Source: Gammaproteobacteria bacterium Ga0074134
GTDB taxonomy: Bacteria; Pseudomonadota; Gammaproteobacteria; Ga0077554; Ga007554
Length of the DNA stretch: 64,000 nucleotides
Assembly (NCBI GenBank): GCA_001464965.1
Contig: LNEJ01000045.1
Coordinates: 62,001 to 126,000 of the forward strand
Direction: 5' to 3'
Shown in pieces: positions 1 to 64,000 of this stretch (position 1 is its first letter; the number at the start of each line of letters is the position of its first letter). The translations under genes and the position numbers were made by a program. Under the pieces are notes generated by a model. The model saw nothing but the letters and a program-made list of their open reading frames with translations, was not told the origin of the DNA and ran no database searches.

Positions 1-227
1 ATGATTTCTATGATCAATTCGGATTGAAGGACGTTGTAAATGATCCGGTAATCGCCGACCCGGACGCGGTAGCTATGTTCTGATCCGACGAGTTTTTTGC
101 TTCCTGTGGGGTGGGGGTTCGTTGCCAGAGATTCGACTGTCCCTAATATTTTGAGAAGTTCCTTCTTCTCTAACGATCTCGCTTCCTTCTGCGCCGAGCG
201 CTTCCATGCGATTTTATAGAATGCCAT
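1..227 (-). CDS. RelE/ParE-family toxin, truncated at window edge
   Basis: Reverse-strand translation MAFYKIAWKRSAQKEARSLEKKELLKILGTVESLATNPHPTGSKKLVGSEHSYRVRVGDYRIIYNVLQ is RelE-like (YRVRVGDYRIIY motif); overlaps the 3' end of the antitoxin ORF. Confidence 0.85.
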   Translation of the reverse strand, partial: MAFYKIAWKRSAQKEARSLEKKELLKILGTVESLATNPHPTGSKKLVGSEHSYRVRVGDYRIIYNVLQSELIIEI

Positions 228-513
228 CTCGTTTCAGTCCGGATACGAATTCGTCATGGGAGGTTGCGGGTTCTTCGTGCCTCTCTGCGGCCGCAGCCAA
301 ATCTTCGATGTCCTCCATAAGTTCCTGGAACTGAGCTATTGGCAGGATGACCGCAGTTTTTTTGCCGGTTTCATTCGTGATGTATTGGGGTTTCAGGTTT
401 TTCAGATTTATCATGGCCGTTTCTCCGGTGCCGGGATCTTCGTTGATCATTCTATATGTTCGGTTTCTGTGCTGCCAGTTGTGGTGGCCTGGGCGGGGCA
501 AATATAAGTCCAT
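214..513 (-). CDS. RelB/Phd-type antitoxin (true start probably at the internal MINLKNLKPQY)
   Basis: Small ORF immediately upstream of and overlapping the RelE-like toxin; sequence MINLKNLKPQYITNETGKKTAVILPIAQFQELMEDIEDL. Confidence 0.75.
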   Translation of the reverse strand: MDLYLPRPGHHNWQHRNRTYRMINEDPGTGETAMINLKNLKPQYITNETGKKTAVILPIAQFQELMEDIEDLAAAAERHEEPATSHDEFVSGLKRDGIL

Positions 514-689
514 AAGATTTGCTGTATTTCGATCAGGGTTGCGCCTTGTGTGTCATATGTGCAACACAACTTCCTGCCCTGTTGCTTTTTTTGAAAAAGT
601 TGTTGCATTTCCGCTAAACCCTCATTACAGTCCAGGCTGTGTCACTTTCAATGTGGCCTTCCAAACCTACTTTAAGGGAGAATTTACAA

Positions 690-1817
690 ATGCAGAAAAA
701 ACTGATTGCTTTGGCCGTCGCCGGTGTATTGGCCGCCCCGCTTGCTGCGCAGGCGGGTGTGGAAGTGTATGGTCAGGCGCGGATGTCGGTCGATTACAGC
801 AACAACGACGATGTTGCCCCGAATGACAAGAGCGCCCTCTCCGTCTCCAGCAACAAGTCCCGAATCGGCTTCAAGGGCAGCGAGGATTTTGGTAACGGCC
901 TGAAGGGCCTGTGGCAGATCGAGCAGGGCGTGAAATTCGACAGCGGCACGTGGGGCAATGAAGCGCGTGACACCTTCCTCGGTTTGGGCGGCAACTTTGG
1001 TACCGTGCTGGCCGGCAAGCTGAGCACCCCCTACCGCACCTCTACAGAGCGCCTGGATGTGTTCAAGGACACCAAGGCCGACTATAACGCCATCGTCGGC
1101 AGTGTCGGTAGCGCCGGGCAACTGACTGGTGACACCAACGTCGGCAACCTGCGCACCAACAACTCGCTGGCCTATGTGACGCCAAATATGAACGGCTTCC
1201 AGGGCACGCTGGCCTATGTCGCCAACTATAATGATCTGCTGTCCACCTCGCCGTCTCCCGGTGTTACCATATTTGGTACTGGCGACAACCTGCCGCGCAC
1301 CAAGGACGATGGCAAGAAGGACGCCTACAGCCTGAGTGGTACCTACGACAACGGCCCACTGTACCTGGCGGCGGCCTATGAGGCGCTGAACAAGGCTGGT
1401 CTGGGCGGCGGCACCGGCACCCCGAGCACCAAGTCCTGGAAAGTGGGCGGCGGCTGGAATTTCGGTCAGGGCACCACCATCGGCGCGTTGTTCGAGAACA
1501 TGGATCTGGGTGGCAGCACGGGTGACCGCAACGCCTGGTACCTGAGCGGTATGCACAAGATGGATGCCTTTAACGTCAAGGCGGCCTACGGCGCTGCGGA
1601 CAAGTGGAGTGGCACAGGGCTGAGCGATACCGGCGCGCAGCAATTTTCGGTTGGTGCAGGCTATGATCTGTCCAAAACCACCGAGGCCTATGCCCTGTAC
1701 ACCCAGGTCAGCAACGACAAGCGCGGCGCCTATGGTCTTGAGAGCATTTCAGGTTTCAACGACAAGACCGTGTCGTCCTTCTCGCTGGGTATCAAGCACG
1801 CGTTCTCGTCCAAGTAA
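690..1817 (+). CDS. Outer-membrane porin (gram-negative porin family)
   Basis: Signal peptide MQKKLIALAVAGVLAAPLAAQA then GVEVYGQARMSVDY; C-terminal SLGIKHAFSSK; RBS-like AAGGGAG upstream of ATG 690. Confidence 0.9.
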   Translation: MQKKLIALAVAGVLAAPLAAQAGVEVYGQARMSVDYSNNDDVAPNDKSALSVSSNKSRIGFKGSEDFGNGLKGLWQIEQGVKFDSGTWGNEARDTFLGLGGNFGTVLAGKLSTPYRTSTERLDVFKDTKADYNAIVGSVGSAGQLTGDTNVGNLRTNNSLAYVTPNMNGFQGTLAYVANYNDLLSTSPSPGVTIFGTGDNLPRTKDDGKKDAYSLSGTYDNGPLYLAAAYEALNKAGLGGGTGTPSTKSWKVGGGWNFGQGTTIGALFENMDLGGSTGDRNAWYLSGMHKMDAFNVKAAYGAADKWSGTGLSDTGAQQFSVGAGYDLSKTTEAYALYTQVSNDKRGAYGLESISGFNDKTVSSFSLGIKHAFSSK

Positions 1818-1949
1818 GACGGTGACGCGTCACGTATGACACGTGGCGAATGATGTGAATGCGGCAGGGGGACATTGTCACCTTTACGGTGAGTCTCTAG
1901 CCGCGTTACGGTTCGCCGCAGGCCGCGCGTAACAAAAGTAGTAATTCGA

Positions 1950-1979
1950 CGGGCGCCCTTATCAGGCGCCCGTTTTTTG
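1950..1979 (+). terminator. Rho-independent terminator after first porin
   Basis: GGGCGCC-cttatca-GGCGCCC followed by GTTTTTT. Confidence 0.8.
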
Positions 1980-2244
1980 TTGGGTGCGCCATGCGCACCA
2001 ACTCTTGAAAAGGCTGGATGATGCGCACGGCGCATCCTATGGTTTTGTCACATTAATGTAATCTTTTGACATATATTAAGTTTTTGTGAAATCTTACGAG
2101 CAAGAATTCATATAACTGAATGCAAAGTACTTCTACCCTAAAGGGCACAAGTGTCTTGATGTGCATGAGGCGGAGGTGATTGCGTTGTCCCGGGAGTGCC
2201 GGGGTGGTTGATTGGTCTTATTAATAACAGTGAGAGGGGTACAC

Positions 2245-3327
2245 ATGCAGAAGAAATTGATTGCCTTGGCGGTTGCTAGTGTGATGGCTGCGCCATTGGC
2301 CGCCCAGGCCGGGGTTGAGGTCTATGGCAAGGCGCGGATGTCCGTGGATTATGTCAACAATGATGATACGGGTCTTCCGCCCCCCGCAGGTAGTGGCCTT
2401 GCCAATCCTGACAAGAGCGCGCTTTCGGTGTCAAGCAACGTCTCGCGCATTGGTTTCAAGGGCGACGAGGATCTGGGTAACGGTCTGAAGGCGATCTGGC
2501 AGATCGAGCAGCGGGTGGATTTCGATACCGGTGGCTTCGCTACCGGCGCTCGCAATACGTTTCTTGGGCTGAAGGGTGGTTTCGGTACGGTGCAATTCGG
2601 CAAGTATGAGACGCCGTTGCGTCTGGTGACCCAGCGCATCGACATTTTTTCCGATACCCGTGCCGATTACAACTCGATCATCGGCAATGTCAATGGAACG
2701 CTGGTTTTCGACAAGCGCAGCAATAATCTCATCAGTTATACCTCGCCCAGTATGCAGGGCTTCGGTTTTGCCGCTGCGTATTCGCCCAGCGATACCTCGG
2801 ATGATTTGCCCCGCTCCTCCGTGACGGGCAAGAAGAACGTCGCCAGCGTGAACGTGTCCTATGGCAATGGTCCGCTTTACCTAGGCGCTGCTTATGAGTC
2901 GCAGGGCAAGTACACCACCGATACGTATGATGCCAAGGCCACCCGCTTGGGCGGTTCCTGGGATTTCGGTCAGGGTAGCTCGATCGGCGGCGTCTGGGAG
3001 ACGGCCGACAGGGGTGGGCCGAGCGGCAAGCGGGATGCCTGGTATGTGAACGCGGCGCACAAGATGGGGGATACCACCCTGAAAGGCGCGGTAGCCGCAG
3101 CGGGTAATCTCAGCGGCACGTCCGACTCGGGCGCGATGCAATATTCGCTGGGTGCCTTCCATGCGTTATCGAAGGCGACCGAGGTTTATGCCCTGTACAC
3201 GATGGTGAATAATCACAAGAACGCCGGCTATGGGTTGTGGAATGGCCAGCTTACCACCAAGGGCTATGGCGACAAGAGCGTGTCTGCGCTTTCCGTCGGT
3301 TTAAACTACAACTTCTCGTCCAAGTAG
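2245..3327 (+). CDS. Outer-membrane porin, paralogue of the preceding gene
   Basis: Near-identical signal peptide and N-terminus (MQKKLIALAVASVMAAPLAAQAGVEVYGKARMSVDYVNNDD); C-terminus LNYNFSSK. Confidence 0.9.
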   Translation: MQKKLIALAVASVMAAPLAAQAGVEVYGKARMSVDYVNNDDTGLPPPAGSGLANPDKSALSVSSNVSRIGFKGDEDLGNGLKAIWQIEQRVDFDTGGFATGARNTFLGLKGGFGTVQFGKYETPLRLVTQRIDIFSDTRADYNSIIGNVNGTLVFDKRSNNLISYTSPSMQGFGFAAAYSPSDTSDDLPRSSVTGKKNVASVNVSYGNGPLYLGAAYESQGKYTTDTYDAKATRLGGSWDFGQGSSIGGVWETADRGGPSGKRDAWYVNAAHKMGDTTLKGAVAAAGNLSGTSDSGAMQYSLGAFHALSKATEVYALYTMVNNHKNAGYGLWNGQLTTKGYGDKSVSALSVGLNYNFSSK

Positions 3328-3634
3328 GCGCGGGTTTCAGTCCCGCCCTTGCCAGGGAAGTTTATCATCACTCCACGGGCGCCCGTTTTTTTGTAAGAAC
3401 CTGTTCACGATCTCGCTGAAGGGCGCATCGCGGCGTTATTGTGGCCTCTTGTGCTCACATACTCCGTGTATGCTCCGCTTTTTCGGCCATTTTAAGCCGA
3501 TCTCGTTCTTGCGGCCCTCTATATTTGTGTGGTTTGACCTTGTTTTGGCTGGACAGTCCGTTTCAGTTTCGCCATTTCATTGACAGCACAAAACCCCCTA
3601 TGTTAGAAAGCTAAGGACAACGAGGGTGGCATAA

Positions 3635-4489
3635 TTGAAAATAAATCACCAAGAACATTCGTTGCGTGGGAGAGGGCTCGTTGCCGGTGCAGTGCTGCTT
3701 ATTGTCTGTGGCTCGGTTTTTTTTGCCACAAGCGGCGCTTTGGCCGGTATTTTTAACACCAAGCACAATCTCGGCAGCACGGGCGTGAACGCGGCCAGCC
3801 AATTTAGCGGCACGCGGGAGATTTGCGTGTTCTGCCATACCCCCCATGGCGGCAACGAGGCCGCTGCCGTCCCCCTCTGGAACCGCAATCTCGACCCCAA
3901 TGGGTTTCAGACCTATGACCAGATGGGCACCACCACGCTCGATGCTCAGGTGGAGCAGGTGGGTTCCGTATCGCTGGCGTGCCTCTCCTGTCACGATGGC
4001 ACCCAGGCCATGGATTCGCTGCTCAATGAGCCGGGTTCGGGGCGGGTTGTGCCCGGTTTCAGGAGCGGTATCTGGAGCGGCCAGGCGGCTTCCGTGGGCG
4101 GCAGGATCGCACCGCCCGACGTCATAACCAATTTGAGTAAGGATTTGACCAATGATCACCCGGTGGGCATCCAGTACGCGGGCGGTGGTTATTCCAATTC
4201 CAATCCCTCCGGTCCGGGTGCGGACAAGGACTTCAACCAGGCCAATACCGCGATTGTCGGCACGGAGAGGGTGTGGTGGGTAAACACCCCTGTCGAGGGT
4301 TCGCTGGCCTTCGAGAAGACCGATATGAAGCTGTACACACGCATCGGCACGCGCGGTAAATTTGCCGGCGAGCCGCAGCCGTATGTTGAGTGCGCCTCAT
4401 GCCATGATCCGCATGTCGACTACAATCCCACCTTCCTGCGCGTCGACCCCAAGGGCAGTGTGGTATGTTTGACCTGTCATGCGAAATAG
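3635..4489 (+). CDS. Exported tetraheme c-type cytochrome
   Basis: Four CXXCH motifs (CVFCH, CLSCH, CASCH, CLTCH); NTKHN...FCHTPHG...PLWNR motifs shared with the 11-heme protein; TTG start likely. Confidence 0.85.
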   Translation: MKINHQEHSLRGRGLVAGAVLLIVCGSVFFATSGALAGIFNTKHNLGSTGVNAASQFSGTREICVFCHTPHGGNEAAAVPLWNRNLDPNGFQTYDQMGTTTLDAQVEQVGSVSLACLSCHDGTQAMDSLLNEPGSGRVVPGFRSGIWSGQAASVGGRIAPPDVITNLSKDLTNDHPVGIQYAGGGYSNSNPSGPGADKDFNQANTAIVGTERVWWVNTPVEGSLAFEKTDMKLYTRIGTRGKFAGEPQPYVECASCHDPHVDYNPTFLRVDPKGSVVCLTCHAK

Positions 4490-5357
4490 GGGTGGGCGCT
4501 GGCGGGCGGTAATGATATTAACCCTGGCCTTGGCGAGCGTTACCGCGCCCGGGGCGCCGCCCGAGGGGGCGGAAAGAGCCGCCGCGTCGTTCGCCGTAGT
4601 GGGGGGCGAGGCAATATCGCAGGAGGAGTATCAGTCCGCGCTGCATGAGGGGATGCGGCGTAAATTTTTTCATGGCGCGCCCTCGCGGGAACAGGTTGAT
4701 GCCTACCGCCGCGAAGTGGCGCAGGGCTTGATTGACCGTGTTCTGCTGCGGCAGGAAGCGAGGCGCCGTGGCTTGGAGGGCGACGATCTGTTGCGGCGTC
4801 TGGAGGAGAGTGTCCGGCGCGTGCCGGAACCGGCCGCGGAAGAGGTGCGCAACTATTATGATGCTCATCCGGAGAAATTTACCGCGCCGGAGCGGTTGAG
4901 GGTCTCGCTGATCCTGCTCAAGGTGGAGCCTTCTGCGACAGGCGCGGCATGGAGGGCGGCGGAGGCCGAGGCGGCGCGGCTGGTTGAGAAGTTGCTGAAG
5001 ACGGAGCCGGAGCGCCGGGGCGAGGAGTTTGCCGGATTGGCCCGCTTGCATTCCGGGGATGTCTCCGCGAGCCGGGGCGGGGATCTGGGGTATGTGCATA
5101 AGGGTATGCTGGCCGGTGAGGCGCAGCAGGTTTTGGATGGCATGAGGCCGGGCGATATCTCCGTGCCGCTGTTACTGCTGCAGGGGGTGGCGGTGCTGCG
5201 GCTGGAAGAGCGCGTCGCGCCTGCATTAAGCGTTTTTGATGCCGCAAAGACGCGCGCGCGCGATTTGCTGGCGAGAGAGCGGGGGGGGGAGGCGTGGCAG
5301 GCGCTCATAGAGCGGCTGCGCAGGGAAACGCCGGTTACGATAAATGAGAAATTATAG
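4479..5357 (+). CDS. Parvulin-type peptidyl-prolyl cis-trans isomerase, exported
   Basis: SurA/PpiC-like architecture: VGGEAISQEEYQ..., FAGLARLHSGDVSASRGGDLGYVHKGML; overlaps the cytochrome stop codon. Confidence 0.85.
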   Translation: MRNRGGRWRAVMILTLALASVTAPGAPPEGAERAAASFAVVGGEAISQEEYQSALHEGMRRKFFHGAPSREQVDAYRREVAQGLIDRVLLRQEARRRGLEGDDLLRRLEESVRRVPEPAAEEVRNYYDAHPEKFTAPERLRVSLILLKVEPSATGAAWRAAEAEAARLVEKLLKTEPERRGEEFAGLARLHSGDVSASRGGDLGYVHKGMLAGEAQQVLDGMRPGDISVPLLLLQGVAVLRLEERVAPALSVFDAAKTRARDLLARERGGEAWQALIERLRRETPVTINEKL

Positions 5358-5389
5358 TTCTGAATTATAAAAGTGCAATGTCGTAGGGT

Positions 5390-5426
5390 GCGTCCCACGC
5401 ACCAACGACGATGGTGCGTGGGACGC
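5390..5426. repeat. Perfect 15-bp inverted repeat (GCGTCCCACGCACCA / TGGTGCGTGGGACGC, 7-nt loop)
   Basis: Read directly from sequence. Confidence 0.9.
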
Positions 5427-5581
5427 GCTCTGCATGACGGTCGCCTGAATAGTTACGAAATATTCACCCTCCCTGCGTAGCGGCAGTGGGGCTGTCTGCA
5501 ATCCGGTGCTTTTTAATAATAATTTGAATGCTATTTAGGGGAGCGCCGCCGGCGCGGTTAGCAATATGACTGTCACGCTTT

Positions 5582-7438
5582 ATGTATATGAGCAGATTTG
5601 ACGCCAGGACTTATATGCTGGCACTGCTCGCGTTCGCGTGGCCATTGCGCGGTTTTGCGGTGGCGGTTGGGCCGGCGGAGGTGACGGGCAGCCTGGGATA
5701 CAATTATCGCCTGCTGCAAGGTCCTGGCAGCAATGACTCGGCGAGCAACCAGTTTTTACTCAACCTGCGCGCGAATTCCTATGTTTGGCAACCCTGGTTT
5801 GCCACGACGGAGGGCGGCCTGACCCTGACGCGGGATGCCACCAGCGTCAAGGGTGCCAATCCGGATAGCGGCCTCCAGGACAGCAGTTCCAGTATAGTGA
5901 CGGGCGAGTTCAATCTCAACCTGCTCCCGCAAAGCCGCTCGCCTTTTGGTCTGCGCTACCTGGCCAGCAATAGCCGTGTCGACATGGGGAGGATCAGCAG
6001 CGCCCCGGTGACGTTTACGAACCTGGAGTTCGACACCCGCCGCCTCGAATTGCGACAGTCCTACCTCACGGAGCAAAATGACCGCTTCTTGCTCAGGTAT
6101 GACACTTCGAACTGGAGTTCGGTCACCGACGGCAGCTATGACGATAGCCTGCTGGGGATGGAAATGGATGTGCGGCGCGCCAAGCAGAATCTCCTGGTCA
6201 AGTTAAGCCAGGGCACCACAGAGCACTCGCTATCCAGACAGCGCAACGAGAACCTTATATTTGATCTGAGCCATTTTTACACGGCATCCTCCGCTTTGCG
6301 GATTGACACCAAGGCCAGTTATTACAATTTTGACCGGTCTTTCCGGGTGACCAGCGCCAGCGCGACATCTGGCAGCAGCACCACCAATATTGCGCAAGCC
6401 TCATCGTTCATGTTTTGGCGTCCCGAGGCGAGCCCGCTCTCGCTCAGCGGCGGTGTACGGGCCTTTAAACTTGATGGCAATACTGCGCTTGACTCCAATA
6501 GTTCGCTCAATCTGAGTGCCAACCTTGGCGGGTTTTATCAGTACAGCAAACGCCTGCGCTTCGATGGCAGCGCGGCGATCACCACCACGGACAGCAGCGG
6601 TGTTGCAACGCGGATCTCCCGGCAACAGGCGGGGGTGCTGTATCAATCGGATATTATGGATCTTTTCAAGGGGTCCGGCACGTATCAATGGTATGCTACC
6701 GGATCGGCCGATAATCAGACTGACAAGGCGGATAATCAACTGCCGCACAAGAACGAAAGCCGGCAGTCGGTCTATACCACTTTGGCGCACAACGGCCAGA
6801 AAACATGGCTTGTTAATGAGACATCTTCGGTGAGATTGAGTATGGGGCAGTCGCTTAACGGGTTTTACCGCTTCGGCGGCCGCGATACGATTACTGCCCA
6901 GCAGGACCACCTGGGAACGGTGACTGACCGCCAGTTCGCGGGGATTGCGTCCGCCAACGCCCGGCTGGATCATACCGGGACGGTTGCATGGAGCCAGTCG
7001 GATAGCGGCTCCTCGACCGTGCAGACGACCCTGTCGGACTCGCGCAGCCTGTCCGATACCAAGGATAGCCAGCAGCTTGCCAACTTTCAGATAATGCGGA
7101 CCCAGCCCATCGACCGCTTGAGTTTTTTGTCGGGTAATCTTACTGTGCAGCATGTGCGCCAGGATTTTCCGGGTCTGGGGCTGGCTTCCAATATTACGAC
7201 GGCAACAGGTAGAATCGACTATCAGCATTCCAGCGTGTTTGGCATCACCAATCTGCGTTTCCTGTCCAACCTGTTTGTCTCTAGGTCGGCAACGCAGCAG
7301 GGGATCGACCGCTCTGAATGGGACAACCGCCTGGATTATGCGATTGGACTGCTGGATGCAAGCCTGAGCTTGCGTTTAATACAGATCGACAGGCAGAATT
7401 CAAGTTTGCTATTGTTCAGGATTGCGCGTCGTTTTTGA
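5582..7438 (+). CDS. Putative outer-membrane beta-barrel protein (618 aa) of the cytochrome locus
   Basis: Hydrophobic export signal, then alternating polar/aromatic beta-rich sequence, C-terminal SLLLFRIARRF ending in aromatic F; no CXXCH. Confidence 0.65.
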   Translation: MYMSRFDARTYMLALLAFAWPLRGFAVAVGPAEVTGSLGYNYRLLQGPGSNDSASNQFLLNLRANSYVWQPWFATTEGGLTLTRDATSVKGANPDSGLQDSSSSIVTGEFNLNLLPQSRSPFGLRYLASNSRVDMGRISSAPVTFTNLEFDTRRLELRQSYLTEQNDRFLLRYDTSNWSSVTDGSYDDSLLGMEMDVRRAKQNLLVKLSQGTTEHSLSRQRNENLIFDLSHFYTASSALRIDTKASYYNFDRSFRVTSASATSGSSTTNIAQASSFMFWRPEASPLSLSGGVRAFKLDGNTALDSNSSLNLSANLGGFYQYSKRLRFDGSAAITTTDSSGVATRISRQQAGVLYQSDIMDLFKGSGTYQWYATGSADNQTDKADNQLPHKNESRQSVYTTLAHNGQKTWLVNETSSVRLSMGQSLNGFYRFGGRDTITAQQDHLGTVTDRQFAGIASANARLDHTGTVAWSQSDSGSSTVQTTLSDSRSLSDTKDSQQLANFQIMRTQPIDRLSFLSGNLTVQHVRQDFPGLGLASNITTATGRIDYQHSSVFGITNLRFLSNLFVSRSATQQGIDRSEWDNRLDYAIGLLDASLSLRLIQIDRQNSSLLLFRIARRF

Positions 7439-7589
7439 CGAGTCCATCGATGGGCGAGGTACGGCTCTAGGGAGGCAGGAGGTAGAGCCGCGCCGGGAGC
7501 GGCGGCCGATGTGTGGTGTTGTGCGGTTGGGATATGGCCGCGAAAGTTGTTGTCAAACGATTTGATAATTGAAGATGGGAGGGTAGCGT

Positions 7590-8054
7590 ATGTTTGTAAC
7601 CAAGGGTCGTTCCATGTGGGGCGCCGCTGTATTGGGTGTTGCCGCATGGCTTGCAGTTTTAATGGTGCCAACGCCCGCGCAGGCGGAGTATGGCGATGTT
7701 GTGATCAATAATTATGCCGATGCTGCGGGTATGCGCCCGGCGGTCTTTTCGCACTGGTTTCATCGTGTCCGTTTTCGCTGCAAGGTGTGCCATGCGGACT
7801 TGGGTTTCCAGTTCAAGGCGGGTGGCAACAAAATAACCATGGCCAAGATCATCGACGGCAAGTTCTGTGGTGCTTGCCATAATGGTGAAATTGCCTGGTC
7901 GGTGGAAAACTGCGGCATGTGCCATTCCGGCGTTCCCGGTATGCCGACGCACTTCCACGGCAGTACAGTCCAGACGCTGGTGGCGCCCGCCTATCAACCG
8001 ATGACGGCACCTTCCGCTCCCGCCGCGCCCCAAGCACCTGCTCCTAAAAAGTGA
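7590..8054 (+). CDS. Periplasmic triheme c7-like cytochrome
   Basis: Signal peptide; CKVCH, CGACH, CGMCH; FSHWFH...CKVCH arrangement typical of c7-type triheme proteins. Confidence 0.8.
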   Translation: MFVTKGRSMWGAAVLGVAAWLAVLMVPTPAQAEYGDVVINNYADAAGMRPAVFSHWFHRVRFRCKVCHADLGFQFKAGGNKITMAKIIDGKFCGACHNGEIAWSVENCGMCHSGVPGMPTHFHGSTVQTLVAPAYQPMTAPSAPAAPQAPAPKK

Positions 8055-8073
8055 TGGATAGAGGAAAAAGAAG

Positions 8074-8814
8074 ATGAATCGGTATAGTAAAACGCTTTTT
8101 GTGACATTTGTTCTGTCGCTGCTGGTGGCGGGGCCTGCATGCAGTTCGCAGGCTCAAGGGGTGGCCCGGCCTGATGGTTCGGTGCCGGTAAAGGATCTGT
8201 CTTATGCGCCTGATTATAAGCCCGTCGACGAGATTGCCCAATCCGATGTGCAGGTGATACACATCGCCGAAATCGCTGATATCAACAGCTTCAACCGCAA
8301 TCTGAAGAAACGGCCATTCCAGTTGCCGCCCGCGGAAGACGGCCTGCGTGACCCTCAAAATGAGGCCACCCATATCCTGGCAGCACCCAAGCCGGCATTC
8401 GAGGGGCTTCCTACTACTGAGTTCGGTAATCGCGTTGACTGGGTGAAGACGCTCGATGAGAAAAAGGTCAGGCCGCGCTGGGACCGTGAAGATCCCGATG
8501 CGGAACCGTTTGTGATGGATCTTGATATCGTGCGCCCGGTAAAGGCCTCGGTGCCCGATGTGGTGTTCCCGCACCGGCAGCATACGGAGTGGCTGTTCTG
8601 CTCCAACTGCCATCCCGCGATCTTTATTCCGCAGAAGGGCGCTAACCAGATCAACATGTCCGCCATTTTGCTGGGCCAGAAGTGTGGCGTATGTCACGGC
8701 AAGGTAGCCTTCCCGATTACCACCAAGTCGTGCAAGAAGTGTCATTCCAAGCCTAAGCCGGATGATTGGAAGCCGCCGCTGAGTGAGGCTACGCTCAAGA
8801 ATCCCTGGAAGTGA
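8074..8814 (+). CDS. Triheme c7-type cytochrome domain protein
   Basis: CSNCH, CGVCH, CKKCH in FPHRQHTEWLFCSNCHPAIFIPQKGANQINMSAILLGQKCGVCHGKVAFPITTKSCKKCHS. Confidence 0.85.
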   Translation: MNRYSKTLFVTFVLSLLVAGPACSSQAQGVARPDGSVPVKDLSYAPDYKPVDEIAQSDVQVIHIAEIADINSFNRNLKKRPFQLPPAEDGLRDPQNEATHILAAPKPAFEGLPTTEFGNRVDWVKTLDEKKVRPRWDREDPDAEPFVMDLDIVRPVKASVPDVVFPHRQHTEWLFCSNCHPAIFIPQKGANQINMSAILLGQKCGVCHGKVAFPITTKSCKKCHSKPKPDDWKPPLSEATLKNPWK

Positions 8815-8924
8815 TGGCGTGCGGTGGACCATGAATTAACAGTCCACCGCCCATGCTTTTTCTTGCGCACGTGGTTAAGGAAGTGCTGATTTATCGCGTT
8901 GCCGTGTGGCGCAAGAAGGTGCGT

Positions 8925-8964
8925 GCGCTGAGAATTCCAGGGTGGAATTCTCAGCGCTTTCTTT
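8925..8964 (+). terminator. Probable intrinsic terminator with perfect 15-bp stem
   Basis: GCGCTGAGAATTCCA-ggg-TGGAATTCTCAGCGC-TTTCTTT. Confidence 0.75.
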
Positions 8965-9207
8965 AAGTGACCTTCTGAAAAGCCTCTCTTCAAAAAGAGT
9001 TTTTTCAGAAATGAAGCTTGAAGTAATGTTTGGTTTCTGGGCTTAACGTCTGGGCAGAGTTGTGTCGTGTCGCAGCCGGGCTTCGGGACTGTTATTTGGT
9101 CTTTGTGTGCCGCTAACCTAACGCTAGTGGCCATTTGGCCGGAGTATCCGGGGTTTCTTCGATTGTATAAGTAATGACGTGCCGTTCTTGCAGGTGAGAA
9201 GTTAATT

Positions 9208-10551
9208 ATGATGAAGTTTGCAAATCAACAGGTTGTATTTATGGCGCGCGTGCTTGCGCTTTGCGTTGCGGGGTATAACGGTTCGCTGTTCGCCGCGCCA
9301 CACTCTTCCGGCGGGGCTGCCGAAAAGCGGGAATTTGCGGTTACTTCCGCGCCCAAGGACAGTACCCATCCGTTCTATGGACAGGGGAGCAAGATGGGGT
9401 TGGTTGTTGATGGCGCGCAGGGCAAAACCCTGGTTTTAACACGCGGGGTGGAGTATACCTTTAACGTTAATACGGGCCCTATGCACGATTTTTATTTCTC
9501 AACCAGCCCGGTGGGCCAGGGTGCCATGACAATCACCGAAGGGGTGACTGGCCAATTTACCTATAGGGGAGTGGTAGAGTTTGCTCCGGGCGCATCCACG
9601 CCGGATGTGGTCTATTACGGGTGCCGCAATCATAAAAACATGGGCGGCAAGATCTATATCGTTGATAAAGGGCAAGCCGCGCCGGTGGAATCGGCATCTG
9701 CACCGGCAGCCCCTGCTGACACCGAGGGGTCTTCGGCTCCGCCTCCTGTAACGCCTTCTGCCATGGAGGCCCAGGTCAAGCAGAAAATTGATTTTGCCAA
9801 TATGCTGGTGAATGTGTCCAAGGGCGCTCAGCGTATTTCCGCAAGCAGTAATGCGCAGGCCAAGGAGATGCTGGGTTCGGCGCGTGGCCACCTTGACGCA
9901 TCGCGGACGGCCTTGGCAGCAGGGGATGTTGGCAAGGCACAAACGGAAGTTGATGAGTCGCTGAAACTGGTGAGCACGGCAGCGCGCATGGTGCCCAGCG
10001 ATTCGCAGGAGGTGTCTGATCCTAAGTTCAAATATAACGAGCTGCTCGACGCGATAAAGACGTTTGAGTCATCGTATAAACAGCACCGTGACAGATTGGG
10101 TGCCAAGAAAGGGACTGCCGCAAACACGCTGGATACGAAGAAATTCCAGGATGCCCTTGCGCAGGCCCGCAGTCATGCGGATGCCGGTCAATATGATGAG
10201 GCGAACAAATCTTTAATGAGTGCGCAAAGAATGGTTACGAGCGCGCTGGGCGCGCTGCTTAATGCTGAGACGGTGGTGTATGACAAAAACTTCGCTACGC
10301 CCGCCGAGGAATATGAGTATGAGCTGGCACGTTACAAGAGCTATGAAGAGTTGATTCCGCTCGCCATAGAGCAAAAGAATCCCCCGGCTAATACGGTGGA
10401 GAAGATGCGTGAATTGGCGGAAAAGGCCAAGACTATCCACGGGGAGGCAGTGCAGCAAGCCGCCCGGAAAGATTATGCGACGGCTATCGGCAATCTCCAG
10501 GATGCCACGATGCAGCTTCAACGGGCACTAATGATTGCCGGTGTGAATTAG
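9208..10551 (+). CDS. Exported cupredoxin-like protein with C-terminal helical repeats
   Basis: N-terminal TGPMHDFYF and YYGCRNHKNMGGKIYIV supply a plausible His/Cys/His/Met type 1 copper ligand set; C-terminal half is helical with repeat-like segments (GDVGKAQTEVDESLKLVSTA, GQYDEANKSLMSAQRMVTSA, KDYATAIGNLQDATMQLQRA). Confidence 0.6.
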   Translation: MMKFANQQVVFMARVLALCVAGYNGSLFAAPHSSGGAAEKREFAVTSAPKDSTHPFYGQGSKMGLVVDGAQGKTLVLTRGVEYTFNVNTGPMHDFYFSTSPVGQGAMTITEGVTGQFTYRGVVEFAPGASTPDVVYYGCRNHKNMGGKIYIVDKGQAAPVESASAPAAPADTEGSSAPPPVTPSAMEAQVKQKIDFANMLVNVSKGAQRISASSNAQAKEMLGSARGHLDASRTALAAGDVGKAQTEVDESLKLVSTAARMVPSDSQEVSDPKFKYNELLDAIKTFESSYKQHRDRLGAKKGTAANTLDTKKFQDALAQARSHADAGQYDEANKSLMSAQRMVTSALGALLNAETVVYDKNFATPAEEYEYELARYKSYEELIPLAIEQKNPPANTVEKMRELAEKAKTIHGEAVQQAARKDYATAIGNLQDATMQLQRALMIAGVN

Positions 10552-10706
10552 CCACGGTGGTTGGGTTGGTTCAAGAGGAGTGGCGGTCGCTTCGGCCCTC
10601 GGCGGCCGCTCACGTGAGGGTTGTGAAGGCGCTAGCAAGTTAAAGCAAGAAGCCAGTGATCCGGCGTGCTGGGTGGTTGGGGTGTGTTTGCGGGTTTGGG
10701 GTGGCG

Positions 10707-11321
10707 ATGAGCGAAGAAAAAGATCTCCAATTCAATAGCCGGGACGGGCGGACGTTCTATGCGCGCGCTTTGGGTGTCATGGCGGCGTTGCTGTGCCTGC
10801 TGCTGATGGAGGGTGCCTTTGCTTCGGAGTTGATATGGTCCAAGGGGCGGCATTTCCAGACTCAAGGCGAAGCGGTGCCGCTGGCTGAGGATGGTATCCG
10901 TGACCCAACCAATCCGGCAATCAAGGTGTTGGCCGACCCCGCCGAGGCAATGGCGGATTTCCCCCGGGATTCAAAAGGCATCATCGACTGGGTAAAGGCG
11001 CTCGATGACGGTTTAATCGATCCGCGCAAGGGACTCAATGGCGAGGCCCAAATGTTCCCCGTGGATTTCGATATTATCTTCAAAAATACCGGCTCGATGC
11101 CTAATGTCCGTTTCCCCCATCGGCAGCACACTGAATGGCTGACGTGCGCCAACTGCCATCCGTTGATCTTTCTTCCCCAGAAGGGGGGGAATCCCGTTAA
11201 CATGGCGGCCATCATCCAAGGCCGGTATTGTGGTGTGTGCCACGGCAAGGTCGCCTTTCCGCCAACCATGAATTGTGGACGATGCCACTCCGTACCCCGT
11301 CAAACCGCCGGCTTTCGCTGA
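10707..11321 (+). CDS. Triheme c7-type cytochrome domain protein, paralogue of 8074-8814
   Basis: FPHRQHTEWLTCANCHPLIFLPQKGGNPVNMAAIIQGRYCGVCHGKVAFPPTMNCGRCHS; three CXXCH; start codon uncertain. Confidence 0.85.
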   Translation: MSEEKDLQFNSRDGRTFYARALGVMAALLCLLLMEGAFASELIWSKGRHFQTQGEAVPLAEDGIRDPTNPAIKVLADPAEAMADFPRDSKGIIDWVKALDDGLIDPRKGLNGEAQMFPVDFDIIFKNTGSMPNVRFPHRQHTEWLTCANCHPLIFLPQKGGNPVNMAAIIQGRYCGVCHGKVAFPPTMNCGRCHSVPRQTAGFR

Positions 11322-12616
11322 CAGCGCTGGGCGTAGTCCTGGCGCTGGCGCAAACCGGCTGTTCCTCGCTGGGGCGGCCTGCGCCCGTACCACAGGTCAA
11401 ACAATCACAGGCTGTGAACCAGGATCAATCCGTCCAGGCCACTGATACAGGTCTGGGTGCTGGTGCGCCCGTTTCCCCGGTGGTTGGCCAGAAGTCTCCG
11501 CAAGACGAGGTTCTGCTGGCATCAGCGCCTGTGACGGCAATGCCGGAGCCGCGTCCCTTGGCCACCGGCACCGATGGCGTTACGCCAGTAGAGTCAGCTG
11601 CGGCGCCTGTTGGTCTGCTTCCTGGGCAGGGCAGCTCAAGTCAGCCTGTGGTGGAGCAAAAAGGCGCGCCTGCCGTTGATGTGATTCCGGTGCCGCTTTC
11701 CGTGCAGGTGGTGCAAGCTCCCAGTGCCGCCCCAGTGCCGCCCGCCCGGCCCACCGAACTATTGCAGCCTTGGGAGGTTATTCGTGGTGGACCGGAAGGT
11801 AATTTCGTCACGGGCGTGAGGGAGTTGAATTTTGTGCGGCCCATCGCCGTCGCGGCGCGTGGGAATGCCCTTTTTGTGATGGATGCCGGCCAGGACATGC
11901 TGCTCAGGTATGAGCGTGCTACCGGCAGGTTGACGCCCGTCATGAATTTGAATGGCGTGGTGACGGGGGATGGGGCGGATCTCTATGTTGCTCGTGACCT
12001 GTCGTTTTATATCGCAGATACCTTTGGTGCCCGGGTTTTGCAGTTTGACAGGAAAGGCCGTCTGCTGCGTACATTCAGTAATCCGCTGAACATGACCCGC
12101 CCAGTCTCCGTGACTGTAGACGAGGCGAGTGGACGTGTGTTCGTGGCGGATGGAGTTTATGATTACATTTTGGTATTTAACAGCGCGGGCCAGTTAACCG
12201 CTTCCATGGGTGGCCGCGGTGATGATCCCGGGGAATTCTTGAATATTACCGCCATGGCACAGGGGCCTGATGGTTTGTATGTTACGGCGCGTGTTGGACA
12301 GCACATTCAGGTGTTGGGAGAGGATGGTCAGTACACATATTCCCTTCCGCAGGAGGGGATAATCTTTCCGACGGCGATTGCCGTTGATCAAGGGAACCGT
12401 GTTTTTGTCAGTGACTTTAGCGATAGCAGCATCAAGGTCTATGAACAGGGGCGCCTGGCCGGGAGTGTTGGCCAGCCTGGTTCAGGTCTCGGTCAATTCA
12501 GGCATATCGCTGATTTGTGGCTCGATGAGGGGCTGCTATTTGTTGCTGACAGCCTGAATGGGCGCGTTCAGGTCATGCGTGTTGCACCGGGTACCAAGGG
12601 CGAAAATAATAATTAA
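11282..12616 (+). CDS. NHL-repeat beta-propeller lipoprotein
   Basis: Lipobox LALAQTGCSS; repeats such as PVSVTVDEASGRVFVADGVYDYILVFNSAGQL. Confidence 0.8.
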   Translation: MPLRTPSNRRLSLTALGVVLALAQTGCSSLGRPAPVPQVKQSQAVNQDQSVQATDTGLGAGAPVSPVVGQKSPQDEVLLASAPVTAMPEPRPLATGTDGVTPVESAAAPVGLLPGQGSSSQPVVEQKGAPAVDVIPVPLSVQVVQAPSAAPVPPARPTELLQPWEVIRGGPEGNFVTGVRELNFVRPIAVAARGNALFVMDAGQDMLLRYERATGRLTPVMNLNGVVTGDGADLYVARDLSFYIADTFGARVLQFDRKGRLLRTFSNPLNMTRPVSVTVDEASGRVFVADGVYDYILVFNSAGQLTASMGGRGDDPGEFLNITAMAQGPDGLYVTARVGQHIQVLGEDGQYTYSLPQEGIIFPTAIAVDQGNRVFVSDFSDSSIKVYEQGRLAGSVGQPGSGLGQFRHIADLWLDEGLLFVADSLNGRVQVMRVAPGTKGENNN

Positions 12617-13699
12617 ATGCTGACCTGCTTGCAGCGTTGTTGTGTTGGCGTCGTGTTAATGGTCTTTGCCCTGCTGACGGGCTGCGCCGAATCACGCTCA
12701 GTGTTGCGCTATCAGGTAGAAGGTGCGCAGGCCACGGTGTGGCCTGCGGCGCCCGAGACACCCCGTTACCGCTATGTTGGCGAATTGACGGGTGAGGAGA
12801 ATATAAAGACCGAGGAGGACGGAGGCATTGGCGCCCTTGGGTTGAAGGGGTTGAAGTGGCTGGTCGGGTTGTTTTCGGAACAGCGCCAGGCCGTGGTATT
12901 GCAACGCCCGCAGGCCGGCGTGGTGGATGACAGCGGCAGGATATACGTCACCGATGTTAGCCGCCAGGCGGTTTATGTGTTCGACGAGAAGGCGGGTAAG
13001 CTCCATGTATGGGAAATGGCGCTGGAGGGTGCCCGTTTCGAGGCGCCTATAGGTATTGCGACAGGTGCGAACGGTGAGATCCTGGTGGCCGACTCATCGC
13101 TGGGCAGGGTGGTGCGCCTCAATAGGGAGGGTGTCCCCGTTGGCAGTTTCGGCAAGGGTGAGTTGAAACACCCGACTGGGCTGGCGCGTGATGCGGCGCA
13201 GGGCAGAATTTATGTGGCGGATACCCATGAGAATCAGATCAAGGTGTTCGATGACACAGGGAAATTGCTGGACACCTTCGGCAGTACCGAGCGTCGCGAA
13301 GGGCCGGACGGGTTTAATTCCCCGACTCACCTGGCGTTTGCCAATGGCAAGCTGTATGTTGCGGATACGCTGAACGCGCGAATTCAGGTGCTCACCCCGG
13401 ACGGCAAGGTGTTGCGCATTTTTGGCAGGCGCGGCCTGTTTGTCGGCGACATGACGCGCCCCAAAGGGGTGGCTGTCGATGGTGCCGGCAATGTGTATGT
13501 CGTAGAATCTTATTATGATCATTTGCTAGTATTTAACGATGAGGGTGAGCTGCTGCTGCCGATCGGTGGGGGGGGCAGCGGCGTGGGGGAATTTTATTTG
13601 CCCGCGGGGGTCTGGACCGATCAACACAGACGGATATATGTCGCGGATATGTTTAACGGGCGTGTTGTGATCTTTGAGTATTTGGGGGGAGGGGCATGA
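12617..13699 (+). CDS. NHL-repeat beta-propeller lipoprotein
   Basis: Lipobox LLTGCAES; multiple NHL repeats (RPKGVAVDGAGNVYVVESYYDHLLVFNDEGEL). Confidence 0.85.
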   Translation: MLTCLQRCCVGVVLMVFALLTGCAESRSVLRYQVEGAQATVWPAAPETPRYRYVGELTGEENIKTEEDGGIGALGLKGLKWLVGLFSEQRQAVVLQRPQAGVVDDSGRIYVTDVSRQAVYVFDEKAGKLHVWEMALEGARFEAPIGIATGANGEILVADSSLGRVVRLNREGVPVGSFGKGELKHPTGLARDAAQGRIYVADTHENQIKVFDDTGKLLDTFGSTERREGPDGFNSPTHLAFANGKLYVADTLNARIQVLTPDGKVLRIFGRRGLFVGDMTRPKGVAVDGAGNVYVVESYYDHLLVFNDEGELLLPIGGGGSGVGEFYLPAGVWTDQHRRIYVADMFNGRVVIFEYLGGGA

Positions 13700-16401
13700 C
13701 CGTTTTGCCGGAAACAAAACGGGACAGCCAGAGGCTGCCCGAAGAACGAGGGCTATTGAAGGCTCGCGCTACCAGGCTGCGCGCGGTTGCGGCCATGCTG
13801 CTATGTGCGGGTGCGTTGCTGTTGGGCGCCGTGAGCGTCCAGGCCGAGCGCGTGGCCGATATACGCAATACCAAGCATAATTTCTCGTCGACAGTGATAC
13901 CGGTATTGCCGGAAGGCGTAACGCGCGATGCCTATGCCACCAACGAGTCCCAGATCTGTGCTTTCTGCCATACCCCCCATGGTGCTACCCTCGCCCCCAA
14001 AACGCCGTTGTGGAATCGCAAGCTGTCAGGTGCGACCTATACCCCATATACATCGACGTCCATAGACGCGACCGATCTCGGTCAGCCAGGCGGAAAATCC
14101 AAGCTGTGTTTGTCATGCCATGACGGCACGTTAGCCCTGGGTTCGGTCAATGTGCTGAATCGCGTTGAAAGACCGGTCATTGATTTCACCGGCCCGGGCG
14201 TCGGTCAAAATGACACTATCCCAGAAGGCCGTGGTCAGCATACCGGTTTCACGCGCCGTCTGGGTACGGATTTGAGCAATGACCATCCGATCTCGTTTAC
14301 CTTCGACAGCGCTCAGGCGGCGCGTGACGGTGAACTGTATGATCCCGCGATGGTGGCGCACCTGGGCACCCGTACTCCTGGCGTTAAACCCACGCTGCCG
14401 CTGGAGGACAATAAAGTTGAGTGTGTGAGTTGTCACGATCCCCATCTGCGCGATACCTCCGGGGATAATATCAAGTTTCTACGCGTCAACCGCTTCCAGC
14501 AACAGCCGCCGACCGACAAGCGATTCAATGAAAAGAGCGATATCATCTGCCTGGGTTGCCATGATAAGGCTGGCTGGGTGGGCTCCGCGCATGCTCATCC
14601 CGCGGTAGGCAATGAACGCTATGCCGACGCGGCGGCCAAGCTCCGCGAATTTCCCAAGAATTTTCCGGTGTGGCAGGCGGCATGCCTGAATTGCCATGAT
14701 CCCCATACCGTGCAGGGCTCCCGCCGCTTGCTGCGTGAAGGCACGGATGGGCCGACGACAGTGGGTGCGGATGGCGCCAGATTCAAGCAGGGCGGCAATC
14801 CGGCCATCGAGGAAACCTGTTACGCCTGTCATTCCACGGATGGCGGTACCTTGCAGGGGCAGGGTGTGAAGCCTGGTTTTGAGGTGCCGGATATCAAGAC
14901 CGATTTCACCACCATGGCGCGCCACATGCCGATTTCCAGCCGTGACCAGCCCGCCGGGCGTGAAAGACATGATATCGGTAGCGCCACTGAAGCGCAGGCT
15001 AATGGCCCTGGTGGGGGTAAGGATTTTGTCGAATCCCCGGCCAATATGGGCAAGGCGAGCATGACGAACAAAAAGGGCGAGGCGGGCGGCCTGCAAAATC
15101 GCCATGCGGAATGCACGGACTGCCATAACCCGCACCGCGTGACCAAAAATCGTATTTTCAACGCCGACACGTCGATTCCTGATACGGAGGGCACGCACAA
15201 CCACACGGCGGCGCAGATCGTGAATAATCCCGAGCGCCATCACACCAATATTGCCTCGGGAGTGCTGCGTGGCATCACCGGCGTGGAACCGCGTGGCTGG
15301 CCGAGCACTGAGTTCGGCAGCGAACCGACGGCTTTCGATTTGAAACGCGGCGATCCCGGCGTGGGCGGCAGTACCGATGTAAGCGCGCCCTATGTGACGC
15401 GCGAGTATCAGGTGTGCATGAAGTGCCACTCCAATTATGGTTTCGATAAGGCGCCCATGCTGGGGTCTTTCGCCGGAGGGACTCCGCCGGGCACCAATGC
15501 AATGATTCAATACACCAATATCGGTATGGAGTACCAGTCGCCGGATGACCACAAGGGAGAGGGTACTTCACCCACTCCCAGTGGGGCATACAAGGGTCCG
15601 GTTGCCGGACAGGGGTACACGGTGGACTATCAGGCCGATAACCACCGATCCTGGCATCCGGCATTGAAGGATACCGGACGTACCATCGATGTGAGACGGG
15701 TGGACAGCCCAAATATCTGGCGCGAACCCTTCAATGCAGGTGTGGGCATACAGACCATGTATTGCACCGATTGCCATGGTTCGACCACTGCCCCGGGCAC
15801 CGTGGTGCCCGACGGTGGCGAGCAGGGCAATGCGTGGGGGCCGCATGGCTCCAACAGTGACTTTCTCTTGAAAGGCCCATGGGATGACCAGACCGGTGAC
15901 AGCAAGCAGGATCACCTGTGTTTCAAGTGCCATAATTATGATTATTATGGCAAGAAATTCCCGCTGGGTGTGATAACTGACAACCAGACGCTCAAGAGCG
16001 GTTTTGCCAGAAATCCAAATGATGCGTCAGGTTTCGGCTGTTTGAATGTCCAGCGTGTCAACCTGCATACCGGCCATGCGCAGGTGGTGCAGAATTTCCG
16101 CTGTACGTATTGTCATATCGCCGTGCCGCATGGCTGGAAGAACAAGAACTTCCTGGTCAACCTGAATGATGTTGGTCTTGAGGCAGGGTTGCCGCCGGGT
16201 ACCCAGATGCGCAACAACACCACGGCGCGTTTTTACAATGGGCCGTATTACAACGGTTCCGTGCTGAAGGTGGTGAACTTCAGGCGCAGTGGCGAGTGGA
16301 CGCCGCAAAACTGCGGGTCCGCGGGCATGCCTGGCAATGGCGTGCGCGGGATTAGCTGGATGAACGGCAGTGGCGGTGAGACGTGTAGCAACCTGCCATG
16401 A
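13696..16401 (+). CDS. Large exported multiheme c-type cytochrome (11 CXXCH)
   Basis: CAFCH, CLSCH, CVSCH, CLGCH, CLNCH, CYACH, CTDCH, CMKCH, CTDCH, CFKCH, CTYCH; signal peptide; ATGA overlap with upstream gene. Confidence 0.9.
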   Translation: MTVLPETKRDSQRLPEERGLLKARATRLRAVAAMLLCAGALLLGAVSVQAERVADIRNTKHNFSSTVIPVLPEGVTRDAYATNESQICAFCHTPHGATLAPKTPLWNRKLSGATYTPYTSTSIDATDLGQPGGKSKLCLSCHDGTLALGSVNVLNRVERPVIDFTGPGVGQNDTIPEGRGQHTGFTRRLGTDLSNDHPISFTFDSAQAARDGELYDPAMVAHLGTRTPGVKPTLPLEDNKVECVSCHDPHLRDTSGDNIKFLRVNRFQQQPPTDKRFNEKSDIICLGCHDKAGWVGSAHAHPAVGNERYADAAAKLREFPKNFPVWQAACLNCHDPHTVQGSRRLLREGTDGPTTVGADGARFKQGGNPAIEETCYACHSTDGGTLQGQGVKPGFEVPDIKTDFTTMARHMPISSRDQPAGRERHDIGSATEAQANGPGGGKDFVESPANMGKASMTNKKGEAGGLQNRHAECTDCHNPHRVTKNRIFNADTSIPDTEGTHNHTAAQIVNNPERHHTNIASGVLRGITGVEPRGWPSTEFGSEPTAFDLKRGDPGVGGSTDVSAPYVTREYQVCMKCHSNYGFDKAPMLGSFAGGTPPGTNAMIQYTNIGMEYQSPDDHKGEGTSPTPSGAYKGPVAGQGYTVDYQADNHRSWHPALKDTGRTIDVRRVDSPNIWREPFNAGVGIQTMYCTDCHGSTTAPGTVVPDGGEQGNAWGPHGSNSDFLLKGPWDDQTGDSKQDHLCFKCHNYDYYGKKFPLGVITDNQTLKSGFARNPNDASGFGCLNVQRVNLHTGHAQVVQNFRCTYCHIAVPHGWKNKNFLVNLNDVGLEAGLPPGTQMRNNTTARFYNGPYYNGSVLKVVNFRRSGEWTPQNCGSAGMPGNGVRGISWMNGSGGETCSNLP

Positions 16402-17441
16402 TCCATACGGTTCGCGCGCTAGGTTCCATCCGCTTGGCATTGCTGGGCATGGTGTTGCTGGCCATAGGTGCGGCGTTGAGCTACAACAACCCGGTGAGCA
16501 TGCCGGTGTGGGTGCTGGTTATCCCTTTGGCGTTTCTGGCGATTAATCTGCTGGCTGCCATTGCCACCAATCCGCGTATCAACCGCCGTGCAGGGTTGTT
16601 GGTTTTTCATCTTGGCCTGCTTGCCATCATCGTGCTGGCGGGCATCGGGCGTTTGACTCATCTGGATGCGCAACTGGAGATTACCGAGGGCAGTGCGTTT
16701 TCCCCTCAGGAATTGACCGAGGTGAATAAGGGTCCCTTCCACTCCGGCGCCATGGAGAAAATAGCCTTCGTGCAGGGCTCATACACGGTGGAATACGCGG
16801 CAGGAATGGTGCGTGGCCTGACCCACAGCCAGGTGCTGGTGCCGGATGAGCGCGGCGCGGCAGTGACCAGGGTGGTGGGCGATGATCGTCCCCTGGTGCT
16901 GGAAGGCTATCGCTTTTACACTACGTTTAACAAAGGTTTCGCCCCGGTGCTGACATGGGTGCCTGATCTGGCGCCGGGCGAAGCTGTCACCGGTACAGTC
17001 CACATGCCCTCGTACCCGCTTTTTGAATATAAACAGGATAGCGCCTGGACGCCGCCAGGTGGCAAGGAGATCAAGCTTTGGTTACGCCTCAAGACCGGAT
17101 TGCGCGAGGACGCCCCCTGGGTGCTGGATGGCAAAGGCGCCAGCGGTGTGCTGGTGGTCACGTCCGGGGCGCGGCGGATTGAATTGGAACCGGGGGAGAC
17201 GATCCAACTGGAAGGTGGAAGGCTGCGCTATGAGCGTTTGACAAGCTGGATGGGCTACAAGGTGTTTTACGACCCCACGCTGCATTGGTTGTTTGTCTCG
17301 GCGATGGTGGCGATAATAGGCTTGGGGGCGCACTTTTGGAGCAGGTTTGGCGTCCGGCTGCGGCACGCGTCCACGCCGCCAGCAGGCGCGGGACTGAAAG
17401 CAGCCTCTGTGTCTGAGATTTCTGGTGGGAGGGGATTATGA
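16398..17441 (+). CDS. ResB/Ccs1-like cytochrome c biogenesis protein (System II)
   Basis: N-terminal TM helices, SIRLALLGMVLLAIGAALSYNNPVSM, C-terminal TM helix, adjacent to a CcsA-like gene; ATGA overlaps on both sides. Confidence 0.75.
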   Translation: MIHTVRALGSIRLALLGMVLLAIGAALSYNNPVSMPVWVLVIPLAFLAINLLAAIATNPRINRRAGLLVFHLGLLAIIVLAGIGRLTHLDAQLEITEGSAFSPQELTEVNKGPFHSGAMEKIAFVQGSYTVEYAAGMVRGLTHSQVLVPDERGAAVTRVVGDDRPLVLEGYRFYTTFNKGFAPVLTWVPDLAPGEAVTGTVHMPSYPLFEYKQDSAWTPPGGKEIKLWLRLKTGLREDAPWVLDGKGASGVLVVTSGARRIELEPGETIQLEGGRLRYERLTSWMGYKVFYDPTLHWLFVSAMVAIIGLGAHFWSRFGVRLRHASTPPAGAGLKAASVSEISGGRGL

Positions 17442-18313
17442 GCGACGCTCTTGAAAGTGTCATCGGCCAAGCCACGGAACTGCCCTGGCTATGGGCCGGC
17501 CTTGCTGCCTATGCACTGGCTACCTTTATTGCCGTGGCGGGGGTGATCAGGACACAGGGGCGGGCGGTCGGTGCAATGGCGGTGAGCCGTTCACATGAAA
17601 AGCTGGTGCTGATGATCGTCGCTACAGGAGTGGTGTTGATCGCTATAGCGCTGGCGGAGCGCTGGGTGCGCATCGGGCACGGTCCGTTCGTCAATCTGTT
17701 CGAGCTGTTGATGAGCCAGTTGTTCAGCCTCGGATTGGTGTTTACGCTGGTGTATTGGCGCATGCCGGTATTGCGCCCCAGCGCCGTGGTAGCGCTGCCG
17801 CTGATGGGGGTGCTGGGGGGCTGGGTGCTGGCCTTGCAGCCTGTTGATACGCCGTTGCCTCCCACGTATCACAACGACTGGTTATGGGCGCATGTGGGGC
17901 TGGGCAAGATTTTTCTGTCATTGAGCCTGGTGGGAACGGGGCTGGCCGGTGTGATTCTGTTGCGCCATACCCGGTTCTTTGCCGGGTGGTTCCGCCAGAT
18001 GCCTGCTGACGAAGTGCTCGATGGCCTCGCGTGGCGTTTCATGCTGCTCGCGTTCATCTTTCACAGCTTGATGCTCATCGCGGGCGCGGTATGGGCGCAG
18101 GATGCGTGGGGGCGATATTGGGCGTGGGATGCGCTGGAAACATCGTCATTTCTGAACTGGTTGCTGCTCGGCGCAAGCATTCACGCACGCCTGACCTACC
18201 GCATGCCTATCCGTGTTGGAGCGATGGCAATCATCGCCGTGTTTGTGTTTGCCTTTATTACCTATTTTGGCACACCGTTTTACAGCGAAGCTGCGCATAA
18301 GGGCGTGATATGA
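17438..18313 (+). CDS. CcsA/CcmC-family cytochrome c assembly protein (System II)
   Basis: Multi-TM protein with WWD-type motif WGRYWAWDALETSSFLNWLLLGASIHARL. Confidence 0.85.
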   Translation: MSDALESVIGQATELPWLWAGLAAYALATFIAVAGVIRTQGRAVGAMAVSRSHEKLVLMIVATGVVLIAIALAERWVRIGHGPFVNLFELLMSQLFSLGLVFTLVYWRMPVLRPSAVVALPLMGVLGGWVLALQPVDTPLPPTYHNDWLWAHVGLGKIFLSLSLVGTGLAGVILLRHTRFFAGWFRQMPADEVLDGLAWRFMLLAFIFHSLMLIAGAVWAQDAWGRYWAWDALETSSFLNWLLLGASIHARLTYRMPIRVGAMAIIAVFVFAFITYFGTPFYSEAAHKGVI

Positions 18314-19056
18314 GTTCTGTTGCTCCCGGTATTGCTCCATCCCCTGTACCCATGCAGTCGCCTGGACGTGATCCAATTGAGGCTACGACATCTATTGTTT
18401 CGCTGCTGCTGGTGGTGGGGATGGTGGGCCTTCTTGCGGGCGTGACGCGCAATCCCTCCTTCGTGCCACCGGCGAAAGTAAGCGAAACGCATGCAGTTGC
18501 GGATCCCAAAAAAGATCCGCAACTGCATGCAAAGCAGGCACGTATGGCCCAGATCAAAACGCGCTTCGAGCAGGCGGTGGTGATGCTGCACGCAAAACAG
18601 TATGAGCACGCCGCCACCGCCTTGCACCGCGTCTTGGAGCTTTCGCCCAATCTGGTCGATGCCCATGTCAATATGGGATTCGCCTTGTTCGGTTTGAAGC
18701 GTTACAAAGAGGCCGAGAGTTTTTTCAACACGGCGACCAATTTGCGCCCCTACCAGGCCAATGCCTACTGGGGGCTTGCCGTTACCCTGGAGGAAATGGG
18801 CGACTTGCGGGGCGCGCTGGGGGCGATGCGTACCTATATCCATCTTTCTCCCCCGGAAGACCCGATGGTGCGTAAGGCGCGCGCGGCGTTGGGAGAATGG
18901 GAGTACGCGCTGGAGCGCGGGCCATTGCCCAAGGAGGAGGCCGATTTCCTTGCCAGAAAAGGCAGAGAGTGGACCGAACGCAACAGCCCTGCGGTGGATA
19001 TGCCAGAGCAAAAAACGCAAGAGGGCGCGCCGGTCCGGGTGACGCCGGTGCGGTGA
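18310..19056 (+). CDS. Membrane-anchored TPR protein
   Basis: N-terminal TM helix and TPR-like repeats (HAATALHRVLELSPNLVDAHVNMGFALFGLKRYKEAESFFNTATNLRPYQANAYWGLAVTLEEMGD); ATGA overlap. Confidence 0.75.
   Translation: MSSVAPGIAPSPVPMQSPGRDPIEATTSIVSLLLVVGMVGLLAGVTRNPSFVPPAKVSETHAVADPKKDPQLHAKQARMAQIKTRFEQAVVMLHAKQYEHAATALHRVLELSPNLVDAHVNMGFALFGLKRYKEAESFFNTATNLRPYQANAYWGLAVTLEEMGDLRGALGAMRTYIHLSPPEDPMVRKARAALGEWEYALERGPLPKEEADFLARKGREWTERNSPAVDMPEQKTQEGAPVRVTPVR
18489..18530. repeat. Perfect 17-bp inverted repeat inside the TPR CDS
   Basis: GCATGCAGTTGCGGATC-ccaaaaaa-GATCCGCAACTGCATGC. Confidence 0.9.
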
Positions 19057-19096
19057 TGTCTTTTTGAATAATAAAATTAAGTCGAGAAAGCAAAAA

Positions 19097-20404
19097 ATGA
19101 ATGAAAAACTATCCGCAGCCTCTGGCGATGTCGGTTGGTCAGTGGTGTGTTATGCCGGCGATGAGCAAACCGGCGCGGTATCGGTTATCAGGCATGATGG
19201 CGCGACGGGAAGTACAACGGTAAAAGCGTTAGACACAGAAACCGTTGCTAATCCCGGCTCACGGCCGGTTTTTATTAACACTACCCAAGATGATCGGGCG
19301 GCGATGCTTGATCCAGTGAGCAAGCAGATTTATATCCAGAATACCTTTCCGGCCATGGCGCGGCCTGATCACATGTATCGTGATGTCGGCAAGGCGCAGC
19401 TTTGGCTGGGCAACGATGGTGACAAAGACACGGGTAATGATGTGCTCAATTGCTTCGATACCGGTTCATCCGTCACGGTGATTCAGAATGACACCCAGGC
19501 AGGCAAACCGGATGTGCCGTCCAAGGTGCTGAAGACGCTTTGCGTGGGTCGCGGCCATCATGTGACAACGTTTACCTTTCCTGCCAGCTCGGCACCCGCA
19601 ACGCCGCTACGCGCTTTTGTCAGTAATCTGATGGACGGCACGATTTCCGTGGTGGGCAACGACCCCGCCGATGCTGCCACGTATCTCAAGATTATTGCCA
19701 CCATCAACCTGTGCGAACCGGCAAGGGAAAAGAATGGCATCACCGGCGTGCCGAACAACGCCGCGCCGCACGGTATGGTGTATTCACCGCTGACCGGCAA
19801 GGTCTACAACATGAATAACGGTTACGGCACCATTGCGATTATCGACCCGCTTACCAATAGTGTCGAGGATTCGATTTACGTCGGCACCAGCACCAATGCG
19901 CTGCTAAGCCCGGATGGCCGTTTCATCGTTTGCAAAGGCGCGGACCGCAAGAGCGATGAGAGCCATGTGATCGGCAAGATCACCGTGCTGGATGTGGTGA
20001 CCAAAAACGTCTCCGAGACGATGGATTTGGTCGATGTCTACCCCAGCGTCTACCGCTTCTCCTCCGACGGCAAGAAGCTCTATCTGACCACCGCCTCCAC
20101 CGGCAACAAAACGCAGAAGGCCAACCTGAAAATGAGCGCGCTGCTGGTGTTCGACAGTTCCGCGCTGCCAGCGTTGCGGCTGAGTAAGGAAGTCGTCGTC
20201 GGCGTGGCCGATTGCGGACGGCGCCCCATTGCGTTTCTGGAGCAGGATGGCGTATTCACGCGCACTTTTGTATCTAATCCCACCGACGGTACCCTGTCCG
20301 TTCTGGACGGCGATGACCAGGTACTGGAAACAGTGACTGTTTCAGCTCAGCCGGTATCTGCCCTGCATTTCTATAGTGACGAAGGAAGACTGCTCGGGGC
20401 GTGA
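19097..20404 (+). CDS. YVTN/NHL-like beta-propeller protein without obvious signal peptide
   Basis: Repeats such as AFVSNLMDGTISVVGNDPADAATY and TFVSNPTDGTLSVLDGDDQVLETV. Confidence 0.65.
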   Translation: MNEKLSAASGDVGWSVVCYAGDEQTGAVSVIRHDGATGSTTVKALDTETVANPGSRPVFINTTQDDRAAMLDPVSKQIYIQNTFPAMARPDHMYRDVGKAQLWLGNDGDKDTGNDVLNCFDTGSSVTVIQNDTQAGKPDVPSKVLKTLCVGRGHHVTTFTFPASSAPATPLRAFVSNLMDGTISVVGNDPADAATYLKIIATINLCEPAREKNGITGVPNNAAPHGMVYSPLTGKVYNMNNGYGTIAIIDPLTNSVEDSIYVGTSTNALLSPDGRFIVCKGADRKSDESHVIGKITVLDVVTKNVSETMDLVDVYPSVYRFSSDGKKLYLTTASTGNKTQKANLKMSALLVFDSSALPALRLSKEVVVGVADCGRRPIAFLEQDGVFTRTFVSNPTDGTLSVLDGDDQVLETVTVSAQPVSALHFYSDEGRLLGA

Positions 20405-20575
20405 TGTTCAGCGCTTCGTCGTGGTGCCGATAACCTCGTTGTCTTGCACGTAATCCTTTTCCCTGAGATGGCCGCTGGCGAGGGGGTGTTCAAATCACCC
20501 GCTTTCTTGCCACGCCGCTTGCGGGGAGAGGGAGTGCATCCTTTCTATCGATAAATTATTAAGGCGTCCCGAGGG

Positions 20576-21349
20576 ATGTTCAAAAAGCTGCGCATTGCGT
20601 TTCTGCTCGTGCTGCTGCTGTTCGTTGCCGGTAATACCTGGCTGAACAAGGTGCGCACCACAAAATGGGACCGGCCTTTATGGGTGGTGGTTTATCCGAT
20701 CAATGGCGATGCGAGTGATGCATCGTCCCGCTATATCGGCCGGTTGCGCCAGGATACCTTTCAGTCTGTTGAAGAATTTATGGGGCGCGAGGCGTCGCGC
20801 TATTCCTTAAAACTCGGAAATCCCGTCACCATAAAATTGGCGCCAGAGGTTACTGTCTTGCCGCCTCAGCCACCGCGTAACGGCAATATGCTCAGCATCA
20901 TATGGTGGAGCCTGAAAATGCGCTACTGGGCGTTTCGTGCCGACAACTATGATGGCCCTGCGCCAGATATCCGCATGTTCGTGGTGTATTACGACCCCGC
21001 GACCCATGACGTTCTTAATCATTCTTTTGGCCTGGAAAAAGCTCTGGTCGGCGTGGTGAATGCCTATGCCGATGATAAATTGGCGTCGAGAAATAATGTG
21101 GTTATCGCCCACGAATTTTTGCATACCGTGGGCGCTACGGACAAGTACGATATGGCCACCAATCAGCCGGCCTACCCCGACGGCTATGCCGCCCCGCAGC
21201 AACAGCCGCGTTTTCCGCAGAAAGACGCGGAGATTATGGGGGGAAGAATCCCACTATCAGAGGTGAAGGCAGAAATGCCGCCGAGCCTGAGTCGCGCTGT
21301 TATTGGCGGTAAAACTGCCAGGGAGATTAAATGGATTGGTGTGGAATAG
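20576..21349 (+). CDS. Membrane-anchored putative zinc metalloprotease-like protein
   Basis: N-terminal TM; HEFLHT (HExxH) followed by GATDKYD. Confidence 0.5.
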   Translation: MFKKLRIAFLLVLLLFVAGNTWLNKVRTTKWDRPLWVVVYPINGDASDASSRYIGRLRQDTFQSVEEFMGREASRYSLKLGNPVTIKLAPEVTVLPPQPPRNGNMLSIIWWSLKMRYWAFRADNYDGPAPDIRMFVVYYDPATHDVLNHSFGLEKALVGVVNAYADDKLASRNNVVIAHEFLHTVGATDKYDMATNQPAYPDGYAAPQQQPRFPQKDAEIMGGRIPLSEVKAEMPPSLSRAVIGGKTAREIKWIGVE

Positions 21350-21438
21350 TGCCAGCAAGCCCGGCTGGAGTAACACGCAAGCCGGGATGCGATGGAGTAA
21401 GGTGACCGGCGGAAGGTCTCCAGGGAGATTAAATGGGA

Positions 21439-22338
21439 TCATTCAGAAAGTGCCATACTCGGCACGGTCCTGGCAGTGGCTACTTGCGACTGCTTGGTTA
21501 ATGCCCGCAGGTCTGCCATGTAATCCTTGATCTTGTTGCGCAACCGCTGTTTTTGCTGCGGGGTCAATATTGTGTGGATATTTACAATCATTTCGTTGGC
21601 AGCATCCTGAAATTCCTTGATGAGTCTTTGTTCCTCCGGAGTGCGGGTGTATTCCGGTGTGGAAATCCATAGGCCGATAAAGGATGCAATATTTTCTGCG
21701 CCCTCGTTGTTGTTGATGAGCGTGATGAGTTTTCTTTGGTTATGTTCGCGATTTTGCATGAATGCCGGAGCGGCGAAGGGGAGTTGGCGGCTCATTCGGG
21801 TGATCTTTTCTTCCTGCTCGCCGGATAGACTCCCCGTGAAATCTTCGATGAAGCCGATGGTTTTTTCGGCGCGTCTGTTCAGTTGCTCGTCGCGGCTTCC
21901 TTCCAGCGATTCCTCTTTTAATTTTTCATTTTCTTCTTTCAGGGTTTTCTCGAATTCCTGAATTTGCGGTTTGTTCAGATTTGCCAATATGTGGGCGGTA
22001 GGATGGATGGTAGGTCTCAGCGTCATGCGATAGAGGCCGCGCAATTCGTTGCTTAATGAGGAAATTTTTTCTTTTGTTATGCCATCATTTTGGAGTGCTT
22101 GATCGATTTTGTTGAGAAATTTTATGTATTCAGGAAGCATGTCGCGGCGATGCCAGCTCATGAAAACGCTGACCTCACGCTGTATCTTTTCTTTTTGCGC
22201 GGAGTTGAAAGAGGTGTAGTTGTTGATCTTGTAGCGCAGATACCAATCGGCGTTGTTGTAACCTATCTTCATCATGCTGCAACCGGCAAGAGCGAGCATC
22301 AGCAGGAGGGTGATACTGGTCAGCAGCCGTTTTAACAT
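21439..22338 (-). CDS. DUF6279-type lipoprotein
   Basis: Lipobox ALAGCSMMKIGYNNADWYLRYKINNY; highly charged helical body. Confidence 0.7.
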   Translation of the reverse strand: MLKRLLTSITLLLMLALAGCSMMKIGYNNADWYLRYKINNYTSFNSAQKEKIQREVSVFMSWHRRDMLPEYIKFLNKIDQALQNDGITKEKISSLSNELRGLYRMTLRPTIHPTAHILANLNKPQIQEFEKTLKEENEKLKEESLEGSRDEQLNRRAEKTIGFIEDFTGSLSGEQEEKITRMSRQLPFAAPAFMQNREHNQRKLITLINNNEGAENIASFIGLWISTPEYTRTPEEQRLIKEFQDAANEMIVNIHTILTPQQKQRLRNKIKDYMADLRALTKQSQVATARTVPSMALSE

Positions 22339-22442
22339 GGAACACCTGTCTGGTGTGTAACCTTGGTATTTACCCTTGTTATGACGAAAAAAGAGAGTGG
22401 AAGTTTCATGTAGGCTTCTGAAAAACCCAGTGCCTCATTGTC

Positions 22443-24062
22443 CTAAGCTCGGCTGGTAAAGGCTTGCGGTAACCATCTATCGGCAACCGCCTGATTAACC
22501 GGCATTCCTGCCCGGATTTTGGTTGCCGTTGCTTGTACGGTGGGCCGTAGCTTCCCTTCGTCAACTTTTTCCTTGCCGTAATAGAGTTGTTGCACGGCGC
22601 GCACTGTTTCGCGCAGTTCCTGATCCACTCCGAAACGTGCTTCCCACTCCCCCAATCCTTGTTCCAGCGAGGGGGCCCCGAAGGCGTCGAGCAGGATGGC
22701 CTGAAGAGGGTGGTGTGCGGCGTGGAGTGTCTTCGTGGTGCCAGGTGTCTCTTTAATCACGGGCTTTCCCGGCGGCAGGATGCGCCGTGCGCGTAGCCAT
22801 AGTCCCAAAGTGGCAAGCCATAACACGGCAAAAGTCAGTGCTGTGACTTGCCATGTCAATGCGGCTGTTTCATGATTTTCCGTGGCGCTACGTGAGACAG
22901 GAGCAGGTGCGGCTGCAGTGGGTGTGACAGGTTTTGGGCCAGCTTTGACGATCAGGGTTTGTCCCGGTGATTCGGCGGTATCCATCACGCCGCGCTCGGG
23001 ATCGAAATAGGGCAGGCGTATCGGCGGCAGGTGGAAATTCCCGGCGGCCAGTGGGGTGACGGATATGATGTAGGTGGCGACATTGGTCAGGCCATCCGCG
23101 GTTTCGTCTGTCCGCCGTTGCGCGCTGTCCTGATAGAGTTTGACATGGTCAGGCGCGGTCAGTCCTGGCAGTGAGCCAGGCAGGGCGTTGGCGCCTGCCG
23201 GGGCGCGCAGGGTTATGCTCCACGACGTGAGGCTGTTCGCATCCGGCAGGGCGGTGAGCGGGGATTGGTTGATCTCCGGTTTGCCGACCAGGATGTCAGC
23301 GGGTATGCCCGCCGGCAGTGCCTTTATCTGTAGCTGATGTTGTCCGCCGGGAAGACGCAGGCGGCGGCCATTGGCGGTGACGGCCCAGACATCAGGCAGG
23401 TGCACCGTTAAGTCTCCGCTTTGCGTTGGGAAGATCGCCCAGGCGATGCGCTGCACGTTGTAATTTATACCCGTGACCTCTTCCTTGCGCTCGGCCTGTG
23501 GCAGTTTGCGGTATTCCATCAGATCAATGCGCGTCGGGCTGGTTTCTATATCCCCGCCCAGGCTCGCGGTAGTGAGGTTGACGCGGTGGTATAGGTCAAT
23601 ATGCGCGATGGTTTGTTCACGCGCCCATACCGTGGTTTTGTTTACGCCGCTACGGACAAATATTTCGGGGCTGGTATCGCTGGCGGCGGGGCTGGCCTTG
23701 ATTGCGATCGGCTGACTGCGCAGGCCGTCCACGCTGAAGGCCGGGATGGTCACTGGCCCTGGGCGTTTGGGAAACAGTTCCACGGTGATGCTGGAGGTGG
23801 ATTTTCCGCCTTCGCGCGTGAGGATGAAACGGTTGTCGGCACGCGGTGTGCCGAGGTCGAAATTTTTCGTCAGCACACTCAGGTCGACATTCGGCGCGAC
23901 ACCCTCGGCGCGCAGCCGGGTATCGCTGTTGATCAGTGACAGTGTGAACACTATGTGCTCGTTTACGGCCAGTTCCTTGCGGTCTACGGTGGCGGTCAAT
24001 GTTGCCGCCAAGGTGTTGCCGGACCACAAGGTGAGTAATAGGAAAGCAATGCGTGCTACCAT
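22443..24062 (-). CDS. BatD-like membrane protein
   Basis: Signal peptide, ATVDRKELAVNEHIVFTLSL..., C-terminal TM; downstream of VWA genes. Confidence 0.8.
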   Translation of the reverse strand: MVARIAFLLLTLWSGNTLAATLTATVDRKELAVNEHIVFTLSLINSDTRLRAEGVAPNVDLSVLTKNFDLGTPRADNRFILTREGGKSTSSITVELFPKRPGPVTIPAFSVDGLRSQPIAIKASPAASDTSPEIFVRSGVNKTTVWAREQTIAHIDLYHRVNLTTASLGGDIETSPTRIDLMEYRKLPQAERKEEVTGINYNVQRIAWAIFPTQSGDLTVHLPDVWAVTANGRRLRLPGGQHQLQIKALPAGIPADILVGKPEINQSPLTALPDANSLTSWSITLRAPAGANALPGSLPGLTAPDHVKLYQDSAQRRTDETADGLTNVATYIISVTPLAAGNFHLPPIRLPYFDPERGVMDTAESPGQTLIVKAGPKPVTPTAAAPAPVSRSATENHETAALTWQVTALTFAVLWLATLGLWLRARRILPPGKPVIKETPGTTKTLHAAHHPLQAILLDAFGAPSLEQGLGEWEARFGVDQELRETVRAVQQLYYGKEKVDEGKLRPTVQATATKIRAGMPVNQAVADRWLPQAFTSRA

Positions 24063-25867
24063 GGTTTTTCGTCCTCTACCACTATAATCCCGGCAGCCTT
24101 GTCCGCAGTGGAGAAGCGATTGCTCAGCAGCTCCTGTGCGTTGGCCGCTTCTGCGCATCCTGCGCCCGCGACACTAGCACATCCTTGTGCGTTGTCTCGG
24201 ATGGATTGCATTTGCTGGCGGGCTTGGAGGACTTCGGGTTTGTAGGCAGGGTCAACGCCAGACAGGCCGGTGCTGCCTGGCGCCCCTGTCCCACGGCGGG
24301 GAAGCTGCGCGCTGCCCTTTAGGGCATCCGTCGGTCTGTTACTTCCTTCTTTTGTATTTTTATCGTTTTGTCTTTCCGGGGTCAATGCGGTATTTTCTTG
24401 TGGAGTTCCAATTTTTCCCCCGCTGGCGCGCAGCTGTTTTTCCTTGTTGATGAGGCTGAGGTTCAGCGCCGCGCGTGAATAATTATTTTGCCACATTAGC
24501 GCAGTTTCATAAGCGCGGGCGGCTTCATCGAGGTGGCCCAGTTGTACCAGCGCATTGCCGCTATTATACGCCGCCTTGGCCTGCTCCTCAGCCGATGCGG
24601 CAAGCCGCGCCGCTTGCCTGAATGCAGCCAAGGCCTGTTGCCAGTCGCGCTGGCGATAGGCGACGGCGCCCAGGCCCATTAGTCCGTTGTATGTTTTGAT
24701 GCCGCGATAAAGGGCCGCGGCGCGCGCATAATCGCCTGAGGTCAGGGCTTCCATCGCGCTTTGTTCACGCCAGGGCGAAGCCTGTGCGTTCTGTGGCAGA
24801 CTGGCAAACGGCCATATGAGTAGCATGGCCAGGACATCTGCGCGGCGCGCGCCTTTCCAGATGAACAGCAGCAGGCTTGCCCCAAGTAGCCAGGGGAAGA
24901 GTTGATAGGCGTGCTGTGCCTCATGGATTTGCTGGTAGCTTTTGGCTTCGATCTTGTGCAGCCCTGTGAGCAGTTGTTGGATATCGCCATCATCGTTGCG
25001 CAGTCCGGCATAACCGCCGCCGGTGCTTGCGGCGAGTGCCATCAATTCCCCGCGTGCCAGGCGTGATACTACGAGATTATTCTGTTGCTCGTCCCCCGGA
25101 CGGGAGGCTGCGCGCCGCCCTTCAGGGTACCGCATGAAATGCCCCCGTCCGTCCGGTACCGGCCCGCCCGCTTCGGTGCCAACGCCGAGAATAAATAAGG
25201 GAATGCCCGCCATGCGCAGATTGTTTGCCTCGGCCAGTGTGGTTTTGCTGTTATGCGTTTCGCCATCGCTGATCAACAGTACGGCGCGGCCTTGCGTCGA
25301 AGCACTGCCCAGTGTCTGCCGTGCCACTTGCAGCGCGCGCGCCAGGTTGGAGCCGTGTTTCATCACCAGTGCGGGATCGAGCAAATCTGCAAAATAGAGG
25401 AAGGTGTCTTTGTCAGGGGTGAGTGGCAGGGTGACATAGGCATTCGCCGAAAAGGCGATCAGAGCGAGGCGGTCGCCGTGCAGGTGGCTGACGAAATCAT
25501 GCAGTTCCAGTTTGGCGCGTTGCAAACGGCTGGGTGCAATATCGGGTGAGGCCATCGAGGGTGAGACATCCATGATGACGGCGATGTCGATGCCCCGCCG
25601 CTGCTCGGGTTGCGGTGTCTCTCGCAAAAAATAGGGTCCGGCCGCGGCAAGCGCCGCCAGCGTCCAGGCGATGATCATCGTCAGATGGCGCGCGGGCCTT
25701 GTGTTGGATTTTTCTCCGGTTATCAGTTTTGGCCATAAATGAGCGTCGGCAAACGCCGCAAGCCTGCGCTGCCGTGCGATGCTATTCCTTTTGTTCCATG
25801 CCAGCATCAGCCATGGCACGAGCAGGAGCAGCAGCCATAGTGGTTCGCGCCATTCCAGATGCGGCAT
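24056..25867 (-). CDS. BatB/BatC-like protein (VWA domain plus TPR)
   Basis: MIDAS-like DVSPSMASPDIAPSRL; TPR-like C-terminal region. Confidence 0.85.
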   Translation of the reverse strand: MPHLEWREPLWLLLLLVPWLMLAWNKRNSIARQRRLAAFADAHLWPKLITGEKSNTRPARHLTMIIAWTLAALAAAGPYFLRETPQPEQRRGIDIAVIMDVSPSMASPDIAPSRLQRAKLELHDFVSHLHGDRLALIAFSANAYVTLPLTPDKDTFLYFADLLDPALVMKHGSNLARALQVARQTLGSASTQGRAVLLISDGETHNSKTTLAEANNLRMAGIPLFILGVGTEAGGPVPDGRGHFMRYPEGRRAASRPGDEQQNNLVVSRLARGELMALAASTGGGYAGLRNDDGDIQQLLTGLHKIEAKSYQQIHEAQHAYQLFPWLLGASLLLFIWKGARRADVLAMLLIWPFASLPQNAQASPWREQSAMEALTSGDYARAAALYRGIKTYNGLMGLGAVAYRQRDWQQALAAFRQAARLAASAEEQAKAAYNSGNALVQLGHLDEAARAYETALMWQNNYSRAALNLSLINKEKQLRASGGKIGTPQENTALTPERQNDKNTKEGSNRPTDALKGSAQLPRRGTGAPGSTGLSGVDPAYKPEVLQARQQMQSIRDNAQGCASVAGAGCAEAANAQELLSNRFSTADKAAGIIVVEDEKPW

Positions 25868-26877
25868 CACGGTAACACCTCTACATGCCTGCGCGCCTGA
25901 TAAATCAGCAGCAGGGCCAGCCCAATGCTCAACGGCAGCCAGTACCATTCGGTGCGCAGTGTTGCTGCGTCGTCAACGATGCCGGTTTTTTCCAGTTGCT
26001 CGATATCGCTGATGATGCGCCGCATTTCTTCAGTGTTGCTGGCGGTATAATAATGTCCGCCGGTTTGCTCAGCCATGCGCCGTAGCAGGTCTTCGTCGAA
26101 CGGCATTTCGGTGATCGCAGGTGTTTCTTTTGTGCCGCGCGGGAAGGGCACCCGACGGTGTGAACCGATGCCGACCGTATAGATGCGCACGCCCTCCTGT
26201 TTCGCCAGCAGCGTCGCGGCATCCGGGCTGATGGCTCCGGCGGTGTTGCTGCCGTCGGTAAGCAGGATCAGCGCGCGTGATGTGCTGTCCCCTTGCGCAT
26301 CGCTGTATTGCAGGCGCTTGACGGCAAGCGCCACCGCCGTGCCGAGCGCAGTCTTCTCCCCAGCCATGCCGTGCCGTACTTCATCCAGCAGGGCGCGCAC
26401 GATGTTCATGTCGCTGGTGAGCGGTGCCAGGGTGTAGGCGTCATCGGCGAACACAACCAGCCCAATGCGGTCGCCGTGGCGTTCGGCGATGAATTGATTG
26501 ACCACGCGCTTGAGCATGTCGAGGCGGCTCAGGGTTTTATTATCGACAATAAAATCCTGTGCCCGCATTGAGCCCGACACGTCAATTGCCAGCAGAAAAT
26601 CGCGTCCTTTGTAGGTGTTGGGCGCAGACTCCACCCATTGCGGGCGTGCAAGAGCTGTCATCAGCAGGGTACAGCCAATGATCCACAGCCAGGGCAGGTG
26701 AGCACGGCGTGACAGTGGTTGCGCGGTTAATTGCGCCAGCACGCCGGCCTGGCTGTGGATGAGGGCGGCGGGCCTGGAGGATGCAGAGGTTCCGCCACGA
26801 AGGCGCGCAGCCCCGAGCCATGCCAGCCACGGCAGGGGCAGAGCGAGGAACCATGAAGGTGCGGCGAATTCCAGCAT
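25867..26877 (-). CDS. BatA-like VWA domain protein
   Basis: AIDVSGSMRAQDF MIDAS, TM helices. Confidence 0.85.
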   Translation of the reverse strand: MLEFAAPSWFLALPLPWLAWLGAARLRGGTSASSRPAALIHSQAGVLAQLTAQPLSRRAHLPWLWIIGCTLLMTALARPQWVESAPNTYKGRDFLLAIDVSGSMRAQDFIVDNKTLSRLDMLKRVVNQFIAERHGDRIGLVVFADDAYTLAPLTSDMNIVRALLDEVRHGMAGEKTALGTAVALAVKRLQYSDAQGDSTSRALILLTDGSNTAGAISPDAATLLAKQEGVRIYTVGIGSHRRVPFPRGTKETPAITEMPFDEDLLRRMAEQTGGHYYTASNTEEMRRIISDIEQLEKTGIVDDAATLRTEWYWLPLSIGLALLLIYQARRHVEVLP

Positions 26878-26880
26878 GGG

Positions 26881-27351
26881 TCAGATATCTCTCCCAGCGC
26901 TGGCTAACCAGTTCTTGGTGCGCTGAAACACCTCTAATGTCAACGTTACCTGCGGTGCCTGCTGATAACGCAATTGCTCGAACAGGCGCAGTGTGTCTCG
27001 CCACGCGGTCTGGTCTGTGGCGAGATGGGAGGGACATTCCGGGGTGAGTTGCGGTAGGCCCAGGCCCAGCCGCAGCAGTGTTGCCAGCCGGTAGGCCGCC
27101 TCGCGGTCATCCATTTTTCCGGCCTGCCAGTCCATACGCGTTTGTTCCAGCCGGGTTTGCGCCATGGCGAGAGGAGTGGCGGTTTGCCGGTTGCCTGTAC
27201 GATGCTTGCGCGAACGCCAGACCAGCCATGCTGCGATCAAGATCGCCGTAATAGCGACTATGGCCGCTGCCGCGATGATGAACGGCTGCCAGTCCGGCGC
27301 GGCGGGCATTTCGATGTCGGCCAGGCGGCTCAATGTCCCGGTATCATTCAT
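26881..27351 (-). CDS. DUF4381 domain protein
   Basis: Short single-TM protein immediately upstream of BatA; MNDTGTLSRLADIEMPAAPDWQPF. Confidence 0.75.
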   Translation of the reverse strand: MNDTGTLSRLADIEMPAAPDWQPFIIAAAAIVAITAILIAAWLVWRSRKHRTGNRQTATPLAMAQTRLEQTRMDWQAGKMDDREAAYRLATLLRLGLGLPQLTPECPSHLATDQTAWRDTLRLFEQLRYQQAPQVTLTLEVFQRTKNWLASAGRDI

Positions 27352-27414
27352 GTGCCAATGCTTGCTTGCGGGTGAAATTTTTCCTGAAGGATGCAGGAGT
27401 ATTAGTAAACAAAA

Positions 27415-27444
27415 AGGCCGGAACATTCAATGATGTTCCGGCCT
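27415..27444 (-). terminator. Intrinsic terminator after the alkaline phosphatase/hypothetical pair
   Basis: AGGCCGGAACAT...ATGTTCCGGCCT with a T-run on the minus strand. Confidence 0.75.
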
Positions 27445-27514
27445 ATTCTAGCAGGCTGGCGAGGAAGGGGTTGTGTGATTCGATTGATGCAGTTCTGTGG
27501 CCCGGGTACAGAAG

Positions 27515-28258
27515 TCAATGTCCGTGATGCAACCCTGCATTGTGGCCAATGACACTCTTCACGAAGGGATCGTTTTCCTTGTCTCCGAGATCGGCATAAT
27601 CAAGGTGCTGATAGGACTGCATCTGGGTGTCGGAGGTCATGGTCCAGGGGGCGGACGCCAGTGGTTTGCATTCCGCCATGCGCAGTCTCACTGTCACGCC
27701 GCCCTGGATCTTCTCGACCCGTGCCGGCAGTTTCGTTTGCGGCAACCATAAGACCTCGGTGCTTACGCCGTCAACCTCGCCCACGTAAAGTTCGGCGTGC
27801 TGGCCGTTGAACGTTTGTTCCCCAGTTCGTTTCAGGCGTGTGCCCAACAATGTGGGGTCGATGATGGATCTGATTTGATTCCAATCCGCCTTCATCGCAA
27901 GCGCACGCAGGTCGCCGGACGTATAGTCGATGGCTTTTCCGGCGCCGGGAAGGATGCCCAAGTGCGGTGAGCGCAGGGATGCGCCAGAACCGCCAGGGTG
28001 AAAAAGTTTGATATAGGAAATCTGGCCACGCGGGTCCGGCTCCCAGATCTCGCCGGTCTCTCCGTGTGCGTCACGGGTTTCTACGCGGTTGTCGTTGCGC
28101 CAGAAGTACCACGGCGTGGTGTTATGTTGCTCCATCTTTTGGCCGGAAGATGAGTCTATCAGATAGACGCACGCCGTTGCTTCCGGCGCCTGGCCGGCCA
28201 GCACTGAACTGCTTGCCAGCCAGAGCACAGGCAGTGCCAATATCCATGATTTTGTCAT
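27515..28258 (-). CDS. Exported hypothetical protein
   Basis: Signal peptide MTKSWILALPVLWLASSSVLAGQA; no family recognised. Confidence 0.65.
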   Translation of the reverse strand: MTKSWILALPVLWLASSSVLAGQAPEATACVYLIDSSSGQKMEQHNTTPWYFWRNDNRVETRDAHGETGEIWEPDPRGQISYIKLFHPGGSGASLRSPHLGILPGAGKAIDYTSGDLRALAMKADWNQIRSIIDPTLLGTRLKRTGEQTFNGQHAELYVGEVDGVSTEVLWLPQTKLPARVEKIQGGVTVRLRMAECKPLASAPWTMTSDTQMQSYQHLDYADLGDKENDPFVKSVIGHNAGLHHGH

Positions 28259-28344
28259 GTCATGTCTCTCAAACAGGGTTATGCTAAATGGAAAAAGGGA
28301 GCGCGCTTGCACGCACTCCCTGCGGTACCGTCTTTCCAAGCTAA

Positions 28345-29913
28345 TCAGAAACCGAAGGCTTCCTTCATGACATGGAAGATAGTGTTCTGTTCCATGGTGC
28401 CGCGGAACAGGTAGGCCTTCGGGCCGTTGGCGTAGATAGCGACATCTTCACCGGCATGGGTTTCGGACTGCATCGGCACAGCCGATTCCTGCATGTAGCT
28501 TGGGGCGGTGGTGTCGGTGGCGGTCAGGTTAGGCCGGCCCGCGGCGATCCCCGAATAGCTCGACGGGTTGTGCGGGAAAGCTTTGCTTCCCTCTGGCTGG
28601 CTGTTGGAGGCGCCGGTGTATCCCGGCCCGTTGGCATATCCCAACGTGCTATACGGCAGGCCGAGCGCATCTTTGGCGTAGGTGCCGTCGGCTTCGCCAG
28701 CGTTGATTACCTTGCCGAGAATGTTGTTGCCACGCTTGGGATAACCGGCGATGGTGAAGACATGGCTGTGGTCTGCGGTGACGATGATCAGTGTGTTCTT
28801 GGGATCGGTTTTTTCCAACGCCACTTTCACTGCCTTGGACAGTTCGATGGTGTCCGTCAACGCCCGGTAGGCGTTACCGGCATGGTGGCCGTGGTCGATG
28901 CGGCCCGCTTCAACGTGCAGGTAGAAACCTTTGGGTTCCTTCTTGAGCATGTCGATGGCCTTGCTGGTCATGTCGGACAGAGAAGGTTCACCGCCGGTGT
29001 CGGTGGGGCGGTCATGCTCATATTCCATGTGTGAGCGTTCGAACAGGCCAAGCAGATGGTGGGTGGTGGAGGGGTTGATGGCATCGAATTGCGCCTTGTT
29101 CCAGGCGAAGGCGGCGTTCGGGTATTTCGTCAGCCACTCCGCGGTGAGGTTGCGTCCGTCCTTGCGCAGGCCTTTTCTGCCGGCATCCTCGGGATCGGCC
29201 ATGGTGTTGGGGAGGAAGCGGTCGCGGCCGCCGCCCATGGCCACTTCAAGTCCATCGCCATAAGGAAATTCGATGAGCTGCCGGGCGATATCCGAAAAGC
29301 TTGAGCACTGGGCGGAGACTTCCGCATCGCTTTCCCAGTCGCGTTCGGGGGAGTGGGCGTAGTTGGCCGCCGGGGTGGCATGGGTCAGCCGGGCGGTGGT
29401 GACGATGCCGGTGGCCTTGCCGGCCTTCTCCGCGTGTTCGAGGATGGTCGTCAGGGTGTTGCCCTGTACCTGTCCACAGTTGCCGCGCTCGACATTATGA
29501 TTTACAGACAGCACGCCATCATTGGTCTTCACGCCGGTGACCATGGCGGTCATGGTGGGGGCGGAATCGGGTGTCTGCTGGTTGACGCTATAGGTTTTGG
29601 ACAGTGCCAGATAGGGCAATTGCTCGAAGGTGAGCTGGTTTTCTTCACCGCTCTTGCCCTGCAACTGGCCTGCCAGGATGCGGGCGGCGGTGACGGTGGA
29701 AATACCCATGCCGTCGCCGACGAACAAGATCACATTCTTGGCGCGGCGCACGTTGGGGAATAGTTTCTTGGCTGCGTCAACGGCATTCGCGCCGGCGTCG
29801 TACCAGCCCTGCGGCGTCATCTCGGGTGCCGGGAAGGAATCCGCCGCCAGGGCGGAGGTCGTAAAGCTGGCAGCCACGATGAGTGCCAGTGGTTTTAGTA
29901 TGAATCTCTTCAT
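28345..29913 (-). CDS. Periplasmic alkaline phosphatase
   Basis: Signal peptide; NVILFVGDGMGISTVTAARI, TPDSAPTMTAMVTG, GRIDHGHH, TADHSH motifs. Confidence 0.9.
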   Translation of the reverse strand: MKRFILKPLALIVAASFTTSALAADSFPAPEMTPQGWYDAGANAVDAAKKLFPNVRRAKNVILFVGDGMGISTVTAARILAGQLQGKSGEENQLTFEQLPYLALSKTYSVNQQTPDSAPTMTAMVTGVKTNDGVLSVNHNVERGNCGQVQGNTLTTILEHAEKAGKATGIVTTARLTHATPAANYAHSPERDWESDAEVSAQCSSFSDIARQLIEFPYGDGLEVAMGGGRDRFLPNTMADPEDAGRKGLRKDGRNLTAEWLTKYPNAAFAWNKAQFDAINPSTTHHLLGLFERSHMEYEHDRPTDTGGEPSLSDMTSKAIDMLKKEPKGFYLHVEAGRIDHGHHAGNAYRALTDTIELSKAVKVALEKTDPKNTLIIVTADHSHVFTIAGYPKRGNNILGKVINAGEADGTYAKDALGLPYSTLGYANGPGYTGASNSQPEGSKAFPHNPSSYSGIAAGRPNLTATDTTAPSYMQESAVPMQSETHAGEDVAIYANGPKAYLFRGTMEQNTIFHVMKEAFGF

Positions 29914-30032
29914 GACATAGATCTCCGTGAGTTTGTCAAAACGACGCAACCGCCTCAATCTGATTTGGGTCTGAGGGATAGACTAAGCGAAGTCTGTTAC
30001 AGGAAGATGAATCAAGGGCTATATTTTTATGG

Positions 30033-30157
30033 AAGCTCTGAATAATTCCATCCTGTGAATTCTCAGAGCACGAAAAGCAAAAAATGTGATTTTTGCTTTT
30101 CTTCATTTTTCAATCACTTGCCGTGATCGAAAAATGCCGGTACCTCCATGTGCCGAG
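30033..30157 (-). repeat. Dispersed repeat family A, copy 3 (inverted)
   Basis: Reverse complement aligns with 32437-32556, e.g. GTGCTCTGAGAATTCACAGGATGGAATTATTCAGAGCTT. Confidence 0.75.
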
Positions 30158-30184
30158 GAACCTCTGAATAAATCAGAGGTTCCT
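30156..30184. repeat. Perfect 12-bp inverted repeat just 3' of the DUF58 gene
   Basis: AGGAACCTCTGA-ataaa-TCAGAGGTTCCT. Confidence 0.85.
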
Positions 30185-30186
30185 TA

Positions 30187-31080
30187 TCAGAAATCAAGGC
30201 CAGCCATTTCTTGCCGGACATCGCGGTGGGTATAGACCCGGCGCAGCGTGATCCCGGCGCGCCTGAACAGTCCCTCCAGCAAGGCGGTGCGGTCCGCCAT
30301 TGCTTTTGCATAACGGATGCGCAACGCGGCATCGGAGGTGTTGACGATACATATCGTGCCGGTGGTGGGGGACGCGACACGGATCTTGCCGGCATCCGGA
30401 AGATCTTCTTCACCGGGGTCGACGATACACAGCGCCAGCACTTTGTGGCGCGCGGTGAGATGCAGCAACAATGGCAGATGTTCCTCACGCCATTGCGCGA
30501 AATCACTGATCAGGCAAATGAGGGAGCCGCGTGCGGCGGCACGGTCGATCTGTTCGAGCAGCGTTTCGGCGGCAACTACTGAATGGCTTTCCGGAAGTGG
30601 TGCGCAGGCAGCCCGCAACAGGGTCAACACGCCTTCCAGGCGCCGCGCCGGGGGAAAGAATTGTTCGCGGTCGTCGATCACGATGCCGGCTACCGGTTCG
30701 CGCGCCGCCAGGGCCGAAAACGCGAGCAATGCCGCCACGCGCGCGGCACGCGCTGCCTTCAATTCGCCGCGCGTGCCGAAGCGCATGGCTGGCCCCCGGT
30801 CGATCACCAGAAATAGCTCACGGCTGCGCTCCTCGCGGAATACTTTCATGATGGGTTTGCCGCTGCGCGCAGTGGCGCGCCAGTCCATGCGGCGCACATC
30901 GTCACCGGTCTGGTAGGCGCGCACGTCTTCAAGCTCCATGCCTCGGCCCCGGAATACGGAGGGTTGCTGTCCGGCAAGTGGTGATGTCACAACGTGCCGG
31001 GAGGACTGGCCACGCTCCAGGGTTTTTAACTGCAGCTCTTGGAGATCAGCCGTGGTAAGCAGGGGTGTTGGGCCGGTCAT
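30187..31080 (-). CDS. DUF58 domain protein
   Basis: FRGRGMELEDVRAYQTGDDVRRMDWRATARSGKPIMKVFREERSRELFLVIDRG. Confidence 0.9.
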   Translation of the reverse strand: MTGPTPLLTTADLQELQLKTLERGQSSRHVVTSPLAGQQPSVFRGRGMELEDVRAYQTGDDVRRMDWRATARSGKPIMKVFREERSRELFLVIDRGPAMRFGTRGELKAARAARVAALLAFSALAAREPVAGIVIDDREQFFPPARRLEGVLTLLRAACAPLPESHSVVAAETLLEQIDRAAARGSLICLISDFAQWREEHLPLLLHLTARHKVLALCIVDPGEEDLPDAGKIRVASPTTGTICIVNTSDAALRIRYAKAMADRTALLEGLFRRAGITLRRVYTHRDVRQEMAGLDF

Positions 31081-31092
31081 AGTGGTCAGAGC

Positions 31093-32049
31093 CTAAGGCG
31101 CGGGCACTCTTTCTACAAGGCGCGCGATGACCTGCTGGCACGTCACGCCATCGGCGCGGGCGGCGAAACTCAGGGCGATGCGGTGATTCAGCACGTGATA
31201 GGCCAGGTCCATGATGTCTCCCGGCTCGACGAAGTCGCGCTCGCGCAACCAGGCGCGCGCCCGGGCGGCATGGGCCAGTGCCAGGGTGGCGCGTGGCGAG
31301 GCGCCGCGTGACAGCCATGCGGCGGCTTCATTGTCCCACGGCATCGCATCGCGCGTGGCGCTCACCAGCGTGACGATATAACGCTCCAGCATCTGATCCA
31401 TATACACGCGATTGACGGCGGCGCGTGCCTCCAGCACTTGTTGTGGCGTCAGCACCGCTTGCGTCGCGGCGGGCTGATCCCCGCGCAGACGGGCGCTGTC
31501 GCGGCGCAGAATTTCAAGCTCCTCTGCTACGTTTGGATAATCCAGATCCACCTTCATCAGAAAGCGGTCGAGCTGTGCCTCCGGAAGTGGGTAGGTGCCT
31601 TCCTGTTCGATGGGGTTTTGCGTCGCCATCACCAGAAACACTGGCGAGAGCTTGCGCGTGACGCCACCCACTGTGACCTGGCGTTCCTGCATGGCTTCGA
31701 GTAGCGCGGTCTGCACCTTAGGGGGTGCGCGGTTGATCTCATCAGCGAGGATGATGTCATTGAAGATCGGCCCTGGGGCAAATTGAAAGCGGCCTTCGTT
31801 GGGTACGAATATGTCCGTGCCGGTGATGTCGCCCGGAATCAGGTCGGGGGTGAACTGAATACGCTGGAAGCGTGTCGCCATACCGTCGGCCAGCGCATGC
31901 ACGGCGGTGGTCTTGGCCAGCCCCGGCACGCCTTCCACCAGCAGATGGCCGTCGGCCAGCACGGCGATCAGCAGGCGCTCCACCAGCACCGGTTGCCCGA
32001 CGATGGTTTGTTCTACACGTGTTTTGAGGGCGGCAAAGGCGTTTTTCAT
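31093..32049 (-). CDS. MoxR-family AAA ATPase
   Basis: Walker A VEGVPGLAKTT, Walker B IILADEINRAPPKVQTALLEAMQERQV. Confidence 0.95.
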   Translation of the reverse strand: MKNAFAALKTRVEQTIVGQPVLVERLLIAVLADGHLLVEGVPGLAKTTAVHALADGMATRFQRIQFTPDLIPGDITGTDIFVPNEGRFQFAPGPIFNDIILADEINRAPPKVQTALLEAMQERQVTVGGVTRKLSPVFLVMATQNPIEQEGTYPLPEAQLDRFLMKVDLDYPNVAEELEILRRDSARLRGDQPAATQAVLTPQQVLEARAAVNRVYMDQMLERYIVTLVSATRDAMPWDNEAAAWLSRGASPRATLALAHAARARAWLRERDFVEPGDIMDLAYHVLNHRIALSFAARADGVTCQQVIARLVERVPAP

Positions 32050-32339
32050 GAAGCGTTATCCCCGAATGTCAGTATTCCCGGCAAGTATAGCGTTCCCGCG
32101 TGGGTTAGACACGGGTCGGATGGCAGGTTGGGTAATAAGTCACTTTCGGCGCGTGGACTATTTCCTTTCGGAAAAGCCGTGTACCTATTAGCTTATGCAC
32201 TTCAGGGCAGGTTTATTAATTCTTTGCGGAGATGTAAGCCATCTGTAAGCGGGAGTGCATCAGGCTATCTGCTCGGGAACAGTTAAGGAATCCCCGGTCG
32301 ATGCAGGGATTCCGGTGGTGCATGGATGTGCCGCTCATC

Positions 32340-32436
32340 TCAATGGCACATTGCCGTTGAAAATGAAGGAAAGTGAAAGCCACGTTTTTCTCTTCCCTTC
32401 ACTCTGGAAATTCCGGGATGGAATCATTCAGAGCTT
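32340..32436 (+). repeat. Dispersed repeat family A, copy 1 (partial)
   Basis: GTTGAAAATGAAGGAAAG...ACTCTGGAAATTCCGGGATGGAATCATTCAGAGCTTA. Confidence 0.6.
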
Positions 32437-32556
32437 ACTCGGCACACGGACGTGCTGGCGCTTTTCGGTCATGGTAAGTGACTGGAAAGTGAATAAAAAA
32501 ATCACATTATGTTTGCAGTGCTCTGAAAATTTAGGGATGGAATTATTCAGAGCTTT
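32437..32556 (+). repeat. Dispersed repeat family A, copy 2
   Basis: CTCGGCACACGGACGTGCTGGCGCTTTTCGGTCATGG...GCTCTGAAAATTTAGGGATGGAATTATTCAGAGCTTT. Confidence 0.75.
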
Positions 32557-32589
32557 TTTAATTCAGCGAAATCTCAAGGGGTATTCGAT

Positions 32590-34791
32590 ATGGATAAGTC
32601 GTTCTCTATCGCCGCGATCACGCAGCGTATTTTTCCTGCCAAGATGGACCGCCGTTTGGAGCTTGTAAGGCACATACCGCAGCCAGACGATACCGCTCTG
32701 ACACCCGCGACCATAAGCGATTGGGGTACTGTCGCCCAGATTATTTGCAAACAGGCACCCGCATTGATTGCTCAGGGACGTTACCAGACACTGGAAAGCC
32801 GGCTGAGGCGCCTGCCGGAGGGCATTGTCAAGGAAAACCCCTGGCTAATGTACTGGCGCGCGATGTGTTGTTTGCCGTTCGACCCTAGCCAGGCGCGCCC
32901 ACAATTTGAACAGGTGTTTGTCCTATTCAAGGCCAAGCAGGACGCCGCCGGGATATATTCGGCCTGGTCCGGTGTGGTGGACAGCATCCTGGCTGAACGC
33001 AAAGAATACACCTTGCTGGGAAACTGGATCAAAGTGCTGGACGCGCTAATGACCAGCTATCCAATGTTTGGGTCTGCTGAAATCGAAGCCCGTGTCACGG
33101 CCAGCATGATGGGAGCGCTAGTGTTCCATCAGCCGCATCATCCCGGCATTACTTCGTGGGAAGCGCGTGCGCAACGTTTGTTGCAGAACGGCGTTGACAT
33201 CAATCAACGGATTGCGCTGGGTAATCATCTGCTTTCCTATCATCTATGGCGCGGCCATTTCGACAAGGCTGCGCAGGTTGCCGGCATTATCAAGCTGGAG
33301 GCCGGAAAAGCGTCATCTCTGGCGCAGATTGGCTGGCGGACCAGCGAGGCGATGCTGGGCTGGTTCACGCACTCCGCTGAGGCGTGTCTAAAGAATGTCA
33401 CAGAGGGACTCGAAAAGACACAGGTAGCCGGTGACCAATCAGCCGACTTTCACTTACATGCCCAAGGCGCGCATGGAGCCTTACTCCGTGGCGATGTGAC
33501 CGCTGCTCGTGGATATCTTTGTGCGATGAGTGCCATGCTGGATAGCACGCATCGCCTGGATGTCGCTCTCCATTGCTTTTTACTGGCATGGGATGGCTTG
33601 TGCCGCAACGATTTTCAGAGTGTTGTAGAGCATGCTCAAACCGCGCTCAGGCTTGCTACTGAAGGGGGAATGCCGGTTCTTGAAGCGCTGTCGCACCTCA
33701 TGCTTGCGCAAGGACTGTTTGAGTATAGCAGGCGTCGTGAAGCGCTTGACCATCTTGCCTGTACCCGCGACATAGGCGTTGCCATGAAGAGCAGTTACCT
33801 CGATTTCCAGTGCCTGCTCCTTGATGCCCAGTTTTCCTTCATGCAACAAAGAGAAGAACGCGGTTTGCGTACGCTGCGTAAGGCGCTGGCACTCGGTCAG
33901 CGGCAAGGTTATCGCAGTGTTCCCGGCTGGCGCGTCTGCATGATGGCCATGCTGTGCAAAAAAGCGCTGGAAAATGGCATTGAAGTGGAATATATACGAG
34001 ATTTGATCCGCAGCCATAACCTGCAACCGCCATGCCCCCCGCTGGAGTGTGAAAGCTGGCCCTGGGCGGTGAGAATATACACACTGGGACGTTTCAGTGT
34101 GGTCAAGGAAGGCAAGTCCCTCCATACATCCGGTGGCAAGGCGCACGGCAAACCGCTGGCCTTGCTCAAGGCATTGATCGCTTTTGGCGGGCGGGAGGTT
34201 GGCGAGCCTCAGCTTATCGACGCCTTATGGCCGGACGCCGAGGGTGATGCCGGCCGCCAAGTATTGCGTATTACGCTACATCGTCTGCGCAACATGCTTG
34301 GCAACGACAGGACCGTTCAACTGAAGGATGGCCGCGTCACGCTGGATGCGTCTTATTGCTGGGTGGACATCTGGGCTTTCGAGCGGCTGATAAGCCAGGC
34401 GGAAACCGCAAATCCCGCCTCCAGCACCGAGAAAGCGCATAGCCTCTACCAGGGGCACTTCCTGAGCAAGGATATCGAATATCCATGGGCGCTCTCCATG
34501 CGCGAGCGCCTGCACAGCAAATTTCTGCGCCATCTTGAAACGCTGGGCAGACGCTGGGAAAGTGCTGGCGAGTGGGAGAAAGCCATTGACTGCTATCGCA
34601 AGGGTCTGGAGGTGGACGCGCTGGCCGAGGCGTTTTATCAGCGCCTCATGGCCTGCTACCAGCAACAGGGCCGCCGCGCCGAGGCGATGGCAGTGTATCA
34701 ACGCTGCCGCGCGGCACTTTCCACTTTAGTGGGTGTTACCCCATCACCTAATGTGGAAGCCACTCGCCGCGCATTGATAAACTCATCCTGA
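32590..34791 (+). CDS. BTAD (AfsR/SARP-type) transcriptional activator with TPR-like N-terminal region
   Basis: C-terminal winged-helix segment (IYTLGRFSVVKEGKSL...LIDALWPDAEGDAGRQVLRITLHRLRNML) followed by a BTAD TPR region; no Walker A motif seen. Confidence 0.8.
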   Translation: MDKSFSIAAITQRIFPAKMDRRLELVRHIPQPDDTALTPATISDWGTVAQIICKQAPALIAQGRYQTLESRLRRLPEGIVKENPWLMYWRAMCCLPFDPSQARPQFEQVFVLFKAKQDAAGIYSAWSGVVDSILAERKEYTLLGNWIKVLDALMTSYPMFGSAEIEARVTASMMGALVFHQPHHPGITSWEARAQRLLQNGVDINQRIALGNHLLSYHLWRGHFDKAAQVAGIIKLEAGKASSLAQIGWRTSEAMLGWFTHSAEACLKNVTEGLEKTQVAGDQSADFHLHAQGAHGALLRGDVTAARGYLCAMSAMLDSTHRLDVALHCFLLAWDGLCRNDFQSVVEHAQTALRLATEGGMPVLEALSHLMLAQGLFEYSRRREALDHLACTRDIGVAMKSSYLDFQCLLLDAQFSFMQQREERGLRTLRKALALGQRQGYRSVPGWRVCMMAMLCKKALENGIEVEYIRDLIRSHNLQPPCPPLECESWPWAVRIYTLGRFSVVKEGKSLHTSGGKAHGKPLALLKALIAFGGREVGEPQLIDALWPDAEGDAGRQVLRITLHRLRNMLGNDRTVQLKDGRVTLDASYCWVDIWAFERLISQAETANPASSTEKAHSLYQGHFLSKDIEYPWALSMRERLHSKFLRHLETLGRRWESAGEWEKAIDCYRKGLEVDALAEAFYQRLMACYQQQGRRAEAMAVYQRCRAALSTLVGVTPSPNVEATRRALINSS

Positions 34792-34841
34792 CGTTAAGAA
34801 TCATGGGGCAGTATCGATGGGTTGTTCAGGAAATTTCGACA

Positions 34842-34861
34842 ATTTTGATCCAGATCAAAAT
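34842..34861. promoter_or_regulatory. FNR/Anr-type binding site
   Basis: ATTTTGATccagATCAAAAT; exact match to consensus TTGAT-N4-ATCAA, centred about 116 bp upstream of ATG 34968. Confidence 0.7.
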
Positions 34862-34967
34862 GTGCCATAGTTATGTCTGCTAAGTTGAATGCGTAAATTC
34901 ATCTACGGATAAGCTCTTGATGAAGTGAATGGGGTTTTTGTGAAAATAACGTGAAGGGTGGGATGTC

Positions 34968-36971
34968 ATGGTAGCCAAGAGAAAAAAACAATCGGCCAAT
35001 CGTCAATACAATGTCCGGCGTGACACGTTGGACTTCCGCGACAAGATGTATCAGGCAACCTTGGTGGAGGTACCCTCCCTCATCAGCCTTGACACCTACA
35101 AAAAAGCCAAAGTGCCGATCTTGGATCAGGGGGCGGAAGGAGCATGCACCGGTTTTGGCCTGGCGACAGTCGCCAATTACCTGTTGCGCACCCGTAAAAT
35201 CAAGGCCGATTCCATCGAGGTGAGTCCGCGCATGTTTTATGAAATGGCCCGGCGTTATGACGAATGGCCAGGAGAAAATTATGATGGATCCAGTCCCCGT
35301 GGTGCGATGAAGGGGTGGCACAAGCATGGCATTTGTTCAGCGAAGCTATGGCCTTATGATCCAAAAAAAACGGATTCACGCCTGACCGATAAGCGCGTCA
35401 AGGATGCTGTCATGCGCCCCTTGGGCGCCTATTACCGTGTTAATCACCAGGATCTGGTCGCCATGCACAGTGCGCTGGCGGAAACAGGCATACTCTATGC
35501 CTCGGCCACGGTTCATGCAGGCTGGGAACAGGTTCAGGCGGATGGTGTCATTCCGCTCAAACAGGAGATCCTGGGTGGGCACGCCTTTGCCATAGTGGCT
35601 TACGACGAGCGCGGTTTCTGGATACAAAACTCCTGGGGAGATGATTGGGGGAAACAGGGATTCGCGCTGATAACCTACGATGATTGGCTTTCAAATGGCT
35701 CTGACATCTGGGTGGCACGGCTCGGCGCTCCCGTCATGCTCCATGCGGAAACGGATGCCTCCGCTACACATTCAACAGGTGCCGTCCAGTCCAAGTCTTA
35801 TGCCTACCCTGACCTGCGGCCGCATATCATCAGCATCGGCAATGACGGCACCCTAAGAAATAGCGGCACCTATGGTACCTCCGCCGCCGACGTGGAAGAG
35901 ATTTTCAAGCGTGACTTTCCACGTATCACTCAAAGCTGGAAAAAAAAGCGTTTATTGATATACGTGCATGGTGGCCTGACGGACGAAAAATCTGCTCTCC
36001 AGCGCGTAGCCGATTACCGCAATGTATTGCTGGAGCATGAGATATATCCATTGGCTTTTGTCTGGAAGACTGACTACTGGACTACACTGACCAACATGCT
36101 CGATGACGCGCAGCGCCGCAGACGGCCGGAAGGTTTTCTGGACGATACCAAGGACTTCATGCTGGATCGCCTCGATGACATTCTGGAGCCGCTGGCGAGG
36201 ACGCTCACTGGCAAGGCGCAGTGGGATGAAATGAAAGAGAATGCGCTGCTGGCAACAACAAGTGCCGCAGGCGGCGCACGCTACATGCTAGGCTGTCTTG
36301 CAGCTTTGCTGGAGAAGGATCCTGCCATCGAGGTGCATGTCGTCGGCCACAGTGCAGGAAGCATTTTTCACGCGCCGTTGATACAGTTGCTCACGGCCAA
36401 AGGAAAAATTAATGCGGGCCCCATGAAGGGGGAGGTGGGTTTTGCAAAGAAAGTTGAGTCATGCACGCTATGGGCCCCCGCCTGCACGGTTGACTTGTTC
36501 AAGCAAACCTATATGCCCGCCATCCAGAATGGCGGCCTTGGGCGGTTCGCGCTATTCACTCTGACCGATGACGCGGAACAGGATGATGATTGCGCGAACA
36601 TTTATCATAAATCGCTACTTTATATGGTATCCAACGCCTTTGAGGCGCGGCAGCGCATCCCTCTCTTCCAGAATGATGGTGAACCGATTCTGGGGATGGA
36701 AAAATTTGTTGCCAGCGATCCCGATCTCGTCAATCTTTTCAAGGCCGGACATATGGGGTGGGTGAAATCGCCCAACGACGCGCCGGCAAATTCACCGGAT
36801 TGCTCAAAGGCGCGGCGCCACGGTGATTTCGATGACGACGAACCCACCCTGCAAGCCACCCTGGCGCGGATACTTCAGGTCGGCACGTTCAAGAACGGGT
36901 TCACTTTCCCACGCTCCTCCTCGTCATTGAGGCGGCGCAGAATGGGGCTGGGCGCGGGGTTGAAGAGGTAG
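34968..36971 (+). CDS. Papain-like (C1) cysteine peptidase fused to alpha/beta-hydrolase-like domain
   Basis: DQGAEGACTGFGLA (Gln/Cys), GGHAFAIVAYD (His), IQNSWGDDWGKQGF (Asn); C-terminal LLIYVHGGLTDEKSALQ and VVGHSAGSIFH (GxSxG). Confidence 0.8.
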   Translation: MVAKRKKQSANRQYNVRRDTLDFRDKMYQATLVEVPSLISLDTYKKAKVPILDQGAEGACTGFGLATVANYLLRTRKIKADSIEVSPRMFYEMARRYDEWPGENYDGSSPRGAMKGWHKHGICSAKLWPYDPKKTDSRLTDKRVKDAVMRPLGAYYRVNHQDLVAMHSALAETGILYASATVHAGWEQVQADGVIPLKQEILGGHAFAIVAYDERGFWIQNSWGDDWGKQGFALITYDDWLSNGSDIWVARLGAPVMLHAETDASATHSTGAVQSKSYAYPDLRPHIISIGNDGTLRNSGTYGTSAADVEEIFKRDFPRITQSWKKKRLLIYVHGGLTDEKSALQRVADYRNVLLEHEIYPLAFVWKTDYWTTLTNMLDDAQRRRRPEGFLDDTKDFMLDRLDDILEPLARTLTGKAQWDEMKENALLATTSAAGGARYMLGCLAALLEKDPAIEVHVVGHSAGSIFHAPLIQLLTAKGKINAGPMKGEVGFAKKVESCTLWAPACTVDLFKQTYMPAIQNGGLGRFALFTLTDDAEQDDDCANIYHKSLLYMVSNAFEARQRIPLFQNDGEPILGMEKFVASDPDLVNLFKAGHMGWVKSPNDAPANSPDCSKARRHGDFDDDEPTLQATLARILQVGTFKNGFTFPRSSSSLRRRRMGLGAGLKR

Positions 36972-37038
36972 CCTAGGCACTTCACGCCTTCTGGCGTGCC
37001 GTGCGGCTTTCAAGGCCTGAGCAAACCCTGTTATTGTA

Positions 37039-37067
37039 AAAGGGCGCATTTTGCGCCCTTTATTTTG
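37039..37067 (+). terminator. Intrinsic terminator after the peptidase/hydrolase gene
   Basis: AAAGGGCGCA-ttt-TGCGCCCTTT-ATTTT. Confidence 0.8.
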
Positions 37068-37131
37068 TTGATGAACATAACCACGCGTATGTCCTGTCTA
37101 TCTTGAGATTTACCTTCATACCGCTTGCTTT

Positions 37132-38049
37132 GTGCTGCTTGTCCGGGTTCTAATCTCCCTTCGTTTTTGGGCATGCGCGGTTTTCGGGTGGTTGGGCGGG
37201 GTTGTGGTGAATTCAAGATCTCAATTGGTTTTATTGGTGGCGCCTGTTGTATTGATTATCGTGGCGGCCATAGCCATCATGCTGGTTGCGGGCTCGACGG
37301 GTTCCACGGATAAGGCGCCGGTTGCGGGCCTGCCGGATAATGCCTCCAAAGAGAATGTGATTACCAACACCGCCGGCATCCGTATGAGGCTTATCCCTGC
37401 CGGGAGCTTTGTCATGGGCCGCGTTTCGAGCGGCGAGGCAGGAGCGGCAGATGAATTGCCCGCGCGTACGGTGCAAATCGCGCCGTTTTATCTGAGTCAG
37501 ACCGAGGTGACCCAGGCGCAATGGGTGGCGGTGATGGGCAGCAATCCAAGCCGCTTTATGGATCCGCGCCGTCCGGTGGATCAGGTGAGCTGGCTTCAGG
37601 CCCAGGAATTCATCCGCAAGCTCAACAGCATGGAGCGCACCAGCAAATACCGCCTGCCTTCCGAGGCGGAGTGGGAATATGCCGCCCGTGCGGGCAGCCG
37701 TGGCGCGTATTCGTTTGGTGATGATAAAAGCATGCTGCCACAATACGCCTGGTTTGGGGCGAGCGGCGGCATAGGCACCGCGCCTGCCGGCAAAAAATCC
37801 CCCAATCCTTGGGGTTTGTATGATATCCATGGCAATGTCTGGGAATGGGTGGAAGATTGCTGGCACCCTGATTATAGCGGTGCTCCGGCTGATGGGCGGG
37901 CGTGGCAGGGCGGTGATTGCAACGTGCGTGTCGTGCGCGGCGGCGGCTGGGACAGCCCGGCGGAATATGCGCGTTCCGCTACCCGGGGTAGCTACGCCCC
38001 CGATATGAATGACAGCGGTACGGGCTTCCGGCTGGCTCGGTCGCCCTGA
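37132..38049 (+). CDS. FGE-sulfatase/SUMF1-domain protein with N-terminal TM anchor
   Basis: GIRMRLIPAGSFVMG...QTEVTQAQWVAVMGSNPSRF...YRLPSEAEWEYAARAG...VVRGGGWDS...GFRLARSP; start codon uncertain. Confidence 0.85.
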   Translation: MLLVRVLISLRFWACAVFGWLGGVVVNSRSQLVLLVAPVVLIIVAAIAIMLVAGSTGSTDKAPVAGLPDNASKENVITNTAGIRMRLIPAGSFVMGRVSSGEAGAADELPARTVQIAPFYLSQTEVTQAQWVAVMGSNPSRFMDPRRPVDQVSWLQAQEFIRKLNSMERTSKYRLPSEAEWEYAARAGSRGAYSFGDDKSMLPQYAWFGASGGIGTAPAGKKSPNPWGLYDIHGNVWEWVEDCWHPDYSGAPADGRAWQGGDCNVRVVRGGGWDSPAEYARSATRGSYAPDMNDSGTGFRLARSP

Positions 38050-38151
38050 AGTGGCCCCGGGCCTGATAAATTTTGCAAGTGGTTCTGCATCACATTCCCA
38101 TCTATAATGGATGTTTTTACATTCTGAACTTAAGCGAAGACCGGGTAACAG

Positions 38152-38769
38152 GTGCTGGAAGTTTCCAATCTTGAATGTGTGCGCGGCGACCGCCGCCTGT
38201 TCGCGGGCATGAACTTCTCCCTGCAGCCCGGCGAGCTGTTGCACGTGCATGGCGCCAATGGCAGCGGCAAGACCAGTTTGCTGCGCATGGTATGCGGACT
38301 GACTGCCCCCGCCGAGGGGGAGATCCGCTGGAACGGCGAGAGCATCCGCAGTTTACGCGAAGATTATTTCAAGGATGTGACCTATCTCGGGCATTTGGGC
38401 GGTATCAAGGAGGAGTTGACCGCGCTGGAGAATTTGCGCATCTCCTCCGAGCTGGCGGGCGTGGACGCCCCGGAGGATAAGGTGGTTGCGGCCTTGGGAA
38501 AACTGGGGCTAGGGGGGCGTGAAGACCTCCCTGCCAAGGTGTTGTCCCAGGGGCAGAAACGCCGTGTTGCGCTGGCCCGCCTATTGTTGTGCAATACCCG
38601 GCTGTGGATCCTGGATGAACCTTTCACCGCGCTGGATGTGGCGGCGGTGGGCGTGGTTCAGGATCTGTTAAGCCAGCATCTGCATAATGGGGGCATGGTG
38701 ATTCTGACGACCCATCAGGAGGTGGATATCCCGGCCGGTACCGTGCGGCGCATCCATTTGGGCTTGTAA
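38152..38769 (+). CDS. ccmA: Heme exporter ATP-binding protein CcmA
   Basis: ABC ATPase with GANGSGKTSL and LSQGQKRRVALARL; first gene of ccm operon; GTG start. Confidence 0.95.
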   Translation: MLEVSNLECVRGDRRLFAGMNFSLQPGELLHVHGANGSGKTSLLRMVCGLTAPAEGEIRWNGESIRSLREDYFKDVTYLGHLGGIKEELTALENLRISSELAGVDAPEDKVVAALGKLGLGGREDLPAKVLSQGQKRRVALARLLLCNTRLWILDEPFTALDVAAVGVVQDLLSQHLHNGGMVILTTHQEVDIPAGTVRRIHLGL

Positions 38770-38776
38770 ATCAATA

Positions 38777-39454
38777 ATGACAAGCCTGACCGCCGCATTC
38801 CGTTGCATCGTGGCGCGCGACATCACCCTCGCGCTGCGCCGTCGCGCGGATGTTTTGACCACGCTGTTTTTTTTCGTCATAGTGGTGAGCCTTTTTCCCC
38901 TCGGCGTGGGGCCGGAAATGGCGACGCTGCGCATCATGGCCCCCGGCGTGGTGTGGGTGGCAGCGCTGCTGGCCTCCATGCTGGCGCTGGAACGCATGTT
39001 TTACGGCGACTACCGGGACGGAACGCTGGAGCAGATGCTGCTGACGCCACAGCCCTTGCCGGTGCTGGTGCTGGGCAAGGTGTTCGCCCACTGGCTGGTA
39101 TCCGGGTTGCCGCTGGTATTGATAGCGCCCTTGCTGGGGGTGCAGTATGATTTGCCGCCGGAAGGGCTGCTGATCCTTGCCCTGTCGCTGCTGGTGGGGA
39201 CGCCGGTACTCAGCCTGATCGGGGCCATCGGCGCGGCGCTGACGCTGGGGGTGCGCGGCGGCGGGGTGCTGGTTTCACTGCTGGTGTTGCCGCTATATAT
39301 TCCGGTGCTGATTTTCGGCGCGGGCGCGGTGGATGCGAGCATGTCCGGTTTGGGCGCGCAGGCGCATTTGTCGCTGCTGGGCGCGTTTTTACTGGGCGCG
39401 TTGATTCTGGCGCCATGGGCCGCCGCAGCAGCGCTACGCATTTCGATGGAATAA
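38777..39454 (+). CDS. ccmB: Heme exporter protein CcmB
   Basis: LFFFVIVVSLFPLGVGPE and synteny. Confidence 0.95.
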   Translation: MTSLTAAFRCIVARDITLALRRRADVLTTLFFFVIVVSLFPLGVGPEMATLRIMAPGVVWVAALLASMLALERMFYGDYRDGTLEQMLLTPQPLPVLVLGKVFAHWLVSGLPLVLIAPLLGVQYDLPPEGLLILALSLLVGTPVLSLIGAIGAALTLGVRGGGVLVSLLVLPLYIPVLIFGAGAVDASMSGLGAQAHLSLLGAFLLGALILAPWAAAAALRISME

Positions 39455-39468
39455 TGGCTTAATAATGT

Positions 39469-40215
39469 ATGGCTAAAAAAATCAACTGGTTCAAATATTC
39501 CTCGCCGCAGACCTTTTACCCGCTGGCTGGCAAGATGATCCCGTGGTTTGCCGTCGCGGCGCTGCTGTTTACCCTGCCGGGGTTGTACTTCAGCTTTTTT
39601 GTTGCGCCCCCCGATTATCAGCAGGGCGAGGCCTACCGCATCATGTTCATCCATGTGCCGGCGGCGTGGATGTCCATGTTTATTTATATGGTGATGGCTG
39701 GCTATGCCGGCATGGGACTGGTGTTGAACTCGCGGCTGTCGTCGATGATGGCCTCCGCGCTGGCGCCCACCGGCGCCATGTTCACTTTTCTGGCGCTGTG
39801 GACCGGATCATTGTGGGGTAAGCCCATGTGGGGTGCATGGTGGGTGTGGGATGCGCGCCTTACCTCCGAATTGATCCTGCTGTTCCTGTATATCGGTTTT
39901 ATGTCCCTGTACGCGGCTATCGACGAGCCGCGCCGCGCCGCCCGCGCCAGCGCCGTGCTGGCGTTGGTGGGGGTCGTCAATATCCCGATCATCTACTTCT
40001 CCGTAAAATGGTGGAATACCCTGCACCAGGGGTCATCCATTACTGCCAGCAAAGGCCCCACCATGGCGGCCAGCATGTTCATTGCCATGATGTTGATGGC
40101 AATGGCGTTTTGGATGTATACCATCGCCGTGGCATTGATGCGCGTGCGCTGCGAGATTCTGGAGCGGGAACGCCACGCCGAGTGGGTGGCCGAAGCGATG
40201 AGGGGCGCGAAATGA
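39469..40215 (+). CDS. ccmC: Heme exporter protein CcmC
   Basis: WWD-type motif WGKPMWGAWWVWDARLTSELILLFLYIG. Confidence 0.95.
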   Translation: MAKKINWFKYSSPQTFYPLAGKMIPWFAVAALLFTLPGLYFSFFVAPPDYQQGEAYRIMFIHVPAAWMSMFIYMVMAGYAGMGLVLNSRLSSMMASALAPTGAMFTFLALWTGSLWGKPMWGAWWVWDARLTSELILLFLYIGFMSLYAAIDEPRRAARASAVLALVGVVNIPIIYFSVKWWNTLHQGSSITASKGPTMAASMFIAMMLMAMAFWMYTIAVALMRVRCEILERERHAEWVAEAMRGAK

Positions 40216-40400
40216 ATTTGTCCGAATTCTTTGCCATGGGTGGCTATGGCTTCTATGTGTGGGGCTCCTATGGTGTAACTGCGCTGTGCCTGATTGTCGA
40301 AGTGGCGCTGCTGATGCGCAGAAAGCGAACTTTATTGCAGCGCCTGGGTCGTATGAGTCGTGTGACTTCTACTGAGGTTAAAAATGAAATCCAGACATAA
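40212..40400 (+). CDS. ccmD: Heme exporter protein CcmD
   Basis: Small single-TM protein [27 protein letters not shown] between ccmC and ccmE. Confidence 0.85.
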
Positions 40401-40851
40401 AAGGCTGGCGTTTATCGTCGCGGGTCTTGCCGGATTAGGCGGCGCAGCCGCGCTGGTGTTGAATGCTTTCAACGACAACATGGTGTTTTTCTTCAGCCCC
40501 ACCCAGGTGTTTGCCAAAGAATCCCCGGAGGGGCGCAACTTCCGTTTGGGCGGTCTGGTGGAGAAAGGCAGCCTCAAGCGCGAGGACGATGGCCTGACGG
40601 TGCATTTTGTGGTGACGGATATGCACAAGGAGATTCCTGTCACCTATAAAGGCATTCTGCCCGACCTGTTCCGCGAGGGACAGGGTGTGGTGGCCCAGGG
40701 GCGGCTTAACCCGGACGGGGTGTTTCATGCCGAAGAGGTGCTGGCCAAACATGATGAAAACTATATGCCGCCCGAGGTGAAGGATGCCCTCGACAAAGGC
40801 AAGGCCAAGAGCGCCGCCACGCAGGCGGGTTCCACGCTAATTACTCAGTAG
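40384..40851 (+). CDS. ccmE: Heme chaperone CcmE
   Basis: [14 protein letters not shown]...[17 protein letters not shown]...[15 protein letters not shown]. Confidence 0.95.
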
Positions 40852-40893
40852 GGGCGGGATTGATCCGTTCCCATTCCACAAAGAGGGCACACA

Positions 40894-42924
40894 ATGATTC
40901 CTGAGATTGGGCACTTTGCGCTTATTACAGCGCTCTTGATGGCATTGCTGCAGGGTACATTGCCCATCATCGGTGCAGCGCGCGGCATCCCGCGCTGGAT
41001 CGGACTGGCCCGTCCCGTGGCGCAAGGGCAGGCGCTGTTTGTGGTGATCGCCTTCGGTTGCCTGGCCTATTCATTTAGCGTCAATGATTTCTCCGTACTG
41101 TATGTGGCCTCGCATTCCAATTCCGCGCTGCCTCTTGAATACCGGCTGGCTGCCGTATGGGGTGGCCACGAGGGTTCGCTGCTGCTGTGGATAACGATTT
41201 TGGCGGTATGGACGGTGGCCGTGACCTTGTTCAGCCGCCATCTCCCCGACGATATGGTGGCGCGGGTGATCGGCGTGATGGGGCTGGTCAGCGTCGGTTT
41301 TCTGATGTTCACGCTGTTTACCTCGAATCCCTTTAACCGCCTGATCCCCGCCGCGCTCGATGGGCGCGATCTTAACCCCTTGTTGCAGGATTTCGGCCTG
41401 ATTATCCATCCGCCCATGCTGTATATGGGTTATGTTGGTTTTTCCGTGGCGTTTGCCTTTGCCATCGCCGCGTTGCTATCAGGCAAGCTCGACGCCGCAT
41501 GGGCGCGCTGGTCGCGGCCTTGGACGACCGTGGCCTGGTCGTTTCTCACCATGGGCATTGCCCTGGGTAGCTGGTGGGCGTATTACGAGCTGGGCTGGGG
41601 CGGCTGGTGGTTCTGGGATCCGGTGGAAAACGCCTCGTTCATGCCCTGGCTGGTCGGCACCGCATTGATCCACTCTCTGGCGGTGACGGAAAAGCGCGGC
41701 AGTTTCAAGAGCTGGACGGTACTGCTGGCGATCTTCGCCTTCTCACTGAGCCTGTTGGGGACCTTCCTGGTGCGCTCCGGCGTATTGACCTCGGTGCATT
41801 CGTTTGCCTCCGACCCCGACCGCGGCATGTTCATTCTTGCCTTCCTGGTGATTGTCATTGGCGGTTCACTGGCGCTCTATGCCTGGCGTGCGCCGAAGGT
41901 GGGTATGGGCGGCAGTTTCAATGTGGTGTCGCGCGAATCAATGTTGCTCTCGAACAACGTCCTGTTTACGGTGGCCGCAGGTTCGGTGCTGCTGGGCACG
42001 CTCTATCCCTTGTTCCTCGAAGCGTTGGATATGGGCAAGATCTCCGTGGGCCCGCCCTATTTCGATACGGTGTTTCTGCCGCTGATGGCGCCCGCGGTAT
42101 TCATGATGGGGCTGGGGCCGATTGCGCGCTGGAAGCAGGCCAGCCTGCCGGAGTTGGCGGTGCGGTTGAAATGGGCTTTCGTGGTCAGCGCGGTGACGGC
42201 GGTGGCCTTGCCGTTCGTGATGGGACAGTGGTATCCGCTGGTCAGCCTGGGCCTGCTGATGGCCGCCTGGATTATCACCACCTCAGTGCAAAACCTGTGG
42301 AACCGGGTCGGCAAGCCGCAGGGATCGGACACGATCACCTCCAAGCTCGCCGCCCAGCCGCGTAGCTATTATGGAATGTTGCTCGCCCATTGCGGTATAG
42401 CGATCTTCATCATCGGCGTTACCCTGGTCAAGGGTTACGAGACTGAGAAAGACGTGCGCATGGATATTGGCGACACGACGACGGCCGGCGGCTATACCTT
42501 CCGCTTTGATGGCGTGGTGGATATCGATGGTCCGAACTATAAGGCGTCACGGGGCTTTATCCAGGTGAGTAAGGATGGCAAGGAGCTGGTTGTAATGCAC
42601 CCTGAAAAGCGCATCTACAATGTGCAGACCATGCCCATGACCGAGGCCGCGATTGATACCGGCCTGTTCCGCGACCTCTACGTGTCGCTGGGCGAACCGG
42701 TGAGCGGCGGGGCATGGAGCGTGCGCATCTATTACAAACCGTTCGTGGACTGGATTTGGGCCGGGGCCTTCTTCATGGCAATGGGCGGGTTCGTGGCTGT
42801 TACCGATCGCCGTTACCGCCTTGCGGCGCGCAAGGCGCGCGCGGCGGCCGCTGAGCCGGAGGATAAGGTGGCGGTTGCTGCGTCCCCGTCTGCACTGGTA
42901 GCTGAAATGGAGAGCAAGTCCTGA
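40894..42924 (+). CDS. ccmF: Heme lyase CcmF
   Basis: WGGHEGSLLLW, GWGGWWFWDPVENASFMPWL. Confidence 0.95.
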   Translation: MIPEIGHFALITALLMALLQGTLPIIGAARGIPRWIGLARPVAQGQALFVVIAFGCLAYSFSVNDFSVLYVASHSNSALPLEYRLAAVWGGHEGSLLLWITILAVWTVAVTLFSRHLPDDMVARVIGVMGLVSVGFLMFTLFTSNPFNRLIPAALDGRDLNPLLQDFGLIIHPPMLYMGYVGFSVAFAFAIAALLSGKLDAAWARWSRPWTTVAWSFLTMGIALGSWWAYYELGWGGWWFWDPVENASFMPWLVGTALIHSLAVTEKRGSFKSWTVLLAIFAFSLSLLGTFLVRSGVLTSVHSFASDPDRGMFILAFLVIVIGGSLALYAWRAPKVGMGGSFNVVSRESMLLSNNVLFTVAAGSVLLGTLYPLFLEALDMGKISVGPPYFDTVFLPLMAPAVFMMGLGPIARWKQASLPELAVRLKWAFVVSAVTAVALPFVMGQWYPLVSLGLLMAAWIITTSVQNLWNRVGKPQGSDTITSKLAAQPRSYYGMLLAHCGIAIFIIGVTLVKGYETEKDVRMDIGDTTTAGGYTFRFDGVVDIDGPNYKASRGFIQVSKDGKELVVMHPEKRIYNVQTMPMTEAAIDTGLFRDLYVSLGEPVSGGAWSVRIYYKPFVDWIWAGAFFMAMGGFVAVTDRRYRLAARKARAAAAEPEDKVAVAASPSALVAEMESKS

Positions 42925-43466
42925 TGTTCCGGTTGCGTTTTCTTCTTCCTCTGGGCGTTTTTCTCGTCGTGGTGGGTTTTTTCTTTGTAACACTGCGGCA
43001 ACCGGAAGGTACCCGTGAAGCCTTGCCCTCGCCGCTTATCAACAAGGCCGCGCCGGATTTTCGTCTGACCCAGTTGCACGAGCCGAACCGGTTTTTTACT
43101 CCAGCGGACGCGCGTGGCAAGGTATGGCTGTTGAATGTGTGGGCGTCCTGGTGCGTGTCGTGCCGCCAGGAACATCCGGTCTTGATGGAGCTGTCGCGCG
43201 CGGGTCTGGTGCCTATCTATGGACTGAACTACAAGGACAAGCGTGAAGACAGCGCAAATTGGTTGGCACAGTTCGGTAATCCCTATGTATTAAGTGCCGT
43301 GGATGGTGACGGACGGGTGGGTATTGATTATGGCGTATACGGTGCCCCTGAAACCTATGTGATTGATAAAAAAGGGATAATACGCTACAAGCATATTGGT
43401 CCTGTTTCGGTGGACGCCTTGCAAAAGAAGATTCTGCCCCTGGTTCAGGAGCTTGAAAAATCATGA
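42924..43466 (+). CDS. ccmG: Thiol:disulfide interchange protein CcmG/DsbE
   Basis: Thioredoxin-like WASWCVSCRQEHP, YGVYGAPETYVIDKKGIIRYKHIG. Confidence 0.95.
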   Translation: MFRLRFLLPLGVFLVVVGFFFVTLRQPEGTREALPSPLINKAAPDFRLTQLHEPNRFFTPADARGKVWLLNVWASWCVSCRQEHPVLMELSRAGLVPIYGLNYKDKREDSANWLAQFGNPYVLSAVDGDGRVGIDYGVYGAPETYVIDKKGIIRYKHIGPVSVDALQKKILPLVQELEKS

Positions 43467-43936
43467 AGCATGTTTTATTTGCGCTAATGCTATGTCTTTC
43501 ACCCCTGGCGGTGGTGGCGGGTGAGGCTCAACTCACGAACAAAGATCCGGCGCTGGAAAAGCGCGTTATGGCACTTTCCGCCGAGCTGCGCTGTCTGGTG
43601 TGCCAAAACCAATCGCTGGCGGATTCTCATGCCGAACTTGCCATCGATCTGCGTAATGAAGTGCGCGACATGATGAAGTCAGGCAAGAGTGACGCCGAGG
43701 TGGTTGATTACCTGGTGGCGCGCTATGGTGACTTTGTGCGCTATCGTCCGCCGATGAATACCACGACAGCCCTGCTGTGGTTCGGACCCTTGATTCTGGC
43801 CGTGATAGGGGCAGGCGTATTATTTTTTAACCTGATGAAACGGCGGCGCCGTGTTGCCGAGACTGCTTTGACTGATGAAGAGCGTAAACGTGCAGCGGCA
43901 CTGTTAAATGATGGGGCGGGAGAGACTAAGGCATGA
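43463..43936 (+). CDS. ccmH: Cytochrome c maturation protein CcmH
   Basis: LRCLVCQNQSLADSHAELAIDLRNEVR. Confidence 0.95.
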   Translation: MKHVLFALMLCLSPLAVVAGEAQLTNKDPALEKRVMALSAELRCLVCQNQSLADSHAELAIDLRNEVRDMMKSGKSDAEVVDYLVARYGDFVRYRPPMNTTTALLWFGPLILAVIGAGVLFFNLMKRRRRVAETALTDEERKRAAALLNDGAGETKA

Positions 43937-45228
43937 CAGTATTTTGGATTGTGGCGGCATGTTTTGTTATCGCCGCACTGCTTTTTGTATTACCCCCCCT
44001 GTTGTACCGTGCGGACAAAGACAAAAAAGAGACGGTTGAGCGCGAAGTTATCAACACATCGATCTACCGTGACCAGCTTGCCGAGCTGGAGCGCGATCTG
44101 CGCAATGACATGGTCGAGCCGGAGCAATACGCCCAGGGTCGCCGTGAGCTGGAGCGGCGCTTACTGGAAGATGTCACAATGCAGCCTGATACCACGCCGG
44201 CTCCAGCTTTGGCCGTGCCGCGCTCCAGCCGTACTACTGCGATTGTGCTGGGCCTTGCCCTGCCTCTGTGCGCGGTGCTTTTGTACTTCAAGATCGGTAG
44301 TCCCAATGCTCTAGGGCCACAGCCCGTTGCCAGTGCCGATGCTACAGCGGCAGGGCAGCATTCCGATGCGCCCGAACAGATCAAGGCGATGATCGGTAAA
44401 TTGATTGAACGCCTGAAACAGAATCCGCAGGATCCCGAAGGGTGGGCTGTTCTGGGGCGGTCGTTGTATGCCTTGGGGCGTTTTGACGAGGCCACCGAGG
44501 CATTCTCCAAGTCGGTTGCCATGGTGCGCACCGATGCCCAGCTTCTGGCGGATTATGCCGATTCGATGGCGATGGCCAACGGCGAGCGCCTCGATGAACA
44601 GTCCATTGGTCTGATACGCGAAGCGTTGAAGGTAGATCCCAACAATCAGAAGGCGCTATGGCTGGGAGGCACGGCGGACTTCGAAGCAGGGAATTTCTCC
44701 GGCGCGGTTGCCCATTGGGAGCGCTTGCTGAAGCTTTTGCCGCCCAACTCCGATGTTTCGCGCACCATGGCGGCGAATATTGAGGAGGCGCGTGGCCTGG
44801 CCTCTGGCAAGCCACCGGGCATGCCTGCGATGTCCGGCAATGCCGATGCCGCGCCAAATGATGCCGGCACGGCGGCCCCCGCCAATGCCACCGTGGCCGG
44901 CGTGGTAAATCTTGCGCCCGGGCTTGCCGCCAAGAGCGCGCCCACCGATACGGTATTTATCTTTGCCAGGGCGGCGCAGGGCCCACGCATGCCGCTGGCG
45001 ATCATGCGTGCCCAAGTCAAGGATCTGCCGGTATCGTTCACGCTGGATGATTCCATGGCGGCAATGCCTGCCATGAAGCTGTCCAGTGCGTCCGAAGTCG
45101 TGGTCGGGGCGCGCATTTCAAAGTCGGGCGATGCCATGCCGCACACGGGCGATTTGCAGGGCAGCAGCCAGGTGGTGAAGGTGGGTAGCCGTGCTGTTAC
45201 AGTTGTGATTGACTCGGTAGTGCCCTAA
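43933..45228 (+). CDS. ccmI: Cytochrome c maturation TPR protein CcmI
   Basis: N-terminal two-TM region with YRDQLAELERDL, TPR region, synteny. Confidence 0.9.
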   Translation: MTVFWIVAACFVIAALLFVLPPLLYRADKDKKETVEREVINTSIYRDQLAELERDLRNDMVEPEQYAQGRRELERRLLEDVTMQPDTTPAPALAVPRSSRTTAIVLGLALPLCAVLLYFKIGSPNALGPQPVASADATAAGQHSDAPEQIKAMIGKLIERLKQNPQDPEGWAVLGRSLYALGRFDEATEAFSKSVAMVRTDAQLLADYADSMAMANGERLDEQSIGLIREALKVDPNNQKALWLGGTADFEAGNFSGAVAHWERLLKLLPPNSDVSRTMAANIEEARGLASGKPPGMPAMSGNADAAPNDAGTAAPANATVAGVVNLAPGLAAKSAPTDTVFIFARAAQGPRMPLAIMRAQVKDLPVSFTLDDSMAAMPAMKLSSASEVVVGARISKSGDAMPHTGDLQGSSQVVKVGSRAVTVVIDSVVP

Positions 45229-45291
45229 TCCAGCCGCCGTCGCGACGGCCCGAGCAGTGTCTTGTCTGGCCGCCGTTTACAGGTTGAAACG

Positions 45292-45852
45292 ATGATACAC
45301 GGAATAGGCAGGTTGGGTAGCATATTGGCGCTATTTCTGTTTGTTGCGGCCTGTGACCAGCAAACCGCTGCCGTGGATGGCGTAGTTTCGGCAAAACCCT
45401 TTCCCTCCGTGTCCTTCGTATCTCTGGATGGCACCGCTATAAGTTCGGACTCGTATCGTGGCAGGCTGGTCGTGTTGAACATCTGGGCGACCTGGTGCGC
45501 GCCTTGCCGCCGCGAAATGCCCGATCTGGAGCGCTTGAGCAAGACGCTCGACCCGCAACGTTTCGCCGTCATCGGCTTGTCCGCTGACGAGGATGGGCAT
45601 GTAGTGCGCGAATACCTCAATGATAAAGGCTTGACCTTCGCCCGCTTCATCGACAAGGATTTGAAGATCATCCGCGATCGGCTCGGTATTTCAGTATACC
45701 CCGCCACCTTGCTCATTGCCCCGGATGGCATGCTGATCGGCCAGGTTATTGGTCCGCGTGAATGGCACAGTCCGGCGGTTGCCCGGCTTCTGGAGGACGC
45801 CTATCAGGGCAAGGCTGTCAGATTGGATGGCCTGCCCGTAGCGAGGGTTTAA
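45292..45852 (+). CDS. TlpA/ResA-like thioredoxin lipoprotein
   Basis: Lipobox LFVAACDQQ; WATWCAPCRREMPDLE. Confidence 0.85.
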   Translation: MIHGIGRLGSILALFLFVAACDQQTAAVDGVVSAKPFPSVSFVSLDGTAISSDSYRGRLVVLNIWATWCAPCRREMPDLERLSKTLDPQRFAVIGLSADEDGHVVREYLNDKGLTFARFIDKDLKIIRDRLGISVYPATLLIAPDGMLIGQVIGPREWHSPAVARLLEDAYQGKAVRLDGLPVARV

Positions 45853-45997
45853 GGGGCCTCTCTATAAATTCGCTGAAGCCGTGGTGGCGGCGTTGGAAAT
45901 AGGTTCAAAATACGGGGCCGGGAAGCGGCAGACTTCGTGCAAACCCCGTTTTTTCGCCTTGCTCTCGCGCCCTGATCGAATTTATAGAGGCACCCTT
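45851..45997. repeat. MITE-like element with near-perfect terminal inverted repeats
   Basis: AAGGGGCCTCTCTATAAATTCG ... CGAATTTATAGAGGCACCCTT; core CTCTATAAATTCG identical in both arms. Confidence 0.65.
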
Positions 45998-46090
45998 AAC
46001 AATGGCAATGGTTGCCGCCTTCCCTGCGTCGTGCCGGACTGTTATTATCGCGACGGATTTACGTTGTTTACTGAGGGAGGGCAACACAGT

Positions 46091-46459
46091 ATGGTACGCT
46101 TTGATTCGAATTTTATAATCCCATTCAAATCTCTTTTTATTCAGCCTGTTAAACGTCATGCTGCGTTTGTCTTGGGGGGTATTCTGGCGTTGATGGGGTG
46201 GAGTGGCATGGTACATGCTGCCGATCCCGGCAATGGCGGAAAAATCTATGCGACGCATTGTTCAAACTGTCATGGCGAGGATGGTACCAGCACCATGCCC
46301 GGCACGCCGGATTTCTCCCGGCGCGAAAGGTTGTTTAAGCCAGACATGGCACTGCTCGTCAGCATCCGCGATGGCATAAGCGTCATGCCGGCCTATAAGG
46401 GGCTGCTGACCGATCAGGAGATTCTAGATATCGTCGCCTATTTGAGAACCCTACGGTAA
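46091..46459 (+). CDS. Monoheme c-type cytochrome
   Basis: GGKIYATHCSNCHGEDGTSTMPGTPDFS...SVMPAYKGLLTDQEILDIVAYLRTLR. Confidence 0.85.
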   Translation: MVRFDSNFIIPFKSLFIQPVKRHAAFVLGGILALMGWSGMVHAADPGNGGKIYATHCSNCHGEDGTSTMPGTPDFSRRERLFKPDMALLVSIRDGISVMPAYKGLLTDQEILDIVAYLRTLR

Positions 46460-47640
46460 TGCATTTCTTGCGCCTCCCGTTGTGTGCCGCGCTACTCGCG
46501 GCATTGACAGTTTCAGCCTGTTCCAGCGCGCAGGACAATGCGCCCGCCAAGAATGGCCAGGCGGCTAATCAGGCGAGTGCGCCCCAGCCCGCAGCCCGGG
46601 ATCTTCTGGGTAAAGATGCCCAACACAGCAATGACCAGCGTGTGCTGGAAAACTTTGGCGTGGGCGATGACGCCTATGTGCGGGCACTGGCGGTTGATCC
46701 TGAAAAAAACAGCATCTGGGTAGGCACATCATTAGGCGTGCATGAGGTTGATCTGGCGAGCCGCGATGTGCGCAATACCTTTACGCGCGAGGCGGGGCTG
46801 GCCAATGAATATGTCTTTGACATCATGGTGGACAGCAAGGGGAACAAGTGGTTTGGCACCAATGGCGGCGGCGCATCGCGCTATAACAACGGCAAGTGGA
46901 AGACATTTTTCCCCATGCACGGCCTTGCCGACTACTGGGTGTATTCGTTCGGTGAGCAAAGCGATGGCACGGTCTGGATAGGCACGTGGTATGGTGCCAA
47001 CCGTGTCGATGCCAAAACGGGTGAGTTCAAGACCTACCTCAAGGAGCTGGTCAACGAGTGGGTCTATGGCATTGGCGTTGATGCGCAAGACCGGGTATGG
47101 TTCGGCACGGAGGGTGGCGTGTCGATGTTTGACGGCAAGGCATGGACAGCCTGGACGCATAATGATGGCTTGGGCGCACCGAATGCCGATAACCTGCCCG
47201 CGAGCTCGAACACGGGCTTGGGGACGCGGGCGCGGCATGATCTGAGCGTTGTCATGGAAGGCAAGCCCACCTATAACCCCAATTATGTATTCTGCATTCA
47301 CGTCAGCCCGGACAACACCGTGTGGGCGGGCACCTGGGGTGGCGGCGTCAGCCATTTTGACGGGACGCGCTGGACCAATTACACCGTCAAGAATGGACTT
47401 GCCGGAAACATCGTGTTCAGTATCGCCCAGGATAAAGACGGGGTATTCTGGTTTGGCACGGATCACGGTTTGACGCGCTATGACGGCAAAAACTGGCGCA
47501 CCTTTACGCGGGGTGACGGTCTCATTAATGATAGTGTCTATGCCGTTACGGCAACCAAGGATGGCGAGGTATGGGTTGGAACCAAGGGCGGCGTGGTACG
47601 CATTGGGTATCCCTCGAAACAGGAAAAGGCGGGCGGATAA
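46459..47640 (+). CDS. Reg_prop-type beta-propeller lipoprotein
   Basis: Lipobox TVSACSSA; repeats such as GVFWFGTDHGLTRYDGKNWRTFTRGDGLINDSVYAVTATKDGEVWVGTKGGV. Confidence 0.8.
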   Translation: MHFLRLPLCAALLAALTVSACSSAQDNAPAKNGQAANQASAPQPAARDLLGKDAQHSNDQRVLENFGVGDDAYVRALAVDPEKNSIWVGTSLGVHEVDLASRDVRNTFTREAGLANEYVFDIMVDSKGNKWFGTNGGGASRYNNGKWKTFFPMHGLADYWVYSFGEQSDGTVWIGTWYGANRVDAKTGEFKTYLKELVNEWVYGIGVDAQDRVWFGTEGGVSMFDGKAWTAWTHNDGLGAPNADNLPASSNTGLGTRARHDLSVVMEGKPTYNPNYVFCIHVSPDNTVWAGTWGGGVSHFDGTRWTNYTVKNGLAGNIVFSIAQDKDGVFWFGTDHGLTRYDGKNWRTFTRGDGLINDSVYAVTATKDGEVWVGTKGGVVRIGYPSKQEKAGG

Positions 47641-48891
47641 ATGAAGCTTGATTACAAAGTTTGGGCAGTCATCGTCCTTGCCGGGAGCGGTTTGTTGGCG
47701 GGTGCCTATGCTGTGGGCCAGAAACAGGGCGGCAAAACGGCCGGAGCGACGGCTGATTCCACGACGCAGGGTCCGGCAGCCGGAGGCGCAATCAATACCG
47801 CTGCTGCGCAAACCCCGCCTGATCATCCGCCTTTATCAGCGGGTGCCGCCACGGCAGGCAATGGCAAGTTTACTCATTTCCGTGTCGGCAACCGCAATGT
47901 CAAAGGTATCTATGCCGACGGCGACATCGTGTGGATCGGTACCTCTGGAGGTGTGATCCGCTATGACGTCAAAACTGACAATTTCAGGATTTTTGATAAC
48001 AAGACCAAGGGACTGCTTTCCAACGGCATTTTCCACGTGAGCAAACTGAATGACTGGATTGTGGCAGGTACCTATGGCGGTGGCCTGTCTATCTATGACC
48101 AGAAGGCTGACCAGTGGAAAAACCTGAACATCCCCAATGGATTGGCCGATCAGTTCGTCTACGATGTGGTGCAGGTGTCTAATGGCGATGTGTGGATAGC
48201 TACCTGGTCCGGTGCAAACCGGGTGCGCGGTGGTTTGCTTACGGATCCATCGAAGTGGGAAACCTTCACCGTAGAAAGCACCAAAGGGGGTCTACCTAAC
48301 CCATGGGTTTACGGCGCTGAAGAAGGCAAGAATGGCGAGATGTGGTTTGCCACCGAGGACGGCCTGGCCCGCTATAAGGATGGCAAATGGCAGAACTGGC
48401 AGCATGAAGAGGGTTTGGGCGCGCCGCTGGAAGCGGTGCGTGACGCCATCCAGTTTAATAATGATCCTGCCAAATCCTCTTCGCACCATGCCCAGCAAAA
48501 AGCCGAACAAGGTTTGCAGAATGTGGACATCGCCTACAATCCCAATTACATCATTTCGCTCAAGGTGGATAGCCAGGGCACAGTATGGTGCGGCACGTGG
48601 GGCGGTGGCCTGGCGCGCTTCGATGGCAAGACATGGCGCAATTTCACCACTGCGGATGGCCTGCCGGCCAATCATATCTTCATGTTGTATCTCGATCCCC
48701 AGGGCAAGTTGTGGGCGGGCACGAATAAAGGCCTGGCCCGGCTTAATGACGACGGCAAGAGTTTCACCGTGATGACTACGGCCGATGGCCTGTACGCCGA
48801 TAACGTATTTTCCATGGCTACCGCAGCGGATGGCAGCCTATGGGTTGGCAGTTTTGGTGGTGTGGCCCATCTTGCCGGGCAACAGCGTTAA
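47641..48891 (+). CDS. Reg_prop-type beta-propeller protein, membrane anchored
   Basis: N-terminal TM; repeats GKLWAGTNKGLARLNDDGKSFTVMTTADGLYADNVFSMATAADGSLWVGSFGGV. Confidence 0.8.
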   Translation: MKLDYKVWAVIVLAGSGLLAGAYAVGQKQGGKTAGATADSTTQGPAAGGAINTAAAQTPPDHPPLSAGAATAGNGKFTHFRVGNRNVKGIYADGDIVWIGTSGGVIRYDVKTDNFRIFDNKTKGLLSNGIFHVSKLNDWIVAGTYGGGLSIYDQKADQWKNLNIPNGLADQFVYDVVQVSNGDVWIATWSGANRVRGGLLTDPSKWETFTVESTKGGLPNPWVYGAEEGKNGEMWFATEDGLARYKDGKWQNWQHEEGLGAPLEAVRDAIQFNNDPAKSSSHHAQQKAEQGLQNVDIAYNPNYIISLKVDSQGTVWCGTWGGGLARFDGKTWRNFTTADGLPANHIFMLYLDPQGKLWAGTNKGLARLNDDGKSFTVMTTADGLYADNVFSMATAADGSLWVGSFGGVAHLAGQQR

Positions 48892-49164
48892 TGGGAAATA
48901 ATGTCCCAAACGCCAGCGGCACCTAATAAAGCCAGTAAACTTGCCGATATCTCCTGGTAGTTGTCAACGTATAACTGAGGGTCGTTTGGGGTGGCAAGAC
49001 CGTGGAAAAGTGCGCGTGGCGCCCCCTGCAATCTCATGTTGACACCCCCCCAGTTTGGATGCAACGAATCTCCGTGTTTCCATATAGTTGTGTATTTATC
49101 CAACCTGCTCAGAGATAAAAATTTTGTTACGGACGATCAATCAAAATAACCAGGACGCCGGCTC

Positions 49165-51624
49165 ATGAGGAGCCTTGGTACCCGCCTTGCGTTGGTCATA
49201 TCCAGCGTTTTGCTGTGCCTGATGTTTGCCACCAACCTCTGGCTGGAGCGGCAACTGACCGAGGCTATTCATGAGGAAGAAAGGGCGCAGGCGGAAAGCC
49301 ACGCCAAGACCCTGCTCGCCAGCCTGCAGACCCTGATGCTGAATGGCCAGGGTACGCTCGCCCGTGAATGGCTGGATCGCATGCACGGAACAGCGGGCAT
49401 CGTCGATATTGAGGTCTTGCGTCGCAATGGCCAGGAGGCGTTCAGCGATCTTGCCACGGTTGAACAGGTCAATCGGTATCTCAACATCCCGCGCTTTCAG
49501 CGCGAAGCAAAGCCACCTCATGACCCTTTCCCCCCGCCCAGGGAAATCTTTCAGAGGGCGTTGCAGGGTGAGTTCGTCGTTGATCGCAAGGCGGGCTCGA
49601 TGACCGTCATGATGCCGATACCCGTCAAAACGGAATGTCTGGCCTGTCACGGCTATGAAGATGCACCGTTGCGTGGGATATTGAAGCTCACTCTTTCCTC
49701 CGAGGCCGCCGAGGCGCGCATTCAAAGCATGCGCAATAACCTTTGGGTGATTTCAGCCCTGATGGTGGCCTTGCTCGGCACGGCGATGTGGACAGCGTTG
49801 CGGTTCAGTGTGTTGCGCCCGATCAGCGCCTTGCGCGATGCCATCGTACGGGTCGGCGAGGGGGAGCGCAACACCAAGCTGCAGGTGCTGCATAAAGACG
49901 AACTGGGTGAGGTGGCGACGGTCTTCAACCGCATGCAGGACGACCTGCAGGCGTATGAGGCGCGTATCCGGGCGGTGACAGACAACGTGCTGGACGCCAT
50001 TATCACCATCGACGAGCGCGGCATTGTCGAGTCCGTCAACCCGGCGGTGGAGAGGATCTTTGGTTATCCCCCGCATGAATTGCTCGGCCAGAATGTCAGC
50101 AGGTTGATGCCTGAACCTTACCGCAGCATGCATGATGAGTATCTTGGAAACTATCTCCGCACCGGTAACGCCCGGATAATCGGTTCCCGGCGCGAGCTGG
50201 TAGGGATGCGCAAGGATGGATCGATACTGCCTATCGATCTTGCCGTAACCGAAATGAGAGTCATTGGGAGCCGTCGATTTATCGGCATTCTACGCGACAT
50301 TACCGAGCGCAAGGAGCAGATGGCAGCGCTCGAATATCAAGCGCTGCACGACGCATTGACCAGCCTGCCGAACCGTACCTTGCTTTCGGATCGTTTGTAT
50401 CAGGCCATCCTTCGCACGCAGCGTGAAGGGGCACAATTAGCGCTGGTTCTGACCGATCTTGACCGTTTCAAGGAGATCAATGACACCCTCGGCCACCAGA
50501 ATGGCGACCTGATCTTGCAGCAGGTTGCCCAGCGCTTGCGCAATGCGCTGCGCGAATCCGACACCATTGCCCGCCTCGGCGGTGACGAGTTTGCAATCTT
50601 GCTGCCCACGGCGGATCTTGTCCTATCCACACAAATCGTGCGAAAACTGGTGGCCGCACTTGAAGAGCCTTTTATGATCGAAGGGCAGGCATTGCATGTT
50701 GCAGCGAGTTTCGGCATTGCATTGTACCCTGAGCATGGTATGGATGAAGATGCCTTGATGCGGCATGCGGATGTGGCAATGTATATCGCCAAAAGAGCCA
50801 GCATGGGCTACGCCATTTATGACCCGGCCAAGGATCAGCACAGCCTGCACAATCTGGCATTGATGGGGGATCTTCGCGCCGCCATCGACAGCGGTGATCT
50901 GATCCTTTTTTACCAGCCTAAAGTGAATCTCGCTACCGGGAAGGTTATAGGAGCGGAGGCGCTGGTCAGATGGCGACACCCGCGCCATGGACTGATGTTC
51001 CCGGATAGTTTTATTCCGTTGGCCGAGCAGATCGGCCTGATCAACCCTCTCACCCAGTGGGTAGTGCAGGCGGCGCTCAAACAGTGCTTAAGCTGGAGTG
51101 AGAAGGGCCTTGTCCTCAATATTGCCGTGAATCTGTCGGCGCGCAATCTGCTGGACGCTCAGTTCCCTGCCCACCTGGACGCCCTTTTACAGGGCACCTG
51201 CAGGCAATTCAAACGTCTATGCCTGGAGATTACCGAAACTGCCGTGATGGCAGATCCTGCCCGCGCGCTTGCCGTACTGATCAATTTGAGGGAGATGGGC
51301 GTGAAGCTGTCCATCGATGATTTTGGAACAGGTTATTCTTCGCTGTCTTATCTCAAACAATTGCCAGTGAATGAGTTGAAAATCGACAAGTCATTTGTGA
51401 TGGGCATGGCAGTGGATGATAACGACTCGGTGATTGTGCGCTCCACCATTGATCTGGCCCACAATATTGGCCTTTCTGTAGTTGCCGAGGGGGTCGAGGA
51501 TAAAGCTACTTATGAACTGCTGGCAAGGCTGGGCTGCGATGTCGCCCAGGGGTACTACATCAGCCGCCCCGTTCCCGCAGAGGAGTTTGAGCGCTGGCTG
51601 CAGGAGTCGGAGTGGGGGCTGTAG
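49165..51624 (+). CDS. Membrane sensor: periplasmic CXXCH domain, HAMP, PAS, GGDEF, EAL
   Basis: TECLACHGYEDAPLRGILKL between two TM segments; HAMP-like RPISALRDAIVRVGEGERN; PAS; RLGGDEFAILL; GAEALVRWRHP. Confidence 0.9.
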   Translation: MRSLGTRLALVISSVLLCLMFATNLWLERQLTEAIHEEERAQAESHAKTLLASLQTLMLNGQGTLAREWLDRMHGTAGIVDIEVLRRNGQEAFSDLATVEQVNRYLNIPRFQREAKPPHDPFPPPREIFQRALQGEFVVDRKAGSMTVMMPIPVKTECLACHGYEDAPLRGILKLTLSSEAAEARIQSMRNNLWVISALMVALLGTAMWTALRFSVLRPISALRDAIVRVGEGERNTKLQVLHKDELGEVATVFNRMQDDLQAYEARIRAVTDNVLDAIITIDERGIVESVNPAVERIFGYPPHELLGQNVSRLMPEPYRSMHDEYLGNYLRTGNARIIGSRRELVGMRKDGSILPIDLAVTEMRVIGSRRFIGILRDITERKEQMAALEYQALHDALTSLPNRTLLSDRLYQAILRTQREGAQLALVLTDLDRFKEINDTLGHQNGDLILQQVAQRLRNALRESDTIARLGGDEFAILLPTADLVLSTQIVRKLVAALEEPFMIEGQALHVAASFGIALYPEHGMDEDALMRHADVAMYIAKRASMGYAIYDPAKDQHSLHNLALMGDLRAAIDSGDLILFYQPKVNLATGKVIGAEALVRWRHPRHGLMFPDSFIPLAEQIGLINPLTQWVVQAALKQCLSWSEKGLVLNIAVNLSARNLLDAQFPAHLDALLQGTCRQFKRLCLEITETAVMADPARALAVLINLREMGVKLSIDDFGTGYSSLSYLKQLPVNELKIDKSFVMGMAVDDNDSVIVRSTIDLAHNIGLSVVAEGVEDKATYELLARLGCDVAQGYYISRPVPAEEFERWLQESEWGL

Positions 51625-51661
51625 GGCTACGATCCCCCTAAGTTAGCAGGCTACAAAGGTG

Positions 51662-52483
51662 CTACTTGCCCGAAGTGTCACTGCCAGGATTGACTTCGGT
51701 GGTTTGTGCGTCAGGGGCGACGCCTTCGCTTTCAGCCTCTGGCGGGGGTACGAACAGGCGTGAAAAGAAGACGCCGACTTCGAAGAGCAGCCACATGGGA
51801 ACCGCCATCATGGTTTGCGAGATGACATCCGGTGGTGTCAGCAGCATTCCGATCACAAACGCTCCGACAATGACGTAGCGGCGTGCCGCGGCCAGTTGAT
51901 CCGGCGTGACTATCCTGGCCCATACCACCAGGATGGTGGCAATAGGCACCTCGAAGGCCATACCGAAGGCAAAGAACATGATGAGCACGAAATCCAGGTA
52001 TTTACCGATATCGGTCATCACCGCAACACCCGCTGGCGCCGAGCCAACCATGAAGCCGAACACCATGGGAAATACCACGAAATAGGCGAACGCCATGCCG
52101 GCGTAGAACAGCAGCACGCTGGAAATCAACAGCGGAATCATCATGCGGCGCTCGCGCTGGTACATGGCGGGGGCGATAAAGCCCCATAGCTGGTGCAGCG
52201 CCACCGGCATGGCTATGAAGACCGCCGTCATGAAGGCGAACTTGAAGGGGATCATAAACGGCGAGATGACTTCCGTGGCGATCATAGTGCCGCCGGCCGG
52301 AAGATTTTTCAGCAAAGGACTCGCCAGCAGCGTATACAGATCGTTGGCGAACGGCGCCAGCCCCAGAAAAATCACTACCACGGCGACAAGTACACGCAGC
52401 AGCCGGTCCCGCAGCTCAATCAGGTGTGCGGTAAACGGCTGTTCAGGCGGTGGGGGGTAATTATGCAGAGGTTTTTGAGGCAT
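51662..52483 (-). CDS. tatC: Sec-independent translocase TatC
   Basis: [16 protein letters not shown], multi-TM, adjacent tatB/tatA. Confidence 0.95.
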
Positions 52484-52838
52484 TGCCCGTCTGGCTGACA
52501 GCGGTCAGCGCCTGGTCGGCGGAGTCCGTGTTGATGATATTGGCCGTGGCCGCAACGCCGGGGTTGTCAGCATGATGAGCGATGGGGACGGCGGGTTTGG
52601 TGGTGTCGACATTCTTGTAGCGCTCCGCCAGTTCGGTTTGTTCGGCAAGAAGGCGCTTCAGTTCATCGGCCTTATGTGCTTCGCGTTCAATTTCTGTTTT
52701 GACAGCATTAGCGAAATGGCGCGTTTTACCCACCCATTTTCCCACAGTATGCATCATGGTGGGTAGCTCTTTCGGTCCGATGACCAACAACGCGACCACG
52801 CCGACCACCACGATTTCCCAAAAGCCGACATCAAACAT
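52461..52838 (-). CDS. tatB: TatB
   Basis: [40 protein letters not shown]. Confidence 0.95.
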
Positions 52839-52863
52839 GAGGTTACCAACGCGCCAACAGGGC

Positions 52864-53118
52864 CTAGGCCTTTTCTTTGGTGTGAGTGGCCGCTTCGCTA
52901 TCTATTACGCGATGGGCGTCACTTTGCTGGATTTTATCTGTGCTGCCTTTGGCGGTGGTCTCCGCCTCAGCCTCGCCGTCGCGCACCGCGCTACGGAAGC
53001 CCTTCACCGCACCGCCGAGATCGGCACCTATACTGCGCAATTTTTTCGTGCCGAACAACACGACAATGATGAGCAGAACTATCAACAACTGCCATATACT
53101 AATACCGCCGATACCCAT
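52864..53118 (-). CDS. tatA: TatA
   Basis: [41 protein letters not shown]. Confidence 0.95.
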
Positions 53119-53152
53119 GATTGCTTCTCCAAATCTTCTGGTTACGTCATTT

Positions 53153-53192
53153 GCATCTCCAAGAACTACGCGGATGGTGTTCTTGGAGATGC
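53153..53192. repeat. Perfect 14-bp inverted repeat between hisE and tatA
   Basis: GCATCTCCAAGAAC-12 nt-GTTCTTGGAGATGC. Confidence 0.85.
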
Positions 53193-53203
53193 CCTAAAAA
53201 GAG

Positions 53204-53620
53204 TTACTTGGCTTCCCTTTTTGCTTTTTCTTCCACCCCGGAAATCCCGAAGCGGCGCTGCAATTCCTGAAGCACATCCTCCGGTTTCAAGCCTTGATGT
53301 GCCAGCAGCACAAGTGTATGAAACCACAAATCGGCGGTTTCATAAACAACTTGCCGGTTATCTCCGCCCTTGGCTGCGATGACCGTCTCGGTGGCCTCTT
53401 CGCCGATCTTTTTGAGGATGCTGTCTAGCCCTTTGGCATAGAGCCCCGCAACATATGAGCTGTTCGGGTCGGCACCCTTGCGATCTTCCAGTATCTGCGC
53501 CAGCCGTGCCAGGACGTCGCTTCCCCCGGTATTCACTGCATCATTCCCCTGATCATTCACAGCGAAGATCCGCCATAGATGTCTGACGCTTGCTTGATTA
53601 CGGGCTCTACCGTTACCCAT
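53204..53620 (-). CDS. hisE: Phosphoribosyl-ATP pyrophosphatase
   Basis: [49 protein letters not shown]; true start uncertain. Confidence 0.9.
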
Positions 53621-53955
53621 GCGCCATCCTGCAGCTGCTTGAAAAAACAGCTATGGCGTCCTGTATGACACGCGATTCCGCCCTTTTGTTCAACCGTCAC
53701 CAATAGAACATCATTGTCGCAGTCGAGGCGGATGTCATGGACGATCTGCTCATGACCCGATTCTTCGCCCTTGCGCCAAAGTTTGCCACGCGAACGCGAC
53801 CAGTATACAGCCTTGCCGGTTTTCACGGTCAGGTCAAGCGATTCACGGCTCATCCAGGCGAACATCAGCATCGTTCCGCTGCCCGCTTCCTGAACGATCA
53901 CCGGCACCAGTCCATCGGTGGTCCACTTGATCTCATCCAGCCATTGTTCGTTCAT
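53557..53955 (-). CDS. hisI: Phosphoribosyl-AMP cyclohydrolase
   Basis: [42 protein letters not shown]...[27 protein letters not shown]. Confidence 0.95.
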
Positions 53956-54132
53956 GTTTTGAAAGCCATACCTTGCGTGGGCCGCTGTGCCTTCGTAGAG
54001 GCTTAATATTTTAGTATATATGAGGTGCCTGCCGAACACGAGACTAGCGAATCCCCGCGACATTGTCACCTTCACGGTGATTGCGGCGAAGGCATTGCGC
54101 CCTTTACGGGTGGGGCAGTGTCGCAGTGCTGT

Positions 54133-54975
54133 CTATTTTGTTGCGGTGCTAATCCCGGCCCTTCTCAGTAAATCCACCGCGAAATTGATCGGGATGGCGT
54201 AGGTGATGCCGCTTGGTTTTTCAATGACGGTCTCCTTGGTTTCCTTGATAAACACTGAATTGACCACGCCAATGACCTCCCCGCTGTCTGGGTGATAAAG
54301 GGGGCTGCCGCTGCTGCCTGGGTAGGCGGTGGCATCGAGCTGGAAAACGTCATAAGGTGATTGCAGGCGTTTGATTATCTTGGGGTTAAGTTGATTTGAA
54401 CCGTCAGCGGGAGTGACGACCGGAGTAATCGCCGAGATCAGCCCGCGGTGGCTCACGGGGTGCAGCCCTAGCACTGCACCGATGGGGAATCCGGTGAACG
54501 CATAGAGTTCACCTTCCCGCACCCGGTCGGAATCGCCCAGTTTGAGTGGGACTAACGGCGTGCCGGATATTTTCAGCAAGCTCAGGTCGTGTTCCTGGTC
54601 CTCGGCGACGATGGTCAGTTCGCGCGAACTGGTGGAATTGCGCTCGCCAACAAACAGTGCCAGCGTTTCCTTGTCTGACGATGAGAGATTCCGGGCGATG
54701 ACGTGTGCATTGGTCAGCACATAACTGCCGTCTCCCACCACAAAACCGGTACCCATGAATTTTCCGGGGGGGCGGCGCGTCATCTGCAGCGTGCCGATGC
54801 CTACAATGCTGGGTTTAATCCGTTCGATGGTCGTGGGTAAGGCCGTCTCCAGGCTGGCCGCGTGGGATGCCGGGATGAAAAAGGCCGCTGCCATACAGAC
54901 AAGCATGCTGCTCCACACTGACCGGCCTCGTTGCCAGCGGTTAAAGTCTGTTCTTACCATAATGTCTCCTGGCAA
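54133..54975 (-). CDS. Exported trypsin-like serine protease
   Basis: LTNAHVIA, DLSLLKI, DATAYPGSSGSPLYH triad; signal peptide. Confidence 0.85.
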   Translation of the reverse strand: MPGDIMVRTDFNRWQRGRSVWSSMLVCMAAAFFIPASHAASLETALPTTIERIKPSIVGIGTLQMTRRPPGKFMGTGFVVGDGSYVLTNAHVIARNLSSSDKETLALFVGERNSTSSRELTIVAEDQEHDLSLLKISGTPLVPLKLGDSDRVREGELYAFTGFPIGAVLGLHPVSHRGLISAITPVVTPADGSNQLNPKIIKRLQSPYDVFQLDATAYPGSSGSPLYHPDSGEVIGVVNSVFIKETKETVIEKPSGITYAIPINFAVDLLRRAGISTATK

Positions 54976-55071
54976 TTATTGCCATCGTAACCACAAACAG
55001 CCATCACATGCTTATTAAAGCTATCATAGCATCGTCTAATTCTGGAATCTTTAGGGATGGTTCGCTCTACT

Positions 55072-55214
55072 GTGCCACAAAGCGATCAAGGGAAGAGCGC
55101 AGCGAAGGGTTCCCAGTGCAAGGCATTGCGGGCGGAAAAGCGGAGTTTACACGGAGTAAATGAGCGCACGATCCCGATTTTAATGCCGCAATGCGCCCTT
55201 CAGCGCTTTGTGAC
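55072..55214. repeat. Dispersed repeat family B, imperfect palindrome with CACAAAGCG ends
   Basis: Reverse complement CGCTGAAGGGCGCATTGCGGCATTAAAATCGGGATCGTGCGCTCATTTACTCCGTGTAAACTCCGC resembles 3420-3480. Confidence 0.75.
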
Positions 55215-55414
55215 ATAGTAAAATTAGGAGTTTTAGGAATCACCAGTGCTTTCATGGTTAAGTTTTTTAAGGCCTTTTATGCTGTTTCCACCCTTCTAAA
55301 TGTACAGTGAAATCGTAGGGTGCACCCTACATAATTATTGGCGCTTTGTCAGCGGGAGGGCCGCATGCGTTTTGCTTGTTCGCCTCACTTGAATCGGTCC
55401 GGTGGGGATCGGCG

Positions 55415-56797
55415 ATGACTCGCATTATCACCGTGCCGATTTGGCTGGTGTTGTGCGTCAGCCTTGTTTTTTTCGGCTATGTTCAGGCGGATATAGTCGA
55501 AGGTTCTCCCGGCAACTACCGCGAACTGCTTAAAGGGCTTAGACCCGGAGACACGTTGTTGCTGGCGCCAGGCGAGTATCGGCAGGGTTTGCCAGTGCAT
55601 AATCTCAACGGGGAGAAAGAGCGGCCAATAGTTATTTCTGGCCGGGAAGGTGGGCCGCATCCGGTCTTTCTTGCCAGGGCGGGGCATAATACCGTTAGTA
55701 TCGTCGACGCCGGCTTTGTTACGATTCGCAATTTGGAGTTGGATGGGCAGGGTTTGCCGGTGGATGGTGTGAAGGCGGAGGGCCATGCGGAGTGGGCTCA
55801 CCATATTACGCTGGAAAACCTCATCATCCGCGGCCATGACAATAACCAGCAGACAGTGGGCATATCAACAAAATGCCCCGCCTGGGGTTGGGTAATCCGC
55901 GGCAATGTCATCAGCGGCGCGGGCACTGGCATGTATCTGGGTAATTCCGACGGCAGTGATCCGTTCGTGGATGGTTTGATTGAATACAATTTTATCGCCA
56001 ATACCATGGGCTATAATCTCCAGATTAAACATCAGAGGACGCGGCCAGATCTGTCCGGCATCCCCGCAGGCAAAAGCTCAACCATCATCCGCCACAATGT
56101 TTTCATCAAGGAGGAGGGTGGCGCGAAGGGTCCGATGGCGCGCCCTAATGTGTTGGTGGGCCACTGGCCGCTTGAAGGCTCCGGGTCAGAGGATAGGTAT
56201 CTCATCCATGGCAATTTCTTTTATCAAAATCCCGGCGAGGCGTTATTTCAGGGCGAAGGTAATATCGCGCTGTACAATAACCTGATGGTCAATACCCATG
56301 GAGATGCGATTAATATCCAGCCCCATAACGACATTCCTCGCGCGGTGAGCGTGTTTTACAATACAGTTGTCGCCGCCGGCTCGGGGATCAAGGTGCAAAC
56401 GCGAGCCGATAAGCAGGCGGGGCTTCAGCGCGTGACAGGCAACGCCATTTTTGCCGGCATCCCTTTGACGGGCGGCATTCAGGAGGCCAATGTTGTGGAT
56501 AGCTTTGAAGCGGCAGCACGATATTTGGCGCACCCATTTGCTCCGCTGGGCGAACTGGACCTTTATCCCAAGCCCGGAAAAATGCAAGGCGAGCCGATAC
56601 CTACAAGTGTGTTTAATGCTTTTCCCGAGTGGAATCAGGATTTCAACGGCCGCTTGCGGAAAGGAAACTTGCGTGGTGCTTATGGAGGGGAGGGCGTAAA
56701 TCCGGGCTGGCGGCTGGCGGCGGCACCAATGCCGCATGATCCGAGGGGCGGGCCAGTCAAGAGGGGTTTGCCAGTCAAGCCCGCTGAGGCGCCATGA
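55415..56797 (+). CDS. Exported right-handed parallel beta-helix protein
   Basis: Signal peptide; pectate-lyase-like repeats (HHITLENLIIRGHDNNQQTVGIS, GWVIRGNVISGAGTGMYLGNSDGSDPFVDGLIEYNFI). Confidence 0.75.
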   Translation: MTRIITVPIWLVLCVSLVFFGYVQADIVEGSPGNYRELLKGLRPGDTLLLAPGEYRQGLPVHNLNGEKERPIVISGREGGPHPVFLARAGHNTVSIVDAGFVTIRNLELDGQGLPVDGVKAEGHAEWAHHITLENLIIRGHDNNQQTVGISTKCPAWGWVIRGNVISGAGTGMYLGNSDGSDPFVDGLIEYNFIANTMGYNLQIKHQRTRPDLSGIPAGKSSTIIRHNVFIKEEGGAKGPMARPNVLVGHWPLEGSGSEDRYLIHGNFFYQNPGEALFQGEGNIALYNNLMVNTHGDAINIQPHNDIPRAVSVFYNTVVAAGSGIKVQTRADKQAGLQRVTGNAIFAGIPLTGGIQEANVVDSFEAAARYLAHPFAPLGELDLYPKPGKMQGEPIPTSVFNAFPEWNQDFNGRLRKGNLRGAYGGEGVNPGWRLAAAPMPHDPRGGPVKRGLPVKPAEAP

Positions 56798-58248
56798 AGC
56801 CATCACATCAAGGTGTTGCGCAACAACATCGCGGCAGCTTTGCTGCATTGGGGCTTGTGTATGCCTTGTTCGTGGTCTATGGAAGCCTGGTACCGCTGGA
56901 ATTCCGTCCCAAACCCTTTGCAGATGCCTGGAATGAGTTTCTTCACATTCCTTATTTGCAGCTTGGCATCGGCTCCAGAGCTGATTGGGTTGCAAATATT
57001 GTCCTCTATATTCCGCTGTCCCTGCTTGCCTTTGCTGCGGTGACGCGGAATCGTGAGGCTGCTTTTCTCCGGGCGGTAAAGGCGTTCGTGATATTTGCGG
57101 CTTGTTTGCTGCTGGCCGTTGGGGTGGAGTTTTCCCAGCTTTATTTTCCAGCCCGCACCGTCTCCAGGAACGATATTATTGCTGAGACTATCGGCATAAT
57201 TATAGGAATAACTTTGTGGGGAGCGGCTTCCCGGCGGCTCTCCACGCTGTGGCAGGAGATCAAGTCCCGCGGTCCCACCGCCATGCGTGCAGGCCTGGTG
57301 TTTTACGCCCTTGCTTATCTTGCCGCCTGCTTGTTCCCCTACGACTTTGTTGTCTCCTTCGATGAGCTTTCGGCGAAGCTTGCCAGGGGCCGGGACAGCC
57401 TCTTCCTTTCACCGGGGTATTGCGCGGGTATTTTGCCCTGCATGGTAAAGTTCACCATGGAATTCATGGCGGTAATCCCGTTCGGCATACTGATTGGTGA
57501 GATGCTCAAAAAAACCCGCCGCCCCGTCACTGGAATCGCACTGACCTGTGGCGCCATCCTGGGGTTGGTCATTGAGGGTGCGCAGATCTTCCTCGGGTCT
57601 GGTATTTCGCAAGGAGTCTCCGTTCTTACTCGCGCAATGGGTGTAACCGCCGGGGCTTTTCTGTATAGCAATATCAGTCACGGTACACTCGGTTATCTTA
57701 AACCGCATGCGCGACCAATCATTATCATGATGGTGCTGCCCTACCTGGGTGTGTTGGCCATGCTCATCGGCTGGTTCAATCATCAGCCGATGAGCATGGC
57801 GGACGGATTAAACCGGCTGAATACCGTCCATTTCCTGCCCTTCTATTATCACTATTACAGCACAGAGCAGGCGGCCCTGATTAGTTTGATGCAAACCACG
57901 GCTGTATATGCGCCCATCGGACTCGGATATTGGGGATGGCTGCTGGGGATGCGCCACGGAATCTATGCCGGCAGCGCCATTACCGCCGGGATCTTGGGCG
58001 GGCTTGTGTCATTCGCCGTGGAGGCCTCAAAACTATTTCTTTCCGGAGAACATCCTGATCCCACCAACATTTGGATAGCCATAATGGCATCCGCCATGAC
58101 ATACAGAATAGCCGTGTGGCTGACCAAGTGGTCTGCGGGCCAGCGAGCGGCGACGGCGCGGGCGAATCAGGCCCGTAGAAGTGGCATTAAACCCGGGCAG
58201 ATTTTTAGCGGGAGGGGAAAAGCAAGCGGCCCACCAATAGGTGAGTGA
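56794..58248 (+). CDS. VanZ-family membrane protein
   Basis: GSLVPLEFRPKPFADAWNEF...RADWVANIVLYIPLSLLAF...VEFSQLYFPARTVSRNDIIAETIG. Confidence 0.8.
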   Translation: MKPSHQGVAQQHRGSFAALGLVYALFVVYGSLVPLEFRPKPFADAWNEFLHIPYLQLGIGSRADWVANIVLYIPLSLLAFAAVTRNREAAFLRAVKAFVIFAACLLLAVGVEFSQLYFPARTVSRNDIIAETIGIIIGITLWGAASRRLSTLWQEIKSRGPTAMRAGLVFYALAYLAACLFPYDFVVSFDELSAKLARGRDSLFLSPGYCAGILPCMVKFTMEFMAVIPFGILIGEMLKKTRRPVTGIALTCGAILGLVIEGAQIFLGSGISQGVSVLTRAMGVTAGAFLYSNISHGTLGYLKPHARPIIIMMVLPYLGVLAMLIGWFNHQPMSMADGLNRLNTVHFLPFYYHYYSTEQAALISLMQTTAVYAPIGLGYWGWLLGMRHGIYAGSAITAGILGGLVSFAVEASKLFLSGEHPDPTNIWIAIMASAMTYRIAVWLTKWSAGQRAATARANQARRSGIKPGQIFSGRGKASGPPIGE

Positions 58249-59308
58249 TGGCCAAAGCAGGCCATACCATCGTCATGAGAGAAGCAAGTCCCGTTACATT
58301 GAGCGGGTTGCCTCGGATGAGTGGCCAGGCAGGCAGGGTAACCCCCCCGGGCTGGACGATAAACGCATCGAGCAACTGTATGGCAATAAAAGAGATCAGA
58401 ACGGCAAGGGCTGCACCGTAAGGCTGTACCGTACTCCTGCGCTGAATAATCAGCAAGAGTATCAGCCCCATGCCCAGCCCTGCCAACACCTCTACGGAAA
58501 GAAGCCGCGCCAGAACGGGCAGCTTGAGAAAGAGCGCCGCAGCGAAGAACTTGAACGACACGGCAGCCGCAAACACGGCAACGGATGCAGGCATTTTGCG
58601 GTGGCGGGGGCTGATCAACGTCGCGGCGAACAATCCCAAACCGGCCATTTCCAGCATAAAAATCAGTATCTGCTGAAATTTGACGCGAGATAGATCGGGC
58701 GGCGCTTCCCAGAAGGGGGTGAACCCTGTATGAAGATTTCCGGCGACTAAAGAGGGGGTTTGCAGGCTCAGTTGAGATAACGCCCACAACCCGAGCAATG
58801 CAATCCCAAAATTTACCCACCAGCCTGGAAGAAACCACCGTTTGCGCCACGTGAACAAAAGAGTTCCAGGCCAGCGATGACTTTCGGTCACTCTGGCTAC
58901 CAATGCGCCGGCAAATGCGCCGGCTGTGTTGGTCAGGATGTCGAGATTGGATGCGTTTCGCCCAGGCAGGAAATTTTGCAGAATCTCCATTAAAAGACTC
59001 AGCAGCAGCCCCGCCGTGGCCACCCACCACACCGCATAACGCAGCCTCATCCGAGACCGCAGAACTAATGCCAGCAAAAAACCGAAAGGAAGATAGACCA
59101 ATATATTGGTAGTAATATCGGTGCGCGTCGCATAGCGCGGCCACGAAGCAATCAAAAACGCAAGAAAGTTCTCGTCCGTTACTCGCCAGGCAGTTGCGGG
59201 ATAAAGGCTGCCGGCGACAAGCAGCGCAATATAACTCCACAGGGACAGCAGTAATAACGCCCGACGCCAAGAGCTGCGTGTATCGTTGGAGCGGAAAGGG
59301 CGGTTCAT
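58205..59308 (-). CDS. VanZ-family membrane protein
   Basis: SLYPATAWRVTDENFLAFL...RTDITTNILVYLPFGFLLA...MEILQNFLPGRNASNLDILTNTAGAFAGAL. Confidence 0.8.
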   Translation of the reverse strand: MNRPFRSNDTRSSWRRALLLLSLWSYIALLVAGSLYPATAWRVTDENFLAFLIASWPRYATRTDITTNILVYLPFGFLLALVLRSRMRLRYAVWWVATAGLLLSLLMEILQNFLPGRNASNLDILTNTAGAFAGALVARVTESHRWPGTLLFTWRKRWFLPGWWVNFGIALLGLWALSQLSLQTPSLVAGNLHTGFTPFWEAPPDLSRVKFQQILIFMLEMAGLGLFAATLISPRHRKMPASVAVFAAAVSFKFFAAALFLKLPVLARLLSVEVLAGLGMGLILLLIIQRRSTVQPYGAALAVLISFIAIQLLDAFIVQPGGVTLPAWPLIRGNPLNVTGLASLMTMVWPALAITHLLVGRLLFPSR

Positions 59309-59416
59309 ATCAAGTCTATTTTAAACACGGCGCGCGTAATGCTTTGAGTGTACCAAAAACGATCTGGTTCCTCTCTACTCACATCATGGGCATGTGCGGT
59401 GGCGCCCCGCGCAACA

Positions 59417-60190
59417 TCACGATCGGATCCCGTATCCCCTGTTGAGCAGGTGCAATGCAAATCCGAACAGGCCCGCGATAAAGCCCAGGATGGCCGCATA
59501 GGCCACGGCAAGATTGACATCCGACACCCCCAGCAAACCATAACGAAAGGCGTTGACCATGTACAGAATCGGATTGGCCAGGGAGATCGACTGCCAGAAC
59601 GGTGGCAACATGGCGACGGAATAGAACACGCCGCCCAGGTAGGTGAGCGGCGTCAACACGAAAGTGGGGATCACGGAAATGTCGTCGAAGCTCTTGGCGT
59701 ATATCCCGTTAATGAAACCCGCCAGCGAGAACAATATGCTGGTGAGCACCAGCACCGAGCATGCGACCCACAGGCTGTGCAGCGGAATGGGCGTAAAGAA
59801 CAGCGCCACTATCGTGACGGCCACGCCCACCGCCAGGCCGCGCGCCAAGCCCCCGCCGATGAAGCCAATCAAGATAAGATAATTGGGCACCGGCGCCACC
59901 AGCATTTCCTCGATGTTGTGCTGAAACTTGGCGCTGTAGAAGGACGACACCACATTGGCGTAGGAGTTGGTGATCACCGTCATCAGGATCAGTCCCGGCA
60001 CGATGTATTCCATGTATTGGAAGCCGTGCACGTCGCCCACCTGGCTGCCGATCAGGCGGCCGAAGATCACGAAATACAGCGCCGTGGTGATCATCGGCGG
60101 CAGGATGGTCTGGATCCAGATGCGCGCGAAGCGCAGCACCTCCTTGACCAGGATCGCCTTGAAAGCGACATACTGCGCGTGCCCGTTCAT
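59417..60190 (-). CDS. ABC-2 type transporter permease (YadH-like)
   Basis: ABC-2 permease sequence FKAILVKEVLRFARIWIQTILPPMITTALYFVIFGRLIGSQVG; overlaps ATPase gene. Confidence 0.9.
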   Translation of the reverse strand: MNGHAQYVAFKAILVKEVLRFARIWIQTILPPMITTALYFVIFGRLIGSQVGDVHGFQYMEYIVPGLILMTVITNSYANVVSSFYSAKFQHNIEEMLVAPVPNYLILIGFIGGGLARGLAVGVAVTIVALFFTPIPLHSLWVACSVLVLTSILFSLAGFINGIYAKSFDDISVIPTFVLTPLTYLGGVFYSVAMLPPFWQSISLANPILYMVNAFRYGLLGVSDVNLAVAYAAILGFIAGLFGFALHLLNRGYGIRS

Positions 60191-61113
60191 GCCGCCTCCT
60201 CCTTGCCGCCGACCAGGCGGATAAACAACTCCTCCAGCCGGTTGGTCTTGTTGCGCAGGCTGCCCACCTCGATGCCCTGCGCGGAGAGCGCGGCGAACAG
60301 TGTATTGATATTGGCGTCGCGCGAGACCTCCACTTCCAGGGTGTGATCATCGGTGAGGGAGACTGCAAACCCGGGCAGAGCGGGCACTACGTCGAGCGGG
60401 CGCACCAGATCCAGCACCAAGGTGTGGGCGTTCATGCGGCTGAGCAACTGGCGCATGCTGGTGTTCTCGACGATTCGCCCCTGATCGATAATGGCAATGT
60501 TGCGGCACAGCCGCTCGGCCTCCTCCAGATAGTGGGTAGTGAGAATAATGGTTGTTCCAGCGGCATTGATCTCTGTGAGGAAGCTCCACATCGAGTGGCG
60601 GATCTCGATATCCACCCCCGCCGTCGGCTCGTCGAGGATCAGCAAGCGCGGCTCGTGTACCAGCGCACGGGCGATCATCAAACGCCGCTTCATCCCGCCC
60701 GAAAGCATGCGCGCCTGATCGTGGCGCCGCTCCCACAATCCAAGCTGATTCAGATAACGCTCCGCGCGCTCAGACGCCAAACGGCGCGGGATGCCGTAAT
60801 ACCCCGCCTGACTGACCACAATCTCCATCACCGGCTCGAAGATATTGAAATTGAACTCCTGCGGCACCAGCCCGATGCACGCCTTGGCGGCCGCCAGATC
60901 GGTGTCGATGTCATGACCGAATACCTGCACCGTGCCGCTGGTCTTGTTGACCAGTGAAGCAACAATGCCGATGGTCGTGGACTTACCCGCGCCATTGGGC
61001 CCCAACAGCGCAAAAAAATCCCCCGGCGCCACCTCCAGGTCGATGCCGTGCAGGGCGGTAATGCCGTTCTTGTAGACCTTGGTGAGATTGTGCAGGGAAA
61101 GGGCTGGGGTCAT
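60187..61113 (-). CDS. ABC transporter ATP-binding protein (YadG-like)
   Basis: LLGPNGAGKSTTIGIV, LSGGMKRRLMIARALVHEPRLLILDEPTAGVD. Confidence 0.95.
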   Translation of the reverse strand: MTPALSLHNLTKVYKNGITALHGIDLEVAPGDFFALLGPNGAGKSTTIGIVASLVNKTSGTVQVFGHDIDTDLAAAKACIGLVPQEFNFNIFEPVMEIVVSQAGYYGIPRRLASERAERYLNQLGLWERRHDQARMLSGGMKRRLMIARALVHEPRLLILDEPTAGVDIEIRHSMWSFLTEINAAGTTIILTTHYLEEAERLCRNIAIIDQGRIVENTSMRQLLSRMNAHTLVLDLVRPLDVVPALPGFAVSLTDDHTLEVEVSRDANINTLFAALSAQGIEVGSLRNKTNRLEELFIRLVGGKEEAA

Positions 61114-61351
61114 GGTGATGAGTTTATGGTTAATGAAAGAGGGGCGTAGTGTAGCATGGGCTGGGGTGATTGCCCGGATGTATCAGAAGGGGATGGCATC
61201 ATTAAAGTGTTGTAACATGCCGAATTATATGTAAATAGTTATTGTCGCGGGGGCTGTTTGTTGGCCTGTTAGTCCAGCAGTAATGCCCCCTTTTTCTGGG
61301 AGGAAGGGTTGTGTAAATAGTATTGCATTGGGTGTATTTTTTGAGTTAGAG

Positions 61352-61369
61352 TTAGCTAGATATAGCTAA
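61352..61369. promoter_or_regulatory. Putative operator of the downstream toxin-antitoxin operon
   Basis: TTAGCTA-gata-TAGCTAA inverted repeat 16 nt upstream of the antitoxin ATG. Confidence 0.45.
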
Positions 61370-61384
61370 GCTAAGGAGATTGAT

Positions 61385-61621
61385 ATGTTAACGGTAAATA
61401 TGCACGACGCCAAATCCCAGCTTTCAAAGCTGGTGGAGCAAGCCTTGTCCGGGGAGGATGTGGTGATTGCAAAAGCAGGGATCCCCGCCGTCAGGTTGGT
61501 GCCTGTTCAGAGGAACCAGGCTGAACGGAAGCCCGGGCGATTCAAGGGAAAAGTTACCCTTGCGCCGGATTTTGACGAAACACCAGAGGAAGTTATCGCG
61601 GCATTCGAGGGGCGCGCTTGA
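61385..61621 (+). CDS. Phd/YefM-family antitoxin
   Basis: MLTVNMHDAKSQLSKLVEQALSGEDVVIAKAGIPAVRLVPV. Confidence 0.9.
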   Translation: MLTVNMHDAKSQLSKLVEQALSGEDVVIAKAGIPAVRLVPVQRNQAERKPGRFKGKVTLAPDFDETPEEVIAAFEGRA

Positions 61622-62007
61622 TGAAGCGGCTGCTGTTAGATACGCATACCTTCTTATGGTGGTTGGCCGATGATCCGGCGCTTGGGAGCCGGGCGCGGAA
61701 GGAAATCGGCAAGGGTGACAACCTGGTTTTCATCAGTGCTGTTTCGGTTTGGGAGATAGCGATCAAACGAGCACTCGGAAAACTGAATGCCCCAGATGGT
61801 ATTGAGGAGGCGGTCGAGGATGAGCGGTTCATCGGTTTGCCGGTGAGCTTGCATCACGCCACCCGCGCCGGCGCGCTCCCGCCGCATCATCGTGACCCGT
61901 TCGACCGGATGCTGATCGCTCAGGCGCAGACGGAAAACTTGATTCTGGTGACCGGCGATGGGATGTTTGAGCGGTATGGGATCGAAGTGCTGAGCATGAG
62001 CAAGTGA
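61618..62007 (+). CDS. PIN-domain (VapC-type) toxin
   Basis: MKRLLLDTHTFLWWLADDPALG...ISAVSVWEIAIKRALGKL...HHRDPFDRMLIAQAQTENLILVTGD. Confidence 0.9.
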   Translation: MMKRLLLDTHTFLWWLADDPALGSRARKEIGKGDNLVFISAVSVWEIAIKRALGKLNAPDGIEEAVEDERFIGLPVSLHHATRAGALPPHHRDPFDRMLIAQAQTENLILVTGDGMFERYGIEVLSMSK

Positions 62008-62131
62008 GAAGAAGGTAACTGTATACGCAGCCAAGTTGGGTAGGCACGGCTTTATTGTGTCTGTGCGAGCTAATACAGCGTGGGCATAAAAACCTGCCCA
62101 CCCGGCTGAAAAAAGAGATCGCCAAATAAAT

Positions 62132-62779
62132 ATGACGCTCCCGATCCTATATTCATTCCGCCGCTGTCCTTACGCAATGAGGGCAAGAATGGCGATTAAA
62201 TATAGCAATGTGGCTGTTGAGATCAGGGAGGTTGTGTTGCGTGATATGCCGCAAGATATGCTTTTGCAGTCGAGCAAAGGGACGGTGCCTGTGCTTGTCC
62301 TGCCTGATGGTGCGGTGATAGACGAAAGCTGGGATATCATGAAATGGGCATTGTCAATCAATGACCCCGATGATTGGCTGTGCCGGAATCATGCGCATCT
62401 GCTAAAAGAGGCGGAGAATCTCGTGCATGAAAATGACTTTGATTTCAAAGTTCATCTCGATCGTTATAAATATTCAGTGCGTTATCCAGATTTCCCTATG
62501 GAGTATTACCGGGAACAAGGAGAGGTTTTTATTGGCGTGCTAGAAGCCCGGCTACAGCAGCATGCTTATGTGGTTTGTGACCGCATTACGGTTGCCGATA
62601 TTGCAGTTGCGCCCTTTGTGCGGCAATTTTCTCTGGTGGACATGCCGTGGTTTGCCCGGTCGCCATATGCGCATGTGAAAGCATGGTTGGATAATTTGAC
62701 ATCTTCGCCTTTATTTGAAGGCGCGATGAAAAAATATGCTCCGTGGGCGCCTGGCTCCAGCATTGTTGTGTTTCCGTGA
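62132..62779 (+). CDS. Glutathione S-transferase family protein
   Basis: LYSFRRCPYAMRARMAIKYSNV...KGTVPVLVLPDGAVIDESWDIMKW. Confidence 0.85.
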   Translation: MTLPILYSFRRCPYAMRARMAIKYSNVAVEIREVVLRDMPQDMLLQSSKGTVPVLVLPDGAVIDESWDIMKWALSINDPDDWLCRNHAHLLKEAENLVHENDFDFKVHLDRYKYSVRYPDFPMEYYREQGEVFIGVLEARLQQHAYVVCDRITVADIAVAPFVRQFSLVDMPWFARSPYAHVKAWLDNLTSSPLFEGAMKKYAPWAPGSSIVVFP

Positions 62780-62889
62780 TTGTACGGCGCCACAAAGCGC
62801 TGGAATGCTATTTCACAGGGTATCAATGAGTGGAACGTATTGGGTTGAATGGTTTGATCCCACGCAATACGTTTTGCGATAGCCGAAGC

Positions 62890-63162
62890 CTATTTGCTAG
62901 GCGGTACATATCCCTCCGGCGCCGCAGAACCCCCGCCGAAAAAGAATTTTTCCATCTCGCCCTGAAGGAATTGGCGCGCCTTGGTGTCTACCAGTGCGAG
63001 GCGGTATTCGTTGATGAGCATGGTCTGGTGTTTCAGCCACATCTGCCAGGCTTCCTTGGAGACGTTTTCAAAGATTCGTTTGCCCAACTCGCCGGGGTAA
63101 GGAGGGAGGGCCAGGCCTTCGGCCTCTTTGTCGAGTTTGATGCAGTGAACAGTGCGGGTCAT
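62890..63162 (-). CDS. yggX: YggX-type oxidative damage protection protein
   Basis: [55 protein letters not shown]; adjacent to mutY. Confidence 0.95.
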
Positions 63163-64000
63163 GCGTGATTGTCTCCTGATAATTGTGTCAATAAACGCTG
63201 GACGGGCGCGGCCAGTCCCAGTGCTTTGGGGGATGCGGGATTGTACCAAATGGCGTTGCGCCCCTCCATGATGCCGTTTATTTCACGCGCACGGGCGTGA
63301 ACCGGCGTGATGTCGAGGTGAAAATGGCTGAAGGTGTGGCGCAGCGCTGGCCATGTCTCGCTGGCGGTGATGCGGTAGCCGAGATGCCGCACGCACCATG
63401 TCTCGATGTCCTCATCGGCTGGGCATTCGGGAAAGCTCCACAACCCACCCCAAATGCCCGCCGGTGGGCGCTGTACCAGCAATATACCATCACGTGAGTC
63501 GCGCAGCATGAGCAGGGTGATGGCGCGTACTGGCAGGGCTTTGCGTGGCTTGGGGGTAGGGAAATCGGCCATCCGGCCTTGCGCATACGCGGTACAGCCG
63601 TCATGAAGCGGGCACCATACACAGGCAGGGGCGGCACGCGTGCAGAGCGTGGCGCCGAGGTCCATGATCGCCTGGGTGTAGTGCGCTACCCGCTGTGCAG
63701 GGGTGTGTTGCTCCGCCATTGCCCAAAGTCTTTGTTCGACATCCTGCTTGCCCGGCCAGCCCTCGATAGCGTGAAAACGGCTTAACACCCGCTTTACATT
63801 ACCGTCGAGGATGGCGTGGCGCTGGTTGGATGAGAGTGCCAGGATGGCGGCGGCGGTGGAGCGGCCGATGCCTGGCAGTGTCTGCACGGCGGTGATATCA
63901 AGAGGGAACTTTCCTCCATGCTGCTCGTGAAGTATTCCGGCCGCACGGTGCAGGTTGCGGGCGCGAGCGTAATAACCCAGGCCTGTCCACAGGTGCAGCA
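63159..64000 (-). CDS. mutY: A/G-specific adenine glycosylase MutY, 5' end beyond window
   Basis: [19 protein letters not shown]; Fe-S cysteine pattern [18 protein letters not shown]-terminal NUDIX-like region. Confidence 0.95.

Follow-up and report, generated by a model that had tools for sequence, protein, structure and literature searches.

The region at positions 3635-20404 of the window, the 64,000-nucleotide stretch of DNA analysed here, raises the question of whether its multiheme cytochromes and their neighbors form an electron conduit over the outer membrane and, if so, which one. All features described below lie on the plus strand. A recount of CXXCH motifs agreed with the preliminary description in number and coordinates: 24 in five predicted exported cytochromes, comprising a tetraheme protein (3635-4489), three triheme proteins (7590-8054, 8074-8814, and 10656-11321), and one protein with 11 hemes (13696-16401). 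In 2000 draws with the residues of the ten proteins encoded at 3635-16401 shuffled, the motif count averaged 0.06 and never exceeded 2.

The gene order had been described as unmatched to any named conduit, which did not hold up, and the locus had been compared with those of Geobacter-type bacteria and syntrophic sulfate reducers. Judged by sequence and order, the ten genes at 3635-16401 are uetABCDEFGHIJ, the undecaheme electron transfer cluster, and correspond one-to-one from A to J with the published set (PMC10734462, PMC5371394, PMC12575090). Their order in the window is 4-heme, peptidyl-prolyl isomerase (PPIase), barrel, 3-heme, 3-heme, TPR/helical, 3-heme, NHL, NHL, and 11-heme. Uet was described from cathode-oxidising and iron-oxidising bacteria and is named from Candidatus Tenderia electrophaga, with further reports from Gallionella and Leptothrix (PMC10734462, PMC5371394, PMC12575090). 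The window cluster shares with that of Ca. T. electrophaga and the Tenderiales the ten genes, their order, the heme numbers 4/3/3/3/11, the barrel, the PPIase, and the two NHL proteins, but its host is a different, uncultured gammaproteobacterium. In a closed 3.66-Mb genome the A-J order is identical, and every window gene matched the same gene there with an E value of 1e-49 or lower and 35-78% identity (75, 39, 35, 78, 68, 45, 71, 39, 55, and 64% from A to J). This genome is very probably that of Ca. T. electrophaga, a name we infer from gene positions, since its Cyc2-like gene and a hexaheme lipoprotein lie near the positions predicted by published locus tags. The synteny search proposed for the whole set did recover it in relatives, though as a set that already has a name, and the nearest relatives found were Gammaproteobacteria, Burkholderiales, and some Alphaproteobacteria rather than Geobacter or sulfate reducers. 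One culturable carrier of the cluster is an isolate of Ramlibacter.

Other names for the locus were considered. MtrCAB and MtoAB have in common with Uet an MtrB-sized barrel plus multiheme cytochromes, but they include a decaheme MtrA/DmsE protein that is absent from the Uet cluster. The MtrA/DmsE family (TIGR03508) scored below its curated cut-off across the whole genome to which the window belongs, and MtrCAB was rejected on this test. PCC3 of iron oxidisers also combines a porin with multiheme cytochromes, but the periplasmic cytochrome beside its porin has 21-27 hemes, whereas the largest in the window cluster has 11, and the name was rejected on heme number. OetABI was considered through its published account, in which this gene set does not appear.

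The gene uetC (5582-7438) encodes a 618-amino-acid predicted outer-membrane beta-barrel with no Pfam or NCBIfam match in profile searches. The protein had been called a probable barrel from its sequence, and structure prediction bore this out. The AlphaFold2 model, built from a 16-row alignment, contains 28 long antiparallel strands with a mean pLDDT of 84, and of the matches that Foldseek listed, the one with the highest TM-score was MtrB (6r2q_B; 0.42, E 3.7e-8, 8% identity). The model predicts an MtrB-sized barrel whose likeness to MtrB is one of general barrel type; at this TM-score and identity, it does not follow from the match that UetC sheathes a cytochrome.

The tetraheme protein UetA (3635-4489, TTG start, 4 CXXCH) is a predicted exported cytochrome c of the OmcE type. 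It matched the OmcE nanowire subunit 7tfs with an E value of 4e-23 and 9yuq with 5.6e-25, and 16 of 16 heme-ligand positions (four CXXCH motifs and four distal histidines, in conserved order) were 100% kept in 62 alignment rows, some of them from the same genome, as well as in OmcE and 9yuq. In each of the 61 UetA sequences counted, the chain stops exactly two residues past the last heme, as in OmcE. These comparisons identify UetA as homologous to the nanowire subunit OmcE. UetJ (13696-16401, 11 CXXCH), a predicted exported undecaheme cytochrome, matches Paired_CXXCH_1 along with UetA, and nearly all of its homologues retain the 11 hemes. Its residues 43-251 matched 7tfs with an E value of 1.8e-21, and on sequence this N-terminus is a tetraheme unit of the UetA/OmcE type; in a comparison with the PDB, the rest of the protein had no solved-structure match.

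OmcE polymerises, with one heme ligated by a histidine from the adjoining subunit (PMC9473688); the published rise of the OmcE filament is near 34 A. The four CXXCH motifs, the four distal histidines, their order, and the C-terminal ending are common to UetA and the OmcE filament of Geobacter (7tfs), but unlike OmcE, UetA is encoded in a conduit operon alongside an 11-heme protein in which its tetraheme unit recurs, and a UetA filament is putative. The odds appear even that UetA is instead a monomeric OmcE homologue serving as a short outer adaptor, as homology and ligand conservation are no proof of polymerisation and what cytochrome filaments do in the living cell is itself disputed (PMC11077965). 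The retention of all four distal histidines argues for a filament subunit, as does the ending of all 61 sequences two residues past the last heme, which would leave that end free to stack onto a neighbor.

Three predicted exported triheme cytochromes had been described as c7-like, and all of them match PF14522 and TIGR04257 (the latter with E values of 3e-17 to 5e-19). These are UetD (7590-8054; TIGR04257 5.4e-19, PF14522 8.4e-16), UetE (8074-8814; TIGR04257 3.3e-17), which has an N-terminal extension, and UetG (10656-11321; TIGR04257 7.4e-19), whose start is probably near 10707. In Ca. T. electrophaga grown on a cathode, the three triheme genes were among the most highly expressed genes (PMC5371394).

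UetF (9208-10551), published as a TPR protein in the Uet literature, is a predicted exported protein with an N-terminal cupredoxin domain at about residues 40-155. The preliminary description of a cupredoxin-like protein can be refined, as the cupredoxin is one domain fused to a helical-repeat protein. A sequence search of the PDB with UetF gave nothing beyond designed helical proteins and one weak match to pseudoazurin (E 0.014), so a structure model was used to assign the fold. In the predicted model the cupredoxin domain has a pLDDT of about 67-89, and the top eight Foldseek matches of the N-terminal model are all rusticyanin (probability 1.00; best 1rcy, E 4.4e-4). The ligands H93, C139, H142, and M145 are invariant in 14 aligned homologues with the spacing H-C-x2-H-x2-M, a motif found in 39 of 39 deduplicated complete clade-I loci with intact uetF, and the domain is also present in Tenderia relatives. 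The model thus points to a cupredoxin of rusticyanin-like fold with a putative copper site. Rusticyanin of Acidithiobacillus ferrooxidans has the same His-Cys-His-Met ligand set, with a ligand loop of C-x4-H-x4-M; UetF differs from it in a C-x2-H-x2-M loop, in the helical-repeat fusion, and in sequence, with about 19% identity. The conserved ligands suggest that this protein, hitherto read as a TPR scaffold, takes part in a redox step.

Judged from sequence, Uet clusters divide into one clade that has the cupredoxin, to which the window locus belongs, and a second that lacks it. Clusters without it mostly have extra hemes, in another c7 gene and often in a fourth heme of UetE, together with a second UetF-like protein. 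Extra c7 hemes were found in 14 of the 15 loci without a cupredoxin and in none of the 39 with one, an association that carries no statistical weight because it reflects a single split on the UetJ tree. In the only other locus without the motif, L111, uetF is split over two frames, and this locus belongs to the cupredoxin clade. The copper-free clade is a natural comparison for the UetF copper site. In the Uet literature covered here (PMC10734462, PMC5371394, PMC12575090; the founding Uet description lies outside this scope), we found no mention of the UetA-OmcE homology or its recurrence at the UetJ N-terminus, the UetF copper site, the two-clade split, or the ResB-CcsA-TPR extension described below, and no purified Uet protein or uet deletion.

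The remaining genes of the cluster agree with their earlier assignments. The product of uetB (4479-5357) is a predicted exported parvulin-type PPIase that matches parvulin models (PF00639 4.5e-12, SurA_N_3), and both predicted lipoproteins match NHL propellers (PF01436): UetH (11282-12616; 2.3e-11), whose open reading frame opens at 11228 while the lipobox TGC fits a start at 11282, and UetI (12617-13699; 2.5e-29, five repeats). Also within the region, though passed over in the preliminary description, are genes for a ResB-like cytochrome c maturation protein (16398-17441; PF05140 4.9e-11), a CcsA-like heme-handling protein (17438-18313; PF01578 6.3e-24), and a membrane-anchored TPR protein (18310-19056; TPR_2 7.7e-14). 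These are conserved 3' of uetJ and extend nearly all complete Uet clusters.

An electron conduit in the outer membrane had been proposed as the function of the locus, and we still infer it, in agreement with all tests run and with the published reading of Uet; the 618-amino-acid protein is modelled as a barrel, and no different established function for these genes came to light. The best explanation, which we consider quite probable as a whole, is a cupredoxin-bearing Uet locus in an uncultured gammaproteobacterium with RuBisCO that most likely carries electrons inward over the outer membrane from an extracellular donor such as Fe(II), a mineral, or an electrode. UetA would collect electrons outside the cell, perhaps as a filament, and pass them to UetJ. 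The initial four hemes of UetJ resemble those of a UetA subunit, and its seven others would continue the path. UetC would be the barrel traversed by the wire, with UetD, UetE, UetG, and the copper site of UetF as likely periplasmic carriers. UetB, UetH, and UetI may serve in folding or scaffolding, and heme would be attached to the cytochromes of the complex by the products of the linked ResB-CcsA-TPR genes. This reading rests on the gene-order match to Uet, the MtrB-sized barrel model, the OmcE homologies, the ligands and fold of UetF, the RuBisCO and Cyc2-like heme-barrel open reading frame encoded in the window genome, and the cathode expression of the triheme genes. Uet is among the few predicted bacterial routes for electron uptake from cathodes and minerals.

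Uptake by the window system is likely on this evidence, but direction is not readable from sequence, related conduits work in either direction, a lithotrophic lifestyle is not obvious for some Uet carriers, and the undecaheme gene of Ca. T. electrophaga was unresponsive to electrode potential (PMC5371394). A conduit that chiefly exports electrons from respiration to acceptors outside the cell, such as Fe(III) or Mn(IV) oxides, under low oxygen would fit the role of OmcE, the closest structural relative of UetA, in Geobacter metal reduction (PMC9473688), the reversibility argued for Mto/Mtr (PMC10734462), and the mention of undecaheme cytochromes in Mn-reducing Dechloromonas (2026, PMC13264449). 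We consider it unlikely, given the description of Uet from cathode and iron oxidisers and the RuBisCO and Cyc2-like frame of the window genome. Cupredoxin potentials are usually high, which also favors uptake over discharge. Several multiheme families are enzymes, and the part of UetJ past its OmcE-like N-terminus resembles no solved structure, which would suit a redox enzyme of the periplasm or outer membrane that acts on a soluble inorganic substrate (a sulfur, nitrogen, or metal species) rather than a wire to the exterior. Profile searches of the products, however, found no catalytic domain and no cofactor besides heme and the predicted copper site, and the OmcE homology and conserved MtrB-sized barrel suit a conduit better, making an enzyme very improbable.

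Within the uptake reading, we tentatively suggest, as a possibility that is rather doubtful in its full form, that Uet combines a nanowire with a conduit. An OmcE-type UetA filament would lie outside, the UetJ N-terminus would act as a docking subunit from filament to conduit, and the rusticyanin-like copper of UetF would take electrons from the c7 chain, with the second clade using mostly extra hemes and a second UetF-like protein in place of the copper domain. Should UetA prove to be a nanowire subunit, with UetJ as the built-in docking piece, Uet would provide a concrete model for a filament joining an outer-membrane conduit.

The last gene of the region (19064-20404) encodes a propeller-like protein without a Pfam match and appears only in the window's own family, in the loci of genomes G002-G007, with none seen in more distant Uet loci. 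Promoter and terminator scans across the region gave scores only slightly above those of shuffles. The gap between uetE and uetF contains a strong hairpin with a 15-pair stem followed by TTTCTTT (8925-8957), and stems of 11-17 pairs occur in the same gap in five of nine relatives, possibly as a partial terminator or mRNA-stabilising element.

The ten genes between 3635 and 16401 on the forward strand have, without exception, the gene order published for the undecaheme electron transfer (Uet) cluster. In Gallionellaceae, this comprises the tetraheme UetA, the PPIase UetB, the barrel UetC, the triheme proteins UetDEG, the NHL proteins UetHI and the undecaheme UetJ, under a naming derived from cathode-oxidising Tenderiales (PMC10734462), and a review names the set uetABCDEFGHIJ (PMC12575090). 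In Ca. T. electrophaga, the triheme genes were reported as Tel_16515, Tel_16520 and Tel_16530, with the TPR gene Tel_16525 among them, and the undecaheme gene as Tel_16545 (PMC5371394). A closed genome of 3,656,958 bases has the same order as the window, with 35-78% identity per gene. This genome is very probably that of Ca. T. electrophaga, since genes for a Cyc2-like protein and for a hexaheme lipoprotein lie near the sites predicted from the published tags Tel_03480 and Tel_04230. Assignment of the window cluster to Uet is close to certain, and because its plan is that of the Tenderia cluster, we rank it as a further example of a known system. Its interest lies in an OmcE unit, a predicted copper site and linked maturation genes, of which we found no mention in the accessible Uet literature.

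Translations of the ten genes were scanned against Pfam and NCBIfam. The CXXCH counts of 4, 3, 3, 3 and 11 given in the preliminary description are exact, and shuffles of the ten proteins yielded a mean of 0.06 motifs and a maximum of 2 in 2000 draws. The triheme cytochromes are of c7 type, those with four and eleven hemes contain paired CXXCH domains, and the assignments of the PPIase and of the NHL proteins were borne out. The 618-aa UetC (5582-7438) matched no family in either database. AlphaFold2, using an alignment of 16 homologues, predicted 28 long antiparallel strands (mean pLDDT 84), and outer-membrane barrels make up most of its Foldseek matches in the PDB, the highest TM-score among the matches listed being to MtrB, the barrel of the Mtr complex (0.42, E 3.7e-8). 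The protein is thus predicted to have the barrel fold first proposed for it, and the main objection foreseen, that it is no barrel, is not upheld by the model. That the cluster is a conduit we consider likely. Two Gram-negative porins (Porin_4; 639-1817 and 2212-3327) lie directly 5' of uetA, and a porin match is present in 23 of 62 fetched uetA-bearing loci. The uetE-uetF gap holds a hairpin of 15 pairs with a T-rich tail (8925-8957); of nine relatives checked, five have stems of 11-17 pairs and differing sequence in this gap, the probable Ca. T. electrophaga genome among them. It may set different expression levels for uetA-E and uetF-J.

Over all four hemes, UetA (3635-4489) matches the Geobacter nanowire cytochrome OmcE (7tfs) as well as another multiheme chain, 9yuq. 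The four CXXCH motifs and four distal histidines, 16 ligand residues in total, are the same in OmcE, 9yuq and 62 UetA rows; they are also retained in 93-99% of 101 UetJ N-terminal regions, a few genomes being present twice in these sets. Like OmcE, UetA ends exactly two residues past the last CXXCH (61/61 sequences counted). The interfacial heme of OmcE takes a histidine ligand from the next subunit (PMC9473688). Judged by sequence, UetJ (13696-16401) looks like an extended filament subunit with seven further hemes, because its residues 43-251 match OmcE (E 1.8e-21). One would naturally read this as a UetA filament docking on UetJ at the heme-1 end. Polymerisation of UetA would go beyond what homology proves, and the literature disputes the physiological role of cytochrome filaments (PMC11077965). 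Elsewhere, the window's own genome (contig C65, about 18286-18987; L014) encodes another OmcE-like protein, which has five CXXCH and likewise stops two residues past the last heme; similar proteins were found in relatives' genomes.

The uetF gene (9208-10551) was read as a TPR gene (Tel_16525) in the published account (PMC5371394). The top eight Foldseek matches of its N-terminal domain are all rusticyanin (E 4e-4 to 1.4e-3, probability 1.00), and H93, C139, H142 and M145 do not vary among 14 aligned homologues of 31-88% identity. The ligand motif also occurs in UetF of a Candidatus Tenderia sp. genome and of the genome that is probably Ca. T. electrophaga. Because its C-x2-H-x2-M spacing differs from that of rusticyanin, we name the domain cupredoxin rather than rusticyanin, and UetF is predicted, from model and alignment, to be a copper protein. 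Additional UetF-like helical proteins lacking the cupredoxin are encoded at two other loci of the probable Ca. T. electrophaga genome (L141, 9044-9916; L142, 9258-9878).

A search of 95 genomes for UetJ (E 0.001 or better) was positive in 21. The window's family has seven other members, of which six are among these and one, an incomplete genome, is not. Identity to the window protein is 86-94% inside the family, with lower values outside it. In a scan of 84,980 named species genomes, the best 80 matches (79 distinct loci) come chiefly from uncultured Gammaproteobacteria, the others including some Alphaproteobacteria, Ramlibacter, Ideonella and Thiodiazotropha. The arrangement A4 B C D3 E3 F G3 H I J11 recurs in most of the loci that extend far enough to reveal it. 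Among these matches and the window's relatives, a sampling that under-represents clusters without cupredoxin, 39 complete clusters combine a single cupredoxin-motif UetF with a 3-heme UetE and one uetD, whereas 15 lack the cupredoxin and have two UetF-like proteins (14/15), an extra triheme gene (13/15) and a 4- or 5-heme UetE (10/15). A well-supported branch separates the two groups on the UetJ tree, and since this is a single split, the co-occurrence of cupredoxin absence with the extra features is descriptive only. One further motif-free locus (L111), with uetF split in two frames, falls within the cupredoxin clade. Several clusters (L028, L079, L085-L088) have two undecaheme uetJ genes close together. 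Related yet different clusters (L032, L033) encode NHL proteins, 7-8-heme cytochromes and an 11-heme protein that aligns with part of UetJ at only about 32% identity.

The host genome (2.9 Mb, rated 100% complete) encodes a 478-aa RuBisCO large subunit and a 462-aa ORF whose N-terminal heme segment is Cyc2-like, the match spanning 53 residues only; no DmsE/MtrA protein scored above the cut-off. Together these fit, without proving, an autotroph capable of iron oxidation. Most likely, electrons would flow inward from an extracellular donor through the Uet cluster, with UetA as first carrier, then UetJ within or beside UetC, followed by the c7 proteins and the UetF copper site. The inferred parts of this model are its direction, the filament and the copper relay.

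Nearly every complete cluster has a ResB-like gene after uetJ, and usually also CcsA-like and TPR genes if the contig extends further (16398-19056 in the window); two loci (L103, L111) have none of the three in the 2.8 kb left after uetJ. The window also contains the system I genes ccmABC and ccmEFGHI (38152-45228), so this genome has a general Ccm system alongside the ResB-CcsA pair within its uet operon. The pair may be dedicated to heme attachment of the Uet cytochromes. Beyond the ccm genes are a thioredoxin-like protein (45262), a class I cytochrome c (45881) and two adjacent Reg_prop propeller proteins (46459-48891). A GGDEF-EAL protein (49165-51624) has a CXXCH motif (CLACHG) in its sensor region and is possibly a heme c-bearing c-di-GMP regulator.
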